From contig OX345646.1 in NCBI GenBank assembly GCA_947044365.1, positions 3,294,827 through 3,358,826 on the forward strand: DNA of 64,000 bases. Reading direction: 5' to 3'. Shown here in pieces: positions 1-64,000 of the stretch. The translations under genes were made by a program, and so were the position numbers. Positions within the stretch are counted from its first letter, which is position 1. Each line of letters starts with the position of its first letter. The DNA comes from Petrosia ficiformis (lineage: Eukaryota; Porifera; Demospongiae; Haplosclerida; Petrosiidae). The notes under the pieces are model-generated. The model was not told the DNA's origin, searched no databases, and saw only the letters and a list, made by a program, of their open reading frames with translations.

Positions 1-993
1 CATGTACTGTACATGTACAACACTGGTTGTAATGATATGTACTGTGTAGTTACCATCATTAACTGTACATGTGCATGGTATATACTTTCATTAGCCACTT
101 GTAAATTACATGTACTGTACATCTACATTTAGGTGTTTGGAAATACATGTATTAATTAAGCTAACTGCTACAAATTTCATCATTTTATTCATACTTTCCA
201 TGCACTTTATATACAATGCAGTTTCAATATATCAGACATTCACTACACAATGACTGGCTGTTACCACAGACCTATGTACATTCATGTATACCTACAGTAG
301 ATAAATTAACGTAATTTCTGGACTTTTACTATAAATGTACATACATGTAATTATACATAGTGAGGGGCACATGATGAAAATCAAGAAGGAAGGAAAGTAA
401 AATATCCACAGATTAATTAGTAAATTTCCACATTAGCACATATACTATTTGTATACATCATGTATATGTTACTAAGATGTGTACTGGATGTTGTTCAATG
501 ACTACTGCTCTGTAAACATGTATACTTGTCTTGTTGATCTGTAACATACAAAGGATTATTTTGTATCTACATGTGTATTAAGGTCTTCTGTGTAACTAAG
601 CACATTTGTGAGTTGTTAACAAAAGTTGTTTATAAAATGTCCCATACAGTTGGTGTCTATTAATAGTATATCCACTATCATGAGAATGCAACACACTTTT
701 TCATATTAAGACTTATCTCTATGATATTAGCAGAGATTTCAGCTCATCACTTGCAACTGAAATGTATGGGTGGCCATTTGTTTGGTGCTATCCCTACAAG
801 AGTACAACCATACTCTCTGATATACATATACATGTCACTGTGGATGTTAAGATCTGTCCTTTAGCAAATTATCATTTTATCACATTTAAACACATGTTTG
901 GGTGTGAGCATTTATTACTCATTCTCTTTTACCTTTTCCATCATGGATGTAATTGACACTTACTGTACATTTGCTTTCCACCTTTTTATACAG

Positions 994-1223
994 GAAGTGA
1001 ATGAAATATGCTATCCAGATAGAGCTACTATTAAGCTTCTCAGGTAATATCTATGTTTATCTGCATACATGCAAGCAGGTACATGTACATGTATATCTAC
1101 ATGTATCTGATTCTATCAGAATCCATTCATCCATCTATTAATCTCTTTCTCTCTCTCTTTCTATTTTTATATCAGCAAGAGTTTAGTTTCACCAACAAGT
1201 GATCCAGAATCTGGAAAGGTGAC

Positions 1224-1303
<80 letters not shown>

Positions 1304-2417
1304 CAGCATCTGTAATAGTAATATATAGCCTTGCAATAATTTCAATTATTAATTAAAAACACCCACCTAATGTTAATTAGGAGAGCACATGTGCATAAGT
1401 ACATGGTAGGTACAGTTTTCAGGGAGTAGGATCTTTTATAATCCAGTAGGAATGGGCCATTATTTAACTTCAATGTTTTGTAAAAGTTATTATTACATCA
1501 ATTTACATGTATTTACTGATACATTGGTAAACAGGACTCTATAAGCATTTTCAGATACGGATAGAGAGGGGAGGATTGGAATCCCACCAATGATGTCTTT
1601 AACCCCTATTTCAGGTTCCCAAGGCCAGACTATCCCTGTCAGGAGTCCAATAACATTAAAACATCAAAGCATATGTGAATATGTTAAAAGTTAAGATTTT
1701 TAAAATAATATTTATGACACTGCTTTATGTTAAGTAGCTAATTGCTAAATCTATACCACATTTTACTATAATAAAAAAAAAGCCATATAGACTCTGTAAA
1801 CCTGCATGCTGAAATAATAACCACAGATGAGTTGGATAAAAACATGGAAATAGAAAACAAAAGCACTAGAGCTGAAAAGAGACCTATTATGTCTGTCTAG
1901 TTTCTTAAGCTTAGTACTTTAGCTTTATAAGATATCAATGAAATGAAGTAAATGTCAGATACTCGTACCACTGAAGCTTCAGGGGGGAAGTTACCTCCTG
2001 ATCCGAGAGAGGTCTGTCATTCAGTTGGGACTCAGTCCCCGTAGGGCGGCCTGTTTGTTCAGTTGAAGGCCGGAGGATCTGGCAAACACTGTCTATTTCT
2101 AAACACAACACACATGTACAAGCATAAACATATAGTTAATGTACACATATCCACATAGAGCTACATGTACATGTGTATACACATTCATGTGATAATCCAC
2201 ATCAATGTATGAACACTACTTAGTTTACTATCTTCTTACAAATCTCAGATAGCAGCTGCATGGCTACATGTACAAAATGGCTGAATAATAACAAGTGTTT
2301 GATAAAATGTTACATTAATTAGCCAAATGAATGATTTTATTATTGTAGTATATTATACATGTATATGTATATACTTGTACATATCCAAATTGGTTAGCAA
2401 CATGTACTATCAAGTAT

Positions 2418-2464
<47 letters not shown>

Positions 2465-2533
2465 CATCTTTCACTCATACAGGTTAGCTGTGCCCTGGGA
2501 TTTCCCTCTAGGGTTTCCAAATTGAATGTATAG
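994..2533 (+). CDS. Candidate 3' exons of an unknown plus-strand gene
   Basis: Three short exon-like segments can be joined. The first, 994-1043, has an acceptor CAG and donor GTAATA. The second, 1176-1218, has a pyrimidine-rich acceptor and a GTGACA donor. The third, 2483-2533, ends in TAG. The first two join in phase (AG plus C) to give an open reading that includes IKLLSKSLVSPTSDPESGK; the third continues in phase 0 for 16 residues before the stop. No family is recognised and the upstream part would lie outside the window. The exons are very short, so chance agreement is possible. Confidence 0.2.
1228..1302. repeat. (CA)n microsatellite
   Basis: About 37 uninterrupted CA dinucleotides lie just downstream of a candidate exon donor. 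Length here is likely to be polymorphic. Confidence 0.98.
2421..2460. repeat. (TC)n microsatellite
   Basis: About 20 TC dinucleotides are followed by a further pyrimidine-rich stretch and an AG at 2481-2482. The tract could act as the polypyrimidine tract of that candidate acceptor. It also creates spurious Leu-Ser and Arg-Glu open frames. Confidence 0.97.
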
Positions 2534-4180
2534 CTAGCTGTTAAACTATTGTGGTTTTTGGATGTGATGAATGCTTTCACCTCTGGAATATCATCAGGTA
2601 GGTACATGTACATGCTCCTGAAGCAACCTCACTGAACCTAGATCTAAATACTTTCATGGTGGACATACCCTGCACCCCTATAGGATAATTTGATTCATAC
2701 AATCTTATATCATTCCCTCTCCTCTGTCAGATAACATTTCTGTACTAAACCTTGATAATGGAATATAAAATACCATATAGTATATACAGTATATGTTACT
2801 AGTATAGTTGTAGTGATGATATTAGTCTGGTGTGTCCATACCCTTCACTTTAAGGATGATGACATGTTTAGACAATGAGTAGATTTTAGAAACTTGTGGA
2901 ATGCTAATTATAATGCTGAACACAGACATGTGAGATACAGTATCTAGTTGTACAGTCTTTAATGTTGTGCTAGAGTAGATTCTGTTATGTAGTTCACATG
3001 TTGAATATCTAGAAAGTTGTGAATACCTACATAATTACATAAAATAATGGTAGCAATTCCAAACATATCTTTACTCTAAGTACATGTATGTCACCTGACC
3101 CTTCCCCTACTCCAAATAAAGGGTGTGGTTACAACATACTATAATGATGAAACAGTATAGTACTAGTATAGTACACTGAGTACAGTATTGTATAATGTTT
3201 AGTTTAATCTGTTTAGTTCCTAATAGCTATAAAACTGTTAATATACATTACTATCACTGTTTATAGATCTAATATTGTTCACTTCTATACATAACTAATA
3301 TGTGTTGATATTGTATACATGTACATGTATACATGTATTATATATTGTATTGTAGTGTACTTTCTATACATGTATGAACACATGTACATGTATAAACCCT
3401 GTGTTGTACACATATTGTATACATATACTGTACATGTTTAAGCTATGTGTTGTATACATATACACTGTATACAATTAGGTTTTAGTGGTACATTGTATTA
3501 TCAGTATTTAGTTAAAATTCTATATTCTTTCCTACACTGTGGTATGGTATTGCCAAATTCAAAACTTTGCATACTGAAATATTACACTGCATTGTTAATT
3601 AAATAATTTATGTGCCACGCCCATACTTTTGAGTACATGGCTAGCTGGAGTAGTGCTTTAGCAGTGTTTGTTAGCTAGGTTTTTCTAAATAGTGATTGAG
3701 TTTAAAAAGAGTGCTAGACATCTATTCTTTAGTACAAGATACTAAATTTGTGTGCTTAGGAGTGTTACTGTTGTTGTGATCATTTGAGTAAGTGACTTCT
3801 TCTTGTGCTTATACTACACAATGACAAGGGATTTCAGGAACTGTTAGTTGCAAACATGTACAAGTATGTCTCCAAATCATAAATTAAATCAGTATATACT
3901 TATATCAGGTGTTAAAGAAGTGGAGTGAAGTTCTTGATATGACCATTTCAGTTGCTGCACATGTACATGAATCTTTACAAATGACTTAATTATCTGTCTA
4001 GAAGATATGATATTGAATGAATTACATGTAAATTGTAAATTATGTTGATTGTTTTGACTGTTAAGTGTTTGTATATAAACATTTCTTAAGTGTATTTAAA
4101 GTGGTATTTACTGTTATGAGTGTTAAGTGTCTGCATAATTTACTATTGTGATTGTTAAGTGATTATATATACATTTACAT

Positions 4181-4415
4181 ACACTAGTGAGTATTATATA
4201 CATGTACATACATTAACTACACTAGTGAGTATAATATACATGTACATAGATTAATTACACTAGTGAGTATTATGTACATGTACATACATTAACTACACTA
4301 GTGAGTATTATATACATGTACATACATTAACTACACTAGTGAGTATTATAATTATACATGTACACTAGTTTTAGTGGCATATATATTAATGTACATGTAC
4401 TACACTAGTGAGTAT
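4181..4415. repeat. 38-bp tandem repeat
   Basis: The motif ACACTAGTGAGTATTATA followed by a TACATGTACATA stretch starts at 4181, 4219, 4257, 4295 and 4333, exactly 38 bp apart. A degenerate further copy follows near 4400. No coding potential is seen. Confidence 0.9.
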
Positions 4416-5299
4416 TATGTCCACATACATGTACATGTATATAAATACACTAGCAGGGATTTTAAAAGAGGTGGGGGGAGGATGGGGAGGGGTGAGGAAA
4501 AAGTGTGTTAAAATGGAGGGCAAAGTACATTCTGGATAGCATAGGCATGCTCCCCCAGAAAATGTTAATTTAGGACCTCTAAAAATGGTATATGATACAA
4601 TTTGGAAGTAACTTTACTTTTGTGTGTGCATGGTACCATGTAGGATAGAATTTCTATACCCTGGTCCAGCACTCTATATTTAGAAAGTGCTGAGTGAAGT
4701 TTTACACCTAATACTCCATGCATGTACAGATCTCCATGTATATACATGTAACCTTAATTTGCTCTTCGTCTCATTATTGATCATTATGCATCATTATTTA
4801 AAATAGTTTGAAGTATCCAAAGAGGGTAGCAAACATTAGCCCATAAAAGTGAGTATTACATTGTATATACATGTAATATACAATAAGTATTATATTAATG
4901 TACATCTACTATACTAGTCATTACTTTATATACACATAAATACAGTATAGTCATGTACATGAGTATTGTGTACATGTACAGTGTTCTGCCTACACTGGTC
5001 AGAAATAACCACCACTTGACATAAATTAACCACCACTCAGATGAATTAACCACCTCTCAGATGAGTTAACCACCTCTACATATATAGGCTATTGAGAGAG
5101 TATTAAGTATATACTGGGTAAACAGCTTTAAACGTAAGTTAGAATCCAACCACCACTCTAAATATCCTGGACAGAACACTGCATGTATGTACAGTAGGGC
5201 TGAAAGAAATAGTGCTTTTTGTATTCTTTCCTTAACAATCAAATATTTGAATATCAATTTTGATTGTTTTCATTTCAGAGTAGACTTTGCTACCAATAT

Positions 5300-5722
5300 G
5301 AATAATTATTACAAGTACTTGGATATCCTTTTCAACTTTTAATATAATTTAGTGTATGATGTTATATTGGGTAATGAAGGTCGGTAATCAACGGCAGGAA
5401 AATCCAGAGTATAATGAAATATTATTAACTTCTCAATATTTCAACATTTCCTTACAAAGAGGTGTACACCTCTATAATAATTGATGCTTTTCAGTGACTA
5501 CATCCCATCTAAGTGAGTATGGCTGGATTTGTTGATCTTACTAGGCTGGTACGAAGCCAATGAAGAGGTCATTATTCATTAACAGATGTGTTAAAATAAC
5601 TTCTTTAATTAACAATGTGAATTTATAAAATAAAATATAAAAAATTAATTATACTAACAGTATGTAATTATACAGTTCATTCAGTTTCAGTTTATTATCA
5701 AATGTAAGTCACATGAATCACC
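5300..5722 (-). other. 3' untranslated and downstream region of gene A
   Basis: The sequence directly downstream of the gene A stop is conserved with the region below gene B (46880-47028), including a stretch ending in an AATAAA polyadenylation signal read on the minus strand at 5696-5691, 27 bases after the stop codon. Conservation of stop, spacing and signal in both paralogs supports the predicted gene end. Confidence 0.6.
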
Positions 5723-5730
5723 TCATAATC
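5723..5730 (-). CDS. Gene A exon 15: terminal exon with stop codon
   Basis: The acceptor CTTATATAG leads into GA TTA TGA, which with the final G of exon 14 gives Gly-Leu-stop. The identical acceptor and codons occur at 47029-47036 in gene B. An alternative is read-through of the exon 14 donor, which would add an unconserved tail. Confidence 0.6.
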
Positions 5731-8700
5731 CTATATAAGAGAAAAAGATTATAATAATTATATATATAATAATTATTATAATTATTAATAGCTATATATT
5801 TGGAGTTTGCAACTAACATAACATGTACACACACACACACATATACACCACAATAATACTCACCTGATAATTGTTTCAGCATGTCATCAGCAATTCTTGT
5901 TAATCCTGCATTTCGCTGTATCTTTAATATCTCACAGAACTTTACTAATATATCTGGGCTGTTGAATTCTTTCAGAGATCTGTAAACCTCATCTAGTAGT
6001 TTGCTGGATTTCTGGAATCGAGAGATTCCAAGAGTGGTTAGTACGTTATCTTTCACTGGATCAGGAACAAGATCAACTGACCACATGTCGACAGCTAATT
6101 TGTCAGGATCACTAATAATACCTAGTAATTCTGAGGTATGCTTCTTGAGTATAATATGAGGAGATGTGTCTGCTGTAGGTAACATGTTGATGTCAGAAGT
6201 GGTAGTGACTTTGAGTGGTGTGGTTAACACAGGAACTGCACAAAGATAGTTGAATGCTATAATTATGTTTAATTATGAATTACCAGTATAGTACCTGTAG
6301 TGTGTGGTGTTGTATGGGACGATGTTAAATGGGAAGAGTTTGTTCCTCTGTCTCTTTGAAGAGGATCATGTACTCCTATAATATAGTTATACAAATACAC
6401 AATTAAAATTACATGATAGTAAATATTCTAGTATTCTAAGCATACTTAACATTTGATATCACTTTGTTGTACTATGTAATTATAAAGTATGAGGATATTA
6501 TTACTATTATACCTGTTAATACTGTATCATCAATTTCATCCTGTGAGACTGTATACACAGTGGAAATGTGTGGTTCAGGAACACCTGTATACACATGTAT
6601 ATAAAAGGAACATGAAAGTAACCTTGTCGTGAAAAAGGTATGATAGAATAAGAAAACAAAATTCCTTGTTGTTATTATGAAACATGCTTTGACTATCACT
6701 AAGTGTAATAAATCATAAACATACAGTAACTCAGGTGATTCATAGTCAATTGGTCGGAGATATTCCTCACTAAAATGCCAGTAATACTTATGTACTAACA
6801 CTTAAAGGGAATTTGAATAGAAATGTATGATAAATTTTCTACAATTATACTTAACAGTACAATTATAATAAGATACCTGCTAAAGTTTTATCGTTCACTG
6901 TTCCAACTGCTCTCAGTGTTGACTTATCTAAGGATTTAACATATCCATAAAGCATACACACACAAACAAACATTACAAGTATTAGAAATAATTGAGAGAT
7001 CAATATACTGATTATGTTATATGTACATTACGAATGAATAACTTACCATCATTGTTATCTCGTTCATCAAACCACGATACATATCTCTTATCAAACAATT
7101 GAATAGGTGGTAGTGTCAGATCTTCAGTACATTTGGTGACTAGTTTTCCATCAACAAAAGACACCTTTGCTGGATGTGGAGGCATGGACGTCTTGCGCTC
7201 ATTCTGACATCGAAGTGTAGGAGTAACATGTGCTACTGATGTATCATAGTGCAATACACTGACACAGGAAAATAGAACTTCAAGTATTGCTTGAAGAATA
7301 ATTCTGCAACGAGCTCCAGGTAATCCAGTGTAATATATCTCCAGCCAGTTGTGACAATCCATCAATCCTACTGATCCATCCAGGTCCTCAGAGTCCAAAT
7401 GAACAGAATATCGTAACTGTTGAATGGACTCATGCAAAGTAAAGATGGGTGAAGTACTCCTTTTCATTAGAGCAACAACTAAAGCAGCAAACACACCCTA
7501 ACACATAAATGAGAATGTAATTTAATATGATAGGAATGTTGTGATAAGGTATATAAAATGATTCAAATTTATGAGTTGATAATTGAATTGTGTTCCCAAA
7601 TCTGAAATACCTGTGGTATTACTTTGTGCTTGAAGCAAAGTAGCAAAGGCTCACAGCTTTGTGAGAATTTCTTCTCATCTTCAGTGATATAACGAGTGGG
7701 TAGAGCAGATGGAAGGAAGTACAGGAATCGAGTAGTCTCTCTTACAGGAGCAATAATGAATAAATACTGGAGAAGCTCAATGAGGTGATTTTGTGTGAAG
7801 AGATTGGGAAAGAACTCAAGAGAGAGGTAGAGAAGTAACTCCTCTGAAAATAGTCCTTTACGAATGAGTTCTTGTTGCGTGCCTGGTGGAAGGACTAAAT
7901 CTTTTGTGAGTAATTCCTTCGGATAGTCAATGAAGGACACCCTAATGAGTGAAGTGACCATATCAAGAAGGTACTGCGGGTTAGTAAACACCACATGAGG
8001 GAGAACAGGGAAATAGAGGAACAAGCTAAGTGAGTTCAAGTATTTAATACACTGGGAAACCTCTTGCTTCCCCATTCCTATTTTCATGCCAATCTGTTCA
8101 CAGGTATCTAATGTCACCATACCATGTGCTACTTTTAGTGACTCTTCTTTCACCTTAACCTCAAACATGTACCATCGTATGGGAATTTTGATTGGAATAG
8201 GTTTGTTGCTACAAGTGATACGCTTACCAATCTCCGATGATATATTTTCACGGTTCGACTTGCACAAATTATTGACTGGGAAGATGAGTTGTTTGTTATG
8301 TTCATTATAGAACACAAGATGCTCTTTGTACTCTCTCAGAGCATGAAGCAACTGTCGATTCTTCTCTGCAAGTGTTTCGATGGATTTTAAGAAGCCCTTG
8401 ATACCATGTGTATGATCATGATAGGTACCAACCACAACGAACAAAGGCTTTACCTCTCCTAATCCTTTGTTGACAGTGTATTTTGAGGAGACAATAGAAC
8501 GAACAAAAGATTGAATGAGTTGTATATATGTCATCTGTAGTACTGCTGGTTGAGTCAACACTTTCCCATTAATTGAGTAGACAAAAGTAGGTTTATCATT
8601 GAGATGTTGTGTTAATTTCAAGACAATGATATTAATTACATTGTCATGAATGAAGGCTCGTGATATATCAGCAAATTGTGGTTGTCCACCACTATCTAAA

Positions 8701-10309
8701 ACATTGATCCAGGTAGATTCATGGAGAGCACCTGATGTTTTACCTTGTGCTAACGATTGGAGAACTTCTTCAAGGAAGTGCGAAGGATCTGGAATTAATT
8801 TGGAATCCTCATTATCCATACATGCATCTGTATGAGCAGAAATAGATAATAGTTTTTCTACTGTTGTTGCTAAAACTGGAAGGATGGCTTCATGTTTATA
8901 TAATTCATCTTCTCCTTCAATAGATGATGGATTATCCCCAACTACAGACGTAATCTGAGCTATACTGGTTTGTTGGTGATTGGAATTTGGTGTAATCTTT
9001 CCCCTATCAGAGGAACCAAGCAATAGAGCTGCTTCTGCCATCATTAGCTTCAACTCTGGAATGCCAATTGCCCTCCATACATTCCCTTCATCATGAGCAG
9101 CTACTCTTTGAATGGCACGTATTGGACGATTACCTATTGGTGTACTGTGGTGATGCTTAGGAGGTTTCCAATTAAACAGGAGGTGTAAGAATGATGTCTT
9201 GCCTGCTGCAGGAGGACCCATGATTGCAATCCTCAGGATATTAATATCGACCCATCCTTCTTGCATTGCACGGGTGAAAATGTTTTTGTCTGAAAAAGAA
9301 ACCAATATTTAAAGTGAATGATTTAATTGCTCTTATATTTGCAAATCTGTTGTACTTTTATTCCTACTTCATATATATACATGCAAAATCATGTAATCAG
9401 CAAACTAGCACAGAGGATACAGCACACATCACATCCACACACAAAATATACATATGTATGTATATATACTTTATATCAATAATATTTTATGAAAAAATAA
9501 TTTAAAAAGCCACAAAGACTTAGAAATAGGTGCAGATGATATAAAAGCTGCAGTGGCTTAGAAAATGTAAAAGCTACAATGGCTTAGAAAATTTAGAATG
9601 GCATAGGAGATTTAGAACAGCCACAATGGCTTAAAACATTTAGGGACAGCCACAATGGCTTAGAAAAGAATGGAGCACTGAATGCCCAGTCTTGAAATCT
9701 GGCAACAGTGAGTTAAAAAAAAGACCTCAAAATCCTCTAGTTACTTCCATGAATATATATGATATTACCCATTAACACTGCATTGAATATATATGGCTTT
9801 AGCGATAATATACATGTATATTACTATTACACATGTATCTAAAGATTGATTATTTCCTCTGAAATGGAAAAGAATGCAAAACAAAATTGCTCATTTTCAC
9901 TCTCATTGTCCTATCTTCATGTACATTTATTCTCATCTCATGTAGAATAAGAATCGTTACACTTTCTAAATACATCCATGAATACATATATCCCATTAGA
10001 TTAGTACTATATTAAATAGTGATGCTATATAATACTTACATATCATCAAGGGCAAAGTACATAATTCAGACCCATATTAATACACATGTGTATGAATAAT
10101 ACACAATCAGCAGTAGATAAAGCAGGTTGATAAAGTTAATTAGTATTCCTCTTATAATTCTATTAATTTTATGGATCCAGAGGGATTGACTGAAAAGTAT
10201 GAACATTTACAAACCATAGAAACAATTAGATGTATATGAATTGTTCTAGAAATCAGGGTTCTACACACTGTATATCAGAATCAGGGTTGTACATCAGAAT
10301 CAGGGTTGC

Positions 10310-10346
<37 letters not shown>

Positions 10347-13300
10347 TATATATATCATGTTTCAGAGGTCTATATGCGTTATATAAACCTGCCACGAGGT
10401 AAGATATCACCCGAGGGCGTAGCCCGAGGGTGATATCATCCGAGTTGGCAGGTTTATATAACGCATATAGACAGATGAAACATGTTATATCTGATATATT
10501 TTAGAATGAGATTCATACCTTGGATTGTCCTGCAAGAGATTGTCATTGAGTCCGTAAGAAATCGCCATCGAGTTTCACAAGGTTGATATTTTAAAATATC
10601 AACCTATTTTGAGGTTTATATGAGAAATATAAACTTACACGCCCCATAGAAATGTATGGGCTATGAATCTCATTATGAGATATATATATATATATATATA
10701 TATATGTAGCAACCCTGAAATGTATATATTGTTCTAGAAATCAGGGTTCTACACACTGTATATCAGAATCAGGGTTGTGTATTATTCATATACATGTGTA
10801 TTAATATGTAGCAACCCTGATCCTGATGTGTATTAATATGTAGCAACCCTGATCCTGATGTGTATTAATATGTAGCAACCCTGATCCTGATGTACAACCC
10901 TGATATATATATATATATATATGTAGCAACCCTGATCCTGATGTACAACCCTGATTCTGATATACAGTGTGTAGAACCCTGATTTCTAGAACAATATATA
11001 CATTTGTATATACTATGGATACAGTGTTGTATCCACAAACTACAGAGAATATGTAATCAGTCATTCCATAATATATGTGTCTACAAGTAATAAAAGTATT
11101 TAAAAATATTTCATGTGACACTTGAGATTGTACTAACTATTGTATCAATTCCTGTGTTCATCTACATGTATGTATTCAGTATGTATGTGATGATGTGAAT
11201 AACTAAACAGAACTGACCTGCTTCAATAAATACTTCTATCATTTCTGGTGTCTTTGCAGACTGACGAGAAGTAATACCGTACTATAGTAAGAATAGTTAA
11301 TTATGTAATTATACAGTTTATAATCATGATAATAATTATCCGGGATAGTGTGGGGTTGGCTACTCCATTGTTGCCTACTCTAATTTAACTTCAGTAGTGC
11401 GTGTTTGCCTATGTATACCATAATTCTAATTATACAAAATATTTCAATTTTATTATGGTTATCCTTACAGAGGCGTAGTCACTTTTATGATATTCAATAC
11501 TATACACTGTAACTACACTAATTACTTATGAACTAGAAAACAGTCAAAGTATGGAAGTCAATAAATAGACATGCAGGTTTGAATTAGTTAATGAATTTTG
11601 TTCATCATACCTCACAAAGTACACGTAACAAATTAATGATGTAAATTTAGTGTTCCCTGATATTGTATAGACATTTTGTAAATGTAGTTCACTTAATGCT
11701 TAGCACTTGCTCATATACAACTGTACATCCTGAGTATATCAATTGTATAAAATTTGCAGGGGCGGATGCAGGGCCAGTGAAAATGAGGTACAAAAACGTG
11801 TGCTCATTAATTTTTGTGACAGGTGTGGCTAACCAATATGTGTACACATACTTATGTACATGTACTGGTATTGCACATTTACTTACATGTAGACATAAAA
11901 ATGAGATTCATGACTATTAAGTCTACATTTTAAATATTCATCAGAAATAACAATCATTATAGCACCAAATATTTTAAAGGGCCATGTATTAAGTATAATA
12001 ATTCGTTATGTGAATACTTTTGTTACATTATGGGATATCCTCTGAGACATACATGTACAACAACTTCAGTTAGAATACATGTAAGCAAAAATATCCTTGA
12101 GCTTGTATTGTTATAATTATACTAATCCTCTAACACATATATTATAATGCTCAACCACAGAACACTATATGATGATGCTGTTGTCATGTGTCTAGTGTAT
12201 AAAGGATATGTTGTTCAAGTGAACATGACAATGTAGATATAATTATACATATCAAACCATACTGTGAAATAAATATGATTCACAGTATATACCTGAAGAT
12301 TCAATGAGTTGTACAAAGACAATAGATATTTACATTATTATACACATTTGTAGTTTGTTTGATATGAAACAAATCATTACCTCATCAGATATACTTGTCT
12401 TTGCACCAGCCATTATCAGCAGACGAACCACTTCAACATTATTTTGAAATACTGCGTTATGAAGAGGTGTATCTCCATCCTGATATAGAAAGACAAAATG
12501 AATAGTCATAATAACTACAATTGTACATAATGATTATAACATAAAACTTTGTGACCTTAACTATAATTAGTTAATTATAACTTTGGGTACAATTTCCACA
12601 TGTATATGAAATCTTGGTTGATATTACATATAATTTGTATATTCATTTATAGTATTCATGTATTATTATATTAGTTGAGAATTAATTAATGGATTATCAC
12701 TATTAGAAGACAACAAATAAATTAATAAACCAAACTTAACAAGTGTTATTATAACTATTAGAAGATTTAATTAACTAACTTAATTGAAGCTGAGGAAGAG
12801 CATTATTTTGAAATGATGGTGAGGATTTATAGAGTGTGTAAATTAGAAAAAATCAAGAAATGGTAGAAATTATAGTCTAGGTACATGTATTATGAAACAT
12901 CAGAATGTTTCTTATGAAGGTAAATACTATGTGGACATATGTATATCAACCCATTAGATATCACATAGTAGATTTGTACACATGTATGTACATTATAAGA
13001 ATTAGTGATCACTGACAAATTACAAGCAGTTAGATGGCTACCTTTCTCATCACACCAGAAGTCACCTGACAATTTTATTGTACATACCTGTACATGATAA
13101 CAGTATGTTGCCATAGCAACTAGTCTGTGAGTACTAGTTTTGTTTCATTATGGGATAACATATGAGACATAATTATATGTACATAACAGTTAGTGACAAA
13201 ATTACTTTGCTTTGGATTGATATATGGTAATCTAGTACTGTACTCTATCTAACATTCATATAATACTCAACTACAGAACATTATAAACTGTGTGTCTACT

Positions 13301-14044
13301 GTACAAAGGATAATTATGTTGTTCAAATGAACATGACAATGTAGATAATGACTGTATTTATACATATGAAGCCATACTGTGAACTAAATGTGGTTCACAA
13401 TATATACATGATGATTCAATGAACCGTTAACTGTTCATTAACATTGTTTGCTTAATGTAAAAAAAAATTAATCATTACCTTGTCAAGAGAGTCTAAGTTA
13501 GCATTAGCATCAATTAATATACGAGCCACCTGAACTATATTGTAAAATGCAGCAAAATGAAGAGGAGTCCATCTAGACTGATATTGAAAGTCAAATAAAT
13601 AGTACAGTAAAAAACCAATGTGATACAAAATGTTTGTGATATTATAATTATAATAGTTAGTTAAACATAACTCTGCATACATGTTACACATGAATAGGAT
13701 ATCTTACTTGATATTTCATATAGTTGACTTAATTGTAGTATTAGTTGAGGAGTACTGAATTATCACTATTATATTAAATTAATCAACCAACTTAATAGTT
13801 TGAAATAATGGTGAGGGTTTATAGTTTATAAACGTTATACTATCATGTCATCACAAATGTGGACATTCTCTGAGATTAGTATGAAATTTGCCTTAATACG
13901 ATCATCTTTGACTATCACCTTTTCTCAGATATTTGGCAAGTGGATGGCTGAGGATGTGACTAGGAGATATGTCCTATATTACCTACATGTAAGTCTAGTT
14001 ACACACTCGCTCTTGACAGATATACCGTGTATATATATATAATA

Positions 14045-14076
<32 letters not shown>

Positions 14077-16841
14077 ACATGGCTTCGAGGTGTGTATCAG
14101 TAAAAAGGGGGCTGCTATTGAGTGGTGAAGGGTTGATATTGCTGATACACACCAAGAAGCCATGCTATATATAATACATTCTATACCTAACATGTACATC
14201 AATGTTACCTGACATCTACAGTTCTACGCTCCTTTTTCCAAATCAAAATCAAGAAATGGTAGAAATTATAGTAGTCTAGGTACATGTATTATGAAACATC
14301 AGAATGTTTCTTATGAAGGTAAATACTATGTGGACATATGTATATCAACTCATTAGATATCACATAGTAGATTTGTACACATGTATGTACATTATAAGAA
14401 TTAGTGATCACTGACAAAATACAAGCAGTTAGATGGCTGCCTTTCTCATCACACCAGAAGTCACCTGACAGTTTTATTGTACATACATTATAACAGTATG
14501 TTGCCATAGCAACTAGTCTGTGAGTACTAGTTTTGTTTCATTACGGGATAACATATGAGACATAATTATATGTACATAACAGTTAGTGACAAAATTACTT
14601 TGCTTTGGATTGATATATGGTAATCTAGTACTGTACTCTATCTAACATTCATATAATACTCAACTACAGGACATTATAAACTGTGTGTCTACTGTACAAA
14701 GGATAATTATGTTGTTCAAATGAACATGACAATGTAGATAATGACTGTATTTATACATATGAAGCCATACTGTAAAATAAATGTGGCTCACAGTATATAC
14801 ATGATGATTCAATGAACTGTTAATTATCATAGATTGTTTAATACGAAAAAAAAAACAATCATTACCGGATCAGGAGAGTCTAAGTCAGCATGGGCGTGAA
14901 TTAGTAGACGAACCACCTGAATCTTATTGTAAATTGCAGCTACATGAAGAGGAGTGTAGCCAAACTAATATTGAAAGAGAAATAAATAGTACAGTAAAAA
15001 ATGAACAGAAAATATTTGTGATATTATAATTATAATAGTTAGTTAAATATAATTTTGGGTACAAAGTACACATGAATCGGATATCTTGGTTGGTATTTCG
15101 ACTTAATTGTATTCATGAGTTATTAGTATTAGTTGAGGAGTACTAACCTCATGAATTATCACTATTAGATGATAATAAATAAATTAATGAACCAACTTAA
15201 ATTATATGTATGTCCATATAACTTCTCCTACCACACACACCTTATATAGTATATACATTACTATTTTACTCTGTATCGGTATAATAGGTTAGTATTTAAG
15301 TACCCTGATAAGAAAAGACTTAAGTTTTGTAATTAGCAAATAGCCCTTTTTTGAGCATTTGCAATTTTAAATATTCACAAATGCTACTTACTATACCACC
15401 CACTATCAATCCAAACAAAATCATACATTTAGTTGTTTAGTCAACATAATATATAGAGTTCATTTTTGAAAGCAGTATGAAGGGTCACCATATCTTCATT
15501 TGTTTACCTTTGCCTTTTCTAATTCCTCTAAATCACTTAGTACAAACAGATTCACATTTATCAACAAATGGCTTCACTAATTAAATTGTTTGCTGAATCA
15601 ATGGCAGAAGATAGGACACTCAAATATTGTGTTCCCATTGAACAGAATCTGTCCTAATTCAAGTAATGATACAATCACATCATGTGTATTCACATGCTTT
15701 CCTACAAAACCTTCATTTACAATACTTTAGTGATTTGTGTTTTCATGAATGGCATTATTCACAACAAAATATAATTATGGACAAAAAAAGTATCTCTATG
15801 TTTGGTTTTAGGATGGTGTGGTGTACGACATTCAGTAATCTGTCATGGCTGACTTTATTATGCCTCAAACAAAAACAGTTTTTTACAATTATTATTTTGA
15901 TTATCTACTCTGCTTTTTTGAAAGGTTGTAATTGAATTATAAGAATATATTTCAACAGCTAGAACCACTATTAGTTCCAGTTTTTACATAAGCTGAGCAT
16001 ATGTAGAAACTGGAACTAATGAGCTACAAGCAGTCAAGCAGCTTTCTTCCTGCTGCTCTAGCACACATTTCATTACACACCACACCTACTAATTGACTGA
16101 GTGCCTGGCAATATCCATAAGGTGGAACTTTAGCGGATACGGGTTTCAATAATTAACAATACTTTCTGTTATTCATGATATTTATTACTTCACACGTTTT
16201 CAACCACAAATAATTGATTATTGGAATGTTTGTTCTGTTCGCCATGCTTGAACCAAGGAAGTTGGACTGTCAGCAACCACAAAAATGTGATTTCTGTTAG
16301 CAGGAGCACATGATGAAAAAAGTAAGCAGTTTATAGTGAGCTGAAATGTATAGGAGTATTCAGGTACACATCGCTCTGTTCTAATACAACGTTTGGCCTC
16401 CATATTTCACTTGAAGGGAGTGAAGGTGTCTGCCTACCGTTTGTTCAATCTATTTTGTTGAGAGGTTGTCGCAAAGAGTGGGAATTCCATTGTTTGTACA
16501 TGTAGCAGCCATTGTTACTACAGTGAAAATACAAAATTAAATAGAAAAGTGGCCTGAACACTTTGTAGCCCTAATGAAGGTAAGCATTTATGTCTAATTT
16601 CAGATGTGATCCATCATGCTCGAGAAAAATGTACCTAAAAGTTCAATTTCCAGCTCTTTGTGATTTGGCTTATAAGTATTGGACAGCTGCGAAATTTTAG
16701 CTGAAAGAAGTTCTTCCGAAGATCTGTTTAAAGGAATAGTTATCTTGTATGTAGCTGTAATATTTTCTTGTAAAACAATAGTAACTAAAAAAGTCATGAA
16801 TATCATTACCGAGCTAGAGTGCCACCTTAACTATGTATAGA

Positions 16842-16873
<32 letters not shown>

Positions 16874-19146
16874 ATTATATTAAATGCCAAGGAAAGCAAT
16901 TGTAGAGATGGACCTGTGGGTTATAAAACTTCCTAGTGAAATGATATATTATGTAATCATCCATACAATAAGGTACAACTCATCTCATAACAAAACCATA
17001 CATATATATTATGTAGCATATGACTCGAAGGTAAAAACAACCCTTCATGATTTTGTCATGTGATATTTTGTCAAGTCAAGTACATTTAAACACTATTCAG
17101 TCATTTTGTACAGGAAAGTATGTGAATACTTTTGTTACATTATGGGATATCCTCTGAGACATACATGTACAACACACTTCAGTTAAAATACATGTTAGCA
17201 AAAATATCCTTGAGCTTGTATTGTTATAATTATACTAATCCTCTAACACATATATTATAATGCTCAACCACAGAACACTATATGATGATACCGTTGTCAT
17301 GTGTCTAGTGTATAAAGGATATGTTGTTCAAGTGAACATGACAATGTAGATATAATTATACATATCAAACCATACTGTGAAATAAATATGATTCACAGTA
17401 TATACGGGAAGATTCAATGAGTTGTACAAAGACAATAGATATTTACATTATTATACACATTTGTAGTTTGTTTAATATGAAACAAATCATTACCATATGA
17501 GGTATATTTATCTGTGCACCGGCATTGATTAGCACTTGAGCCACTTCAACATTATTGTTACGTACAGCTCTATGAAGAGGTGTTTCTCCATCCTGATATA
17601 GAAAGACAAAATAAATAGTCATAATAATTACAATAGTACTGAATGATTATAACATAAAACTTTGTGATCTTAACTATAATTAGTTAATTATAACTTTGGG
17701 TACAATTTCCACATGTATATGAAATCTTGGTTGATATTACATATAATTTGTATATTCATTTATAGTATTCATGTATTATTATATTAGTTGAGAATTAATT
17801 AATGGATTATCACTATTAGAAGACAACAAATAAATTAATAAACCAAACTTAACAAGTGTTATTATAACTATTAGAAGAATTAATTAACTAACTTAATTGA
17901 AGCTGAGGAAGAGCATTATCTTGAAATGATGGTGAGGATTTATAGTGTGTAAATTAGAAAAAATCAAGAAACGTAGAAATTATAGTAGTCTAGGTACATG
18001 TATTATGAAACATCAGAATGTTTCTTATGAAGGTAAATACTATGTGGACATATGTATATCAACTCATTAGATATCACATAGTAGATTTGTACACATGTAT
18101 GTACATTATAAGAATTAGTGATCACTGACAAATTACAAGCAGTTAGATGGCTGCCTTTCTCATCACACCAGAGGTCACCTGACAGTTTTATTGTACATAC
18201 ATGATAACAGTATGTTACCATAGCAACTAGTCTGTGAGTACTAGTTTTGTTTCATTATGGGATAACATATGAGACATAATTATATGTACATAACAGTTAG
18301 TGACAAAATTACTTTGCTTTGGATTGATATATGGTAATCTAGGACTGTACTCTATCTAACATTCATATAATACTCAACTACAGAACATTATAAACTGTGT
18401 GTCTACTGTACAAAGGATAATTATGTTGTTCAAATGAACATGACAATGTAGATAATGACTGTATTTATACATATGAAGCCATACTGTGAACTAAATGTGG
18501 TTCACAATATATACATGATGATTCAATGAACCGTTAACTGTTCATTATCTTTGTTGAATGTAAAAAAAATTAATCATTACCTTGTCAAGAGAGTCTAAGT
18601 TAGCATTAGCATCAATTAATATACGAGCCGCCTGAACATTATTGAATATTACAGCAATATGAAGAGGAGTCCATTCTGTCTAATATTGAAAGACAAATAA
18701 ATAGTACAGTAAAAAACCAATGTGATACAAAATGTTTGTGATATTATAATTATAATAGTTAGTTAAACATAACTCTGCATACATGTTACACATGAATAGG
18801 ATATCTTACTTGATATTTCATATAGTTGACTTAATTGTAGTATTAGTTGAGGAGTACTGAATTATCACTATTATATTAAATTAATCAACCAACTTAATAG
18901 TTTGAAATAATGGTGAGGGTTTATAGTTTATAAACGTTATACTATCATGTCATCACAAATGTGGACATTCTCTGAGATTAGTATGAAATTTGCCTTAATA
19001 CGATCATCTTTGACTATCACCTTTTCTCAGATATTTGGCAAGTGGACGGCTGAGGATGTGACTAGGAGATATGTCCTATATTACCTACATGTAAGTCTAG
19101 TTACACACTCGCTCTTGACAGATATACCGTGTATATATATATAATA

Positions 19147-19180
<34 letters not shown>

Positions 19181-22100
19181 ACATGGCTTCGAGGTGTGTA
19201 TCAGTAATATCAGACCTGAACCACGAGATAGAAGCCCGAGGCGAAGCCGAGGGCTGCTATTGAGTGGTGAAGGGTTGATATTGCTGATACACACCAAGAA
19301 GCCATGCTATATATAATATATTCTATACCTAACATGTACATCAATGTTACCTGACATCTACGGTTCTACGCTCCTTTTTCCAAATCTTATCAATTTACAA
19401 CTTGACTGCGCATGCTCAGACTGATGCAATCTATTATGAATATCATTATAGGTCTTATTTCAGCCCTGTGGTTTCATATCCACATGTGGTTGGGTGTATA
19501 TCGCGTATAAAACACCTGTCGATAACTTTGATGTGACTGTTCGCTGTGGTATATATATATATTATATATACATGTACGTAAGTAAATTATATGTATGTAC
19601 ATTACTATTAATTTTTACTCTGTATCGGTATAATAGGTTCGTATTTAAGTACCTTGATAAGAAAAGACTTAAGTTTTGTAATTAGCAAATAGCCCTTTTT
19701 TGAGCATTTGCAATTTTAAATATTCACAAATGCTACTTACTATACCACCCACTATCAATCCAAACAAAATCATACATTTAGTTGTTTAGTCAACATAATA
19801 TATAGAGTTCATTTTTGAAAGCAGTATGAAGGGTCACCATATCTTCATTTGTTTACCTTTGCCTTTTCTAATTCCTCTAAATCACTTAGTACAAACAGAT
19901 TCACATTTATCAACAAATGACTTCACTAATTAAATTGTTTGCTGAATCAATGGCAGAAGATAGGACACTCAAATATTGTGTTCCCATTGAACAGAATCTG
20001 TCCTAATTCAAGTAATGATACAATCACATCATGTGTATTCACATGCTTTCCTACAAAACCTTCATTTACAATACTTTAGTGATTTTAGTTTTCATGAATG
20101 GCATTATTCACAACAAGATATAAATATGGAGAAAAAAAGTATCTCTATGTTTGGTTTTAGGATGGTGTGGTGTACGACATTCAGTAATCTGGCATGGCTG
20201 TCTTTCTCATGCCTCAAACACAAGAGTTTATTACAATTATTATTTTGATTATCTATTCTACTTCTTTTAAAGGTTGTAATTGAATTATAAGAATATATTT
20301 CAACAGCTAGAACAACTATTAGTTCCAGTTTTTACGTAAGCTTAGCATACGTAGAAACTGGAACTAATGAGGTACAAGCAGTCAAGCAGGTTTCTTCCTG
20401 CTGCTCTAGCACACATTTCATTACACACCGCACCCACTAATTTGACTGAGTGCCTGGGAATGATGCAATATCCTTAACTATGTATATATTATATATATAA
20501 TTATATTAAATGCCGTGGAAAGCAATTGTAGGGATTGACCAGTGGCTATAAAACTTCCTAGTGAAATGATATATTATGCGATCATCCATACAATAAGGAA
20601 CAACTCATCTCATAACAAAACCATACATATATATTATGTAGCATATGACTTGAAGGTAAAAACAACCCTTCATGATTTTGTCATGGGATATTTTGTCAAG
20701 TGAAGTACATTTAAACACTATTCAGTCATTTTGTACAGGAAACAGATAAAATACATGAGTGAAGAAGCCTAATGATACCAAATTTCATTGGATTTCTGTA
20801 TAAAATGACTGAAAATATATTCTGTACCCTTTAACATGAACAGTGAATTTAATATTAATTTGGAATTTCTTTACACTATCACAAATTATTATGATTTTAT
20901 TAATAATAAATCATAATTAATACTACAATATATACTTGTTAGTCATGTTATAATATTGATCTTGATGTGTACTCACCTCATCAGTTGTATTAACATCTGC
21001 TCCATCAGTAATCGCATCTTTGATTTTCTGAATATTTCCACCCCTTGCTGCATCATATAACTGTTGATTCTAAAGTAATTAGAAATAGTATAATATAAAA
21101 TATGTTTTATTATAAATTATAATTCTCACTGAAAGATTAATAACAAAACTGATTATAAACTTGTTATAATTAATAAAATATCTCAAGTTAGTACATTTGT
21201 ATACTCTATCACATGAATATATGTAATGTATTATTAGTTTAGTACTGGTGAGGAATTCAATTACCTGACTTTAAGTATAGTACAAATGTACAATATTATC
21301 AAATTATTATCCTATATCATGAGTCACATGATATAACAAAGTACTAATTAATTTCTATGATTATGAGTTAATCCAGGAGCGCATAATTGTGTGGGAGGGA
21401 AAACGTCGTAAGAGAGGGAGCGTGAAACTCCCACGTATCTAATTAAATCAGGCAAGCGATCTCCCTGGCTAGCTGTTACTATTTTTATAATGTCACGTTG
21501 TCGCACGTGACCGTGACTACTATCAGTACTATGGCGACCAGTTCAGTCTCATTAAACAAAGGAAAGAACTCGGAAAACACCTGTCATCGTTGACTGAAAC
21601 ACAGTTGTTTGACATTGGTGAAAGAGCTGTGAATAAGGTGAAGAAAAGACTCCATGTTAACTACTACAGCGAGCGCTTACGCGCTCTCAATGACCCAATT
21701 AGTGCGCAACATCTTCTTAAATGTGCAAAGGCTATGTGCTGTAACTTCATGACGGGGTAAGGATTTCTTCTCGAGCTCTTTTGTTCGCTAAACGAGGCGA
21801 TTTCCTTGGTGTTGCAGCTAGAGACGCCATTAATTGGTCACGTGCGACAATAAAAATAGTAACAGCTAGCCAGGGAGATCACTTGCCTGATTTAATTAGA
21901 TGCATGGGAGTTTCACGCTCCCTCTCTTACGACGTTTTCCCTCCCACACAATTATGCGTTCCTGGTTAATCATAGTCAATAGAAGTGTGGTCATTGTTCA
22001 AATACTCATTTGCTTTTTTTGTTCAGTAGCTTAATTTCAATATCTTTCTATTATTATACATGTATATAATCAAGTTACATTCCTAAAATGTACAAGACTA

Positions 22101-22259
22101 GTGAAGAAAAGGATCCATCCACACATAATCTTACTTAAAACAGGATCCATTACCAGTGATCAGTACTAATAATAATAATTATGTAAACAAATTTCACAGA
22201 CACATGTATTATGTACATGTATACTGACATACCAATTCCTGTTGCTGGAGCTTATCCAT
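5723..22259 (-). CDS. Gene A: ankyrin / ROC-COR-like GTPase / CARD-like protein (15 coding exons)
   Basis: Coding exons from 5' to 3' are 22259-22233, 21069-20977, 18679-18581, 17592-17494, 14964-14866, 13577-13479, 12479-12381, 11281-11218, 9289-7611, 7497-7047, 6927-6877, 6584-6513, 6375-6295, 6235-5864 and 5730-5723. All introns are GT-AG. The ankyrin introns are phase 0; those after exon 8 and exons 10-14 are phase 1. The joined frame is 3393 nt, 1130 residues. Domains are a short N-terminus (1-9), ankyrin repeats (10-226), a P-loop GTPase (about 240-590) with GPPAAGKTS at 251-259, DSGGQ at 425-429 and GTYHD in place of NKxD near 515, a COR-like region (about 596-936), a Ser/Thr-rich linker (937-1010) and a CARD-like domain (about 1030-1128). 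A cytoplasmic sensor or adaptor is inferred: there is no signal peptide or membrane segment. Exact UTR exons and alternative splicing cannot be seen. Confidence 0.88.
5864..6235 (-). CDS. Gene A exon 14: death-fold (CARD-like) domain
   Basis: 372 nt, phase 1 to phase 1. After a short Thr-rich lead comes a helical block of about 95 residues beginning HIILKKHTSELLGIISDPDK and passing through RFQKSSKLLDEVYRSL, DILVKFCEIL and RIADDMLKQL. The helix spacing, the start 'KHxxxLLxxI', the 'LLDxVYRSL' helix and the 'FCEIL' helix fit a CARD better than a DEATH domain. This is a pattern judgement only. Such a domain would recruit partners by homotypic interaction. Confidence 0.7.
6295..6375 (-). CDS. Gene A exon 13: Ser/Thr/His-rich linker mini-exon
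   Basis: 81 nt, phase 1 to phase 1, reading HDPLQRDRGTNSSHLTSSHT and onward. It is conserved in gene B at 47580-47660. The composition suggests a flexible linker between the COR-like part and the death-fold domain. Confidence 0.75.
6513..6584 (-). CDS. Gene A exon 12: linker mini-exon
   Basis: 72 nt, phase 1 to phase 1. It encodes VPEPHISTVYTVSQDEIDD and a few following residues. The same exon with few changes is at 47775-47846 in gene B. It has no recognised domain and is acidic and Ser/Thr-rich. Confidence 0.75.
6877..6927 (-). CDS. Gene A exon 11: linker mini-exon absent from gene B
   Basis: 51 nt, phase 1 to phase 1, adding 17 residues (KSTLRAVGTVNDKTLAG region). The splice sites are canonical. 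No similar sequence is visible between 47850 and 48370 in gene B, whose flanking exons still join in frame without it. It may be a gained or alternatively used exon. Confidence 0.65.
7047..7497 (-). CDS. Gene A exon 10: second COR-like segment
   Basis: 451 nt, phase 0 in and phase 1 out, beginning GVFAALVVALM. It contains IQQLRYSVHLD, WLEIYYTGLPG and PTLRCQ, all conserved in gene B exon 9 (48372-48822), which has exactly the same length. The two copies are only moderately similar here, much less than across the P-loop part of the preceding exon. Confidence 0.85.
7611..9289 (-). CDS. Gene A exon 9: ROC-like GTPase and first COR segment
   Basis: A single 1679-nt exon encodes 560 residues. Motifs visible are the P-loop GPPAAGKTS, a G3-like WINVLDSGGQPQF, and PLFVVVGTYHDH at the G4 position, where the canonical NKxD is absent. 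A stretch of about 165 residues between G1 and G3 is rich in Ser, Asp and Glu and poorly conserved with gene B. From about IRWYMFEVKV onward the pattern YLNSLSLFLYFP, VVFTNPQYLLDMV and ELLQYLFII matches COR regions of ROCO-type proteins. The exon ends at CCACAG before GTATTT. ROC-COR assignment rests on motif order, without a profile search. Confidence 0.85.
10241..10994. mobile_element. Nested inverted-repeat (foldback) insertion complex
   Basis: The outer arms are 10241-10314 and 10919-10994, about 75 bp each and nearly perfect reverse complements around the motif TTCTAGAAATCAGGGTT. Inside are a second palindrome (10356-10484, arms with TCTATATGCGTTATATAAAC), a third (10504-10677, arms GAATGAGATTCATA), a perfect 24-bp palindrome at 10581-10604, and a 32-bp direct repeat in three copies from 10795. 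(AT)n tracts separate the parts. It has no coding capacity and is absent at the matching site of gene B. Confidence 0.85.
10795..10890. repeat. 32-bp tandem repeat, three copies
   Basis: The unit starts at 10795, 10827 and 10859 and contains TAGCAACCCTGATCCTGA. It is made from the same AGGGTTGCTAC motif that forms the outer arms of the surrounding foldback complex. Confidence 0.9.
11218..11281 (-). CDS. Gene A exon 8: partial ankyrin repeat joining to the GTPase
   Basis: 64 nt, entering in phase 0 and leaving in phase 1. It encodes a degenerate C-terminal half-repeat (YGITSRQSAKTPEMIEVFIEA). Its last G joins the first two bases of exon 9 to make the Asp before KNIFTRAMQEGW. Gene B has the matching exon at 52144-52207 and the same phase change. 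Confidence 0.85.
12381..12479 (-). CDS. Gene A exon 7: ankyrin repeat, D type
   Basis: 33 codons, phase 0, starting DGDTPLHNAVFQNNVEVVRL and ending with the less usual KTSISDE. The upstream acceptor is CTATATCAG and the donor is GTAATGATTTG, the same splice environment as the other D-type exons. Confidence 0.88.
13479..13577 (-). CDS. Gene A exon 6: ankyrin repeat, S type
   Basis: 33 codons, phase 0, with RWTPLHFAAFYNIVQVARIL and ending LDSLDK. It is a near-copy of exon 3 except for codons 1, 2, 8, 10, 11, 12, 14 and 17. Confidence 0.88.
13800..14280. repeat. Intron block shared with 18900-19380 and 56700-57180
   Basis: About 480 bp in the intron upstream of exon 6 are nearly identical in three places, all on the acceptor side of an S-type ankyrin exon. 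The block contains an antisense exon-like segment (13929-13988), an (AT)n tract and a small MITE (14077-14165). The sharing comes from duplication of whole exon-plus-intron units. Confidence 0.9.
14077..14165. mobile_element. Internally deleted copy of the 128-bp MITE
   Basis: The left TIR and right TIR match those at 19180-19307 and 56973-57100, but about 40 bp of the centre is replaced by AAAAAGGGG. Otherwise the flanks are those of the shared intron block. Confidence 0.8.
14866..14964 (-). CDS. Gene A exon 5: ankyrin repeat, diverged S type
   Basis: 33 codons, phase 0, containing GYTPLHVAAIYNKIQVVRLL and ending DLDSPDP. It is the most diverged S-type exon, with changes also in its second half, which suggests an older duplication or relaxed homogenisation. 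The flanking introns still belong to the S-unit family. Confidence 0.86.
15790..16909. mobile_element. MITE family M1, copy with nested insertion
   Basis: The left end is TATCTCTATGTTTGGTTTT and the right end is the diverged reverse complement GAAAGCAATTGTAGAGAT. An internal hairpin TTAGTTCCAGTTTTTAC / GTAGAAACTGGAACTAA lies at 15970-16020. Related copies are at 20139-20536, 57924-59043 and 30247-30650. A second element is inserted at 16120-16827. No transposase frame is present. Confidence 0.8.
16120..16827. mobile_element. Nested TA-flanked MITE (Tc1/mariner-like)
   Basis: The ends are AGGTGGAACTTTAGC and, on the other strand, AGGTGGCACTCTAGC, with TA on each side (16118-16119, 16828-16829). 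The related copy of the host element at 20139-20536 is uninterrupted at CCTTAACTATG, so it preserves the empty site. The second copy, at 58261-58965, has the same ends. Internal open frames are short and not recognised. Confidence 0.85.
17494..17592 (-). CDS. Gene A exon 4: ankyrin repeat, D type
   Basis: 33 codons, phase 0, beginning DGETPLHRAV and continuing NNNVEVAQVLINAGAQINI. I call repeats beginning DGxTPLH and containing NNVEV D type. The flanking introns are close to identical with those of exon 7, but the exon differs from it at about 24 of 99 bases. Confidence 0.88.
18581..18679 (-). CDS. Gene A exon 3: ankyrin repeat, S type
   Basis: Exactly 33 codons in phase 0 form one full repeat, with WTPLHIAV in helix 1 and ARILIDANANLDSLDK at the end. 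I call repeats ending in LDSLDK S type. Its last 16 codons are identical at the DNA level to exon 6 (13479-13577), while codons 1-17 differ at 12 bases, all of them amino-acid changing. Confidence 0.88.
19180..19307. mobile_element. Small MITE with about 33-bp terminal inverted repeats
   Basis: The ends read ACATGGCTTCGAGGTGTGTA and, on the other strand, GCATGGCTTCTTGGTGTGTA. The centre holds AAGCCCGAGGCGAAGCCGAG, itself palindromic. The element lies in an (AT)n tract. Copies are at 56973-57100 (complete) and 14077-14165 (centre deleted). No coding capacity. Confidence 0.85.
20139..20536. mobile_element. MITE family M1, uninterrupted copy
   Basis: About 400 bp with the same ends as 15790-16909 and the same internal hairpin, but without the nested 0.7-kb insertion. 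The empty TA target is at 20475-20476. It lies in the intron between exons 2 and 3 of gene A. Confidence 0.8.
20977..21069 (-). CDS. Gene A exon 2: N-terminal ankyrin repeat
   Basis: This exon has 31 codons and phase 0 at both ends. It reads as a capping ankyrin repeat (LYDAARGGNIQKIKDAI, then DGADVNTTDE). It shares most residues with gene B exon 2 at 59464-59559, including the DGADVNTTD turn. Confidence 0.85.
21373..21965. mobile_element. Foldback element with TTAAT target duplication and an internal open frame
   Basis: Terminal inverted repeats of about 130 bp begin CCAGGAGCGCATAATTG and end CAATTATGCGTTCCTGG. TTAAT flanks both ends (21368-21372, 21966-21970). The orthologous intron of gene B (around 59855) has a single GAGTTAATCATAG, the empty site. 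The centre has an 89-codon open frame (21491-21760) with no ATG near its start that runs into a GTAAGG splice-donor-like site, so it may be a captured exon. GC content is well above the surroundings. Confidence 0.9.
21491..21757 (+). pseudogene. Open frame, possibly a captured exon, inside the foldback element
   Basis: The frame opens after a TAA at 21488 and stays open for 89 codons. It includes QFSLIKQRKELGKHLSSL and RLRALNDPISAQHLLKCAKA, which look like an ordinary helical, non-repetitive protein. It has no usable start codon; the 3' end coincides with GG|GTAAGG. I do not recognise the family. It could be a fragment of a host gene or the first exon of the parental transposase. Confidence 0.4.
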
Positions 22260-22304
22260 TGGTAGTGGTTTTCCAATATGTTGAATTTCAGTATTATCAA
22301 ATAT
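22233..22304 (-). CDS. Gene A exon 1 (start codon exon)
   Basis: The exon is bounded by an acceptor TCTAG at its upstream end and donor GTATGTC. Coding starts at ATG 22259-22257 and gives MDKLQQQEL before the junction. The start is preferred over the upstream open frame because the matching position in gene B (60151) is also ATG while an in-frame TGA lies just before it there. Bases 22260-22304 are then 5' untranslated. Confidence 0.75.
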
Positions 22305-22639
22305 CTAGACAAAATAATGAGATAGTAACAAATTTATTTCACAGATTTCTGAAATTATAATGAGATACAAATGTAAAAAAGAGAAAAGTGTATTTGTATG
22401 ACCACTGTTCGCTCAACAGAAGTTTTTTTTCCGATTGAAACATAAAATTAACAATAGTAGAAGGAATTACTGTTATTTTATATACACTGGAATTGCAAGT
22501 TTGGCTACTTTTTTTTATGAAAGTGGAGGGGAAGTGCTGGTCACCATAGCATAACTAGTTTCACTGAGCAGTCTGTATTAATTCAGCTAATCAGCTAGAC
22601 TATCATTATTCATTACTAATATTATTCATTTGTTAGAGA

Positions 22640-22830
22640 ACTTACTCTCCAGTTTCACGAACCAGCTACTCCTCCACGTGAAGGTGTGGCTCACATACTG
22701 CAGTAGGTGTGGTTTATGTTTCACAATCTCCACCTTCAAGCATGGTAGAAATGGAAAGCTGGTGATCTGTGTAGCTAGACTAGTCTACCTCATTATCTAT
22801 GATTTCAGAAGCAGGAGATGAGGTTTGTTT
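22640..22830 (-). promoter_or_regulatory. Putative first (non-coding) exon and promoter region of gene A
   Basis: The minus strand has a stretch from about 22750 down to a donor-like GTAAGTTCTC near 22640. The matching region above gene B (61730-61880) conserves the pattern GGTGGAG, CCACACCTA, GAGCCACACC and GGAGGAG, followed by GTAAGTT. No long frame is shared, so a 5' untranslated exon is the better reading. Similarity continues on the other side to about 22990 / 62000, which may include a divergent transcript. Confidence 0.4.
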
Positions 22831-23002
22831 GTTGGATATACAAAATATTTATTACTCAACTTGAATCCAACCTCATTAATCATTATAATCTGGTTAGTCA
22901 ATATTTTAAGATTTGTTTGATTGTGATAGTAACTATGTGATATCTTATGTGTATTATTATATTATAATGATGAATCTAGTTATACTTTTATACATTCACA
23001 GG

Positions 23003-24235
23003 GCTTCCTTTCATCATCCTCTTCTGTATAGAGTAATGGAGTCTTCATTTATTCACTTTGTGGGACTTAAATGTATTACACTGAACATGTCTTCAATGAG
23101 GTTAGTCATTAGTTATTTCACTATACATATGTGATCTTAGTAGTTCATTAATTAATGTCATCACACTATTTGGTTATTTTGTATATGAAGACAATAAAAC
23201 TTCAGTAAGGTATGGTGGAGTAATTCTGTTACCAATTTAGTGTTTGGCAATACCAAACCACAGTCAGTACCAGCATCATGTATTGATTCTCAAAACTACT
23301 TTGAATTCCCAATACCGTCCCTTTTAATACAATAGGAGGGGCTGCACTCACCAGGCTATAGGTCATAATAGGTGTAACATGCATACATAATATGTCTTAC
23401 AGAATGTGTTGAAACTTGTAAGATACTGGAGATAGCATTAATAGAAAGAAAAGTGTTTCTTTTGCTTGTAACCACATTCAATGATGGATCACCTATTTGT
23501 CATATGTGTGTACTGGAGTGAACCTTTTGCCATGCACATTTGGTGTTTATACAATCAAGACATTCATAACTATTAGATGATGTTCGCAATGAAAAAAAAA
23601 ACAGTGTGTCTGTGAATGGTGAAGATGCTTTCCACTTAATTGATGATCGCCAAAAGCAATCATTAAGAAACGTTTTTTTCTTTTTATATCTTGTTCCAAT
23701 TATTTATATTCTATTTTCTTCACAGATTCTCACAGAAAAGTTATAGTTGAAAATGCTATTAGAGTTTTAGTATCTTTAATGAAATCTACTACTGATAAGG
23801 TTAATTACAAAACACATCACATTATTTGGTTTCACATCATGAAGTGGGATAGTATCTGTTTGTCAAAAATAATATTTTAATGGAAATAATGGTACACAAA
23901 ACCACTTAAGAAGTAGAGGATCTGATGACATGTTCTCTCAGGAAAATATTGAATTTTATTTACATTTGCTGCATTTAGTTAAATTCATCAGATCCTCTTC
24001 TTGTCAAAATTGTATATATACATGTACATGATGTTATCAGAGATGTAGAAAGAAAGAATGAAAGAAAGAAAGAAAGACACCTGAGGCAATGGAAAAATAT
24101 ATGGACTATATACAATGTAATGTGTAAGAGTGTGTACTTTTATACATGTAAATTAAAATGCTTGTTGTTCACTCATTACCCTCGCCGCGTAGCGTAGGCG
24201 GAAGGGTACGGTAATCGTTTTGTCTGTGTGTCTGT

Positions 24236-24277
<42 letters not shown>

Positions 24278-25473
24278 GCAATTTTTCTGGAAAAATAAAA
24301 ACATTGACATTTCAAAAGAGGTACTGGTAGACTTCAAATTATACAAGGAAAAAAAATAACGTAGGAATTCTTCTTAAACCTTTCGGTTATAAAGTTATCA
24401 CAATGTTTATAATTCACGATTACTGTTTCCAGACTTGAGAAGACTCGTGGAGGCATCTGGACACATCAAAACATAACTACTCCTGTATCATGACTATCGC
24501 TAGCAAAGCACTACATAAAAGCAAACAAAATTTGGGTAGTGGTTGCTACAACATCGAGTACTGGCTCCAAGCATTCTCCATTACTTTCAAACTCCGCCTA
24601 TTTCAATTTCAAGTCATGTGCTGTGCACGTTACTCGAACGTCAGCAGTTTTGAGGACCTGTCTATGCTGTCTTTGTGGAATATTTCACAAGACGAATTGA
24701 GGATCTTTCTTTCTTCTTTCAGATAATACAGAGACTAAAATGTAAGACTTATAGTATAGACAAGGAAGAGACTAGTATAATCATACTAAGTAATAAGTAG
24801 TGACATGTTAGTTGATATAATTTATATATATATATATATTATATATATATATCTATATCTATTATAATATTATTATAAAAACTAACATGCCAGTACGGTT
24901 TTATAACTTAATATGTTTTATACACAAACTAAACAATCTGAAGTAAACATTCTCATTATTATATGACCATACAAACGAGCAATGATAATTATAATCTTTT
25001 GGCATATTATATTTCGAAATTATAGTTTGTATTACCTTGCCACGTAGGCGAGGGTCCCGTCCCGACGGTATTCATTTTATAAAGGAATTAAATCAGCTTG
25101 TTTATAACTAGAATTTTGAACTTTAGTATAGAAATGTTATAATTACATGAAGGGTTAATAAAGTAAGTGAATTCATTTCTTTGATGATAATAGTACTTAC
25201 GTACATGTAGTTACCACTATATATATACAATGTATATATACATGTTTTTGTATGTACATGTAGTAGTACATGTATAAGTCCTGCGTATATAAAAGTTACT
25301 TATACATGTACAAGTGGTTTGTATTATCACTCATTAATTAAGTGATATAATAATTATAATTAAAGCATAGCTAACTTATACATTTTTGTTTTACTCAGAC
25401 TGAATCAGGTTCCATTAATCCTCATTCTGATCCCACATCTACTAGTGGCAGTACATTATGTACTATATTATGA
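23003..25473 (+). CDS. Candidate exons of an unknown plus-strand gene
   Basis: Two of the exon-like segments fit together. 23726-23799 has acceptor CACAG and donor GTTAAT, and gives RKVIVENAIRVLVSLMKS followed by TTDK. 25399-25473 has acceptor CTCAG, continues in phase 0 (TESGSINPHSDPTSTSGS) and ends in TGA. A third segment, 23003-23099, is open but its link is unclear. Degenerate copies of the 23726 exon are found at 32971-33048 and 33297-33345, where it is interrupted by stops. No family is recognised. Confidence 0.25.
24172..24735. repeat. Dispersed repeat with GGGTACGGTAATCG end and (GT)n tract
   Basis: The segment starts TTACCCTCGCCGCGTAGCG, carries a (GT)n microsatellite at about 24220-24275, and has an internal part alignable with 27366-27835 (ATAAAGTTATCACAATGTTTATAA versus ATAATGTTATGACAATTCTTATAA types, then AGAAGACT). 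A further end-like piece, TACCTTGCCACGTAGGCGAG, is at 25034. This is probably an old non-autonomous transposon family. The 78-codon open frame at 24490 is not conserved in the other copy. Confidence 0.6.
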
Positions 25474-26131
25474 GTCTCCTCCCTTTAATCTATACTCATT
25501 GTTCAAGATGAATTATAAGGAAGAATTATATTATCATAATTGATGATACTGATGAGGAAGGAGGAGACTATGGAGGATAAGATGTTTCTTCTGATGATCT
25601 AAAGACCATATTGACTCACTGAATATAAATGTAAGTTAATGTAAACATAATTATATAAAATTAACATGTTTGTATAATGAAATACAAAAGCTCACTATTC
25701 CTCCATTTTATTATAACTAGTTATTCAAGAGGATCAATAGTATATATCTCTTCATGAATACCACATTTACTAGTATCACATAACCACACTCATCTCAAGT
25801 GAGGGGATGATACTGATAAAAGACTGTACATCAACTTGTGTCATGCATTCCAAATAGAACACACCAACTAGAAATGGAAATGTTACTGTAGTTTATTTGT
25901 CACTTGTGTGGGTATTCATACATTGTACATTAATTATTATGACGAGTTAACCATGATGTATCAGATTGTGGAGGAAATATAACACTGTATTTAGTTTCAT
26001 TGTACAAGTTGATGTATAGGTTTGATCATACCTTTCCCCTCACTTGAAGTGGGATGGGTGTGACTATACTAGACTACACATTTACATGTAGTGATTGATT
26101 TCATGTACTATATGAATGAATAGTGAGTGTT
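25474..26131. other. Intergenic AT-rich stretch
   Basis: I see no gene, RNA or clear repeat boundary here. The segments ACTTGTGTCATGCATTCC and related GATGATACTGATAAAAG are simple unique-looking sequence. Confidence 0.5.
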
Positions 26132-26133
26132 TA

Positions 26134-26699
26134 CCGTAGATCGGGTTTTAATTGCGAGCATCTAATAATTGCGAATTGCGAGGTTTTGTAGAGCTCGCAA
26201 TCAATTGATGCGCAAGAAAAAGATTACGCAATGAATAATTATCACATGACCACGTGGCTACCTCGTCCTCGAGTGTCAAATCTAACAAGTGATTATCTTC
26301 TACCAGTACAATGAGACTTCGTCGATATTTTAAGCAAACTCAGTAAGTTAAAACTCAGTCTTGTTTAAAATGTGGAACTTATACAGGCGAGTATAGAAGT
26401 GGGCGTTACCCATAGACTACTAAACTTTGAAGCACTCGCCTTACAGTCTTCCTTGTGATGACGAAGAATAAATTTTACATCTCTGGATTTCTTAACGCCT
26501 CTTCTCTGCCGCAAAGCAAGTTAGAATTCTGAGTCTTATAAAATTTGAGAGTTATAGAAGCTGTAAATGTGAGTTATTAGACACTCCACCCACTTTAATT
26601 TTGGGGTAAGGTTAACAATCGCAATTATTGGATTCGCAATGTATCTTGAAAACCCTCGTTCGCAATTATTAAATCACGCAATTAAACCCCAATCTACGG
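26134..26699. mobile_element. MITE with CCGTAGAT termini, TA-flanked
   Basis: The left end is CCGTAGATCGGGTTTTAATT and the right end, on the other strand, is CCGTAGATTGGGGTTTAATT, each flanked by TA. The TIRs extend imperfectly about 50 bp with repeated GCAATTATT / AATTGCG motifs. No coding capacity is seen. The ends resemble those of 28416-28821, so the two may belong to one superfamily. Confidence 0.8.
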
Positions 26700-27365
26700 T
26701 ATATGTAAGTAGTTCATTAAAATACAAACATGACCTTTTCCATTTTAATGTCGCATGAGTATATGTAATTGTATTTCCGGACAGTTTTCATTTCTAAAAT
26801 AACCACACAATTTATCATTAACACTGTTTGATAATTCAGCCAATAAATTCATGTACATGTAAGCTAAGGTACGGTAATTCTGTTGCCTGGTGAGTCCAGG
26901 GCATCATGTGGAGCACAAAGGATATTTAATGGTTTTGTCTTCTGTAATAAAACACTGACATCTACTGTTTTAATACAATATTAATACTGATTTCTTTTCT
27001 ATATTGTAAGGTAATGCTTACAGGCAGTAATTTGTCTATACTGACTAGTGTGTAGAATACATGTACATGTGCATGCTGTAATAAAGAGTTATAGCAAAAA
27101 AACAATACAATGTACTTTAAATGTATGTACAATTGTTTATGTAAATCACATACACATGTATATAACATGTACTAACTCAATTATCTGTAGAGTACAACAG
27201 ATTATTTACTATTATACTTACAAATTCATGTACATAATTATACTAATTACTCTGGAATGAAGAAGTAACATCTGTTATTGTCACAGATATTAGAATAGGA
27301 ATGATAATACACTACACGTTATACCTATAATACTATACTTCATACACTGTATTACTCTTTTTGTT
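26700..27365. other. Intergenic stretch between two repeats
   Basis: AT-rich sequence with TACATGTA clusters at about 27060 and 27150. The short overlapping frames here are composed of these repeats. Nothing further is supported. Confidence 0.5.
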
Positions 27366-27835
27366 ACTATGCTTTGTTAACCCTCGCCTGTGTAGCCAGA
27401 GTGGATGGTTCATGTAATCAGGTGTTCTGTCTATATACGAACTAAATGTCTGGATGACTAACAACATTCGGAATTCAACTCAGCTACCAAAGACGTGACA
27501 TTATACAAGGATCAAAATAGAAGACGGGCTTTTTCTAAAACCTTTTGCTTATAATGTTATGACAATTCTTATAACTCATGATTGCCATTTCACTACTTTC
27601 AGAAGACTTCTGGTGGCAATAGAGTACATGGAAACACAACTCATCTTATTGGAAGGCTATCACTGTCAAATTACAGCTTGAAATCAAATACAATTGAAGT
27701 AGTGGCTGCTATAACATCAGCTGGCTCTAAGCTTTCTGACATGACTGTTAATTTTTAGCTCCACCCATTCCATTTCATCTACGTGATTGAAGCCACAAAC
27801 ACTGCACTTCTAATGTATAGGAAATGTACATTCTT
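27366..27835. repeat. Second copy of the 24172-24735 dispersed repeat
   Basis: It begins ACCCTCGCCTGTGTAGCC and stays alignable, with gaps, with the other copy through AGAAGACT and the GGCTGCTATAACATCAG region. The (GT)n tract is missing. Divergence is high. Confidence 0.55.
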
Positions 27836-28415
27836 GGTAGGACTTGGAGTGTACTGTAGGTTATAACATACACACGTACATGTAAATGCATATGCAGAGG
27901 AAGGGAACAGCTAATTAAAAATGAAGGGAGGGGCAGGGGTGCTGAAGATTGTTGGGATATCTACATGTACATGCAACGATACATGGATATGCTTCCATGC
28001 CCTGTGCCCTCATAGGGGGATCTGGGGACATGCCCCCTCAGGAAAAGTAAAATTTCTATATTATGCATGAGATTGCTTGTGGTACAACCTGAGTGCTAAA
28101 ATCAGTAATGTATAGTAATATTATTATATAGTGCACTACGATTATTTAGCTACTATTGTGGGATGGGAGTGGGCTCATCCCCCCTGTTTATCTTCCCCTC
28201 ACATACAATGTACATCTCAGTTTAATAATTGCAATAATTATTATTAATGTCAATTATTTCCTTGTAACATATGTACTAGTCTATATAGATCAAGATGAAA
28301 TAAAATTTGTAAACAAAAGAAAAGCATATCAGCATTCAGCAAAAATGTAATTTGCATTTGAAACTCCTGTAACCAACTGAACTTTAAACTTGTTTTGCAA
28401 TATAGAAATAATAAA

Positions 28416-28821
28416 TACCGTATAGCGGGTAATTTCCGTTGGAAGAAATTTTCGTTAAAAATACAAAAAGCTTTTAGAATAAATTTTCGTTGAAATAAAT
28501 TTCGTTGGCGAGCGGTTGATCGACCATAGCAGTTACATGTAGTTACACCTTTTTTTAAAATTAATTACGCACGTGACTCATGAGTCATTCAGTTTTGTAA
28601 TGGAGTCATTCAGTCTTGAGTCAATGGTGCGAGGGTATCATGTATACAAAGATATCTGGATTTCTTCAGTGGGCGAAGAATTGCCTTGCCAGAGGGAACC
28701 TGCTAATTGTCGCAAAATTTTCCTCGAGTCAAATTTTTGTTGATTCAAATTTTTGTTGCCCTCAACTGCCAACGAAAATAACGAAATTTTGCACCCAATG
28801 AATATTTCCTGCTATATGGTA
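28416..28821. mobile_element. MITE with TACCGTATAGC termini
   Basis: The left end reads TACCGTATAGCGGGTAATTT. The right end on the other strand reads TACCATATAGCAGGAAATAT. The interior repeats TTTCGTT / AACGAAA motifs in both orientations, which extends the foldback. No coding frame is seen. Confidence 0.75.
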
Positions 28822-29087
28822 GTAGCTTAGCCATAATTAAAGTGTCTATCCTACAGTATGATTGCATTGTGGTTATAGATAGCTTGTGGTGGCTTATGGG
28901 GTCCTAGAAGGCTTGTAGCTGAAATGGTATTGCATGTTGATATGAATCTTGTCTAATATCTAGGGGGGTATATCCCCTTCACCTCTAAAAACCCCACCCT
29001 CTGTATGAAACTCAGCTGTTTTGGGAGTGTATTGTGAAATCCTTATTATAATAATTATTATGTGGATTAGAATCATAATACATACAC

Positions 29088-29131
29088 ATGCCCCTATCCC
29101 CCTTGAATAATTTCAAGGGGGATAGGGGCAT
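29088..29131. repeat. Perfect 20-bp inverted repeat (hairpin)
   Basis: ATGCCCCTATCCCCCTTGAA and its exact reverse complement are separated by only TAAT. The stem is unusually GC-rich for the region. It may be the collapsed end of a foldback element. Confidence 0.9.
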
Positions 29132-29159
29132 TTGACCTCCCTTGGAGACTTTAAATTGA

Positions 29160-29960
29160 TTGCTGACTTGGGTATAGGATTTCTATTCCAAATGATACAT
29201 GCACACGTAAGTGTAAATTTACTCCCAAATTATACCATATTGCCTTCTTAGCTTTAGAGTTCAAAATTGTATATTATAGATAACACGTTTTTTGGTGGGC
29301 TTACATAAAAGATGCAGGAATGTCAAAACTGAATAAGTATAGGAACAAGAGTCATGGAGGACAGGAGGTTAATGTACATGTATGTTGGGCTCAAAACTAA
29401 ACAAACCACTTCTATACAACCCTACATACAATGTAAGTATATTTTGCTTTATAATGGTATAGGTACATGTACATGTACATACATGTACACTGTATATACA
29501 TGTGTACATGTAGGAAGTGGTTTGATTTGTTTTGGGTCCTTTGTGTATGTTACCTCAAGTACATCACAACCCTTGTTCATATCCTTTTGGGTTTTCATGT
29601 CCCTACATCTTTTAAAATGTATTATTCTACAACTACATGTACATGTAGTATGTTCAGGTATAATGTTAGTGACATGTCACTTCAGAATCTGGTAAACCAC
29701 ACCCACTAATTGCACCTATTTCATACAACTTTTACATACCTTAATTCTCATTTATAGAGCCATACATGTACATGCAAGTAATGAGGTTCTTTTCCAAACC
29801 AGACTTCAAAAATGAAGAAATTTATTATATCGACTACCATAGAAATGGTTTGTTTGATAATGTCATATAATGTATAATGTATGTTAATACAGGTATACAT
29901 GTACATGTACATTATGTGTACATGTATACATGTGTATTAGTGTTGTTTAGTTAACCCTTT
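29160..29960. repeat. Segmental duplication block D1 (partner of 62930-64000)
   Basis: D1 and D2 share GTGTAAATTTACTCCCAAAT, the AGATAACACGTTTTTTGG stretch, GTCATGGAGGACAGGAGGTT, CATCACAACCCTTGTTCA and TCTGGTAAACCACACCCAC-type sequence in the same order. D2 carries an extra 0.4-kb insertion. The short open frames in both copies are TACATG-repeat artefacts with frame differences, so I do not call a gene. Confidence 0.85.
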
Positions 29961-30246
29961 ACACTCCATAATTAAACTGGACATTTTCTTTACATTTTCA
30001 AAGATATGTGTGGGCTATTGTAACTAACTCTTTTCACCTCTATAACTCTCTAGTTGAATTTCTAGCTTACTTTGCTGGAAATAAGAAAGCTATAAATGTA
30101 AAAAATTTTGCTTAGCTACATTTACCAGTGAGAAGATAGCCAGGAGAGTGCTTGAAAGTTTAGTAGTCCAAAGGGTTGGTTGAACAAGTGTATATTGAGA
30201 AAAAAACATCCCTATGATTGCTTTACAAATTTAAGTGAAGAGAAAA

Positions 30247-30650
30247 GTATCCCTATGACTGCTTTGTGGTGTCCATCATTCAGTAATCATGGCTAACTTT
30301 ATGATACCTGAAACACGTCAGCCTTTTATAGCTATTACATGTATTTTGATTATCTACTCTGTTTACCTTTTAAAGAACCTTGGAGAACTTGAAGAATATA
30401 TTTCAGGTAGGATAGCTAGCTATTTGTTCCAGTTTCTACGTAAGCTATATACACAGTTTTCTTTCTGCTGGTCTGTAGAGCTTGATCGCGTGTTCTTTTA
30501 CGCGCCACGCCCATTAATTGACCGAGCCCCTGGGAATGATGTAACTTCCTTAACTACGTATACAATGCATACTCGTGTAGATGACACAAGAATATATATA
30601 TATATATTTACATGTAGTTCGAACCCGTGGGAAAGCAATCATAGGGATGG
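30247..30650. mobile_element. MITE family M1, fourth copy
   Basis: The left end is ATCCCTATGACTGCTTTG and the right end on the other strand is ATCCCTATGATTGCTTTC, the best-preserved TIR pair of the family. An additional left-end-like motif lies at 30209-30225, suggesting a nested or truncated neighbour. The middle aligns with 15810-15960 (CATTCAGTAATC..GGCT, ATTTTGATTATCTACTCT) and with the ACGCGCCACGCCCATTAATT part of the reversed copy near 45000. Confidence 0.8.
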
Positions 30651-31004
30651 CCCTACGGGCCATAAAAATATCTAAGGACTTCATAAATACGATATGCATG
30701 ATGTTCATGGGAATTACATGTTAATTATATTGTAATTTGGACATCTGTAGATAGCAAAGGATTATAAAGTGTTAAAATCCCTTGCAATACCTAAATTGAC
30801 AACTGACTAATAATTATTATTTATATCCTTTATATTACTTGTGAGAAGGTATATACATGTAGTAATATTATAATTACATGTACATGTACATGTACAAGGG
30901 ATCGTTATTGGGTCATTATTGTCATACTGAAGAACATGTGAGTGTACGTGTAGTATGCTTTGCTAATCTTGCCTCACATACAAAAAAATACTAAATTCTG
31001 AAAC

Positions 31005-31225
31005 AGGAAAGTGAAACATGCTGGTAGTCACTGGAAATCAAACTCCAGAGTCCAGGCTACCAGTGCTCTCACCACTGAGGTTTAAGAGGATTGTAAAGTG
31101 CTGATGATTGTTTAGTTGTCATACATGTACATGTAGCTCAGTGGTGAGAGCACTGGTGGCTGATGTCAGTGGCTCTGGGTTGGATTCCCAGTGACAACCA
31201 GCGTTTTTCACTTTCCTCTTACAAC
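31005..31225. repeat. Inverted pair of tRNA-like (SINE-type) sequences
   Basis: On the plus strand, 31115-31203 has a GTTGTCA / TGACAAC terminal pairing, an A-box-like TAGCTCAGTGGTGAGAGCA and a B-box-like GGTTGGATTCC with a CTGGG/CCCAG T-arm. A TACATGTACATG insert breaks the D-arm spacing, so a working tRNA is unlikely. On the minus strand 31083-31005 carries a second, more diverged copy (CTCAGTGGTGAGAGCACTGG, GTTTGATTTCC). Together they form a foldback of about 80-bp arms. Confidence 0.6.
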
Positions 31226-31796
31226 CTTCATAATCAGAATGTAGCATTTATTTTATGCATATAATATACATGTAACTCTATATGATTATAAATATCATAT
31301 ACATGTACATCTACGTGTATGTACATGTACATGTGTACATGTATACATGTGTGTATTTACTGGGGCTGAGGGTAAGGCTCAACTTCCCTGAATGCACACA
31401 TTATTAACAACCATACAATTGTACCAATGTGTGTATGATCAAACACTAAAGTGGGTGTGACAGCAAGCCTTAATCCATCTTTAAACCTTTTCATAAGCCA
31501 AAGGGAGTTATATATGCATATAATATACAATGTACATGTAACTCTATATGATTATAAATATCATGTTTCCACATGGAGTGAAGAACTATGACTGCATACA
31601 AAGTTGGACAGAGCCCTAAGTTTCTGGATTATCAAACTTTTTTTCATCTGAATTCTTCTAAGAGAATCTAACATTAAAATCTTTGCTGTTTGGCTTGTTA
31701 ACTACACCATATTCCAGGATTACTAAATGTTTATTAAACAATGCAATGTTAAAAGTGCTATATGTTCCAGTCTATACTACATAATAATTATACTAC
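31226..31796. other. Intergenic stretch with an internal repeat
   Basis: The string ATAATATACA..TGTAACTCTATATGATTATAAATATCAT occurs twice (about 31260-31300 and 31518-31563). Otherwise AT-rich sequence and no gene. Confidence 0.5.
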
Positions 31797-31829
31797 AAAT
31801 ACGAAACTTAAACCCCACCTTTGTATATG

Positions 31830-31950
31830 TATGTGCATGTACATGTACATGTACAGTGTGTACATATGTAAACATGTTTGTACAAGTATGTACATGTACA
31901 TGTACATGTATGTACAGTATGTACATGTATGTACATGTATAATCATGTAT
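31830..31950. repeat. TACATGTA-rich low-complexity tract
   Basis: Runs of ACATGT/GTACAT units give several overlapping Tyr/Met/Cys-rich frames on both strands. These are artefacts of the repeat. Confidence 0.9.
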
Positions 31951-32329
31951 CATGTATGTAGTTCCATAAAGTGCCACTGACCTCTGTTCAATAAAGGTTC
32001 CTTATTGTGTTTTATGTATTCATCGTACATTTCTTTGAATGTGTAATAACACAATAAAATATTGTTATAATAGAACATTTTGGCCAAAGACATTTATCAG
32101 CCTATTGTAGTTGAATAAGGCCTTTGGGATTAAGCTTCTTGATGTGCGTGTATGTAGTTATATGTACATGTATATTCATGTATGTGCATGTGTATGTATG
32201 TATAGATGGGTATTCATTATGTACATGTACATGTATGTATATGTATAATAATACTAAGATTATTGAAATGTTACTTGTCATTATATAACTAGTTTTGGAA
32301 ATAGATTTAAAAGAAATGCTGAATTCACA

Positions 32330-32400
32330 GGTGTCAAACCCACGATCCTGGTTAGCTAGGTCATTGTTCTACTAACTAAGCCATGGGGACTCAGGAGACA
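32330..32400 (-). repeat. tRNA-like repeat
   Basis: On the minus strand an A-box-like TGGCTTAGTTAGTAGAACA is followed 20-25 bases later by a B-box-like GGTTTGACACC. The expected acceptor stem does not form, so I read it as a tRNA-derived repeat and not a tRNA gene. Confidence 0.4.
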
Positions 32401-33480
32401 GACTAAGCCATGGTGGTCCATAATGGATGTATCTTTTCTCCTTTGGGGGGAGAGGGTGGGGTAGAGGTTGACACAGGTCTAATAACACTACGAATAATCT
32501 TTCAACCTATAGGAGCACTCCCAGCATCTTTTCTCCAAATCTATTTTACTTTGTTTCTTGTCTATAGGGTGTTGTTACAATTCATTTCCACCATTATTAG
32601 TTTTGAAGATGTAATACAAAATGATTATATGATATATGATATTGTTGATTTATCATTTTATATATCATTTCATATAATGATATATAAACTTTATCCTGAA
32701 ATTATTTAAAGACTATTCTCTCTTCAGTTTATCTGTTAGGAATAATTAAATATGAAATGATTAGTCTATTAATAAAAGATTACTGTTTTAATAATTCTTA
32801 TAATGTAATATCAAACATTACTTGATAATAGAAGATTGATTCTATGAAACTACAACAAATGAAATAGTTCATTAATACAATTAATATAATATTATAAATC
32901 ATTATTTTAAATACATCAAATTTCTAGTGTTTATATTCCTATTATTATTTATAATGTTCCTTTCTTCATAGATTCTCACAGAAGAGTTATAGTTTGATAT
33001 ATCAATGGAAGAGTTATTAGAGTCTTGAATGAAATCTACTACTGATAATGTTAATTACAAAACACATCACAATTATCAAGGTATCATATCATTATCATCA
33101 TGTATTTATGAATCACATTTGGTTACCCACATTTGAACTACATTGTGTATATTTATATATTTGTTTGTGTCACATATGAGTTGTATACATACATATAGTT
33201 GCTAAGGAAGTTTCATCATTCTGGGGAGGGAGGGGTGTTTGCTCAATTCATTGTCATGTAGCATATCTAAACATACATGTGTGATATACGTATCTGCAAT
33301 GGAAGAGCTATTAGAGTTTTAGTATCTTCACTAATGATAAGGTTAATAATTACAAAACACACTACAATTATCAAGGTTTCATATAGCATTTTTATGGCTT
33401 GCATTTGGTTTTCCGACATTTCAACTACATGTAACATGTACATGTATATTGTGTATATTTAAATATTTGTTTGTTTCACC
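32401..33480. other. Intergenic stretch with two decayed copies of the 23726 exon
   Basis: At 32971-33048 the sequence ATTCTCACAGAAGAGTTATAG matches the start of the exon candidate at 23726, but stops follow. At 33297-33345 a second, shorter copy (GGAAGAGCTATTAGAGTTTTAG) occurs. Both are followed by TTACAAAACACA..ACAATTATCAAGGT. They look like pseudo-exons spread by local duplication. Confidence 0.45.
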
Positions 33481-33511
33481 AACAGTATATACTAAAAAGC
33501 GGCATCCCACT

Positions 33512-34028
33512 AGTAGCACAACACTGCGAAAAGTACTTGAGTTGAGAAAATGGTGAAAAGTACGTGCTAGACCACAAGGTGATGCAAAAAGCCACAATCA
33601 TGTTAATCATGTGAATAGTAGAGTATAGAAAAAATGGCAGAGCTTGAGAGATATGTTCTATACTGACTATACAAATACAGCGCTCCTAGTAATGTTGTTG
33701 CACTAAATGAAATCCAGTTCTTCATTGAGACCGCCAGATTCCTTTGCAACTTTCTGGAGAGGCCCCAAATCCCAAAGTTTTGAGAACTTTTGACAGTGGA
33801 AGATCACTTTCCTTAATTCCAGGGCAGTTAAAATCAGCAACACGACTTGATAAACGATGTGATCGAACGCTGCACAGAAGGGATCTGTGATAGTGTGGTT
33901 GCTGCATCATCCATCTTTGATTACAATGTGGTCACATAATTCCTCAAGACCTCAACGCCTACTTATGATTATATTGTGAATATTATTGTAAAGGTCATGT
34001 ACTTTTCATAGAGTTGTGCTGCAAGCAT
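33512..34028. mobile_element. Possible MITE with AGCACAAC termini
   Basis: The left end AGCACAACACTGCGAAAAGTAC and the right end on the other strand AGCACAACTCTATGAAAAGTAC are imperfect inverted repeats enclosing about 470 bp. A 62-codon minus-strand frame (33722-33910) inside is not recognised. Target duplication is not clear. Confidence 0.5.
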
Positions 34029-34504
34029 AAACGAAAGTACTATACTCTCCCTCTCTTTCTATTACATGTATATACATGTACTCTTGGTGTCACATATGAG
34101 TTGTATACATATACATGTAGTTGCTAAAGTTTCATCATTCTGGGTGGAGATTGATTAATTTATGGTTATGGACCATACTTGACTGTATGCCCGGGCTACA
34201 TTAGATCATCATTGGGATTTTGTTCTCCATACATGTATATCTTGTGTTTCATGAAGTTAGAAGCCATCAACATTTCTGGTTACAAAATTATTGTTTTTTA
34301 AATGGCAATAAAATCACCCAATCATTCAGTAACTAGTGGATCTTAGGACATGTTTTGTCAGGAAATTGTTTAATTTTGTATACTCTGAAGATTACATTTG
34401 GTAATAAAATCATTCTTGTCCACTAACATCTAGAGGTGAGTGTGAATGGAAAATCTCCGACCTCACCCCAGCTCTAAATGTATGGAACTATAATGATAAT
34501 AATA

Positions 34505-34905
34505 CATGTATTAGGACTGGAAAAGGTTTGAATGTTTGAAGCTTAGTTTGTTTGCTGTGCGATCAAAGATAAATTTATCTCTTCAAAGCTTTACTACCAC
34601 ACCCACTTTCATGTTTGCATGTGCACTTGTGCAATCTAAATGTGTGGTCAATAATGTGGACATGTTCCACAAAAGTTGAGACAGCGTTGTTGGCAGCTTC
34701 AGTCCAGTGATGCTAAATCCAAGTAGAAACAGCAACAGAAACAAGACTAGTACTTGTTAGGAAGCAATCATCCAGTTTTGGTGGAGGCATTCTATAGCCA
34801 GTCAAGGTAAGAGCAACATTTACACATGCAAACTTTGAATATTCATTTGTTTTTACGGACAAAGCTTTGATTGTTGTTTTTCAACCTTTGTTCCAGTCCA
34901 TGTAT
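34505..34905. mobile_element. hAT-like MITE family M2, diverged copy
   Basis: It aligns along its whole length with 41114-41523: TGGAAAAGGTTTGAAT, CCACACCCACTT, GATGCTAAATCCAAGTAGAA, CAAGGTAAGAGCAA and the terminal TTTTCAACCTTTGTTCCAG. It is more diverged than the other copy. Confidence 0.75.
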
Positions 34906-34909
34906 ATAT

Positions 34910-37900
34910 ACAGTGGTATTTGACATTACATTTACATGTTTGTACCTGCAACAATATGTGGATTAATTTATATACATTAACTGGTAACATGTACTGTCCA
35001 TAGTTACCAAATACCAATGTGTACTGTTGATATACAATTACCAGATATTTTGACATAGTTTCACCATTCTATTCTTCATACACTTTGTATACAATTCAGT
35101 TTTAATTTACTAGATATAGTACATGTATATACACACTGTACTTTCATTAGCCACTTGTAATGACATGTGCAGTACATGTAAACGTTTAGAATAAGCTAAC
35201 TGTCACAAATTTCATAATTCTATTCCTACTTTCCATACACTTTGCATATACATGTACATGTACATGTAGATTGTTAATTGCAATTGGTGATATTGATGAT
35301 TCCAGTTAACACAGAAACTATAATAGTTTTAAAGAGGTAGAATAAAGAAGGTTTTAAGAGGAATGCCAAAGCCACTGGAGGTACAGGGAACCTTTCATGT
35401 TGTATTGTTAAACCTGTACATGGTACATGTATATACATCATCATGTAACATGTACCTACATGTACATGACTGGTTGTAAAAACATGTGCTACAGTATATG
35501 ATCTGTTATTTTAATTAAACTATAAGAGCTAATAGTTTTAATTGAGGACTAGTTTACATGTGTTTGAATACTAGACTATAATGAATATATGATGGGATAT
35601 ATAAATAGAATCTTGTGAAATAGAAAAGATATATCTAATAATAATACTGTGTATATTATAAACTTACTTGTCATTTTATATAGATTTGTATCAGTATTAT
35701 ATACATTGTAGTTATTACAGGTATTTTATATTTACATGTATAACTACATGTACATTAGTCAAGGTTTCGTACACAGGGGGTGGGTGGTTAATAATTATAA
35801 GACATATCCCATACCCTCTATGATAATTTCGTTAGCACAATCTTCTGTTATTCCCCCTCTCCTCTTTCAGATAACATTCCTGTACTAAACCCTAATAATG
35901 GAATATAAAATACCATATAGTATATATAGTAGGGCATGAACAAATATTCTAATATTCAAAAGTTTGTTTGAACATCGAACGGCAATTTCAAATAATTGAG
36001 CATGGGCGCGGTCTCAATAATTGCATTCCAATGTGGTTTTGCATTTTTAGCTGAAATGATAGTTCTGTAAAGCTTATATCAGCTATTAATAGATGTAAAA
36101 AGGCAAGAAAAATGTTGCAGGAGTTGATAGGTTTGACTGTTTTGCTAAAACACACTTCGTGTTTTGTGTGGTTTCTAACTAATCTCAGCCATGGTATGAA
36201 ATTGAATTATAACTCGCTCGTAGAGGCAGCCAGCTGGGACCTGAAAACTTTTTTTTAAAGCTTAGAGACTTGTCCAACTCAGTCTTAAATACATGTATTA
36301 TATCTGTATCTTACTACGAAATAGGCAAACCGTCACCTCTGTTTTCAAAAGATGGGCGTTGACTGTATCCATTTCGTTCATCTTGAAACATCTACAGCCT
36401 TCAAAAAGAGTAGCAACAACTTGAAATTTCATGCAGCAGTAGGACTAATGTCTGTTATCATATTGATGAAATTTTGATACAGCGCTAGGTAGTCTTTTGA
36501 AAGAAGTGAATGTTGAACTTTATGCACGCTAGACCTACATGTGTATACATGTAGGTATACGCCTATCTTTTGATTAATAATACTGCCGTGTAGCAGTGCT
36601 CATAAGCTCCTGATAATACTGATGTGTCTACACTTGATGAAGCATTGCTGAAAGTACTACTTGTCGTGAAAAGTCTGATGTGTGGCAGTTTTTGGAGAAA
36701 AGTGGACCCAGTCTATAAGAAAGAATATGCTTACCACGGGGGGACAAGTAATTTAAGGGAAAATTTCCATTGTATTCACCCGTTTTCAATGATGATAGTA
36801 ATTGGAAATTAGAATGTTCATTCTTTCAATAGAGAGAACATTTGTTTTAGTAAATTCCCCATTCATTTACTGTATGCCCTAATATACAGTATCTGTTTTG
36901 TACAGTGTATAGTAGTGTACATCACATACATACTGTACATGTATATGAACACATGTAAATGTATATGCCCTGTGTTATGCATATTGTATATGTACGTCAT
37001 GTACATGTACATGAAAAAGCTACATACATGTACATGTATATGTATTGTACAATGTATAGTAATGTACATCGTATACATGTATGAACACATGTACATGTAT
37101 ATGCACATGTACGTACATGTACATATATATGCACATGTACATGTACATGTATAAGCAGTGTGTTATTGCTACATCTATTTATATTTATATTTACCTGGAG
37201 ACTCTGGTCACTTACTCTGTAAGTGTTCTTAATGTATGTTACATGTATATTTATAACTAGCACTACCATTTCATTCTGGCTATATACACATGTTAACAGG
37301 TCTGTTTATATACGTGTAAGATAAACTGGGTTTCATCTGAATGTTTTGTTAGGGAGGGAAAAGAATCAATCATGTGAAACACACTGCTCCTGGGGAGTAT
37401 GGGTGCTTCCCATAAAATTCATAAATTTAGACCCTCTGTTGTTGCTTCTGTTGGATTCTGGGTGCCATTGAAGACTTCTAGATGAGATGTTGTTGCATAT
37501 AAATTTGGTCTGAAATCTAGTGGGCGGGGATATCCCTTTCCCCTTCCATCTGTATGAAACCCTTGTAAACTGTGGGAGGTGCTGTAGATAGTGCTACATA
37601 CAGTGTACTTCATGTAAGCTTGAGTCTTTGTTAAACTCCTGATTTACACTGCCTAAAGACTATCGAAAATATTTATAACAAACAAAAACAGTCCAACACA
37701 ATAAGCAGTAATGAAACTATACAATTGAGCAACACCACATTTTACATGTTATATGAAGAAGAAATGATTGATTCCATTGGTTTGGTTACATCTATATTTT
37801 TAATCTTTTGTTATAGTTCCAACAGTAAAGGGTCTTTTAAAAACAGGAATGTAATATAGTAATTGATGAAAAATGAGTATAGTTCATGTTACTAGTGCAT

Positions 37901-38740
37901 GATTGTCCTTATATGGTGATATCATATGGTTTCCTGCAGTTCAAATATATTAAATTAGTGAGTTGTGTTTGTGATTTGGTTTAATAAAGGGTGTGATTTT
38001 AGGTGTGGTCAAGTGGAAAAGGATTGGGTGTGTGTGTGTGGCTAATATCACCACTCTACTTTTTATGTACATTGTATGGGAACAACCCTGCTAGTAGGAT
38101 GAAATTATGTTAAATTCCACTTACCAGACTCATATGATTATTATAAACTAGTAGTAGTAGTTGAGTAGAGAGGAGATGAAAGAGGAAATATATTGTACAA
38201 GTATGTCTCCAAATCATCAAATAAATCAGTAATCATATCAGGTGTTAAAGAAGTGGAGTCAAGTTCTTCATATCACCATCTTCAGTTGCTGTACATGTAA
38301 ATTAGAAATGGGTATTGTCTGTCTATAAGATATGATTATGAAATATTAGCTCATCCCAGTTGTAAATTATGTTTACTGTTTTGACTGTTAAGTGTTTGTA
38401 TATAAACATCACTCTAATCTGTATTTACTGTAGTGATTATTAAGTGTATGTATATAAACACTCCTTAAGTGTATTTATAACTGTTAAATGTTTGTGTATA
38501 ATCATTCTTAAGGCTATTTAAAGTAGTATTTGTTTTTGATAATTTCCATAATCATATATTTCTGGAACAATTCTGGGTTAAGTTGGAGGAGGGTGGGCAA
38601 TGTACGCCCTGGATAGCACATTGTGTGTAGAGAGGGATCTGGGGCATACTGCCCCATGAAAATTTTGATTTTGGACCCCTAAAATGTGTAATATGGTGTA
38701 ATCTGGGAGTAAATTGACATTTGTGAATGCATGGTACCAT
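34910..38740. repeat. Segmental duplication block C2 (partner of 1-5300)
   Basis: It is collinear with C1 as listed there. Differences are the hAT-like insertion at 35930-36881, expansion of the TACATGTA tract at 36900-37155 and an added minisatellite at its right edge. No confident gene is seen; the frames at 36863-37269 are repeat artefacts. Confidence 0.75.
35930..36881 (+). mobile_element. hAT-like element with BED-finger remnant
   Basis: The ends are TAGGGCATGAAC and, on the other strand, TTAGGGCATACA. The flanks are ATATATAG (35922-35929) and ATATACAG (36882-36889), an 8-bp duplication with one change. Block C1 near 2785 has one ATATACAG and no insert, the empty site. Around 36660-36790 the plus strand encodes, with frame breaks, VWQFLEKSG and then AYHGGTSNLRENFHCIHPF, which fits the end of a BED-type zinc finger. 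The catalytic part of a transposase is missing. Confidence 0.8.
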
Positions 38741-39145
38741 GTTGTATTGTATACATGTACATGTGTATATACAGTAAGATATCGTGTAGCATTGTATGCA
38801 TGTACATGTACATGTGTATATACAGCAAGGTATCATGTAGTATTGTGTACATGTACATGTGTATATACAGTAAGGTATTGTGTACATGTACATGTACATG
38901 TGTATATACAGTATGGTATCATGTAGTATTGTATACAGTGTGTACATGTACATATACATGTACATGTGTAAATACAGTAAGATATCGTGTAGTATTGTAT
39001 ACATGTACATGTACATGTGTATATACAGTAAGATATTGTGTAGTATGGTATGCATGTACATGTACATGTGTATATACAGTAATGTATCATGTATTATTGT
39101 ATACATGTGTATATACAGTAAGATATCATGTAGTATTGTATACTT
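38735..39145. repeat. Minisatellite of about 45-65 bp units
   Basis: About eight units share TGTGTATATACAGTAAGATATC, then GTGTAGTATTGTATAC and a TACATGTA run of variable length. Because of this, long open frames appear on both strands (38552-39291); they are repeat artefacts. A second short array of the same unit lies at 41525-41690. Confidence 0.9.
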
Positions 39146-39356
39146 GTATTATACGAAGCTATAAGATGAAAGGCACCGATCATAGTATATATCACGTAGA
39201 CAAGTGTATACGAGTCACGCATGGGTTAATATACTTCTTTCATCACCAATCACAGGTTAACAAATGGTTTATCATTTTACTCACGGGTTAAAATAACTTC
39301 TTAAATCAAGAAAACAACGGGTTAATAATGTGAAACAAAAATTTATTTTCAAGAAA

Positions 39357-39515
39357 ATTAATTTTTAATGAATGACGAAAGATGAAGAACTCGAGTGATA
39401 TTATATGCATAAATAAGCGATTGTTATTAATGAAAGATTTTTTTAATGAAATGACCAAAGATGAAGAACAACTTGAGTGATATATACACATAAATAAGTT
39501 ATTGGTATTAATGAA
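39357..39515. repeat. Tandem duplication downstream of the recombinase remnant
   Basis: Two copies of a unit of about 80-100 bp contain ATGAATGAC/ATGACCAAAGATGAAGAAC, TTGAGTGATAT and ATAAATAAG, followed by ATTAATGAAA. They may belong to the 3' end of the Crypton-like element. Confidence 0.7.
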
Positions 39516-39529
39516 AACCAGTTTAGTGC

Positions 39530-40869
39530 TTATGACTTCTGACCACCAAATTGAATGTTGATACTTCCAATATTACAACCATGAAACAAGCTGGAACAAT
39601 TAAGATCAAAAGCTGGGGTGACATTTTCTGAGGATTTGCCCATACTCTCCTTACTTATAGCTGTATTTGAAATTTCCTTACTAAAGCTGGCATTATGATC
39701 AAGACTGGTAAGAACTCTGCATGTGACTTCATGTTGCTCTTTCAAACATGTTCATAGATTCTTAGGGCCTCAATGGACCTGTGGCCTGTAATTTTTTGAA
39801 TTATTTTTTCAGGAACACCAGATGCAAACAATGCAGTAGTACCTGTAGCTTGGAGACTATGATTGCTTTTCAATTCATGAAGCCCAGCCTGAATAGACAT
39901 GTCTTTCATTAAAACTGCGAGCTTGTTTTTTCCAATCGCAAATGAATCCTACCAAGGTTCGACATTAAGGATTTTTGACTTTTGGGTGCAGATAAAACAC
40001 ATCAGCATCAAAGGCATATTTGGGAAGTTTGGCAAAATAACGATGTAGTAAAAATACCAGACAGCGAGGTTCATTCTCTTGAACTGTATGTATTTTCACT
40101 ATTTTGTTTTCAACCTTTAATTGGGCTAGCCCACCAGACCGATTCTTTGAACCATTCTCAATGTATTCGTACATGTTTGGGCCACTTGTGGAACGAACAA
40201 ACTGTGATGGCTTTAAGTTCCTCTGCTCCTCACCCCCTCGTAGGCAACAAACTTTACCAGCATAAAAAAATACAGCATTCGAAAGACCTTTTGGAGTATT
40301 CACATCCAGTACCTTAGTATCCCACAACCGTTTCTCTTCCTCCGTCGAAATTGTTGGTGCATGCTTAACTTGAGCCCCAATTCCTTCTTTGCGCAAACTA
40401 CGAAAAACTGCTTCACAGCTTCTTTGAATGTTCTTGAAGCGAGTGTCGTTTTTATTCAAAACATTAGGGGAATTATCACTTAAACTGCACATATACCTGA
40501 GTAAACCAGAGAGAATCGGGTGAATTAACCGTGGTGTATACTTCTGGCCATCTGTTCGTCGCGCTTCAGCGATGAATTTTGAAATCCACTGGTTTAGCTC
40601 CTCGGGTGATTGTCTTTCGAGAATATCCTCTGGACATTTTTCTGAACAATCAGGACGTTTGTTTATTTCATACACCCACTCCATAAAACATTTTTTTGAC
40701 CAACGAGTATTTTTGTCCATATTAGGAGGAACAAAACCTTTTACAATAACTTCCATTTCTTCTTTTGACTTGTGGTCAAAATCTTGACTTTTTTCTTCAG
40801 GCAATTTTTCAGCCTTCTTCTTTTTGGCTCACGATGTTTGTCAGGTGGTTTGTTCTCTTTCTCCATCAT
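39530..40869 (-). pseudogene. Decayed Crypton-type (DUF3504-like) tyrosine recombinase
   Basis: The main open part (40804-39965) encodes a SAM-like N-terminal region (WVYEINKRPDCSEKCPEDIL, QWISKFIAEARRTDG, RLIHPILSGLLRYM) and the start of the catalytic fold with CCLRGGEE. After an in-frame stop the frame continues from about 39950 to 39757 with LHELKSNHSL, GVPEKIIQKITGHRS and LRIYEHV. These are the HxxR, HRS and Tyr boxes of tyrosine recombinases, but the Arg of HxxR is Gln here. A C-terminal piece (LFHGCNIGSINIQF) is at 39552-39600. An ATG at 40869 or 40866 lies in another frame. Stops, frameshifts and the lost Arg indicate an inactive copy. The family is related to Cryptons and to ZMYM/QRICH1-type domesticated proteins. 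Confidence 0.8.
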
Positions 40870-40989
40870 TCCTTGAATCCTTGTGTAGCCCTGCAACCTA
40901 CTGAACCTAGTGCAAAGGTCAAGGTCAATAAGCGATTACGCATGTGCAGCAAGTCATCTTATGGCTTCCTATAATACAAGCCATATAAA

Positions 40990-41080
40990 ACATGACCTTC
41001 ACCTCGTAGCTGTATCTGATATACACTCGAATTATATTCATAATTCTCGTGTATATCAGATACACCCCTCATGGTCATGT
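40990..41080. repeat. Inverted repeat of about 30 bp arms
   Basis: CATGACC..GTATCTGATATACACTCGA and its reverse complement TCGTGTATATCAGATAC..GGTCATG face each other around AATTATATTCATAATT. It sits just upstream of the recombinase remnant and could be an end of that element or a separate foldback. Confidence 0.75.
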
Positions 41081-41113
41081 TCTATTAATTACATGTACTT
41101 GTATATATACAGT

Positions 41114-41523
41114 AAGGCTGGGAAAAAGGTTCGAATATTTGAACCTTCGTTCGTTTATTCCGCATTCGAAACTAAATTTCTCCCTTCGAAGCTTCGCTGC
41201 CACACCCACTTCAATGTTTGCACATGCACACTTTTGCAATCTAAACGTGTGGTTAAAATTGTGGGTGTGTCCAAGAAAAGTTGAGGCTGTGTTGTTGGCT
41301 GTTTCTGCCTAATTTTTCATTCAAGTGATACTAAATCCAAGTAGAAATAGTGACAGGAACAAGACTAGTACTTATTATGAAGCAATAATCCAGTTTTGGA
41401 GGCATTATATTGCCAAACAAGGTAAGAGCAATGTTGATAAAAACACGTGCGAATCTTCGAAGGTTCGTTCATTTTTCCCAACGAAGCTTCGAAGGTTGTT
41501 TTTCTACCTTCGTCCCAGCCCTG
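41114..41523. mobile_element. hAT-like MITE family M2, better preserved copy
   Basis: The left end is CAGTAAGGCTGGGAAAAAGG, the right end on the other strand CAGGGCTGGGACGAAGGTAG. Internal subterminal repeats of TTCGAA/CTTCGAAGG are abundant. It lies inside the minisatellite-type sequence, so the TATACAG flanks on both sides cannot be trusted as a target duplication. Confidence 0.75.
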
Positions 41524-41524
41524 A

Positions 41525-41690
41525 TATACAGTAAGATGTCATGTAGTATTGTATACATGTACATGTACATGTGTATATACAGTAAGATATCGGGTAGTAT
41601 TGTATGCATGTACATGTACATGTGTATATACAGCAAGGTATCATGTAGTATTGTGTACATGTACATGTGTATATACATTGTACAGTAGAG
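41525..41690. repeat. Second array of the 38735 minisatellite
   Basis: Three units with the same TGTGTATATACAG(T/C)AAG core. The presence of the array on both sides of the Crypton-like region suggests that the element or the region was inserted into, or duplicated along with, the array. Confidence 0.85.
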
Positions 41691-41699
41691 GACAATAAA

Positions 41700-41870
41700 A
41701 ACTTCACGTAACGGATAAGTACTACGTACGTAGTACGTTGAACAACACGCACGTTATACGCGCAATCTACGCAAAAACTACGCTACGCTCCGGAGCGCAC
41801 GCGAAGTCCGCAAATACAAGCATAGCGGAGATTGCGAATGCGCATGCACATGCGTTAAACCTGCGTGAAT
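41700..41870. other. GC-rich segment with CpG and inverted CGCAATCT motifs
   Basis: The stretch ACTACGTACGTAGT, CGCAATCTACGC and GCGGAGATTGCG stands out from its AT-rich surroundings. It may be a promoter of the plus-strand gene that follows, or a transposon end. I see no frame in it. Confidence 0.35.
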
Positions 41871-41884
41871 TTATAATAAGCAAT

Positions 41885-42080
41885 AACTATTCTGCTCCCA
41901 TATAGTCTGAGCTCTGTTTGGAGACATGTATAATTATAAGATAGCAGCAACTATTCTGCTCCCATATTGTCTGAGCTCTGTTTGGAGACATGTATAATTA
42001 TAAGATAGCAGCAACTATTCTGCTCCCATATAGTCTGAGCTCTGTTTAGAGACATGTATAATTATAAGATAGCAGCAACT
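41885..42080. repeat. 64-bp tandem repeat, three copies
   Basis: Units start at 41885, 41949 and 42013, exactly 64 bp apart, with the core CTATTCTGCTCCCATATAGT. A truncated start of a fourth copy follows (AGCAGCAACT at 42071). The array lies directly upstream of the plus-strand gene. Confidence 0.92.
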
Positions 42081-42490
42081 GTGAATTAACTGTTTCTTAG
42101 ATAACAACAGATAGTCAGCTCAGGTGTGTATGTAGCTTGATTATTTTTATAATCATGAGATTATGAGTTTGTAGTAATGTTATAATAATGTTTAACATGT
42201 AGGAACAATGGAAGAAATGAAAATTAAGGAGGAAGAGTATCTAACAGGCAAATTTACTCCTACATGTATGGAAGAGATTCCAAGGAAAAGACCATTAACT
42301 AAGTGTATTGAACACTTATATACCACATAACACTTATATAGTAAGTACTTTATCTAACCACAAACACTTAACAGTCACAACAGTAAACACAGCTTTAAAT
42401 AGCTTTAAGGAATGTTTTTATACAGACACTTAACAGTCACAACAGTAAACATAATGTTTAATTACTGGTTATTTTTCTTATTTATTTTAG

Positions 42491-43584
42491 AAGTTAAAAG
42501 TACATGTAATAAGAAGCAAAAAGGTAATGTAATGCCTATGTACATGTAAGTTTCATGTAGATTTAATTATTTATGACATAATTATAGGTAACAAAACCCC
42601 TGAAAAACATGCCAAGAAGCCTAAAGGTATTTATTACAAAAGGATACATGGGCTAATTTATATAATATTTTTAATAATCATAGATGCTGGACAGATAGTG
42701 GTCATATCTGAGACTGATGCCACTCCTGACTTGATGACACCTGACATCAGTGATGTCTTCGATTCTGATTTGGAGGCATACTTGTTCGATATACCACCTT
42801 TGCCATCACCTATTGATTCAAGTAATATTATTAATGCACAAGAAACTTGTGGATCTGGTAAGTGTAATTTAATATTTTTATACAATTTCAATCCACTACT
42901 AGATTGAGCTATATTCAATTGGTATTTATGTTTTTTATAGACCCTTTGTTATTGGACATGCAGCAAAAGATAAATAAAATTGAAGCTAATCAGCTTTTTA
43001 TTATAAACAAATTAAGTGTAATAGAAACATTAATTACTTCTTCAATTCGTCAAGACATTGTGTATCATGATGATAGCATACTACATTTAGGTGATAACAA
43101 TCAACTGTTATCCTCATGTCTACCTTCTGTCATGCTGCCCCATCCTTCATTTACTAATCCTACAACCGCTACAACCACTGTACAAACACCTTGCCTCCCT
43201 TCTGAAAAACCACCAACTGCCATGCCCCCCCTTCCATCATCAGAGATAAATCAGGCAAAACTGCTAAACACAGACTTAGTAATAAACAAATATGCTAAAC
43301 TTAAAGGCCCCAGTAAGGCAGGGGCACTGAGTGTAAAACTAGCAAGGGAGTCAGTTTTTGGTACAGAAATTCTCACCAAATGCACGGTGAGGGGGTGCAG
43401 AGAACTCCCTGCTCTACCAACGGAAGAACTAGCCTTTTTAAAACAGGTAATGTTCAAACAATTTCCTCAATTTTGGCAAACTCCCACTGATTTTGAACCC
43501 ATATGGACAAAATGCACAGAGGCAATCAATCATGCCTGTAAAGCCTTACGGGTAAAGGGGAAGGATAGTAGTCTCTGTATATAG
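42491..43584 (+). CDS. Multi-exon gene with BEN-like C-terminal domain (5' end uncertain)
   Basis: Exons 42491-42523, 42588-42626, 42684-42857 and 42941-43584 all join in phase 1 with canonical GT-AG sites. An upstream exon with ATG at 42208 (MEEMKIKEEEYLTGKF) is plausible, but its frame meets TAA before a strong GTAAGT donor at 42343, so the link is unresolved. The protein has a Lys-rich lead, an acidic Asp/Ser/Pro stretch, a short coiled-coil-like segment (QQKINKIEANQLFIINKL), a Pro/Thr-rich linker, and a C-terminal block of about 100 residues with LARESVFGTEILTKCTVRGC, LPALPTEELAFLK and WTKCTEAINHACKALR. That block resembles BEN-type DNA-binding domains. Nuclear DNA binding is inferred. 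It could be a transposon accessory gene; copies elsewhere would decide. Confidence 0.6.
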
Positions 43585-43802
43585 GCAAGTAATATCACAA
43601 AAATGTATGCATAATTACCATCATTCATTTATGTAGATACCCTAGAATGAAGAAGCTTGTATTTATATAGTTTATTTATTATAATAGAAGTGTTATTATA
43701 TGATAATAAAAACTTGATAAAATATTGACAATGAATAAAAATAAAATTATAAGTTTAGACATAAGTAATTAATATAATCCTATACAGAACCTTCGGCTAA
43801 TT

Positions 43803-44956
43803 TTAATACCCTGTAGCAGCGCCATCAACTTCAATAACTCGTGGAATAACCTTTCTGAGGTGATTAATATATTTGTTGCACTTAGTAATGTTTACAGTTT
43901 TGCAAAATTCTAAAATACCATTTATTAAATCTGCTTTTGTCCTAGGCTTTATTTCACGACGAATGTATTCTTTCAATTCGTGCCAAAGGTTCTCTATGGG
44001 GTTTAGGTCTGGTGACTCAGCTGGTGTTTGCCACCAATGGATTCCCTTGTCTATATAGAACTTTTTTGCTAAACGAGATGTATGTTTTGGGTCATTGTCT
44101 TGCATGAACCTGTGCCCATCTGGATAAGCCTTTTTTAAGAAAGGAAGGAGAGTTTTCTCAAGGCTTTCTGTGAACAGTATACCATCCATAATCCCCTCAA
44201 ATACACAGATTTCTGTAGCTCCTCTCTTACTTATGCCTGCCCAGACATGAACTTTCACTGGGTGCTTAGCTCTAAATGTAAATGGTGAAAGACCATTCAA
44301 TAGTGAGGGGGTGGCACTGTAAAGCGTGCATATTTAATAAGTTTAAAATGTGCCAAGCATTTTGCAACTTATCTTGGCAGTAACCTTTTAAAAAAATAAT
44401 AAAACGTGCATATTTAATGAGTTTAAAGCTAAGAAGCGTTTTACATCTTTTTCAGGTAGTAAACTTTTTATAGCTACTTCATATACTACAAAACTTGTTA
44501 AGAAAACTATAGAGCTGCAAAGAAAAGCTTTATTTCAACATTCAAATCGTGCATATTTAATAAGCGCAAGCATTCGCTTCGTAATAAATTATAATAATGA
44601 ATGTAACAATATTATAGTAGTAGTATTAGTATTATACATAGTGATTATAAGTTACCTGGGTTTATTTTTGGGTGGTTGGCCTCTTTTTCGGCAGGCAAAA
44701 CGTCTGTGTGTTTCCAACTGTATTGTGGTCTCATCAGACCAAATGACATTTTCAAAATTTAACTTAATATTTTTTGTGCCCAAATTAATCGCTTTTCCTT
44801 GTTCTTGTCCCTTATGAGCTGACAGTAGGCACTTCCGCGAAATGTCCATCCAAGGGATGTTCTGCATCTCAGTACAGTTCTACGGGAAATTGAGAAACCC
44901 TTTTCTTGTAGATGGCAAAACATTTGTATTGCCGTTGTCTCGTCATCATTCTGCAT
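43803..44956 (-). pseudogene. Tc1/mariner (DD34E) transposase with an intron, frameshifted
   Basis: Exon 1 (44956-44656) has the end of the HTH region (SISRRTVLRCRTSLGW), then VIWSDETTIQLE with the first catalytic Asp. A GT-AG intron 44655-44272 splits Arg in PPKNKPR and joins in phase to AKHPVKVHVWAGIS. Exon 2 carries RFMQDNDPKHTS (second Asp) and SPDLNPIENLWHELK (Glu); 34 residues separate these two, so the triad is DD34E. One base is missing in an A-run near 44770, breaking the frame between WAQK and LNFENVIW. About 60 N-terminal residues of a usual 340 are not found. TIRs were not located. It is a degraded copy, or an assembly error if the A-run is wrong. Confidence 0.85.
44272..44655 (-). 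other. Intron of the Tc1/mariner transposase with a repeated motif
   Basis: The 384-bp intron holds three copies of CGTGCATATTTAATAAG-like sequence (plus-strand positions about 44326, 44403 and 44546), two of them followed by TTTAAA. Why an intron should contain direct repeats is unclear; they could be relics of subterminal repeats or binding sites. Confidence 0.6.
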
Positions 44957-44989
44957 TTTTTCTTCAACGCAATTCTTGTGTCACTTGCG

Positions 44990-45402
44990 TGACTATGCGT
45001 TGTATACGTAGCTAAGGAAGTTGCGTCATTCTCGGGGGCTTGGTCAATTAATGGGCGTGGCGCGTAAAAGAACGCGCGTTTGAGCTACAGACCAGCCAGG
45101 AAGATTCAGAAAGGATGTAAAACTGCTAATAACTGTTGTATATAGCAGAGAAACAGTATAGATATTATGCAAGAATCTTTAACAAGTAAGTATGATAAGT
45201 TGTTGGGTTTCAGACACGAGGAAGTCACCATTTAGAACCTTGAAGGAGTACCTCAGTCAGTTCATCAGACATCTGTGTATTTAGACTGCAATTAGGCTTA
45301 CACTTACGTCTTCAGGCCCCAGGAGTACGCCTGGCAGAAAGGTAGAGACATTAGTGCCATCAGCAATGCTTAATACATAGTCATCACAAAGCAAATATAG
45401 GG
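44990..45402. repeat. Partial reversed copy of MITE family M1
   Basis: The stretch 45000-45110 (TAGCTAAGGAAGTTGCGTCA, AATTAATGGGCGTGGCGCGT, CTACAGACCAGC) is the reverse complement of 30455-30560. AAAGCAAATATAGGGAT at 45385 resembles the other end. The middle is not alignable by eye. Confidence 0.6.
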
Positions 45403-46860
45403 ATTTTTTTTCTCTATATACACTTGTTACTTGTTTGAAACTGATATCGAATCAAACTGATTCCAAAATAATTATTTAGGGAAATGTAGAATTAATTGTT
45501 TTTATATTCAAATATAATGTCATATGATATATGCAGTACTAGTGTTTCCCCAACATAAATATTAAGGGGTGGAGGAACTCAAGTGTATCAGTGGTACATG
45601 ATGTTGGATCAACAATCTTCAGTCAGTGTTAGGGGACATCACCAAACTAAAATTTCCTCACTTAACATCATAGTGACGCAAAGGGGGTGAGGGGGGGGGT
45701 TTGGGGGTTGTGTGCGTGGCACTAAACATTGAAAAGGAAGGAAGCACAAGTTAGTATGATACACTGGAGTGTTCGTTCCTGACATTAAGAGGAGGGGGAT
45801 GGTGGGATTTGCAGTAGCGTCACTGTGACGTTAAGCGTACAAGTGTCAGTTTGAAGATGCCCTTTATAAACAGTGTTTTTCAACAAACTAAAGGGTGGTG
45901 AGTGCCGTGGTACCATTCTTTGGAGGAACGCTGATATAAAATTATGTCAGTTTTACTAATATGATGTATTATTTCTGAGAAGTGTGAGGTTTTCAATCAT
46001 GTAGGAGTGTTCACATAAAATATTATTATTTTATGGTCTTGCAATTGCAATTTAAACATGCATCATGCAGTGATCTTATGTATATACTATATACATAATA
46101 TTAAGAAATGGAGACAGGATGGTAAAAAAAAGGAATACTTTAATAATTACAAAAATTAAACTGCCAATAAATATAGCTAATCTAATCTCAATTCCTGAGT
46201 TCTTCTCTTTGCTTGATTATGAGTGATAAGTGACATCACTTCTACAGGCCTATATACTGGTATAGGATGACTGTACATTGTTATTATTTGATCGTAATTG
46301 GTGATCTCCAGAGTAACAAGAATGTGCAGACAACTTCCCAGTGATGTTGCAGGGGTGTAACAACAGGTTAAATGAGGGACATGAACATATAAATAGGAAT
46401 GCAAAAGAGTATACAAATGATATGTACACGTATGTTATATTAATACTCTTGGTTATTTCTCCTAGTGTATGATACATTGCATGGGAAGAGGAGGGGTTTT
46501 GATGAGTTTTTCTACCCCCCCTTTCAGTCCTCAGGTTAGTAACATGGTTGAAAAATAGTCTCACTAGCCAGAACTTCCCTAACTTGTAGAGTGGAAATGG
46601 GAGGATCAGGCTAGCAAGACTAGTCGGAAAATATAATGGAGAAGTGAAGTTATAGTGGGTAAAGCTTAGCTCGGCAAGCAAGTATGGTAATCAACAGGAG
46701 GAAGATAGTTATAAAGACATTTTATTAATTATAACTTGTTAATATTTACCTTACCAAGGGGTCTGCACTTGTATGGTTTTTGGAAACCACATACTATCAA
46801 AGTGAATATGTCTGGCCATGGATCTAATGCTCTTGCTAGGATGGTACATAGACAATGAAT
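45403..46860. other. Intergenic stretch with a G-rich tract
   Basis: No gene is supported. A 143-codon minus-strand frame (46250-46681) is open but has no recognisable features or splice context and is not conserved below gene A. A run of GGG tracts at about 45675-45710 is listed as a finding. Confidence 0.5.
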
Positions 46861-47028
46861 TTGAAGTAATCATTATTCACTAACAGGATGTGTTCAAATA
46901 ACTTCTTTAATTAACAATGTGAATTTAAAAACGTACAATAACAATTATTATTAATTATACTAACAGTATGTAATTATACAGTTCATTCAGTTTCAGTTTA
47001 TTATCAAATGTAAGTCACATGAATCACC

Positions 47029-47036
47029 TCATAATC
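47029..47036 (-). CDS. Gene B exon 13: terminal exon with stop codon
   Basis: Acceptor TATATAG and GA TTA TGA as in gene A. AATAAA on the minus strand follows at 47002-46997. Confidence 0.6.
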
Positions 47037-50000
47037 CTATATAAGAGAAAAAGATTATTATTATAATATAATAGTAATACATATGGAGTTTTCAACTAAC
47101 ATAATGTGTGCATACACAAACATATACACCATAATATATAATACTCACCTGATAATTGTTTCAACATCTCATTAGCAATTCTTGTTAATCCTGCATTTCG
47201 CTGTATCTTTAATACCTCACAGAACTTTACTAATATATCTGATCTTTTGAAGACTTTCAGAGATCTGTAAACCTCATCTAGTAGCTTGCTGGATTTCTGG
47301 AATCGAGAGAGTCCTATAGTAGTTAGCACATTTTCTTTCACCGGATCAGGAAGAAGATCAGCTGACCACATGTCGACAGCTAATTTGTCAGGATCACTAA
47401 TAATAGCTAGTAATTCTGATGTATGCTTCTTGAGTATAATATGAGGAGATATGTCTGTTTTAGGTAACGAGTTGATGTCAGAAGTGGTAGGGTCTTTGAG
47501 TGGTGTGGTTAACACAGGAACTGTGCAAAGAAAGTTGAATGCTATAATTATGTTTAATTATGAATTAACAGTATAGTACCTGTAGTGTGTTGTGTTGTAT
47601 GAGAGGATGTTAAATGGGGAGAGTTTGTTTCTCTGTCTCTTTGGAGAGGATCATGTGCTCCTAGTTATACAAATACACAATTAAATTTATTACATCATAG
47701 TAAACATTCTGATATTCTAAGTACAATTAACATTGATATTAACATTGATATCACTTTGTTGTATACTATTATACCTGTTAATACAGTATCATCAATTTCA
47801 TCATGTGAGACTGTATACAAAGTGGAAAGGTGTGGTTCAGGAACACCTATATACATAAAAGGAACATGTAAGTAGCCTTATCATCTTTTGCAACTGAATA
47901 ACAAATTAAATGGAATACATATTATTATAATAATAACAACGGAAATATGGAATTATGACACTAAGGGAGTGTAAGAAATTCAAAAAGTATGTGTACACTA
48001 GCTGAAAGTCCAACCTAATTCCCAGTTAACTGGTCGTACTATTACAACATCACACAACAGCATGCAAGATTATATACTAATCATGAGTCTTGTATAAGCT
48101 AGTGGTATCATCACATATAATGCTTTGTTATTCTTTCCTATGAAGATACTAATCACAAGATGTGTACACTATACATGACTTTTCTGCAACAAAAAAGAAA
48201 ACAAACATCGTTTTAACCTTGTATGCTCTTCTATCTAACCTATATGTAATAGACCATAACTTATAATTGGATACTAGGTTAATTATAAGAGTGATATGGA
48301 TTTACTATTCATTATACTATTCATTAACCACATGGCACAATTGTTACTAATACATTATTAGTGGAACTTACTATGATCATCAGTGTACTGTTCAAACCAG
48401 GCAAGGTGTCGTTCATCAGTCAATTTGACAGGAGGAAGCGTCTTCTGCTCTGTACATGTAGCAACCATTATCCCATCTACATATGATAGCTTAGCAGGAT
48501 GTACAGGAACCGATGTCTCATGTTTATTCTGACATCGTAGGGTGGGAACAACATGTGCAACAGAACTATCATAATGTAATGTATCAGCACATGTAGGTAG
48601 GACATCCTTTATTGATTGAAGTAACTTTCTGCAATGACTTCCAGGTAATCCTGTGTAGTACAGCTCCAGCCAATCATAGCTATCCACTAGGACAACAGAT
48701 CCATTCATGTCATCACAATCCAGATGTATTGCATATCTAAGCTGTTGTACTGAAGAGTCTAAAGACATCTTTGGGACATTCTCTTTCCCCATGAGAGCAA
48801 CTGCTAAAGCAAGGAATAGGCCCTGTGTATGAGAGAATGGTTAAACAAACATTAGAAGGAATTAACTATAATTATATGTAGCTCATAAAATCCCATTAAA
48901 AAAGCTAAAGAGTTGTGTTACTGCCATTTCTTCACTACCTCAATATAACCATACCACTAGTAAAAGGGTATTATCACATCATATGTCCGCTGAGGGTTTG
49001 TAGCCGAAGCCTAATCAACCTCTTTCCCTATAATCCTACAAGGAATCTGAATAACGTATACAATGAGCTTTATATAGCCCATGTGATTAAAACATGCCTA
49101 AGGGTTTCAAGAATTGAACAATGAAGTAAGAGACAAATTACCTGTGGTATCATCTTGTTCTTAAAGAGTAGAACTAGAGGTTCACAGGTCTGAGTGAGTT
49201 TACTCTTTTGTCCTTCTGAGAGATGGAGAGGTGGTAGAGAAGACGGAATGAAGTAAAAGACAGAAGAAGTCTTCTCGATTGGAGCAATGATGTATAAATA
49301 CTGGAGGAGAAGAATGAGGTGATCATTTGTGAAGAGATCGGGTATGAATTCAAGAGACAGGTAGTGAAGTAACTCCTCTGAAAACAGTCCTTCACGACGT
49401 AGCTTTCTCTGCATGTCGGGTGGAAGGATGAAACCTTTGGCAAGTAATTCTTGTGGATAATCAACAAAAGACACTCTAACAAGTGAAGTGACCATATCAA
49501 GAAGATATTGTGGGTTAGTAAATACCACATGAGGGAGAACATGGAAATAGAGGAACAAGCTAAGTGAGTTCAAATATTCAATACACTGGGAAACCTCTTG
49601 CTTCCCCATTCCTAATTTTATACCAATCTGTTCACAGGTATCTAATGTCACCATACCATGTGCTACTTTTAGTGACTCTTCTTTCACCTTAACCTCAAAC
49701 ATGTACCATCGTATGGGAATTTTGAGAGGATTGGGCTTGATACTGCTAGTGATACGATGACGAATTTCTGATGATATCTTTTCACGACTCCACCAGCACA
49801 TGTTGTTGACAGGAAAGATGAGTTCCTCGTTGTGTTCATTATAGAACACAAGATGCTCTTTGTACTCTCTCAACGCATGAACCAACTGTCGATTTTTCTC
49901 TTCAAGTGGTTCAATAGATCTGAAATAGCTTGTAAAACCCCATGTATAATCATGATATGTGCCGATTAGAAGGAACAAAGGCTTTATTTCTATTAATCTC

Positions 50001-53000
50001 TTGCTCACTGTGTATTTTGAAGAGACAATAGAACGTACAAATGATTGAATGAGTTGTATATATGTCATTTGTAGTACTGCAGGTTGAGTCAACTCTTTAC
50101 CATTGATAGAGTAGGCAAAAGTGGGCTTATCATTGAGACGTTGTGTTAATTTCAAGACAATGATATTGATTACATTGCCATGAATGAAGGCTCGTGATAT
50201 ATCAGCAAATTGTGGTTGTCCACCACTATCCAAAACATTGATCCAGGTAGATTCATAGAGAGCACCTGATGTTTTACCTTGTGCTAACGATTGGAGAACT
50301 TCTTGAGGGAAGTGCGAAGGGTCTGCAATTAATTTGGAACGAACAACATCCTCATTATCCATATCTGTATGAGCAGGAGTAGACGTCATGTCTTCTACTG
50401 TTGTTGGTGAAAGTGAAAGGATGGCTTGACATTTATATATTTCAACTTCGCCCTCAATACATGATGGATTATCTCCAACTACAGACGTAATCTGAGCTAT
50501 ACTGGTCTGTTGATGACTGGAGATTGGTGCGATCTCTTCCCTATCAAAGGAACCAAGCAATCGAGCTGCTTCTGCCATCATTAGCTTCAACTCTGGAATG
50601 CCAATTGTACTCCATACATTCCCTTCATCATGAGCAGCTACTCTTTGAATGGCACGTATTGGACGATTACCTATTGGTGTACTGTGGTGATGCTTAGGAG
50701 GTTTCCAATTAAACAGGAGGTGTAAGAACGATGTCTTTCCTGTTGCAGGAGGACCCATGATTGCAATCCTCAGGATATTAATATCGACCCATCCTTCTTG
50801 CATTGCACGGGAGAAGATTGCTTTGTTTTTCTCTGAAATAAAATGGATATTTAAAGTGAATGATTTAATTACTCTTATATTGCAATCTGTTGTACATTAA
50901 TATTTATTCCGGTCTATCTACATGGAAAATCATGTGATCATTAATCTAGTGCAGAGGAAAAAACACACATCACAACACATGTACCACCACACACAAAATA
51001 ATTATACATATAATTATAGTATGTAATTCATATCTATAAATATAATTTTAAAATAATTTAAAAACCCACAAAGACTTACAAATAACTGCAGAACATTTAA
51101 AAGCTACAGTGGCTTATAAAGTTTAACAGATGTGATGGCTAAGAAAAGTTAACAGCTGTAATGAGTTAGAAATTAGAATGAAGATTTAGTAACAGCTACA
51201 ATGGCTTAGAGAGGAATAGAGCACTCAATGCCCAGTCTTAAGACTTGTGAATGGTGGGTGAAAATTGTACAAGAAAAGATCTCAAAATCCTCATGTTACT
51301 TTCATGAATATGTACTGATGATATTACCCCTTAAGACTACATTGAATACAAAAGGCTTTAGTTATAATCAAAAGGCTTTAGCTATAATATACATGTATAT
51401 TAGTTTAGACACACTAGTATTAATACTGAAGACTCATTTTTTCCTCTGAAATGGAGAATGAAAACACTCATTTTCACTCTCATTTTACTATATTCAAGTA
51501 CATTTATTCCCATCTCATGTAGCATAAGGATCCTTACGCTCTCTAGATATATACATGAATACATATATCCCATGAGATTAGTACTATTTTGAATTGGGAT
51601 GACCCTATAATACTTTTATTATCATGGACAAAGTACCTCTTTCAGATTTCAGACCCATATTAATACACATGAATAATACACAAACAGAAGTAGATGAAGC
51701 AGGTTGATACATTTAATTAGTTAAACGTGATCATGTATGCTTCTTGAAATTCTATGCATCCAGAGTGACTGAAAAGATGATCCTAAAAAGCGCAAATATT
51801 TTAGCTTCTAGATTATTCATTAGGGTGTGGCTAAATGTGTACTTGTTTAATATTATACATATTCTCAATGTTACTTCCTTTCAATTATTTGTCGGCTAAT
51901 ATTATACATTCAAGTCGCTATGAGTGTCATGAGTAAAGAAGGGGGTGCAAATGCACCCTCTGGATCTGACACTATAACAATTTCATGTACATGTGTACAT
52001 GTACTATGGATAATGTGTTGTATCCACAGACTACACAGAATAAAAGTAATTTAAAATATTTCATGTGACAATTGGGATTGTACTACCTATTGTATCAATT
52101 CCTGTGTTCATATACAGGTATGTATTTAGTAAAATGAACTGACCTGCTTCAATAAATACTTCTCTCATCTCTGGTAACATTGCACACTGACGAGGAGTAT
52201 TACCAAACTATAGTATAGAATAGTTAATTATGCAGTTATACAGTTTATAATAATGATAATAATTATCCAGGATAGTATGGGTTTGGCTACACCATTTTGC
52301 CTGCTCTAATTTAACTTCAATAGTGTGTGTTTGGCTATGAATACCATAATTCTAATTATACAAAATATTTACATTTTATTATGGTTATCCTTACACAGGG
52401 GTAGTCACGTTTATGACTCAATACTATACACTGTAACTACACTAATTACACATGTATTCATAATACATAAATTAACAGTGGTAGAAGTACTGGTTACACT
52501 TTTACATTGTTAGTTTAGTGATATTGATGTATTCATCTTGATGGATACTATATTCTAATGGATTATTCATATCTGATTAACTAGAAAACAGTCAAGGAAT
52601 GGAGTAAGATAAAGTCAAGAAACACACATGCAGCTTTGATTTAGTTAATGAATTTTGTTCATCATACCTCACAAAGTACACATAACAAATTAATGATGTA
52701 AATTTAGTGTTCACTGATATTGTATAGACAATTTGTACATGTAGTTCACTTAATGCTAACACTTGCTCATATACAACTGTACATCCTAAATATTTAAATT
52801 GTATAAAATTGACAGGGGGAAAGCTGAGTCAGTGAAAATGTGGTGCAAAAAATATGCTCATTAATTTTTGTGATAGGTGTGGCTAACCAATGCATGTACA
52901 CATACTTAAGTACATGTACTGATGTTACTTATAAATAAAAATGAGATTCATGGGTATTAAGTCTACCTTTTAAATATTCATCAGAAATAACAATCATTAT

Positions 53001-56000
53001 AGCACCAAATATTTTAAAGGGCCATGTATTAAGTATAATAATTCGTTATGTGAATACTTTTGTTACATTATGGGATATCCTCTGAGACATACATGTACAA
53101 CACACTTCAGTTAGAATACATGTTAGCAAAAATATCCTTGAGCTTGTATTGTTATAATTATACTAATCCTCTAACACATATATTATAATGCTCAACCACA
53201 GAACACTATATGATGATACCGTTGTCATGTGTCTAGTGTATAAAGGATATGTTGTTCAAGTGAACATGACAATGTAGACATAATTATGATTCACAGTATA
53301 TACCTGAAGATTCAATGAGTTGTACAAAGACAATAGATATTTACATTATTATACACATTTCTAGTTTGTTTAATATGAAACAAATCATTACCTTATTAGG
53401 TATATTTGTCTGTGCACTGGCATTAAGTAGCGCTCGAGCCACTTCAACATTATCGTAAATTACTGCTAGATGAAGAGGTGTATCTCCATCCTGATATAGA
53501 AAGACAAAATAAATAGTCATAATAATTACAATAGTGGTTAATGATTATAACATAAAACTTTGTGATCTTAACTATAATTAGTTAATTATAACTTTGGGTA
53601 CAATTTCCACATGTACATGTATATGAAATCTTGGTTGATATTACATATAATTTGTATATTCATTTATAGTATTCATGTATTATTATATTAGTTGAGAATT
53701 AATTAATGGATTATCACTATTAGAAGACAACAAATAAATTAATAAACCAAACTTAACAAGTGTTATTATAACTATTAGAAGAATTAATTAACTAACTTAA
53801 TTGAAGCTGAGGAAGAGCATTATTTGGAAATGATGGTGAGGATTTATAGAGTGCGTAAATTAGAAAAAATCAAGAAATGGTAGAAATTATAGTAGTCTAG
53901 GTACATGTATTATGAAACATCAGAATGTTTCTTATGAAGGTAAATACTATGTGGATAGATGTATATCAACTCATTAGATATCACATAGTAGTCACCTGAC
54001 AATTTTATTGTACGTACATGATAACAGTATGTTGCCATAGCAACTAGTCTGTGAGTACTAGTTTTGTTTCATTATAGGATAACATATGAGACATAATTAT
54101 ATGTACATAACAGTTAGTGACAAAATTACTTTGCTTTGGATTGATATATGGTAATCTAGTACTGTACTCTATCTAACATTCATATAATACTCAACTACAG
54201 AACATTATAAACTGTGTGTCTACTGTACAAAGGATAATTATGTTGTTCAAATGAACATGACAATGTAGATAATGACTGTATTTATACATATGAAGCCATA
54301 CTGTGAAATAAATGTGGATCACAGTATATACATGATGATTGAATGAACTGTTAACTGTTCATTGTCATAGTTTGTTTAATATGAAGAAAAATTAATTATT
54401 ACCTTGCCAAGAGCGCCTAAGTCAGCATTGGCGTGAATTAGTACTTGAGCCAAAATTTACTTGGGTAGATGCACAGCCAGTGAAAATGTGGTACAAAAAA
54501 GTGTGCTCATTAATTTTTGTGATAGGTGTGGCTAACCAATATGTGTACACATACTTATGTACATGTATTACACATTTACTTATACATAAAAATGAGATTC
54601 ATGGCTATTAAGTCTACATTTTAAATATTCATCAGAAATAAAAATCATGATAGCACCAAATATTTGAAAGGGCCATGTATTAAGTATAATAATTCATTGT
54701 GTGAATACTTTTGTTACATTATGGGATATCCTCTGAGACATATATGTACAACATACTTCAGTTAGAATACATGTTAGCAAAAATATCCTTGAGCTTGTAT
54801 TGTTATAATTATACTAATCCTCTAACATACATATTATAATGCTCAACCACAGCACACTATATGATGATACTGTTGTCATGTGACTAGTGTATAACGGATG
54901 TGTTGTTCAAGTGAATATGATAATGTAGATATAATTATACATATCAAACCATACTGTGAAATAAATATGATTCACAGTATATACCTGAAGATTCAATGAG
55001 TTGTACAAAAACAATAAATATTTACATTATTATACACATTTGTAGTTTGTTTAATATGAAACAAAAAATCAGTACCTTATTAGGTATATTGATCATTGCA
55101 CCGGCATTGATTAGCACTTGAGCCACTTCAACATTATTCTTAACTACTGCGTCATGAAGAGGTGTACGTCCAAGAATCTATAGAAAGACAAAATAAATAG
55201 TCATAATAATCACAATAGTACTTAATGATTATAACATAAAACTTTGTGACCTTAACTATAATATGAACAAAAAATCAGTACCTTATTAGGTATATTTGTC
55301 TGTGCACCAGCCATTATAAGCATATGAACAACTTCAACATTATTGTTAAGTACAGCTCTATGAAGAGGTGTACATCCATCCTGATATAGAAAGACAAAAT
55401 AAATAGTCATAATAATTACAATAGTACTTAATGATTATAACATAAAACTTTGTGATCTTAACTATAATTAGTTAATTATAACTTTGGGTACAATTTCCAC
55501 ATGTATATGAAATCTTGGTTGATATTACATATAATTTGTATATTCATTTATAGTATTCATGTATTATTATATTAGTTGAGAATTAATTAATGGATTATCA
55601 CTATTAGAAGACAACAAATAAATTAATAAACCAAACTTAACAAGTGTTATTATAACTATTAGAAGAATTAATTAACTAACTTAATTGAAGCTGACGAAAA
55701 GCATTATTTTGAAATGATGGTGAGGATTTATAGAGTGTGTAAATTAGAAAAAATCAAGAAACGTAGAAATTATAGTAGTCTAGGTACATGACTTATGAAA
55801 CATCAGAATGTTTCTTATGAAGGTAAATACTATGTGGACATATGTATATCAACTCATTAGATATCACATAGTAGATTTGTACACATGTATGTACATTATA
55901 AGAATTAGTGATCACTGACAAATTACAAGCAGTTAGATGGCTGCCTTTCTCATCACACCAGAGGTCACCTGACAGTTTTATTGTACATACATGATAACAG

Positions 56001-56940
56001 TATGTTACCATAGCAACTAGTCTGTGAGTACTAGTTTTGTTTCATTATAGGATAACATATGAGACATAATTATATGTACATAACAGTTAGTGACAAAATT
56101 ACTTTGCTTTGGATTGATATATGGTAATCTAGGACTGTACTCTATCTAACATTCATATAATACTCAACTACAGGACATTATAAACTGTGTGTCTACTGTA
56201 CAAAGGATAATTATGTTGTTCAAATGAACATGACAATGTAGATAATGACTGTATTTATACATATGAAGCCATACTGTGAACTAAATGTGGTTCACAATAT
56301 ATACATGATGATTCAATGAACCGTTAACTGTTCATTATCATTGTTTGCTTAATGTAAAAAAAATTAATCATTACCTCATCAAGAGAGTCTAAGTTAGCTT
56401 TAGCATCAATTAATATACGAGCCACCTGAACTTTATTGAAGTTTGCAGCAATATGAAGAGGAGTCCATCTAAACTGATATTGAAAGTCAAATAAATAGTA
56501 CAGTAAAAAACCAATGTGATACAAAATGTTTGTGATATTATAATTATAATAGTTAGTTAAACATAACTCTGCATACATGTTACACATGAATAGGATATCC
56601 TACTTGATATTTCATATAGTTGACTTAATTGTAGTATTAGTTGAGGAGTACTGAATTATCACTATTATATTAAATTAATCAACCAACTTAATAGTTTGAA
56701 ATAATGGTGAGGGTTTATAGTTTATAAACGTTATACTATCATGTCATCACAAATGTGGACATTCTCTGAGATTAGTATGAAATTTGCCTTAATACGATCA
56801 TCTTTGACTATCACCTTTTCTCAGATATTTGGCAAGTGGATGGCTGATGATGTGACTAGGAGATATGTCCTATATTACCTACATGTAAGTCTAGTTACAC
56901 ACTCGCTCTTGACAGATATACCGTGTATATATATATAATA

Positions 56941-56972
<32 letters not shown>

Positions 56973-59900
56973 ACATGGCTTCGAGGTGTGTATCAGTAAT
57001 ATCAGACCTGAACCACGAGATAGAAGCCCGAGGCGAAGCCAAGGGCTGCTATTGAGTGGTGAAGGGTTGATATTGCTGATACACACCAAGAAGCCATGCT
57101 ATATATAATATATTCTATACCTAACATGTACATCAATGTTACCTGACATCTACAGTTCTACGCTCCTTTTTCCAAATCTTTTCAATTTACAACTTGACTG
57201 CGCATGCTCAGACTGATGTAATCTATTATGAATATCATTATAGGTCTTATTTCAGCCCTGTGGTTTCATATCCACATGTGGTTGGGTGTATATCACGTAT
57301 AAAACACCTGTCGGTAACTTTGATGTGACTGTTCGCTGTGGTATATATATATATTATATATACATGTACGTAAGTAAATTATATGTATGTACATTACTAT
57401 TTTACTCTGTATCGGTATAATAGGTTCGTATTTAAGTACCCTGATAAGAAAAGACTTAAGTTTTGTAATTAGCAAATAGCCCTTTTTTGAGCATTTGCAA
57501 TTTTAAATATTCACAAGTGCTACTTACTATACCACCCACTATCAATCCAAACAAAATCATACATTTAGTTGTTTAGTCAACATAATATATAGAGTTCATT
57601 TTTGAAAGCAGTATGAAGGGTCACCATATCTTCATTTGTTTACCTTTGCCTTTTCTAATTCCTCTAAATCACTTAGTACAAACAGATTCACATTTATCAA
57701 CAAATGGCTTCACTAATTTAATTGTTTGCTGAATCAATGGCAGAAGATAGGACACTCAAATATTGTGTTCCCATTGAACAGAATCTGTCTTAATTCAAGT
57801 AATGATACAATCACATCATGTGTATTCACATGCTTTCCTACAACACCTCCATTTACAATACATTGGTGATTTGTGTTTTCATGAATGGCATTATTCACAA
57901 CAAGATATAATTATGGAAAAAAAGTATCTCTATGTTTGGTTTTAGGATGGTGTGGTGTACGACATTCAGTAATCTGTCATGGCTGACTTCATTATGCCTC
58001 AAACACAAGAGTTTATTACAATTATTATTTTGATTATCTACTCTGCTTTTTTGAAAGGTTGTAATTGAATTATAAGAATATATTTCAACAGCTAGAACCA
58101 CTATTAGTTCCAGTTTTTACGTAAGCTTAGCATACATAGAAACTGGAACTAATGAGCTACAAGCAGTCAAGCAGCTTTCTTCCTGCTGCTCTAGTACTCA
58201 TTTCATTACACACCACACCCACTAATTGACTGCATGCCTGGGAATGATGCAATATCCATAAGGTGGAACTTTAGCGGATACGGGTTTCAATAATTAACAA
58301 TACTTCCTGTTATTCATGATATTTATTACTTTACACGTTTTCCACCACAAATAATTGATTATTGGAATCTTTGTTCTGTTCGCCATACTTGAACCAAGGA
58401 AGTTGGACTGTCAGCAACCACAAAAATGTGATTTCTGTTAGCAGGAGCACATGATGAAAAAAGTAAGCAGTTTATAGTGAGCTGAAATGTATAGGAGTAT
58501 TCAGGTACACATCGCTCTGTTCTAATACAACACTTGCCCTCCATATTTCACTTGAAGGGAGTGAAGGTGTCTGTCTACCATTTGTTCAATCTATTTTGTT
58601 GAGAGGTTGTCGCAAAGAGTGGGAATTCCATTGTTTGTACATGTAGCAGCCATTGTTACTACAGTGAAAATACAAAATTAAATAGAAAAGTGGCCTGAAC
58701 ACTTTGTAGCCCTAATGCATTTATGTCTAATTTCAGATGTATGTGATCGATCATGCTCGAGAAAAATGTACCTAAAAGTTCAATTTCCAGCTCTTTGTGA
58801 TTTGGCTGATAAGTATTGGACAGCTGCGAAATTTTAGCTGAAAGAAGTTCTTCCGAAGATCTGTTTAAAGGAATAGTTATCTTGTATGTAGCTGTAATAT
58901 TTTCTTGTAAAACAATAGTAACTAAAAAAAGTCATGAATATCATTACTGAGCTAGAGTGCCACCTTAACTGTGTATAGAATATATTATATATATATATAT
59001 ATATATAATTATATTAAATGCCGTGGAAAGCAATTGTAGGGATGGACCTGTGGGTTATAAAACTTCCTAGTGAAATGATATATTATGTGATCATCCATAC
59101 AATAAGGTACAACTCATCTTATAACAAAACCATACATATATATTATGTAGCATATGACTCGAAGGTAAAAACAACTCTTCATGATTTTGTCATGGGATAT
59201 TTTGTCAAGTCAAGTACATTTAAACACTATTCAGTCATTTTGTACAGCAAACAGATAAAATACATTATTCAAGAACCCTAATGATACCAAATTTCATTGG
59301 ATTTCTGTATAAAATGACTGAATATGTATTCTGTGATCAATTGTACCTTTTAACATGAACAGTCACTTTCTTTAGATTATCACAAATTATTATGATTTTA
59401 TTAATACTGGAAATCATATAACACTACAATATATACTTGTTAGTAATGTTGTAATATACTCACCCGATCATCAGTTGTATTAACATCTGCTCCATCAGTA
59501 ATCACATCTTTGATTTTCTGAATATTTCCATAAGATACTGCATTACGTAACTGTATATTCTGAAGTAATTAGAAATAGTATAATATAAAATATGTTTTAT
59601 TATAAATTATAATTCTCACTAATAAATTAATAACAAAACTGATCATAAACTTGTTATAATTAATAAAATATCTCAAGTTAGTACATTTGTATACTCTATT
59701 ACATGAATATATGTAATGTATTATTAGTTTAGTACTGGTGAGGAATTCAATTACCTGACTTTAAGTATAGTACAAATGTACAATATTATCAAATTATTAT
59801 CCTATATCATGAGTCACATGATATAACAAAGTACTAATTAATTTCTATGATTATGAGTTAATCATAGTCAATAGAAGTGTGGTCATTGTTCAAATACTCA

Positions 59901-60151
59901 TTTGCTCTTTTTGTTCAGTAGCTTAATTTCATTATCTTTCTATTATTATACATGTATATAATCAAGTTACATTCCTAAAATGTACAAGACTAGTGAAGAA
60001 AAGGATCCATCCACACCTAATCTTACTTAAAACAGGATCCATTACCAGTAATCAGTACTAATAATAATTATTATGTAAACAAGTTTCACAGACACATGTA
60101 TTATGTACATGTATACTGACATACCAATTCCTGTTGCCGGTGCCAATCCAT
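47029..60151 (-). CDS. Gene B: ankyrin / ROC-COR-like GTPase / CARD-like protein (13 coding exons)
   Basis: Coding exons from 5' to 3' are 60151-60125, 59559-59464, 56473-56375, 55380-55282, 55177-55076, 53490-53392, 52207-52144, 50832-49142, 48822-48372, 47846-47775, 47660-47580, 47520-47149 and 47036-47029. The joined frame is 3261 nt, 1086 residues, with all introns GT-AG and phases as in gene A. Domains are ankyrin repeats (10-195), a GTPase with GPPATGKTS at 222-230 and WINVLDSGGQPQF near residue 400, a COR-like region, a linker shorter than A's by one mini-exon, and a CARD-like C-terminus (about 985-1084). It differs from gene A in ankyrin-exon number and content and in its COR-like half. 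A sixth ankyrin exon is broken (54403-54453) and must be skipped; phase 0 on both sides allows this. Confidence 0.88.
47149..47520 (-). CDS. Gene B exon 12: death-fold (CARD-like) domain
   Basis: 372 nt, as in gene A. The block from HIILKKHTSELLAIISDPDK to RIANEMLKQLSG is strongly conserved between the copies (LLDEVYRSL, DILVKFCE, IQRNAGLTRIA), more so than the COR-like exon, which suggests that its partner interaction is maintained in both. Confidence 0.72.
47580..47660 (-). CDS. Gene B exon 11: Ser/Thr/His-rich linker mini-exon
   Basis: 81 nt, phase 1 to phase 1, with HDPLQRDRETNSPHLTSSHT. The acceptor is AACTAG here and ATTATAG in gene A. Confidence 0.75.
47775..47846 (-). CDS. Gene B exon 10: linker mini-exon
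   Basis: 72 nt, phase 1 to phase 1, with VPEPHLSTLYTVSHDEIDD. It matches gene A exon 12 with few changes. Confidence 0.75.
48372..48822 (-). CDS. Gene B exon 9: second COR-like segment
   Basis: 451 nt, identical in length to gene A exon 10. It begins GLFLALAVALMGKENVPKMS and contains WLELYYTGLPG and TLRCQNKHETS. Phase 1 at its end joins directly to the mini-exon at 47846, since the 17-residue exon of gene A has no counterpart. Confidence 0.84.
49142..50832 (-). CDS. Gene B exon 8: ROC-like GTPase and first COR segment
   Basis: 1691 nt encode 564 residues. GPPATGKTS, WINVLDSGGQPQF and FLLIGTYHDY correspond to G1, G3 and the degenerate G4. The first 80 residues after MQEGW are almost identical to gene A, while the G1-G3 spacer and the last third (from about KGFILPPDMQ) are clearly diverged. 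The exon ends at CCACAG before GTAATT. Confidence 0.85.
52144..52207 (-). CDS. Gene B exon 7: partial ankyrin repeat joining to the GTPase
   Basis: 64 nt, phase 0 in and phase 1 out, encoding FGNTPRQCAMLPEMREVFIE plus Ala. Here the TPRQ motif is closer to a normal ankyrin TPLH than in gene A (TSRQ). The final G joins AG of the next exon to give Glu. Confidence 0.86.
53392..53490 (-). CDS. Gene B exon 6: ankyrin repeat, D type
   Basis: 33 codons, phase 0, with DGDTPLHLAVIYDNVEVARA and ending TNIPNK. It occupies the place of gene A exon 7 and has the same intron environment. Confidence 0.88.
54403..54453 (-). pseudogene. Broken S-type ankyrin exon in gene B
   Basis: The donor GTAATAATT and the 3' half of an S-type exon (VLIHANADLGALGK-like, reading from about codon 18) are kept. 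The 5' half and its acceptor are replaced, at about 54454, by sequence that elsewhere lies downstream of a D-type exon (compare 11752-11790 and 52808-52840). It marks the breakpoint of a unit duplication inside an exon. Confidence 0.8.
55076..55177 (-). CDS. Gene B exon 5: ankyrin repeat, D type with altered start
   Basis: 34 codons, phase 0. It begins ILGRTPLHDAVVKNNVEVAQ and not DGxTPLH; the acceptor is TTTCTATAG, formed where the usual CTATATCAG has changed. One extra codon results. Confidence 0.8.
55282..55380 (-). CDS. Gene B exon 4: ankyrin repeat, D type
   Basis: 33 codons, phase 0, beginning DGCTPLHRAVLNNNVEVVHM and ending TNIPNK. The intron to the next exon is only 104 bp, against about 1 kb elsewhere, so an internal deletion or a short-range duplication brought two D exons together. 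Confidence 0.87.
56375..56473 (-). CDS. Gene B exon 3: ankyrin repeat, S type
   Basis: 33 codons, phase 0, with RWTPLHIAANFNKVQVARIL and ending LDSLDE. Compared with gene A exon 6 the changes again fall mainly in codons 1, 8, 11, 12 and 14, while the flanking introns are close to identical. Confidence 0.88.
56973..57100. mobile_element. Gene B copy of the 128-bp MITE
   Basis: A full-length copy with the same flanks as 19180-19307. It differs in the centre by at least one base (GAAGCCAAGGGC for GAAGCCGAGGGC). Its position shows the insertion predates the unit duplication that gave gene A and gene B their S-type exons. Confidence 0.85.
57924..59043. mobile_element. MITE family M1, gene B copy with nested insertion
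   Basis: It has the same ends, hairpin and nested element as the copy at 15790-16909. It lies in the intron between exons 2 and 3 of gene B, at the place that in gene A is occupied by the uninterrupted copy (20139-20536). Confidence 0.8.
58261..58965. mobile_element. Nested TA-flanked MITE, gene B copy
   Basis: About 705 bp, with AGGTGGAACTTTAGC and AGGTGGCACTCTAGC ends and TA on both sides (58259-58260, 58966-58967). It is nearly identical with 16120-16827. Confidence 0.85.
59464..59559 (-). CDS. Gene B exon 2: N-terminal ankyrin repeat
   Basis: 32 codons, phase 0, with LRNAVSYGNIQKIKDVITDG and ending NTTDDR, one codon longer than gene A exon 2. Acceptor ACTTCAG and donor GTGAGTAT are shared with gene A. 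Confidence 0.85.
60125..60151 (-). CDS. Gene B exon 1 (start codon exon)
   Basis: ATG at 60151-60149 gives MDWHRQQEL up to donor GTATGTC. An in-frame TGA lies a few codons upstream, which fixes this start. The acceptor used in gene A (TCTAG before ATATTTGAT) is TCTAA here; the next usable AG upstream on the minus strand is TACTAATTTCAG, ending at about 60241, so the untranslated part of the exon would be longer. Confidence 0.72.
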
Positions 60152-60240
60152 TTGTAGTGGTTTTCAAATATGTTGAATTTCAGTATTATCAAATATTTAG
60201 ACAAAATAATGAGATAGTAACAAATTTATTTCACAGATTT

Positions 60241-61730
60241 CTGAAATTAGTAAGTAAATAATGAGATAGTAACAATTTATATATTTATTTCACAGGTTTC
60301 TGAATAATATCAGGAGTATATGATAGTAATGGAGTATTTAACAGGAACATTGACACAGTTTCTACATGTAATATTCACTATTCTAAATATAAAATCATGC
60401 CACATCCTTACAACTATACTGTCATATAATATATGATGTAGTATATTGAACATTACATGAAGAAGTACAAATATGGAAACTTTATAAGTTCCGGTAATTC
60501 CATCATCATTTATATACGTGTATATTTTAATAGTTGTGGGAAATGTAATTCATAAAATACATTTACCACAACTATATATTAAATGAAGGAAAATAGAAAT
60601 CAATAGATATATTATACCAGGTATATTGGATAGTAGTGTCTTATCCCCACCTCATAATAATCATTTGAATATAATTATATTCATTACTATAACTTAATAA
60701 ACAAATTACTTTCATCGTCCTAATAATGATATTCATTGAGGAAATCCACCCAAAGGATGAGAAACTAGTAGTCTGTTGCCATAGCCACCGAATTATGTAA
60801 CTAATACATGTATATATCTTGAATACTAGGGATAGTAGTATCAATATTTTATATTAGACTATGTATTAGACTCCATCTGGGATCAGGAATGATATACTCC
60901 TCTGACAAATTTAGCATTTTTTGACCCCGCCCACGCCCTCTGGTGGGTAGCTGAGGCATTTTCCTTGCTGTGAAACCTGAAATCGTGGGTGTAGCTGGTG
61001 CCAACATGCAGTGGGGTCATTTTGTTAGCCCCAGTTCCAGTCAAAAAGGGGAGAGCACTGCATTTGACTTGATCTTACGATGCGCTTGGTGACTTTCGAG
61101 TCCCGGTAAGCAAGTTGGTGGAAGTAGTACTCCATGTCGAAAAAGGAGCCAAGTTTGGGGTAGAGAAAGTGAACGGTGGCCACATTATATGCAATAGAGT
61201 CGCCAGTGTTGGAAATGGGAAGAATTTTGAAAAACAGGCTCAGTGCTCTAAGGGTTAATAACCATTAACATGTTCAACATATGATGTAAGGCAACGACTA
61301 TTTACATGAAGAAGTATTGTAAACATCTATCAGAATCAAATGCATTTAATATGTTGGGTCACAATTCCTTCATACTAATCATATCATATCTAGTCTATTG
61401 GTACTGACCATTAACGTAGAGGAGGAAAAGTCATGAGACAAGCACATATGCTACTTGTATAAAGTATGCATATTAAAAGTGTGGAGTAATGTCACACTAT
61501 ATCATATCCAAGTGAAACTTCAGTACCTCTCACAAATTCATAAATTCTCATACTGTTAACCATAATATGAGAATAATTATTATGATGATAGCAGGAATTA
61601 TGCTGGTTGGCTATATATAGAACGATAAACTGTTCAGCTAGACTCTCAGTTCCACTTTTTGTGTAAGTAGGGGAGTTCTCCAAACTAATAAGTAATACTT
61701 TAATAATTATTATATTAGATAACTTACTTC
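60241..61730. other. Expanded 5' intron of gene B with a GC-richer insert
   Basis: The matching interval in gene A is about 0.4 kb. The extra sequence includes a 17-bp-arm inverted repeat at 60529-60575 (TAGTTGTGGGAAATGTA / TACATTTACCACAACTA) and a distinctly GC-richer segment at about 60905-61255 (GACCCCGCCCACGCCC, TTTCGAGTCCCGGTAAGC). I do not recognise the segment; no long frame runs through it. Confidence 0.5.
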
Positions 61731-61880
61731 ACTCTTTTATCTTGAATTCGATACACTATCTCTGCAAAGAAGTAGTAAATGAGCTACGCCCTTTCTCGAT
61801 CTCCTCCAAATAAAGGGTGTGGCTCATCAAATTAGGTGTGGTTCCTTCATCATGAGCTCCACCTTAAAACATGGCAAGAG
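61730..61880 (-). promoter_or_regulatory. Putative first (non-coding) exon and promoter region of gene B
   Basis: It is conserved with 22640-22760 in short blocks (GGTGGAG, CCACACCTAA, GAGCCACACC, GGAGGAG) and ends in a GTAAGTT donor. The frames differ, so it is read as untranslated. A divergent plus-strand start is possible, as similarity continues to about 62000 (GGTTAGTCA, TTTGTTTGA, GATAGTAACT). Confidence 0.4.
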
Positions 61881-62244
61881 AAACGGAGTCAGATATCAGT
61901 TTATAAATCAATAATCCTCATTATATAAACAGGTTAGTCATTGATGGTTTGTTTGAAGCTGATAGTAACTGTAATGTATCTTGTATTCAAGTAATGATAT
62001 TTCCAGTTCATATTTTTAAATGCTAATTTTTCATTATTCAGTTTGTGTTGTAGTTGGACTAGACTACTCTCATTGTAGACAGATCAGATCTTCAAAGAGG
62101 TTCATGATAAAATTAATAATTATCAATACATTATTGTGCCATTTTGTAAAGGGAAAACTCTAGTGATAGTGTCACATAGCCAGACACATCCCACTATACC
62201 ACATGTGAGGAGAAGGGTCTGGTGAAATCCTATGTCACAGTTAA

Positions 62245-62859
62245 GGTAGTACTAGGGAGTGGGCGGATGCGACTCCAATCAGTTTCAAAATAGAATATTA
62301 TGTAATATGACTCTAACCTGGTGTAATAGCAACCTTCATATCTTCTGATCTTTATGTTTGTCTGTATGGGTGAGAGTGTCGCAAAAATCTCCATTTTTGC
62401 AATCGCAATAAGTACAAAACCAAGAAAGCCACGCCCACCAATCATGGCGTGCACAAAGTACAATGTATTTTGAGAAAACAAATAGAGCCGTTTTCTGAAA
62501 ATTCATTTTACTTTTATAGTTACAAGAGGCTGAAGAAAGCTGAATTCTGTAGTTTTTCACTGAAACCATAAAATCTACCTTTCTGGGCACTATCAAACTC
62601 CGATCTTTCTCAGAGAGCAACTACAGTTACCCTGCCAGGGTTTACCACCCACCACCCCTGCCCCCTCCACCACCCGAAGGGTGTGTTTAGCCTTGTTTCT
62701 GAAAATAAACTATCAGTGAAAACATTTAGGCCCAATAATTATACCCCGAGTGGGTGTGGCTTCCAAAAGATACAGAATTTAACCGGATTGTATGCAGCAA
62801 GAAGCTGGCAAGACTAGACGCTGATTGGAGTTTCATCTACCCCTCCCCCTAGTACAACC
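62245..62859. mobile_element. TTAA-flanked MITE (piggyBac-like)
   Basis: The ends are GGTAGTACTAGGGAGTGGGC and, on the other strand, GGTTGTACTAGGGGGAGGGG; similarity continues to CTCCAATCAG, about 38 bp. TTAA is present at 62241-62244 and 62860-62863. The 615-bp interior has two overlapping short minus-strand frames (62230-62620) without recognisable domains. Confidence 0.85.
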
Positions 62860-62929
62860 TTAACCACATGTCTATTGTATCCATGTATAACTACATGCTT
62901 GTAGGGAACAAATACATGTAGCTGTAGTG

Positions 62930-64000
62930 ATGTTGAATTTCTGTCCCATGCATGCGTAAGTGTAAATTTACTCCCAAATTACACCATATTACTGAAGAGT
63001 CCAAAATTGTATATTATAGATAACACGTTTTTTGGTAGGTTTACATAAAAGATGCAGGGATGTCAATACTTAATAAGTATATGAACAAGGGTCATGGAGG
63101 ACAGGAGGTTAATGTACATGTACATTTATATGTACATGTATATTGGACCCAAAACTAAACAAAACACTTCTATACAACCCTACATAAGTATCTTTCATCT
63201 TTTGTTTTATAATGGTATAGGTATATACATGTATACCTGTGTACATAAAGGGAGTGGTTTTATTTGTTTTGGGTCCTACGTGTACATGTGTATGTTACCT
63301 CCAGTACATCACAACCCTTGTTCACATCCTTTTTGGGTTTTCATGTCCCTACATCTTTTTTCAAAATGTATTATTCTACAACTACATGTAGTACATGTAG
63401 TATGTTCAGGTATAATGTTAGTAACATGACAGTAGGCCTGAGCCTATTATTCCCAAAACATTGCCTAATATTCTATTCTGAATTTCCCAAAATAGTATCC
63501 TATTATTCTTAATGAATTCACTGATTATTATTTTAAAATTTCCAAAACTCACATACATGTACATGTACATGTACATTGCAAGTGGTGGATTAAGTTGCAC
63601 TCTTTGCTTCCTAGAGATTTCTAAAGGTTTATGGCATCTTAATCGACTCAATGGTTATCTATCTCAGAAGAACTGTAACAGCAAGATGAAGAAAAGCTGC
63701 TATCACAGTTGGCCATTTTTCCAACATGTGCCACCATATGCCACGTGGCAATTATTTTAACCCTATTATTTCTGAAATTATTCTTATTCTGGGAAGCTCC
63801 TATTATTCTTTTAATTATTCCGGAATAATAGGCGCAGGCCTACATGACACTTGGTAACCCACACCCACTAATTATACCTATTTCTATCAAACATACAACT
63901 TTAACTACACACCTTAATTCTCATTTATAGAACCAAGTAATGAAAGAGATGGAGGTTCTTTTCCAAACCAGACTCCAAAAATGAAGAAATTTATTACTAT
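62930..64000. repeat. Segmental duplication block D2 (partner of 29160-29960)
   Basis: It is collinear with D1 until the window ends, apart from the insertion at 63433-63842. The TACATGTA-derived frames at 63094-63512 are not conserved in frame with D1. Confidence 0.85.
63433..63842. mobile_element. hAT-like MITE with 8-bp target duplication
   Basis: The ends are TAGGCCTGAGCCTATTATTC and, on the other strand, TAGGCCTGCGCCTATTATTC. The flanks are CATGACAG (63425-63432) and CATGACAC (63843-63850), one mismatch. D1 has the uninterrupted site at about 29672. Internal subterminal copies of CCTATTATTC are frequent. Confidence 0.88.

Follow-up and report, generated by a model that had tools for sequence, protein, structure and literature searches.

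Diversified ankyrin exons between near-identical introns in a tandem ANK and Roc-COR gene family of the sponge Petrosia ficiformis

Two genes, A and B, were characterized in a 64,000-nucleotide stretch of DNA (the window) that very probably lies within chromosome 11 of the sponge Petrosia ficiformis; the preliminary description of this DNA had rightly placed it in a 'sponge-like animal'. Their ankyrin (ANK) exons carry strong diversifying selection, mainly at codons of the turn and inner helix, and the introns closest to them differ much less than do the ANK exons or the silent sites of the Roc-COR exon. The same exon islands are seen again in an array on a different chromosome. Such a pattern suggests that selection has favoured new surfaces for recognition, possibly in immunity or in telling self from non-self. 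We consider it probable that the genes belong to a tandem sponge family of receptor-like proteins, built from an N-terminal ANK cap, ANK repeats encoded one per exon, a Roc-COR GTPase and a CARD-like domain, in which conversion homogenizes the introns while the ANK face diversifies. 'Receptor' is used here for a putative role.

Gene models were built from splice borders, frame and order (Table 1). Genes A and B are members of a chromosome 11 array of ~18 genes in 0.64 Mb, along which gene order repeats; a related array is found on chromosome 6. The number of ANK exons differs from gene to gene. Each encodes a single repeat, usually of 99 nt in phase 0, some being of 102 and one of 105 nt. No in-frame stop was present in any of the 51 ANK exons recognized via splice borders and similarity. 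A D exon near 3.914 Mb, outside this set of 51, carries a 21-nt in-frame deletion. The two S exons tested against the ankyrin repeat profile (PF00023) scored 30.3 and 32.0 bits, the cut-off being 21.1. The N-terminal capping exon of gene A is variable too at inner-helix residues (dN 0.18 and dS 0.03, A against B).

Table 1. Coordinates of the parts of genes A and B in the window.
Feature	Position	Strand	Basis
Gene A N-terminal capping ankyrin exon, 84 nt	20977..21060	-	18 copies in chromosome 11 cluster; alignment
Gene A exon 3, S-type ankyrin repeat, 99 nt, phase 0	18581..18679	-	Open frame, AG/GT borders; Pfam Ank E 1.3e-7
Gene A exon 4, D-type ankyrin repeat	17494..17592	-	Frame and borders, exon comparison
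Gene A exon 5, diverged S-type (S') ankyrin repeat	14866..14964	-	Frame and borders, exon comparison
Gene A exon 6, S-type ankyrin repeat	13479..13577	-	Frame and borders, Pfam, exon comparison
Gene A exon 7, D-type ankyrin repeat	12381..12479	-	Frame and borders, exon comparison
Gene A Roc-COR GTPase ORF (predicted)	7572..9308	-	Pfam Roc/COR-A below cut-off; Roco2, LRRK1/2 fold matches
Gene A ORF between Roc-COR and C-terminal ORF	7015..7497	-	ORF
Gene A C-terminal ORF	5721..6272	-	CARD-like fold, residues 35-138 (about 5859-6170)
Gene B N-terminal capping ankyrin exon	59467..59550	-	Similarity, as gene A cap
Gene B S-type ankyrin exon	56375..56473	-	Frame and borders, exon comparison
Gene B D-type ankyrin exon	55282..55380	-	Frame and borders, exon comparison
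Gene B second D-type exon, 102 nt	55076..55177	-	Tandem exon duplication; ~104-nt intron precedes
Gene B decayed S-like exon	54403..54450	-	Codons 18-33 alone recognizable
Gene B third D-type ankyrin exon	53392..53490	-	Frame and borders, exon comparison
Gene B Roc-COR GTPase ORF (predicted)	49073..50896	-	ORF, Pfam scan, A-B comparison
Gene B ORF between Roc-COR and C-terminal ORF	48361..48840	-	ORF, Pfam scan, A-B comparison
Gene B C-terminal CARD-like ORF	47099..47557	-	ORF

S exons 3 and 6 of gene A differed at 12 of 99 bases, in codons 1, 2, 8, 10, 11, 12, 14 and 17. All eight of these codons altered the amino acid, and codons 18-33 were identical. The introns flanking this pair were near-identical (3 of 420 and 7 of 409 bases different; Fisher P = 3e-7, exon against intron), confirming the preliminary description on each of these points. 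Its count of 24 differences in 99 bases between D exons 4 and 7 of gene A was also reproduced, with ~19.5 non-synonymous and 4.5 synonymous by the Nei-Gojobori method; its figure of 'about 2%' for the adjoining intron was too low, as the flanks differed at 15 of 418 (3.6%) and 31 of 418 (7.4%) bases (Fisher P = 2e-8, exon against intron).

Equal divergence of exons and introns was looked for in further copies, and exon divergence was again the higher; the pattern is more extensive than first described. Among 15 S exons the median divergence was 0.101, as compared with 0.011 in both the upstream and the downstream intron over 90 bp; the exon exceeded the upstream flank in 104 of 105 pairs and the downstream flank in 90. 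For 22 D exons the median was 0.212, against 0.023 upstream and 0.080 downstream (exon higher in 209 and 172 of 231 pairs, respectively). The diverged S' exons do not enter these S and D statistics, nor do two D exons located at 3.26 and 3.28 Mb; near-identical duplicates were dropped as well (two of 17 core S, four of 26 D). With 300-bp flanks the exon was the more divergent in 105 (upstream) and 90 (downstream) of 105 S pairs, and in 154 and 188 of 231 D pairs. The means with 150-bp flanks, 0.106 against 0.041 for S (91/105 pairs) and 0.202 against 0.140 for D (162/231), are less marked, as the flanks of several copies take in unrelated DNA or an adjacent exon.

By thirds of the exon, divergence was 15, 9 and 5.5% in S (16 copies) and 21, 22 and 16.5% in D (22 copies), and it was 0-3% within 300 bp upstream of both. 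Two exon types on chromosome 6 gave 20, 12 and 10% (nine copies) and 14, 10 and 9% (10 copies), their nearest 165 bp on either side differing by 0-5%. Farther out, divergence reached 4-15% in places in the introns, and at least 9% past about 230 bp in the C6b flanks. The mean for D upstream introns in 12 genes, 5.4%, is due to one array-edge copy that is 28% off, and falls to 0.8% without it.

The preliminary description had also proposed diversifying selection on ANK codons, and a per-codon dN/dS analysis bears this out. A class of codons with omega between 6.8 and 25 was found in all four exon types (M1a against M2a, P = 1.8e-9, 1.1e-16, 0.0046 and 3e-9); the M0, M1a and M2a likelihoods were obtained with home-made code on a fixed IQ-TREE tree, with one of the nine C6a exons omitted as identical to another, and recombination may inflate such site-model tests. 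Codon differences between S exons were overwhelmingly replacements (758 against 45 silent in 105 pairs). Twelve S codons of constant amino acid showed no silent change among the 15 copies, and the S pS of 0.053 (Nei-Gojobori), which exceeds the intron values, is averaged over codons hit more than once. Non-synonymous exceeded synonymous divergence (pN > pS) in 99 of 105 S pairs, 142 of 231 D pairs and none of 66 Roc-COR pairs; the overall pN/pS for D was just 1.10.

The location of the variable codons also agrees with the turn and inner helix named at the outset. Fifteen of the 19 codons with a posterior above 0.9 coincide with the positions randomized in designed ankyrin binders (DARPins), which we take to be the binding-face codons. 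Variability was raised at these DARPin positions in each of the four exon types (P 0.0007-0.007), and per-codon variability correlated in all six pairs of types (Spearman 0.40-0.61). In fungal ANK-NLRs, as far as the account drawn on describes them, all the selected positions but one lie on the concave face, in its hairpin and inner helices (PMC4986451). Taken together, these observations suggest a concave location for the selected codons of the sponge genes.

The ORF downstream of the ANK exons is, by its predicted fold, a Roc-COR GTPase; in gene A it probably has a splice acceptor near 9289. The structure model used for the gene A ORF had a mean pLDDT of 68.9, as against 43-49 for the remaining four of the five models, and Roco or LRRK entries filled the top 18 rows of its Foldseek list (Roco2, LRRK1/2; best E 6.7e-9). 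The protein scored below the Pfam cut-offs (17.5 v 27 for Roc, 17.0 v 35.3 for COR-A) and its PDB sequence search gave nothing significant. Of 36 aligned family members, 27 and 19 matched Roc and COR-A, respectively, at E <= 0.01. The P-loop domain matches Roc-COR, not NACHT. No NACHT or NB-ARC was found in the scanned ORFs and no LRR in the 10 ORFs scanned; the candidate ligand-sensing repeats of these genes are ANK. A Pfam search with the intermediate ORF of gene A gave no match. Residues 35-138 of the C-terminal ORF are predicted to form a six-helix bundle (AlphaFold pLDDT > 90 in the core), with PDB fold matches mainly to CARDs, none at Foldseek E <= 0.001. Pfam and PDB sequence searches returned no CARD match for this ORF; we therefore call it CARD-like, a likeness of fold without a sequence match, and not CARD.

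The Roc-COR exon served as the control, and it is mainly under purifying selection. Its whole-exon omega in the ANK genes was 0.37-0.40, dN/dS was 0.34 between A and B, and synonymous divergence was 0.115; 14 copies were considered for dN/dS (two in the window, 12 elsewhere), two of which carry a stop and were left out. M2a was significant for the uncut exon (P = 1.3e-5; codons 2, 3, 9, 354 and 370); site-model selection was not significant once the first 18 codons were removed (P = 0.12). The A-B dN/dS of the C-terminal ORF, 0.82, indicates no strong constraint.

The introns had been read as a neutral baseline. The excess of exon over intron divergence stands, but the introns are no plain neutral clocks, as they look homogenized across loci when set against the silent divergence of Roc-COR. 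S-intron distances were unrelated to Roc-COR distances (r -0.07), and the correlation for D introns was not significant (r 0.17, P 0.21). With some choices of copy, S-exon distances followed those of Roc-COR (Mantel r 0.56, P 0.003; 0.55, P 0.003 minus one duplicate; 0.55, P 0.012 without gene A), though not significantly with two others (r 0.18 and 0.15, P 0.25 and 0.22); D-exon distances did not do so significantly (r 0.09, P 0.14). The idea that the exon tree tracks the gene tree was set aside.

D exons recombine inside their 99 bp. Four gametes were present in 65 of 153 site pairs, linkage disequilibrium (LD) dropped with distance (P = 0.0004), and exact blocks were reused in differing combinations, for example one 5' block with two 3' blocks. 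In S exons, four gametes occurred in 27 of 55 site pairs and decay of LD with distance was not found (P = 0.54), so that recurrent mutation is an equally good explanation there. The alike introns and the D-exon mosaics mean that conversion or recombination probably reshuffles exon blocks, indirect evidence that repeats are exchanged between loci. Point mutation as the sole cause was rejected, since D silent differences come in blocks, with recombination within the exon. The earlier proposal of diversifying selection on a recognition surface is thus supported by the exon-intron and codon tests and incomplete as to cause: because the introns look homogenized and the D exons are recombinant mosaics, we favour concerted evolution together with diversifying selection over point mutation alone.

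Other explanations were weighed against this one. Exon differences might be old, mutation input equal, and whole exons or blocks imported from a diverged donor pool by exon shuffling or short gene conversion. The D exons, with their recombined blocks, decay of LD within 99 bp and silent divergence of 0.187, above that of Roc-COR, argue for such swapping, and we regard it as a component of the best explanation for D; the few silent differences and absent LD decay of S exons argue against it, and swapping alone would not place differences at binding-face codons, so that selection is still required. As the whole explanation it is possible but doubtful. It is unlikely that splicing or regulatory constraint fixes the introns while the exons evolve at an ordinary neutral or relaxed rate. 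The low-diversity stretch does adjoin the exons (~300 bp upstream and ~460 bp downstream of S), diversity climbs beyond it, and S and D flanks are alignable at about 66-71%. However, S silent sites are quiet too, unlike those of neutral exons, the site-model omega is well above 1, and both the Roc-COR silent divergence and the independence of S-intron from Roc-COR distances speak against constraint, which may still act in the immediate collar of the exons.

A diversifying mutator aimed at the ANK exons (germline or somatic hypermutation, retro-homing or similar) would account for diversity borders that are sharp at exon edges and for multi-base changes concentrated in few codons. Yet other codons of the same exons, such as TPL (codons 4-6), are almost constant, which indicates that selection and not a mutation window sets the pattern, and D codon 12 varies at all three positions, with no sign of a single template base; we consider such a mutator very improbable. 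Scarcely credible is an assembly artefact or haplotypic duplication. Two array units separated by ~432 kb share 99.8% identity across 6.4 kb, and a further pair 99.3% across 4.3 kb, but near-identical copies were left out of the pair counts, sequencing error would not pile up differences in exons, and a second chromosome shows the pattern again. The assembly, as far as its description was drawn on, combines HiFi and Hi-C data with a QV of 62.8 and 0.8% duplicated BUSCOs (PMC12648040).

Under concerted evolution with selection, repeated gene conversion and unequal crossing-over would shift DNA among the genes and homogenize introns, while selection would oppose homogenization of the exons and favour new residues or block combinations on the concave ANK face. 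That face may bind variable ligands, for instance proteins from microbes or markers carried by other sponges; ligand binding would then switch the Roc-COR GTPase, and the CARD-like domain would recruit a death-fold or caspase partner. The whole would work like an NLR built from ANK, ROCO and CARD parts. More speculatively, and rather improbably, this may be an animal system of exon-cassette recognition, with homogenized introns as homology arms, exchangeable ANK cassettes and near-wholly different repertoires between haplotypes, serving allorecognition or symbiont discrimination and possibly changing within an individual.

Sponges perform allorecognition and manage dense microbial communities, and the origin of their receptor specificity is a largely open question. 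As each exon is one ANK repeat with codons marked by selection, the residues likely to touch ligand can be named. Concerted introns around diversifying exons also offer a clean natural case in which to weigh gene conversion against selection. If the function holds, an early-branching animal would couple variable recognition to switching by Roc-COR and signalling through a CARD-like domain.

Several known systems share parts of this design. DAPK1, like LRRK1/2 an animal ROCO protein, is described as combining ANK, Roc-COR and a death domain; it has a kinase domain, none being seen in the sponge genes, which instead have a hypervariable ANK face and form a tandem family. A large candidate immune receptor repertoire of NLRs is reported in a sponge, in a paper whose available text mentions neither 'ankyrin' nor 'COR domain' (PMC12909245), and no NACHT or LRR was found in the array ORFs scanned here. 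No animal case of an ANK-ROCO family with hypervariable exons was found among the literature matches listed. Viperid three-finger toxin genes (ASSET; Doley et al. 2008, PMC2474615) likewise have alike introns and differing exon segments, for which segment switching is invoked, but these toxins are secreted and of another fold, and in the account drawn on one segment is exchanged for another quite unlike it, instead of changing at set binding codons.

Fungal NLRs with highly conserved ANK, TPR or WD repeats (Dyrka et al. 2014, PMC4986451) show concerted repeats, few diversifying positions and variation in repeat number. They have a NACHT or NB-ARC switch and C-terminal repeats, whereas the sponge genes have Roc-COR and N-terminal repeats; in the part of that work drawn on, repeats are compared within alleles, and one-repeat exons between near-identical introns are not described. 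Brown-algal LRR-ROCO genes (Teng et al. 2024, PMC11378527; Zambounis et al. 2012 as cited therein) share with the sponge genes Roc-COR, N-terminal repeats, a constant exon length and phase with one repeat to each exon, shuffling of exons, positively selected concave-face residues and a proposed role as immune receptors. Their LRR repeat is of 72 bp in phase 2, as compared with 99 bp in phase 0 for the sponge ANK; LRR-ROC-COR is said to be the sole domain structure, so that a CARD is lacking, the host is an alga and not an animal, and exon-against-intron divergence is not given in the account drawn on. On the best reading by analogy, the putative ANK-ROCO-CARD-like sensors resemble these brown-algal genes and the fungal ANK-NLRs, and if their function holds they would represent, in an animal and with a different repeat, the counterpart of the algal shuffling LRR-ROCO genes.

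Exons 3 and 6 of gene A (18581-18679 and 13479-13577), which are single-repeat ankyrin (ANK) exons of the S type, differ at 12 of 99 bases; the differences are spread over eight codons, every one replaced at the amino-acid level, and codons 18-33 show none. In the introns to either side, 3 of 420 and 7 of 409 bases differ (Fisher P 3e-7 for exon against intron divergence). This recount agrees with the preliminary description, which had reported both the exon differences and the near-identity of the intron. For the D-type exons 4 and 7 (17494-17592 and 12381-12479), its figure of about 24 differences held at 24 of 99 bases, but the flanking introns, put at about 2%, were measured at 3.6% and 7.4% (Fisher P 2e-8).

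DNA searches of the 191.2 Mb, 29-contig genome gave at least 40 matches to one S unit and at least 45 to one D unit, lower bounds because only the best 40 candidates were scored. At least 27 (S) and 30 (D) lie on the minus strand at 3.26-3.92 Mb of C11, the contig whose bases 3,294,827-3,358,826 form the window, and at least 10 and 14 at 5.55-6.36 Mb of C6, the contig taken as chromosome 6; among the matches listed, the remainder are on C1, with one elsewhere on C11. Splice borders and similarity identified 51 S- and D-type exons in the C11 array, at the loci in hand, and none of the 51 contains a stop codon. Exon number is unequal between genes: N-S-D (N, the capping N-cap exon) is common, and N-S-D-D, N-S-D-D-D and longer forms occur. 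Part of gene B, the second family member in the window (51818-58174), is 99.8% identical to C11:3778690-3785046, about 432 kb off, with 13 mismatches in 6.36 kb. Gene B also holds an S-like ankyrin exon remnant (54403-54450, minus strand), of which the 3' half alone is recognisable. A separate ankyrin expansion shows on C7, C10 and C13, where many further matches fall in long open frames, several of which run to 1,000-3,000 residues. Among the other features of the window, the DUF3504/QRICH1 ORF is possibly a mobile-element recombinase.

Other features of the window
Feature	Position	Strand	Evidence
ORF carrying QRICH1 and DUF3504 domains (DUF3504 E 9.9e-26)	39968-40828	-	domain search
ORF carrying a DDE_3 (transposase) domain, E 1.3e-15; an element in the interval from gene A to gene B	43806-44333	-	domain search
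Repeat family, 137-nt copies, spacing mostly 51 bp, intergenic	38718-39159 and 41475-41713		
Inverted repeat, 126-nt arms, 94% complementary, beside gene A N-cap exon	21373-21965		

Wider alignment placed exon divergence above intron divergence in S, D and two types from the C6 array, C6a and C6b. Along aligned S and D units, diversity peaks over the exon as an island. Thirds of the S exon differ by 15, 9 and 5.5%, against 0-3% up to 300 bp upstream (16 copies), and those of the D exon by 21, 22 and 16.5%, against 0.3-2.5% (22 copies); downstream, tandem D exons and misalignment obscure the D profile. After removal of near-identical duplicates, medians were 0.101 for the S exon versus 0.011 in each 90-bp flank, and 0.212 for the D exon versus 0.023 upstream and 0.080 downstream; wider flanks gave a weaker contrast. 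In C6a (9 copies) the exon thirds were 20, 12 and 10%, with 0-3.4% in the flank up to 231 bp upstream; in C6b (10 copies) they were 14, 10 and 9%, with 0.6-5.3% in the first 165 bp on each side and at least 9% past about 230 bp. The N-cap exon is variable too, at the inner helix (dN 0.18 and dS 0.03 between genes A and B). Beyond the near flanks, intron diversity climbs to 4-15% in places. Upstream of S, D, N-cap and C6a exons, about 200-300 bp of intron form a collar of low diversity (longer downstream for S) that ends in a sharp rise; its cause may be the limit of a conversion tract, insertion breakpoints, misalignment, or constraint.

Codon differences summed over all pairs comprised 758 replacement and 45 silent changes in S, and 2642 and 740 in D; the 12 S codons with a constant amino acid had zero silent changes among 15 copies. 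pN exceeded pS in 99 of 105 S pairs (mean 0.121 vs 0.053) and 142 of 231 D pairs (0.206 vs 0.187), as against 0 of 66 Roc-COR pairs (0.046 vs 0.115; 12 of 14 copies used). Site models (M1a vs M2a) bore out the diversifying selection proposed earlier, with a class of omega above 1 in S (omega 12.7, P 1.8e-9; codons 1, 3, 11, 12, 14, 33), D (7.0, P 1.1e-16; codons 1, 3, 8, 11, 12), C6a (6.8, P 0.0046; codons 1, 3, 32) and C6b (24.9, P 3e-9; codons 3, 7, 11, 12, 33). For the Roc-COR exon, whole-exon omega was 0.40 and the full-length M2a test significant (P 1.3e-5); with the 18 codons closest to the ANK part removed, omega was 0.37 and M2a P 0.12. Its first codons, beside the ANK part (near 9230-9290, minus strand), show a sign of positive selection and may mark where the ANK domain ends. 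Recombination may inflate the site-model tests; the exon-intron contrast is independent of any tree.

We take the randomised positions of designed ankyrin binders to be codons 33, 1, 3, 11, 12 and 31 in exon numbering. Fifteen of the 19 selected codons coincide with these positions, and 7, 8, 14 and 32 fall outside. Mean amino-acid heterozygosity was 0.56-0.67 at the six positions versus 0.14-0.27 elsewhere (four exon types; P 0.0007-0.007), and per-codon variability profiles were correlated in all six comparisons between types. The randomised positions form the paratope of such binders, according to PMC8683736. Selected ANK sites of a fungal NLR lie on inner helices and hairpin, on the concave face, with one exception, according to Dyrka et al. 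(PMC4986451).

In ten genes, mean DNA difference was 6.0% for Roc-COR, 1.3% for S introns and 9.9% for S exons, and S-intron distances had no relation to Roc-COR distances (r -0.07). D upstream introns averaged 5.4% in 12 genes (0.8% without one edge copy), their relation to Roc-COR not being significant (r 0.17). Between genes A and B, Roc-COR dS is 0.32, but in their ANK half the longer blocks that align share 88-97% identity. Within D exons, four gametes occurred in 65 of 153 site pairs, linkage disequilibrium decayed with distance (P 0.0004), and the same 5' block was linked with different 3' ones. S exons had four gametes in 27 of 55 site pairs and no decay with distance. We infer that the introns evolve in concert, with gene conversion and unequal exchange acting across loci.

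Used as a protein query, an ORF covering both intron and S-exon sequence brought up 12 relatives. Seven, all on one contig, could be matched by eye to exons of this assembly; of the Roc-COR ORFs on that contig, 5 were compared and 3 match the assembly at 100%. Three others lie on a second contig; their intron-derived parts have 0-1 differences in 35-38 residues, and their exons lie 3, 4 and 6 residues away from the closest C11-array exon among the 51. The nine Roc-COR ORFs of this contig have best identities of 78-97% to the 14 copies compared (C6 copies left out). The second contig may be an alternate haplotype or come from another animal; these sequences hint that haplotypes could differ in ANK exons while introns agree.

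Because a diversifying ANK face is combined with a Roc-COR switch and a CARD-like domain, the likeliest role would be that of an intracellular sensor, in microbial recognition or allorecognition. In two sponges, exposure to microbial signals up-regulated a set of genes that included ankyrin-repeat and CARD genes (PMC6208332), which may or may not belong to the ANK-ROCO-CARD-like family. Three reports describe relatives in kind: brown-algal LRR-ROCO genes (PMC11378527), likewise with one repeat per exon and concave sites under selection, fungal ANK-NLRs (PMC4986451), and venom genes (PMC2474615) whose introns are alike and whose exon segments have been switched. Animal ANK exons joined to ROCO and CARD-like domains, with exon islands amid concerted introns, did not appear as a combination among the papers listed by the literature searches.
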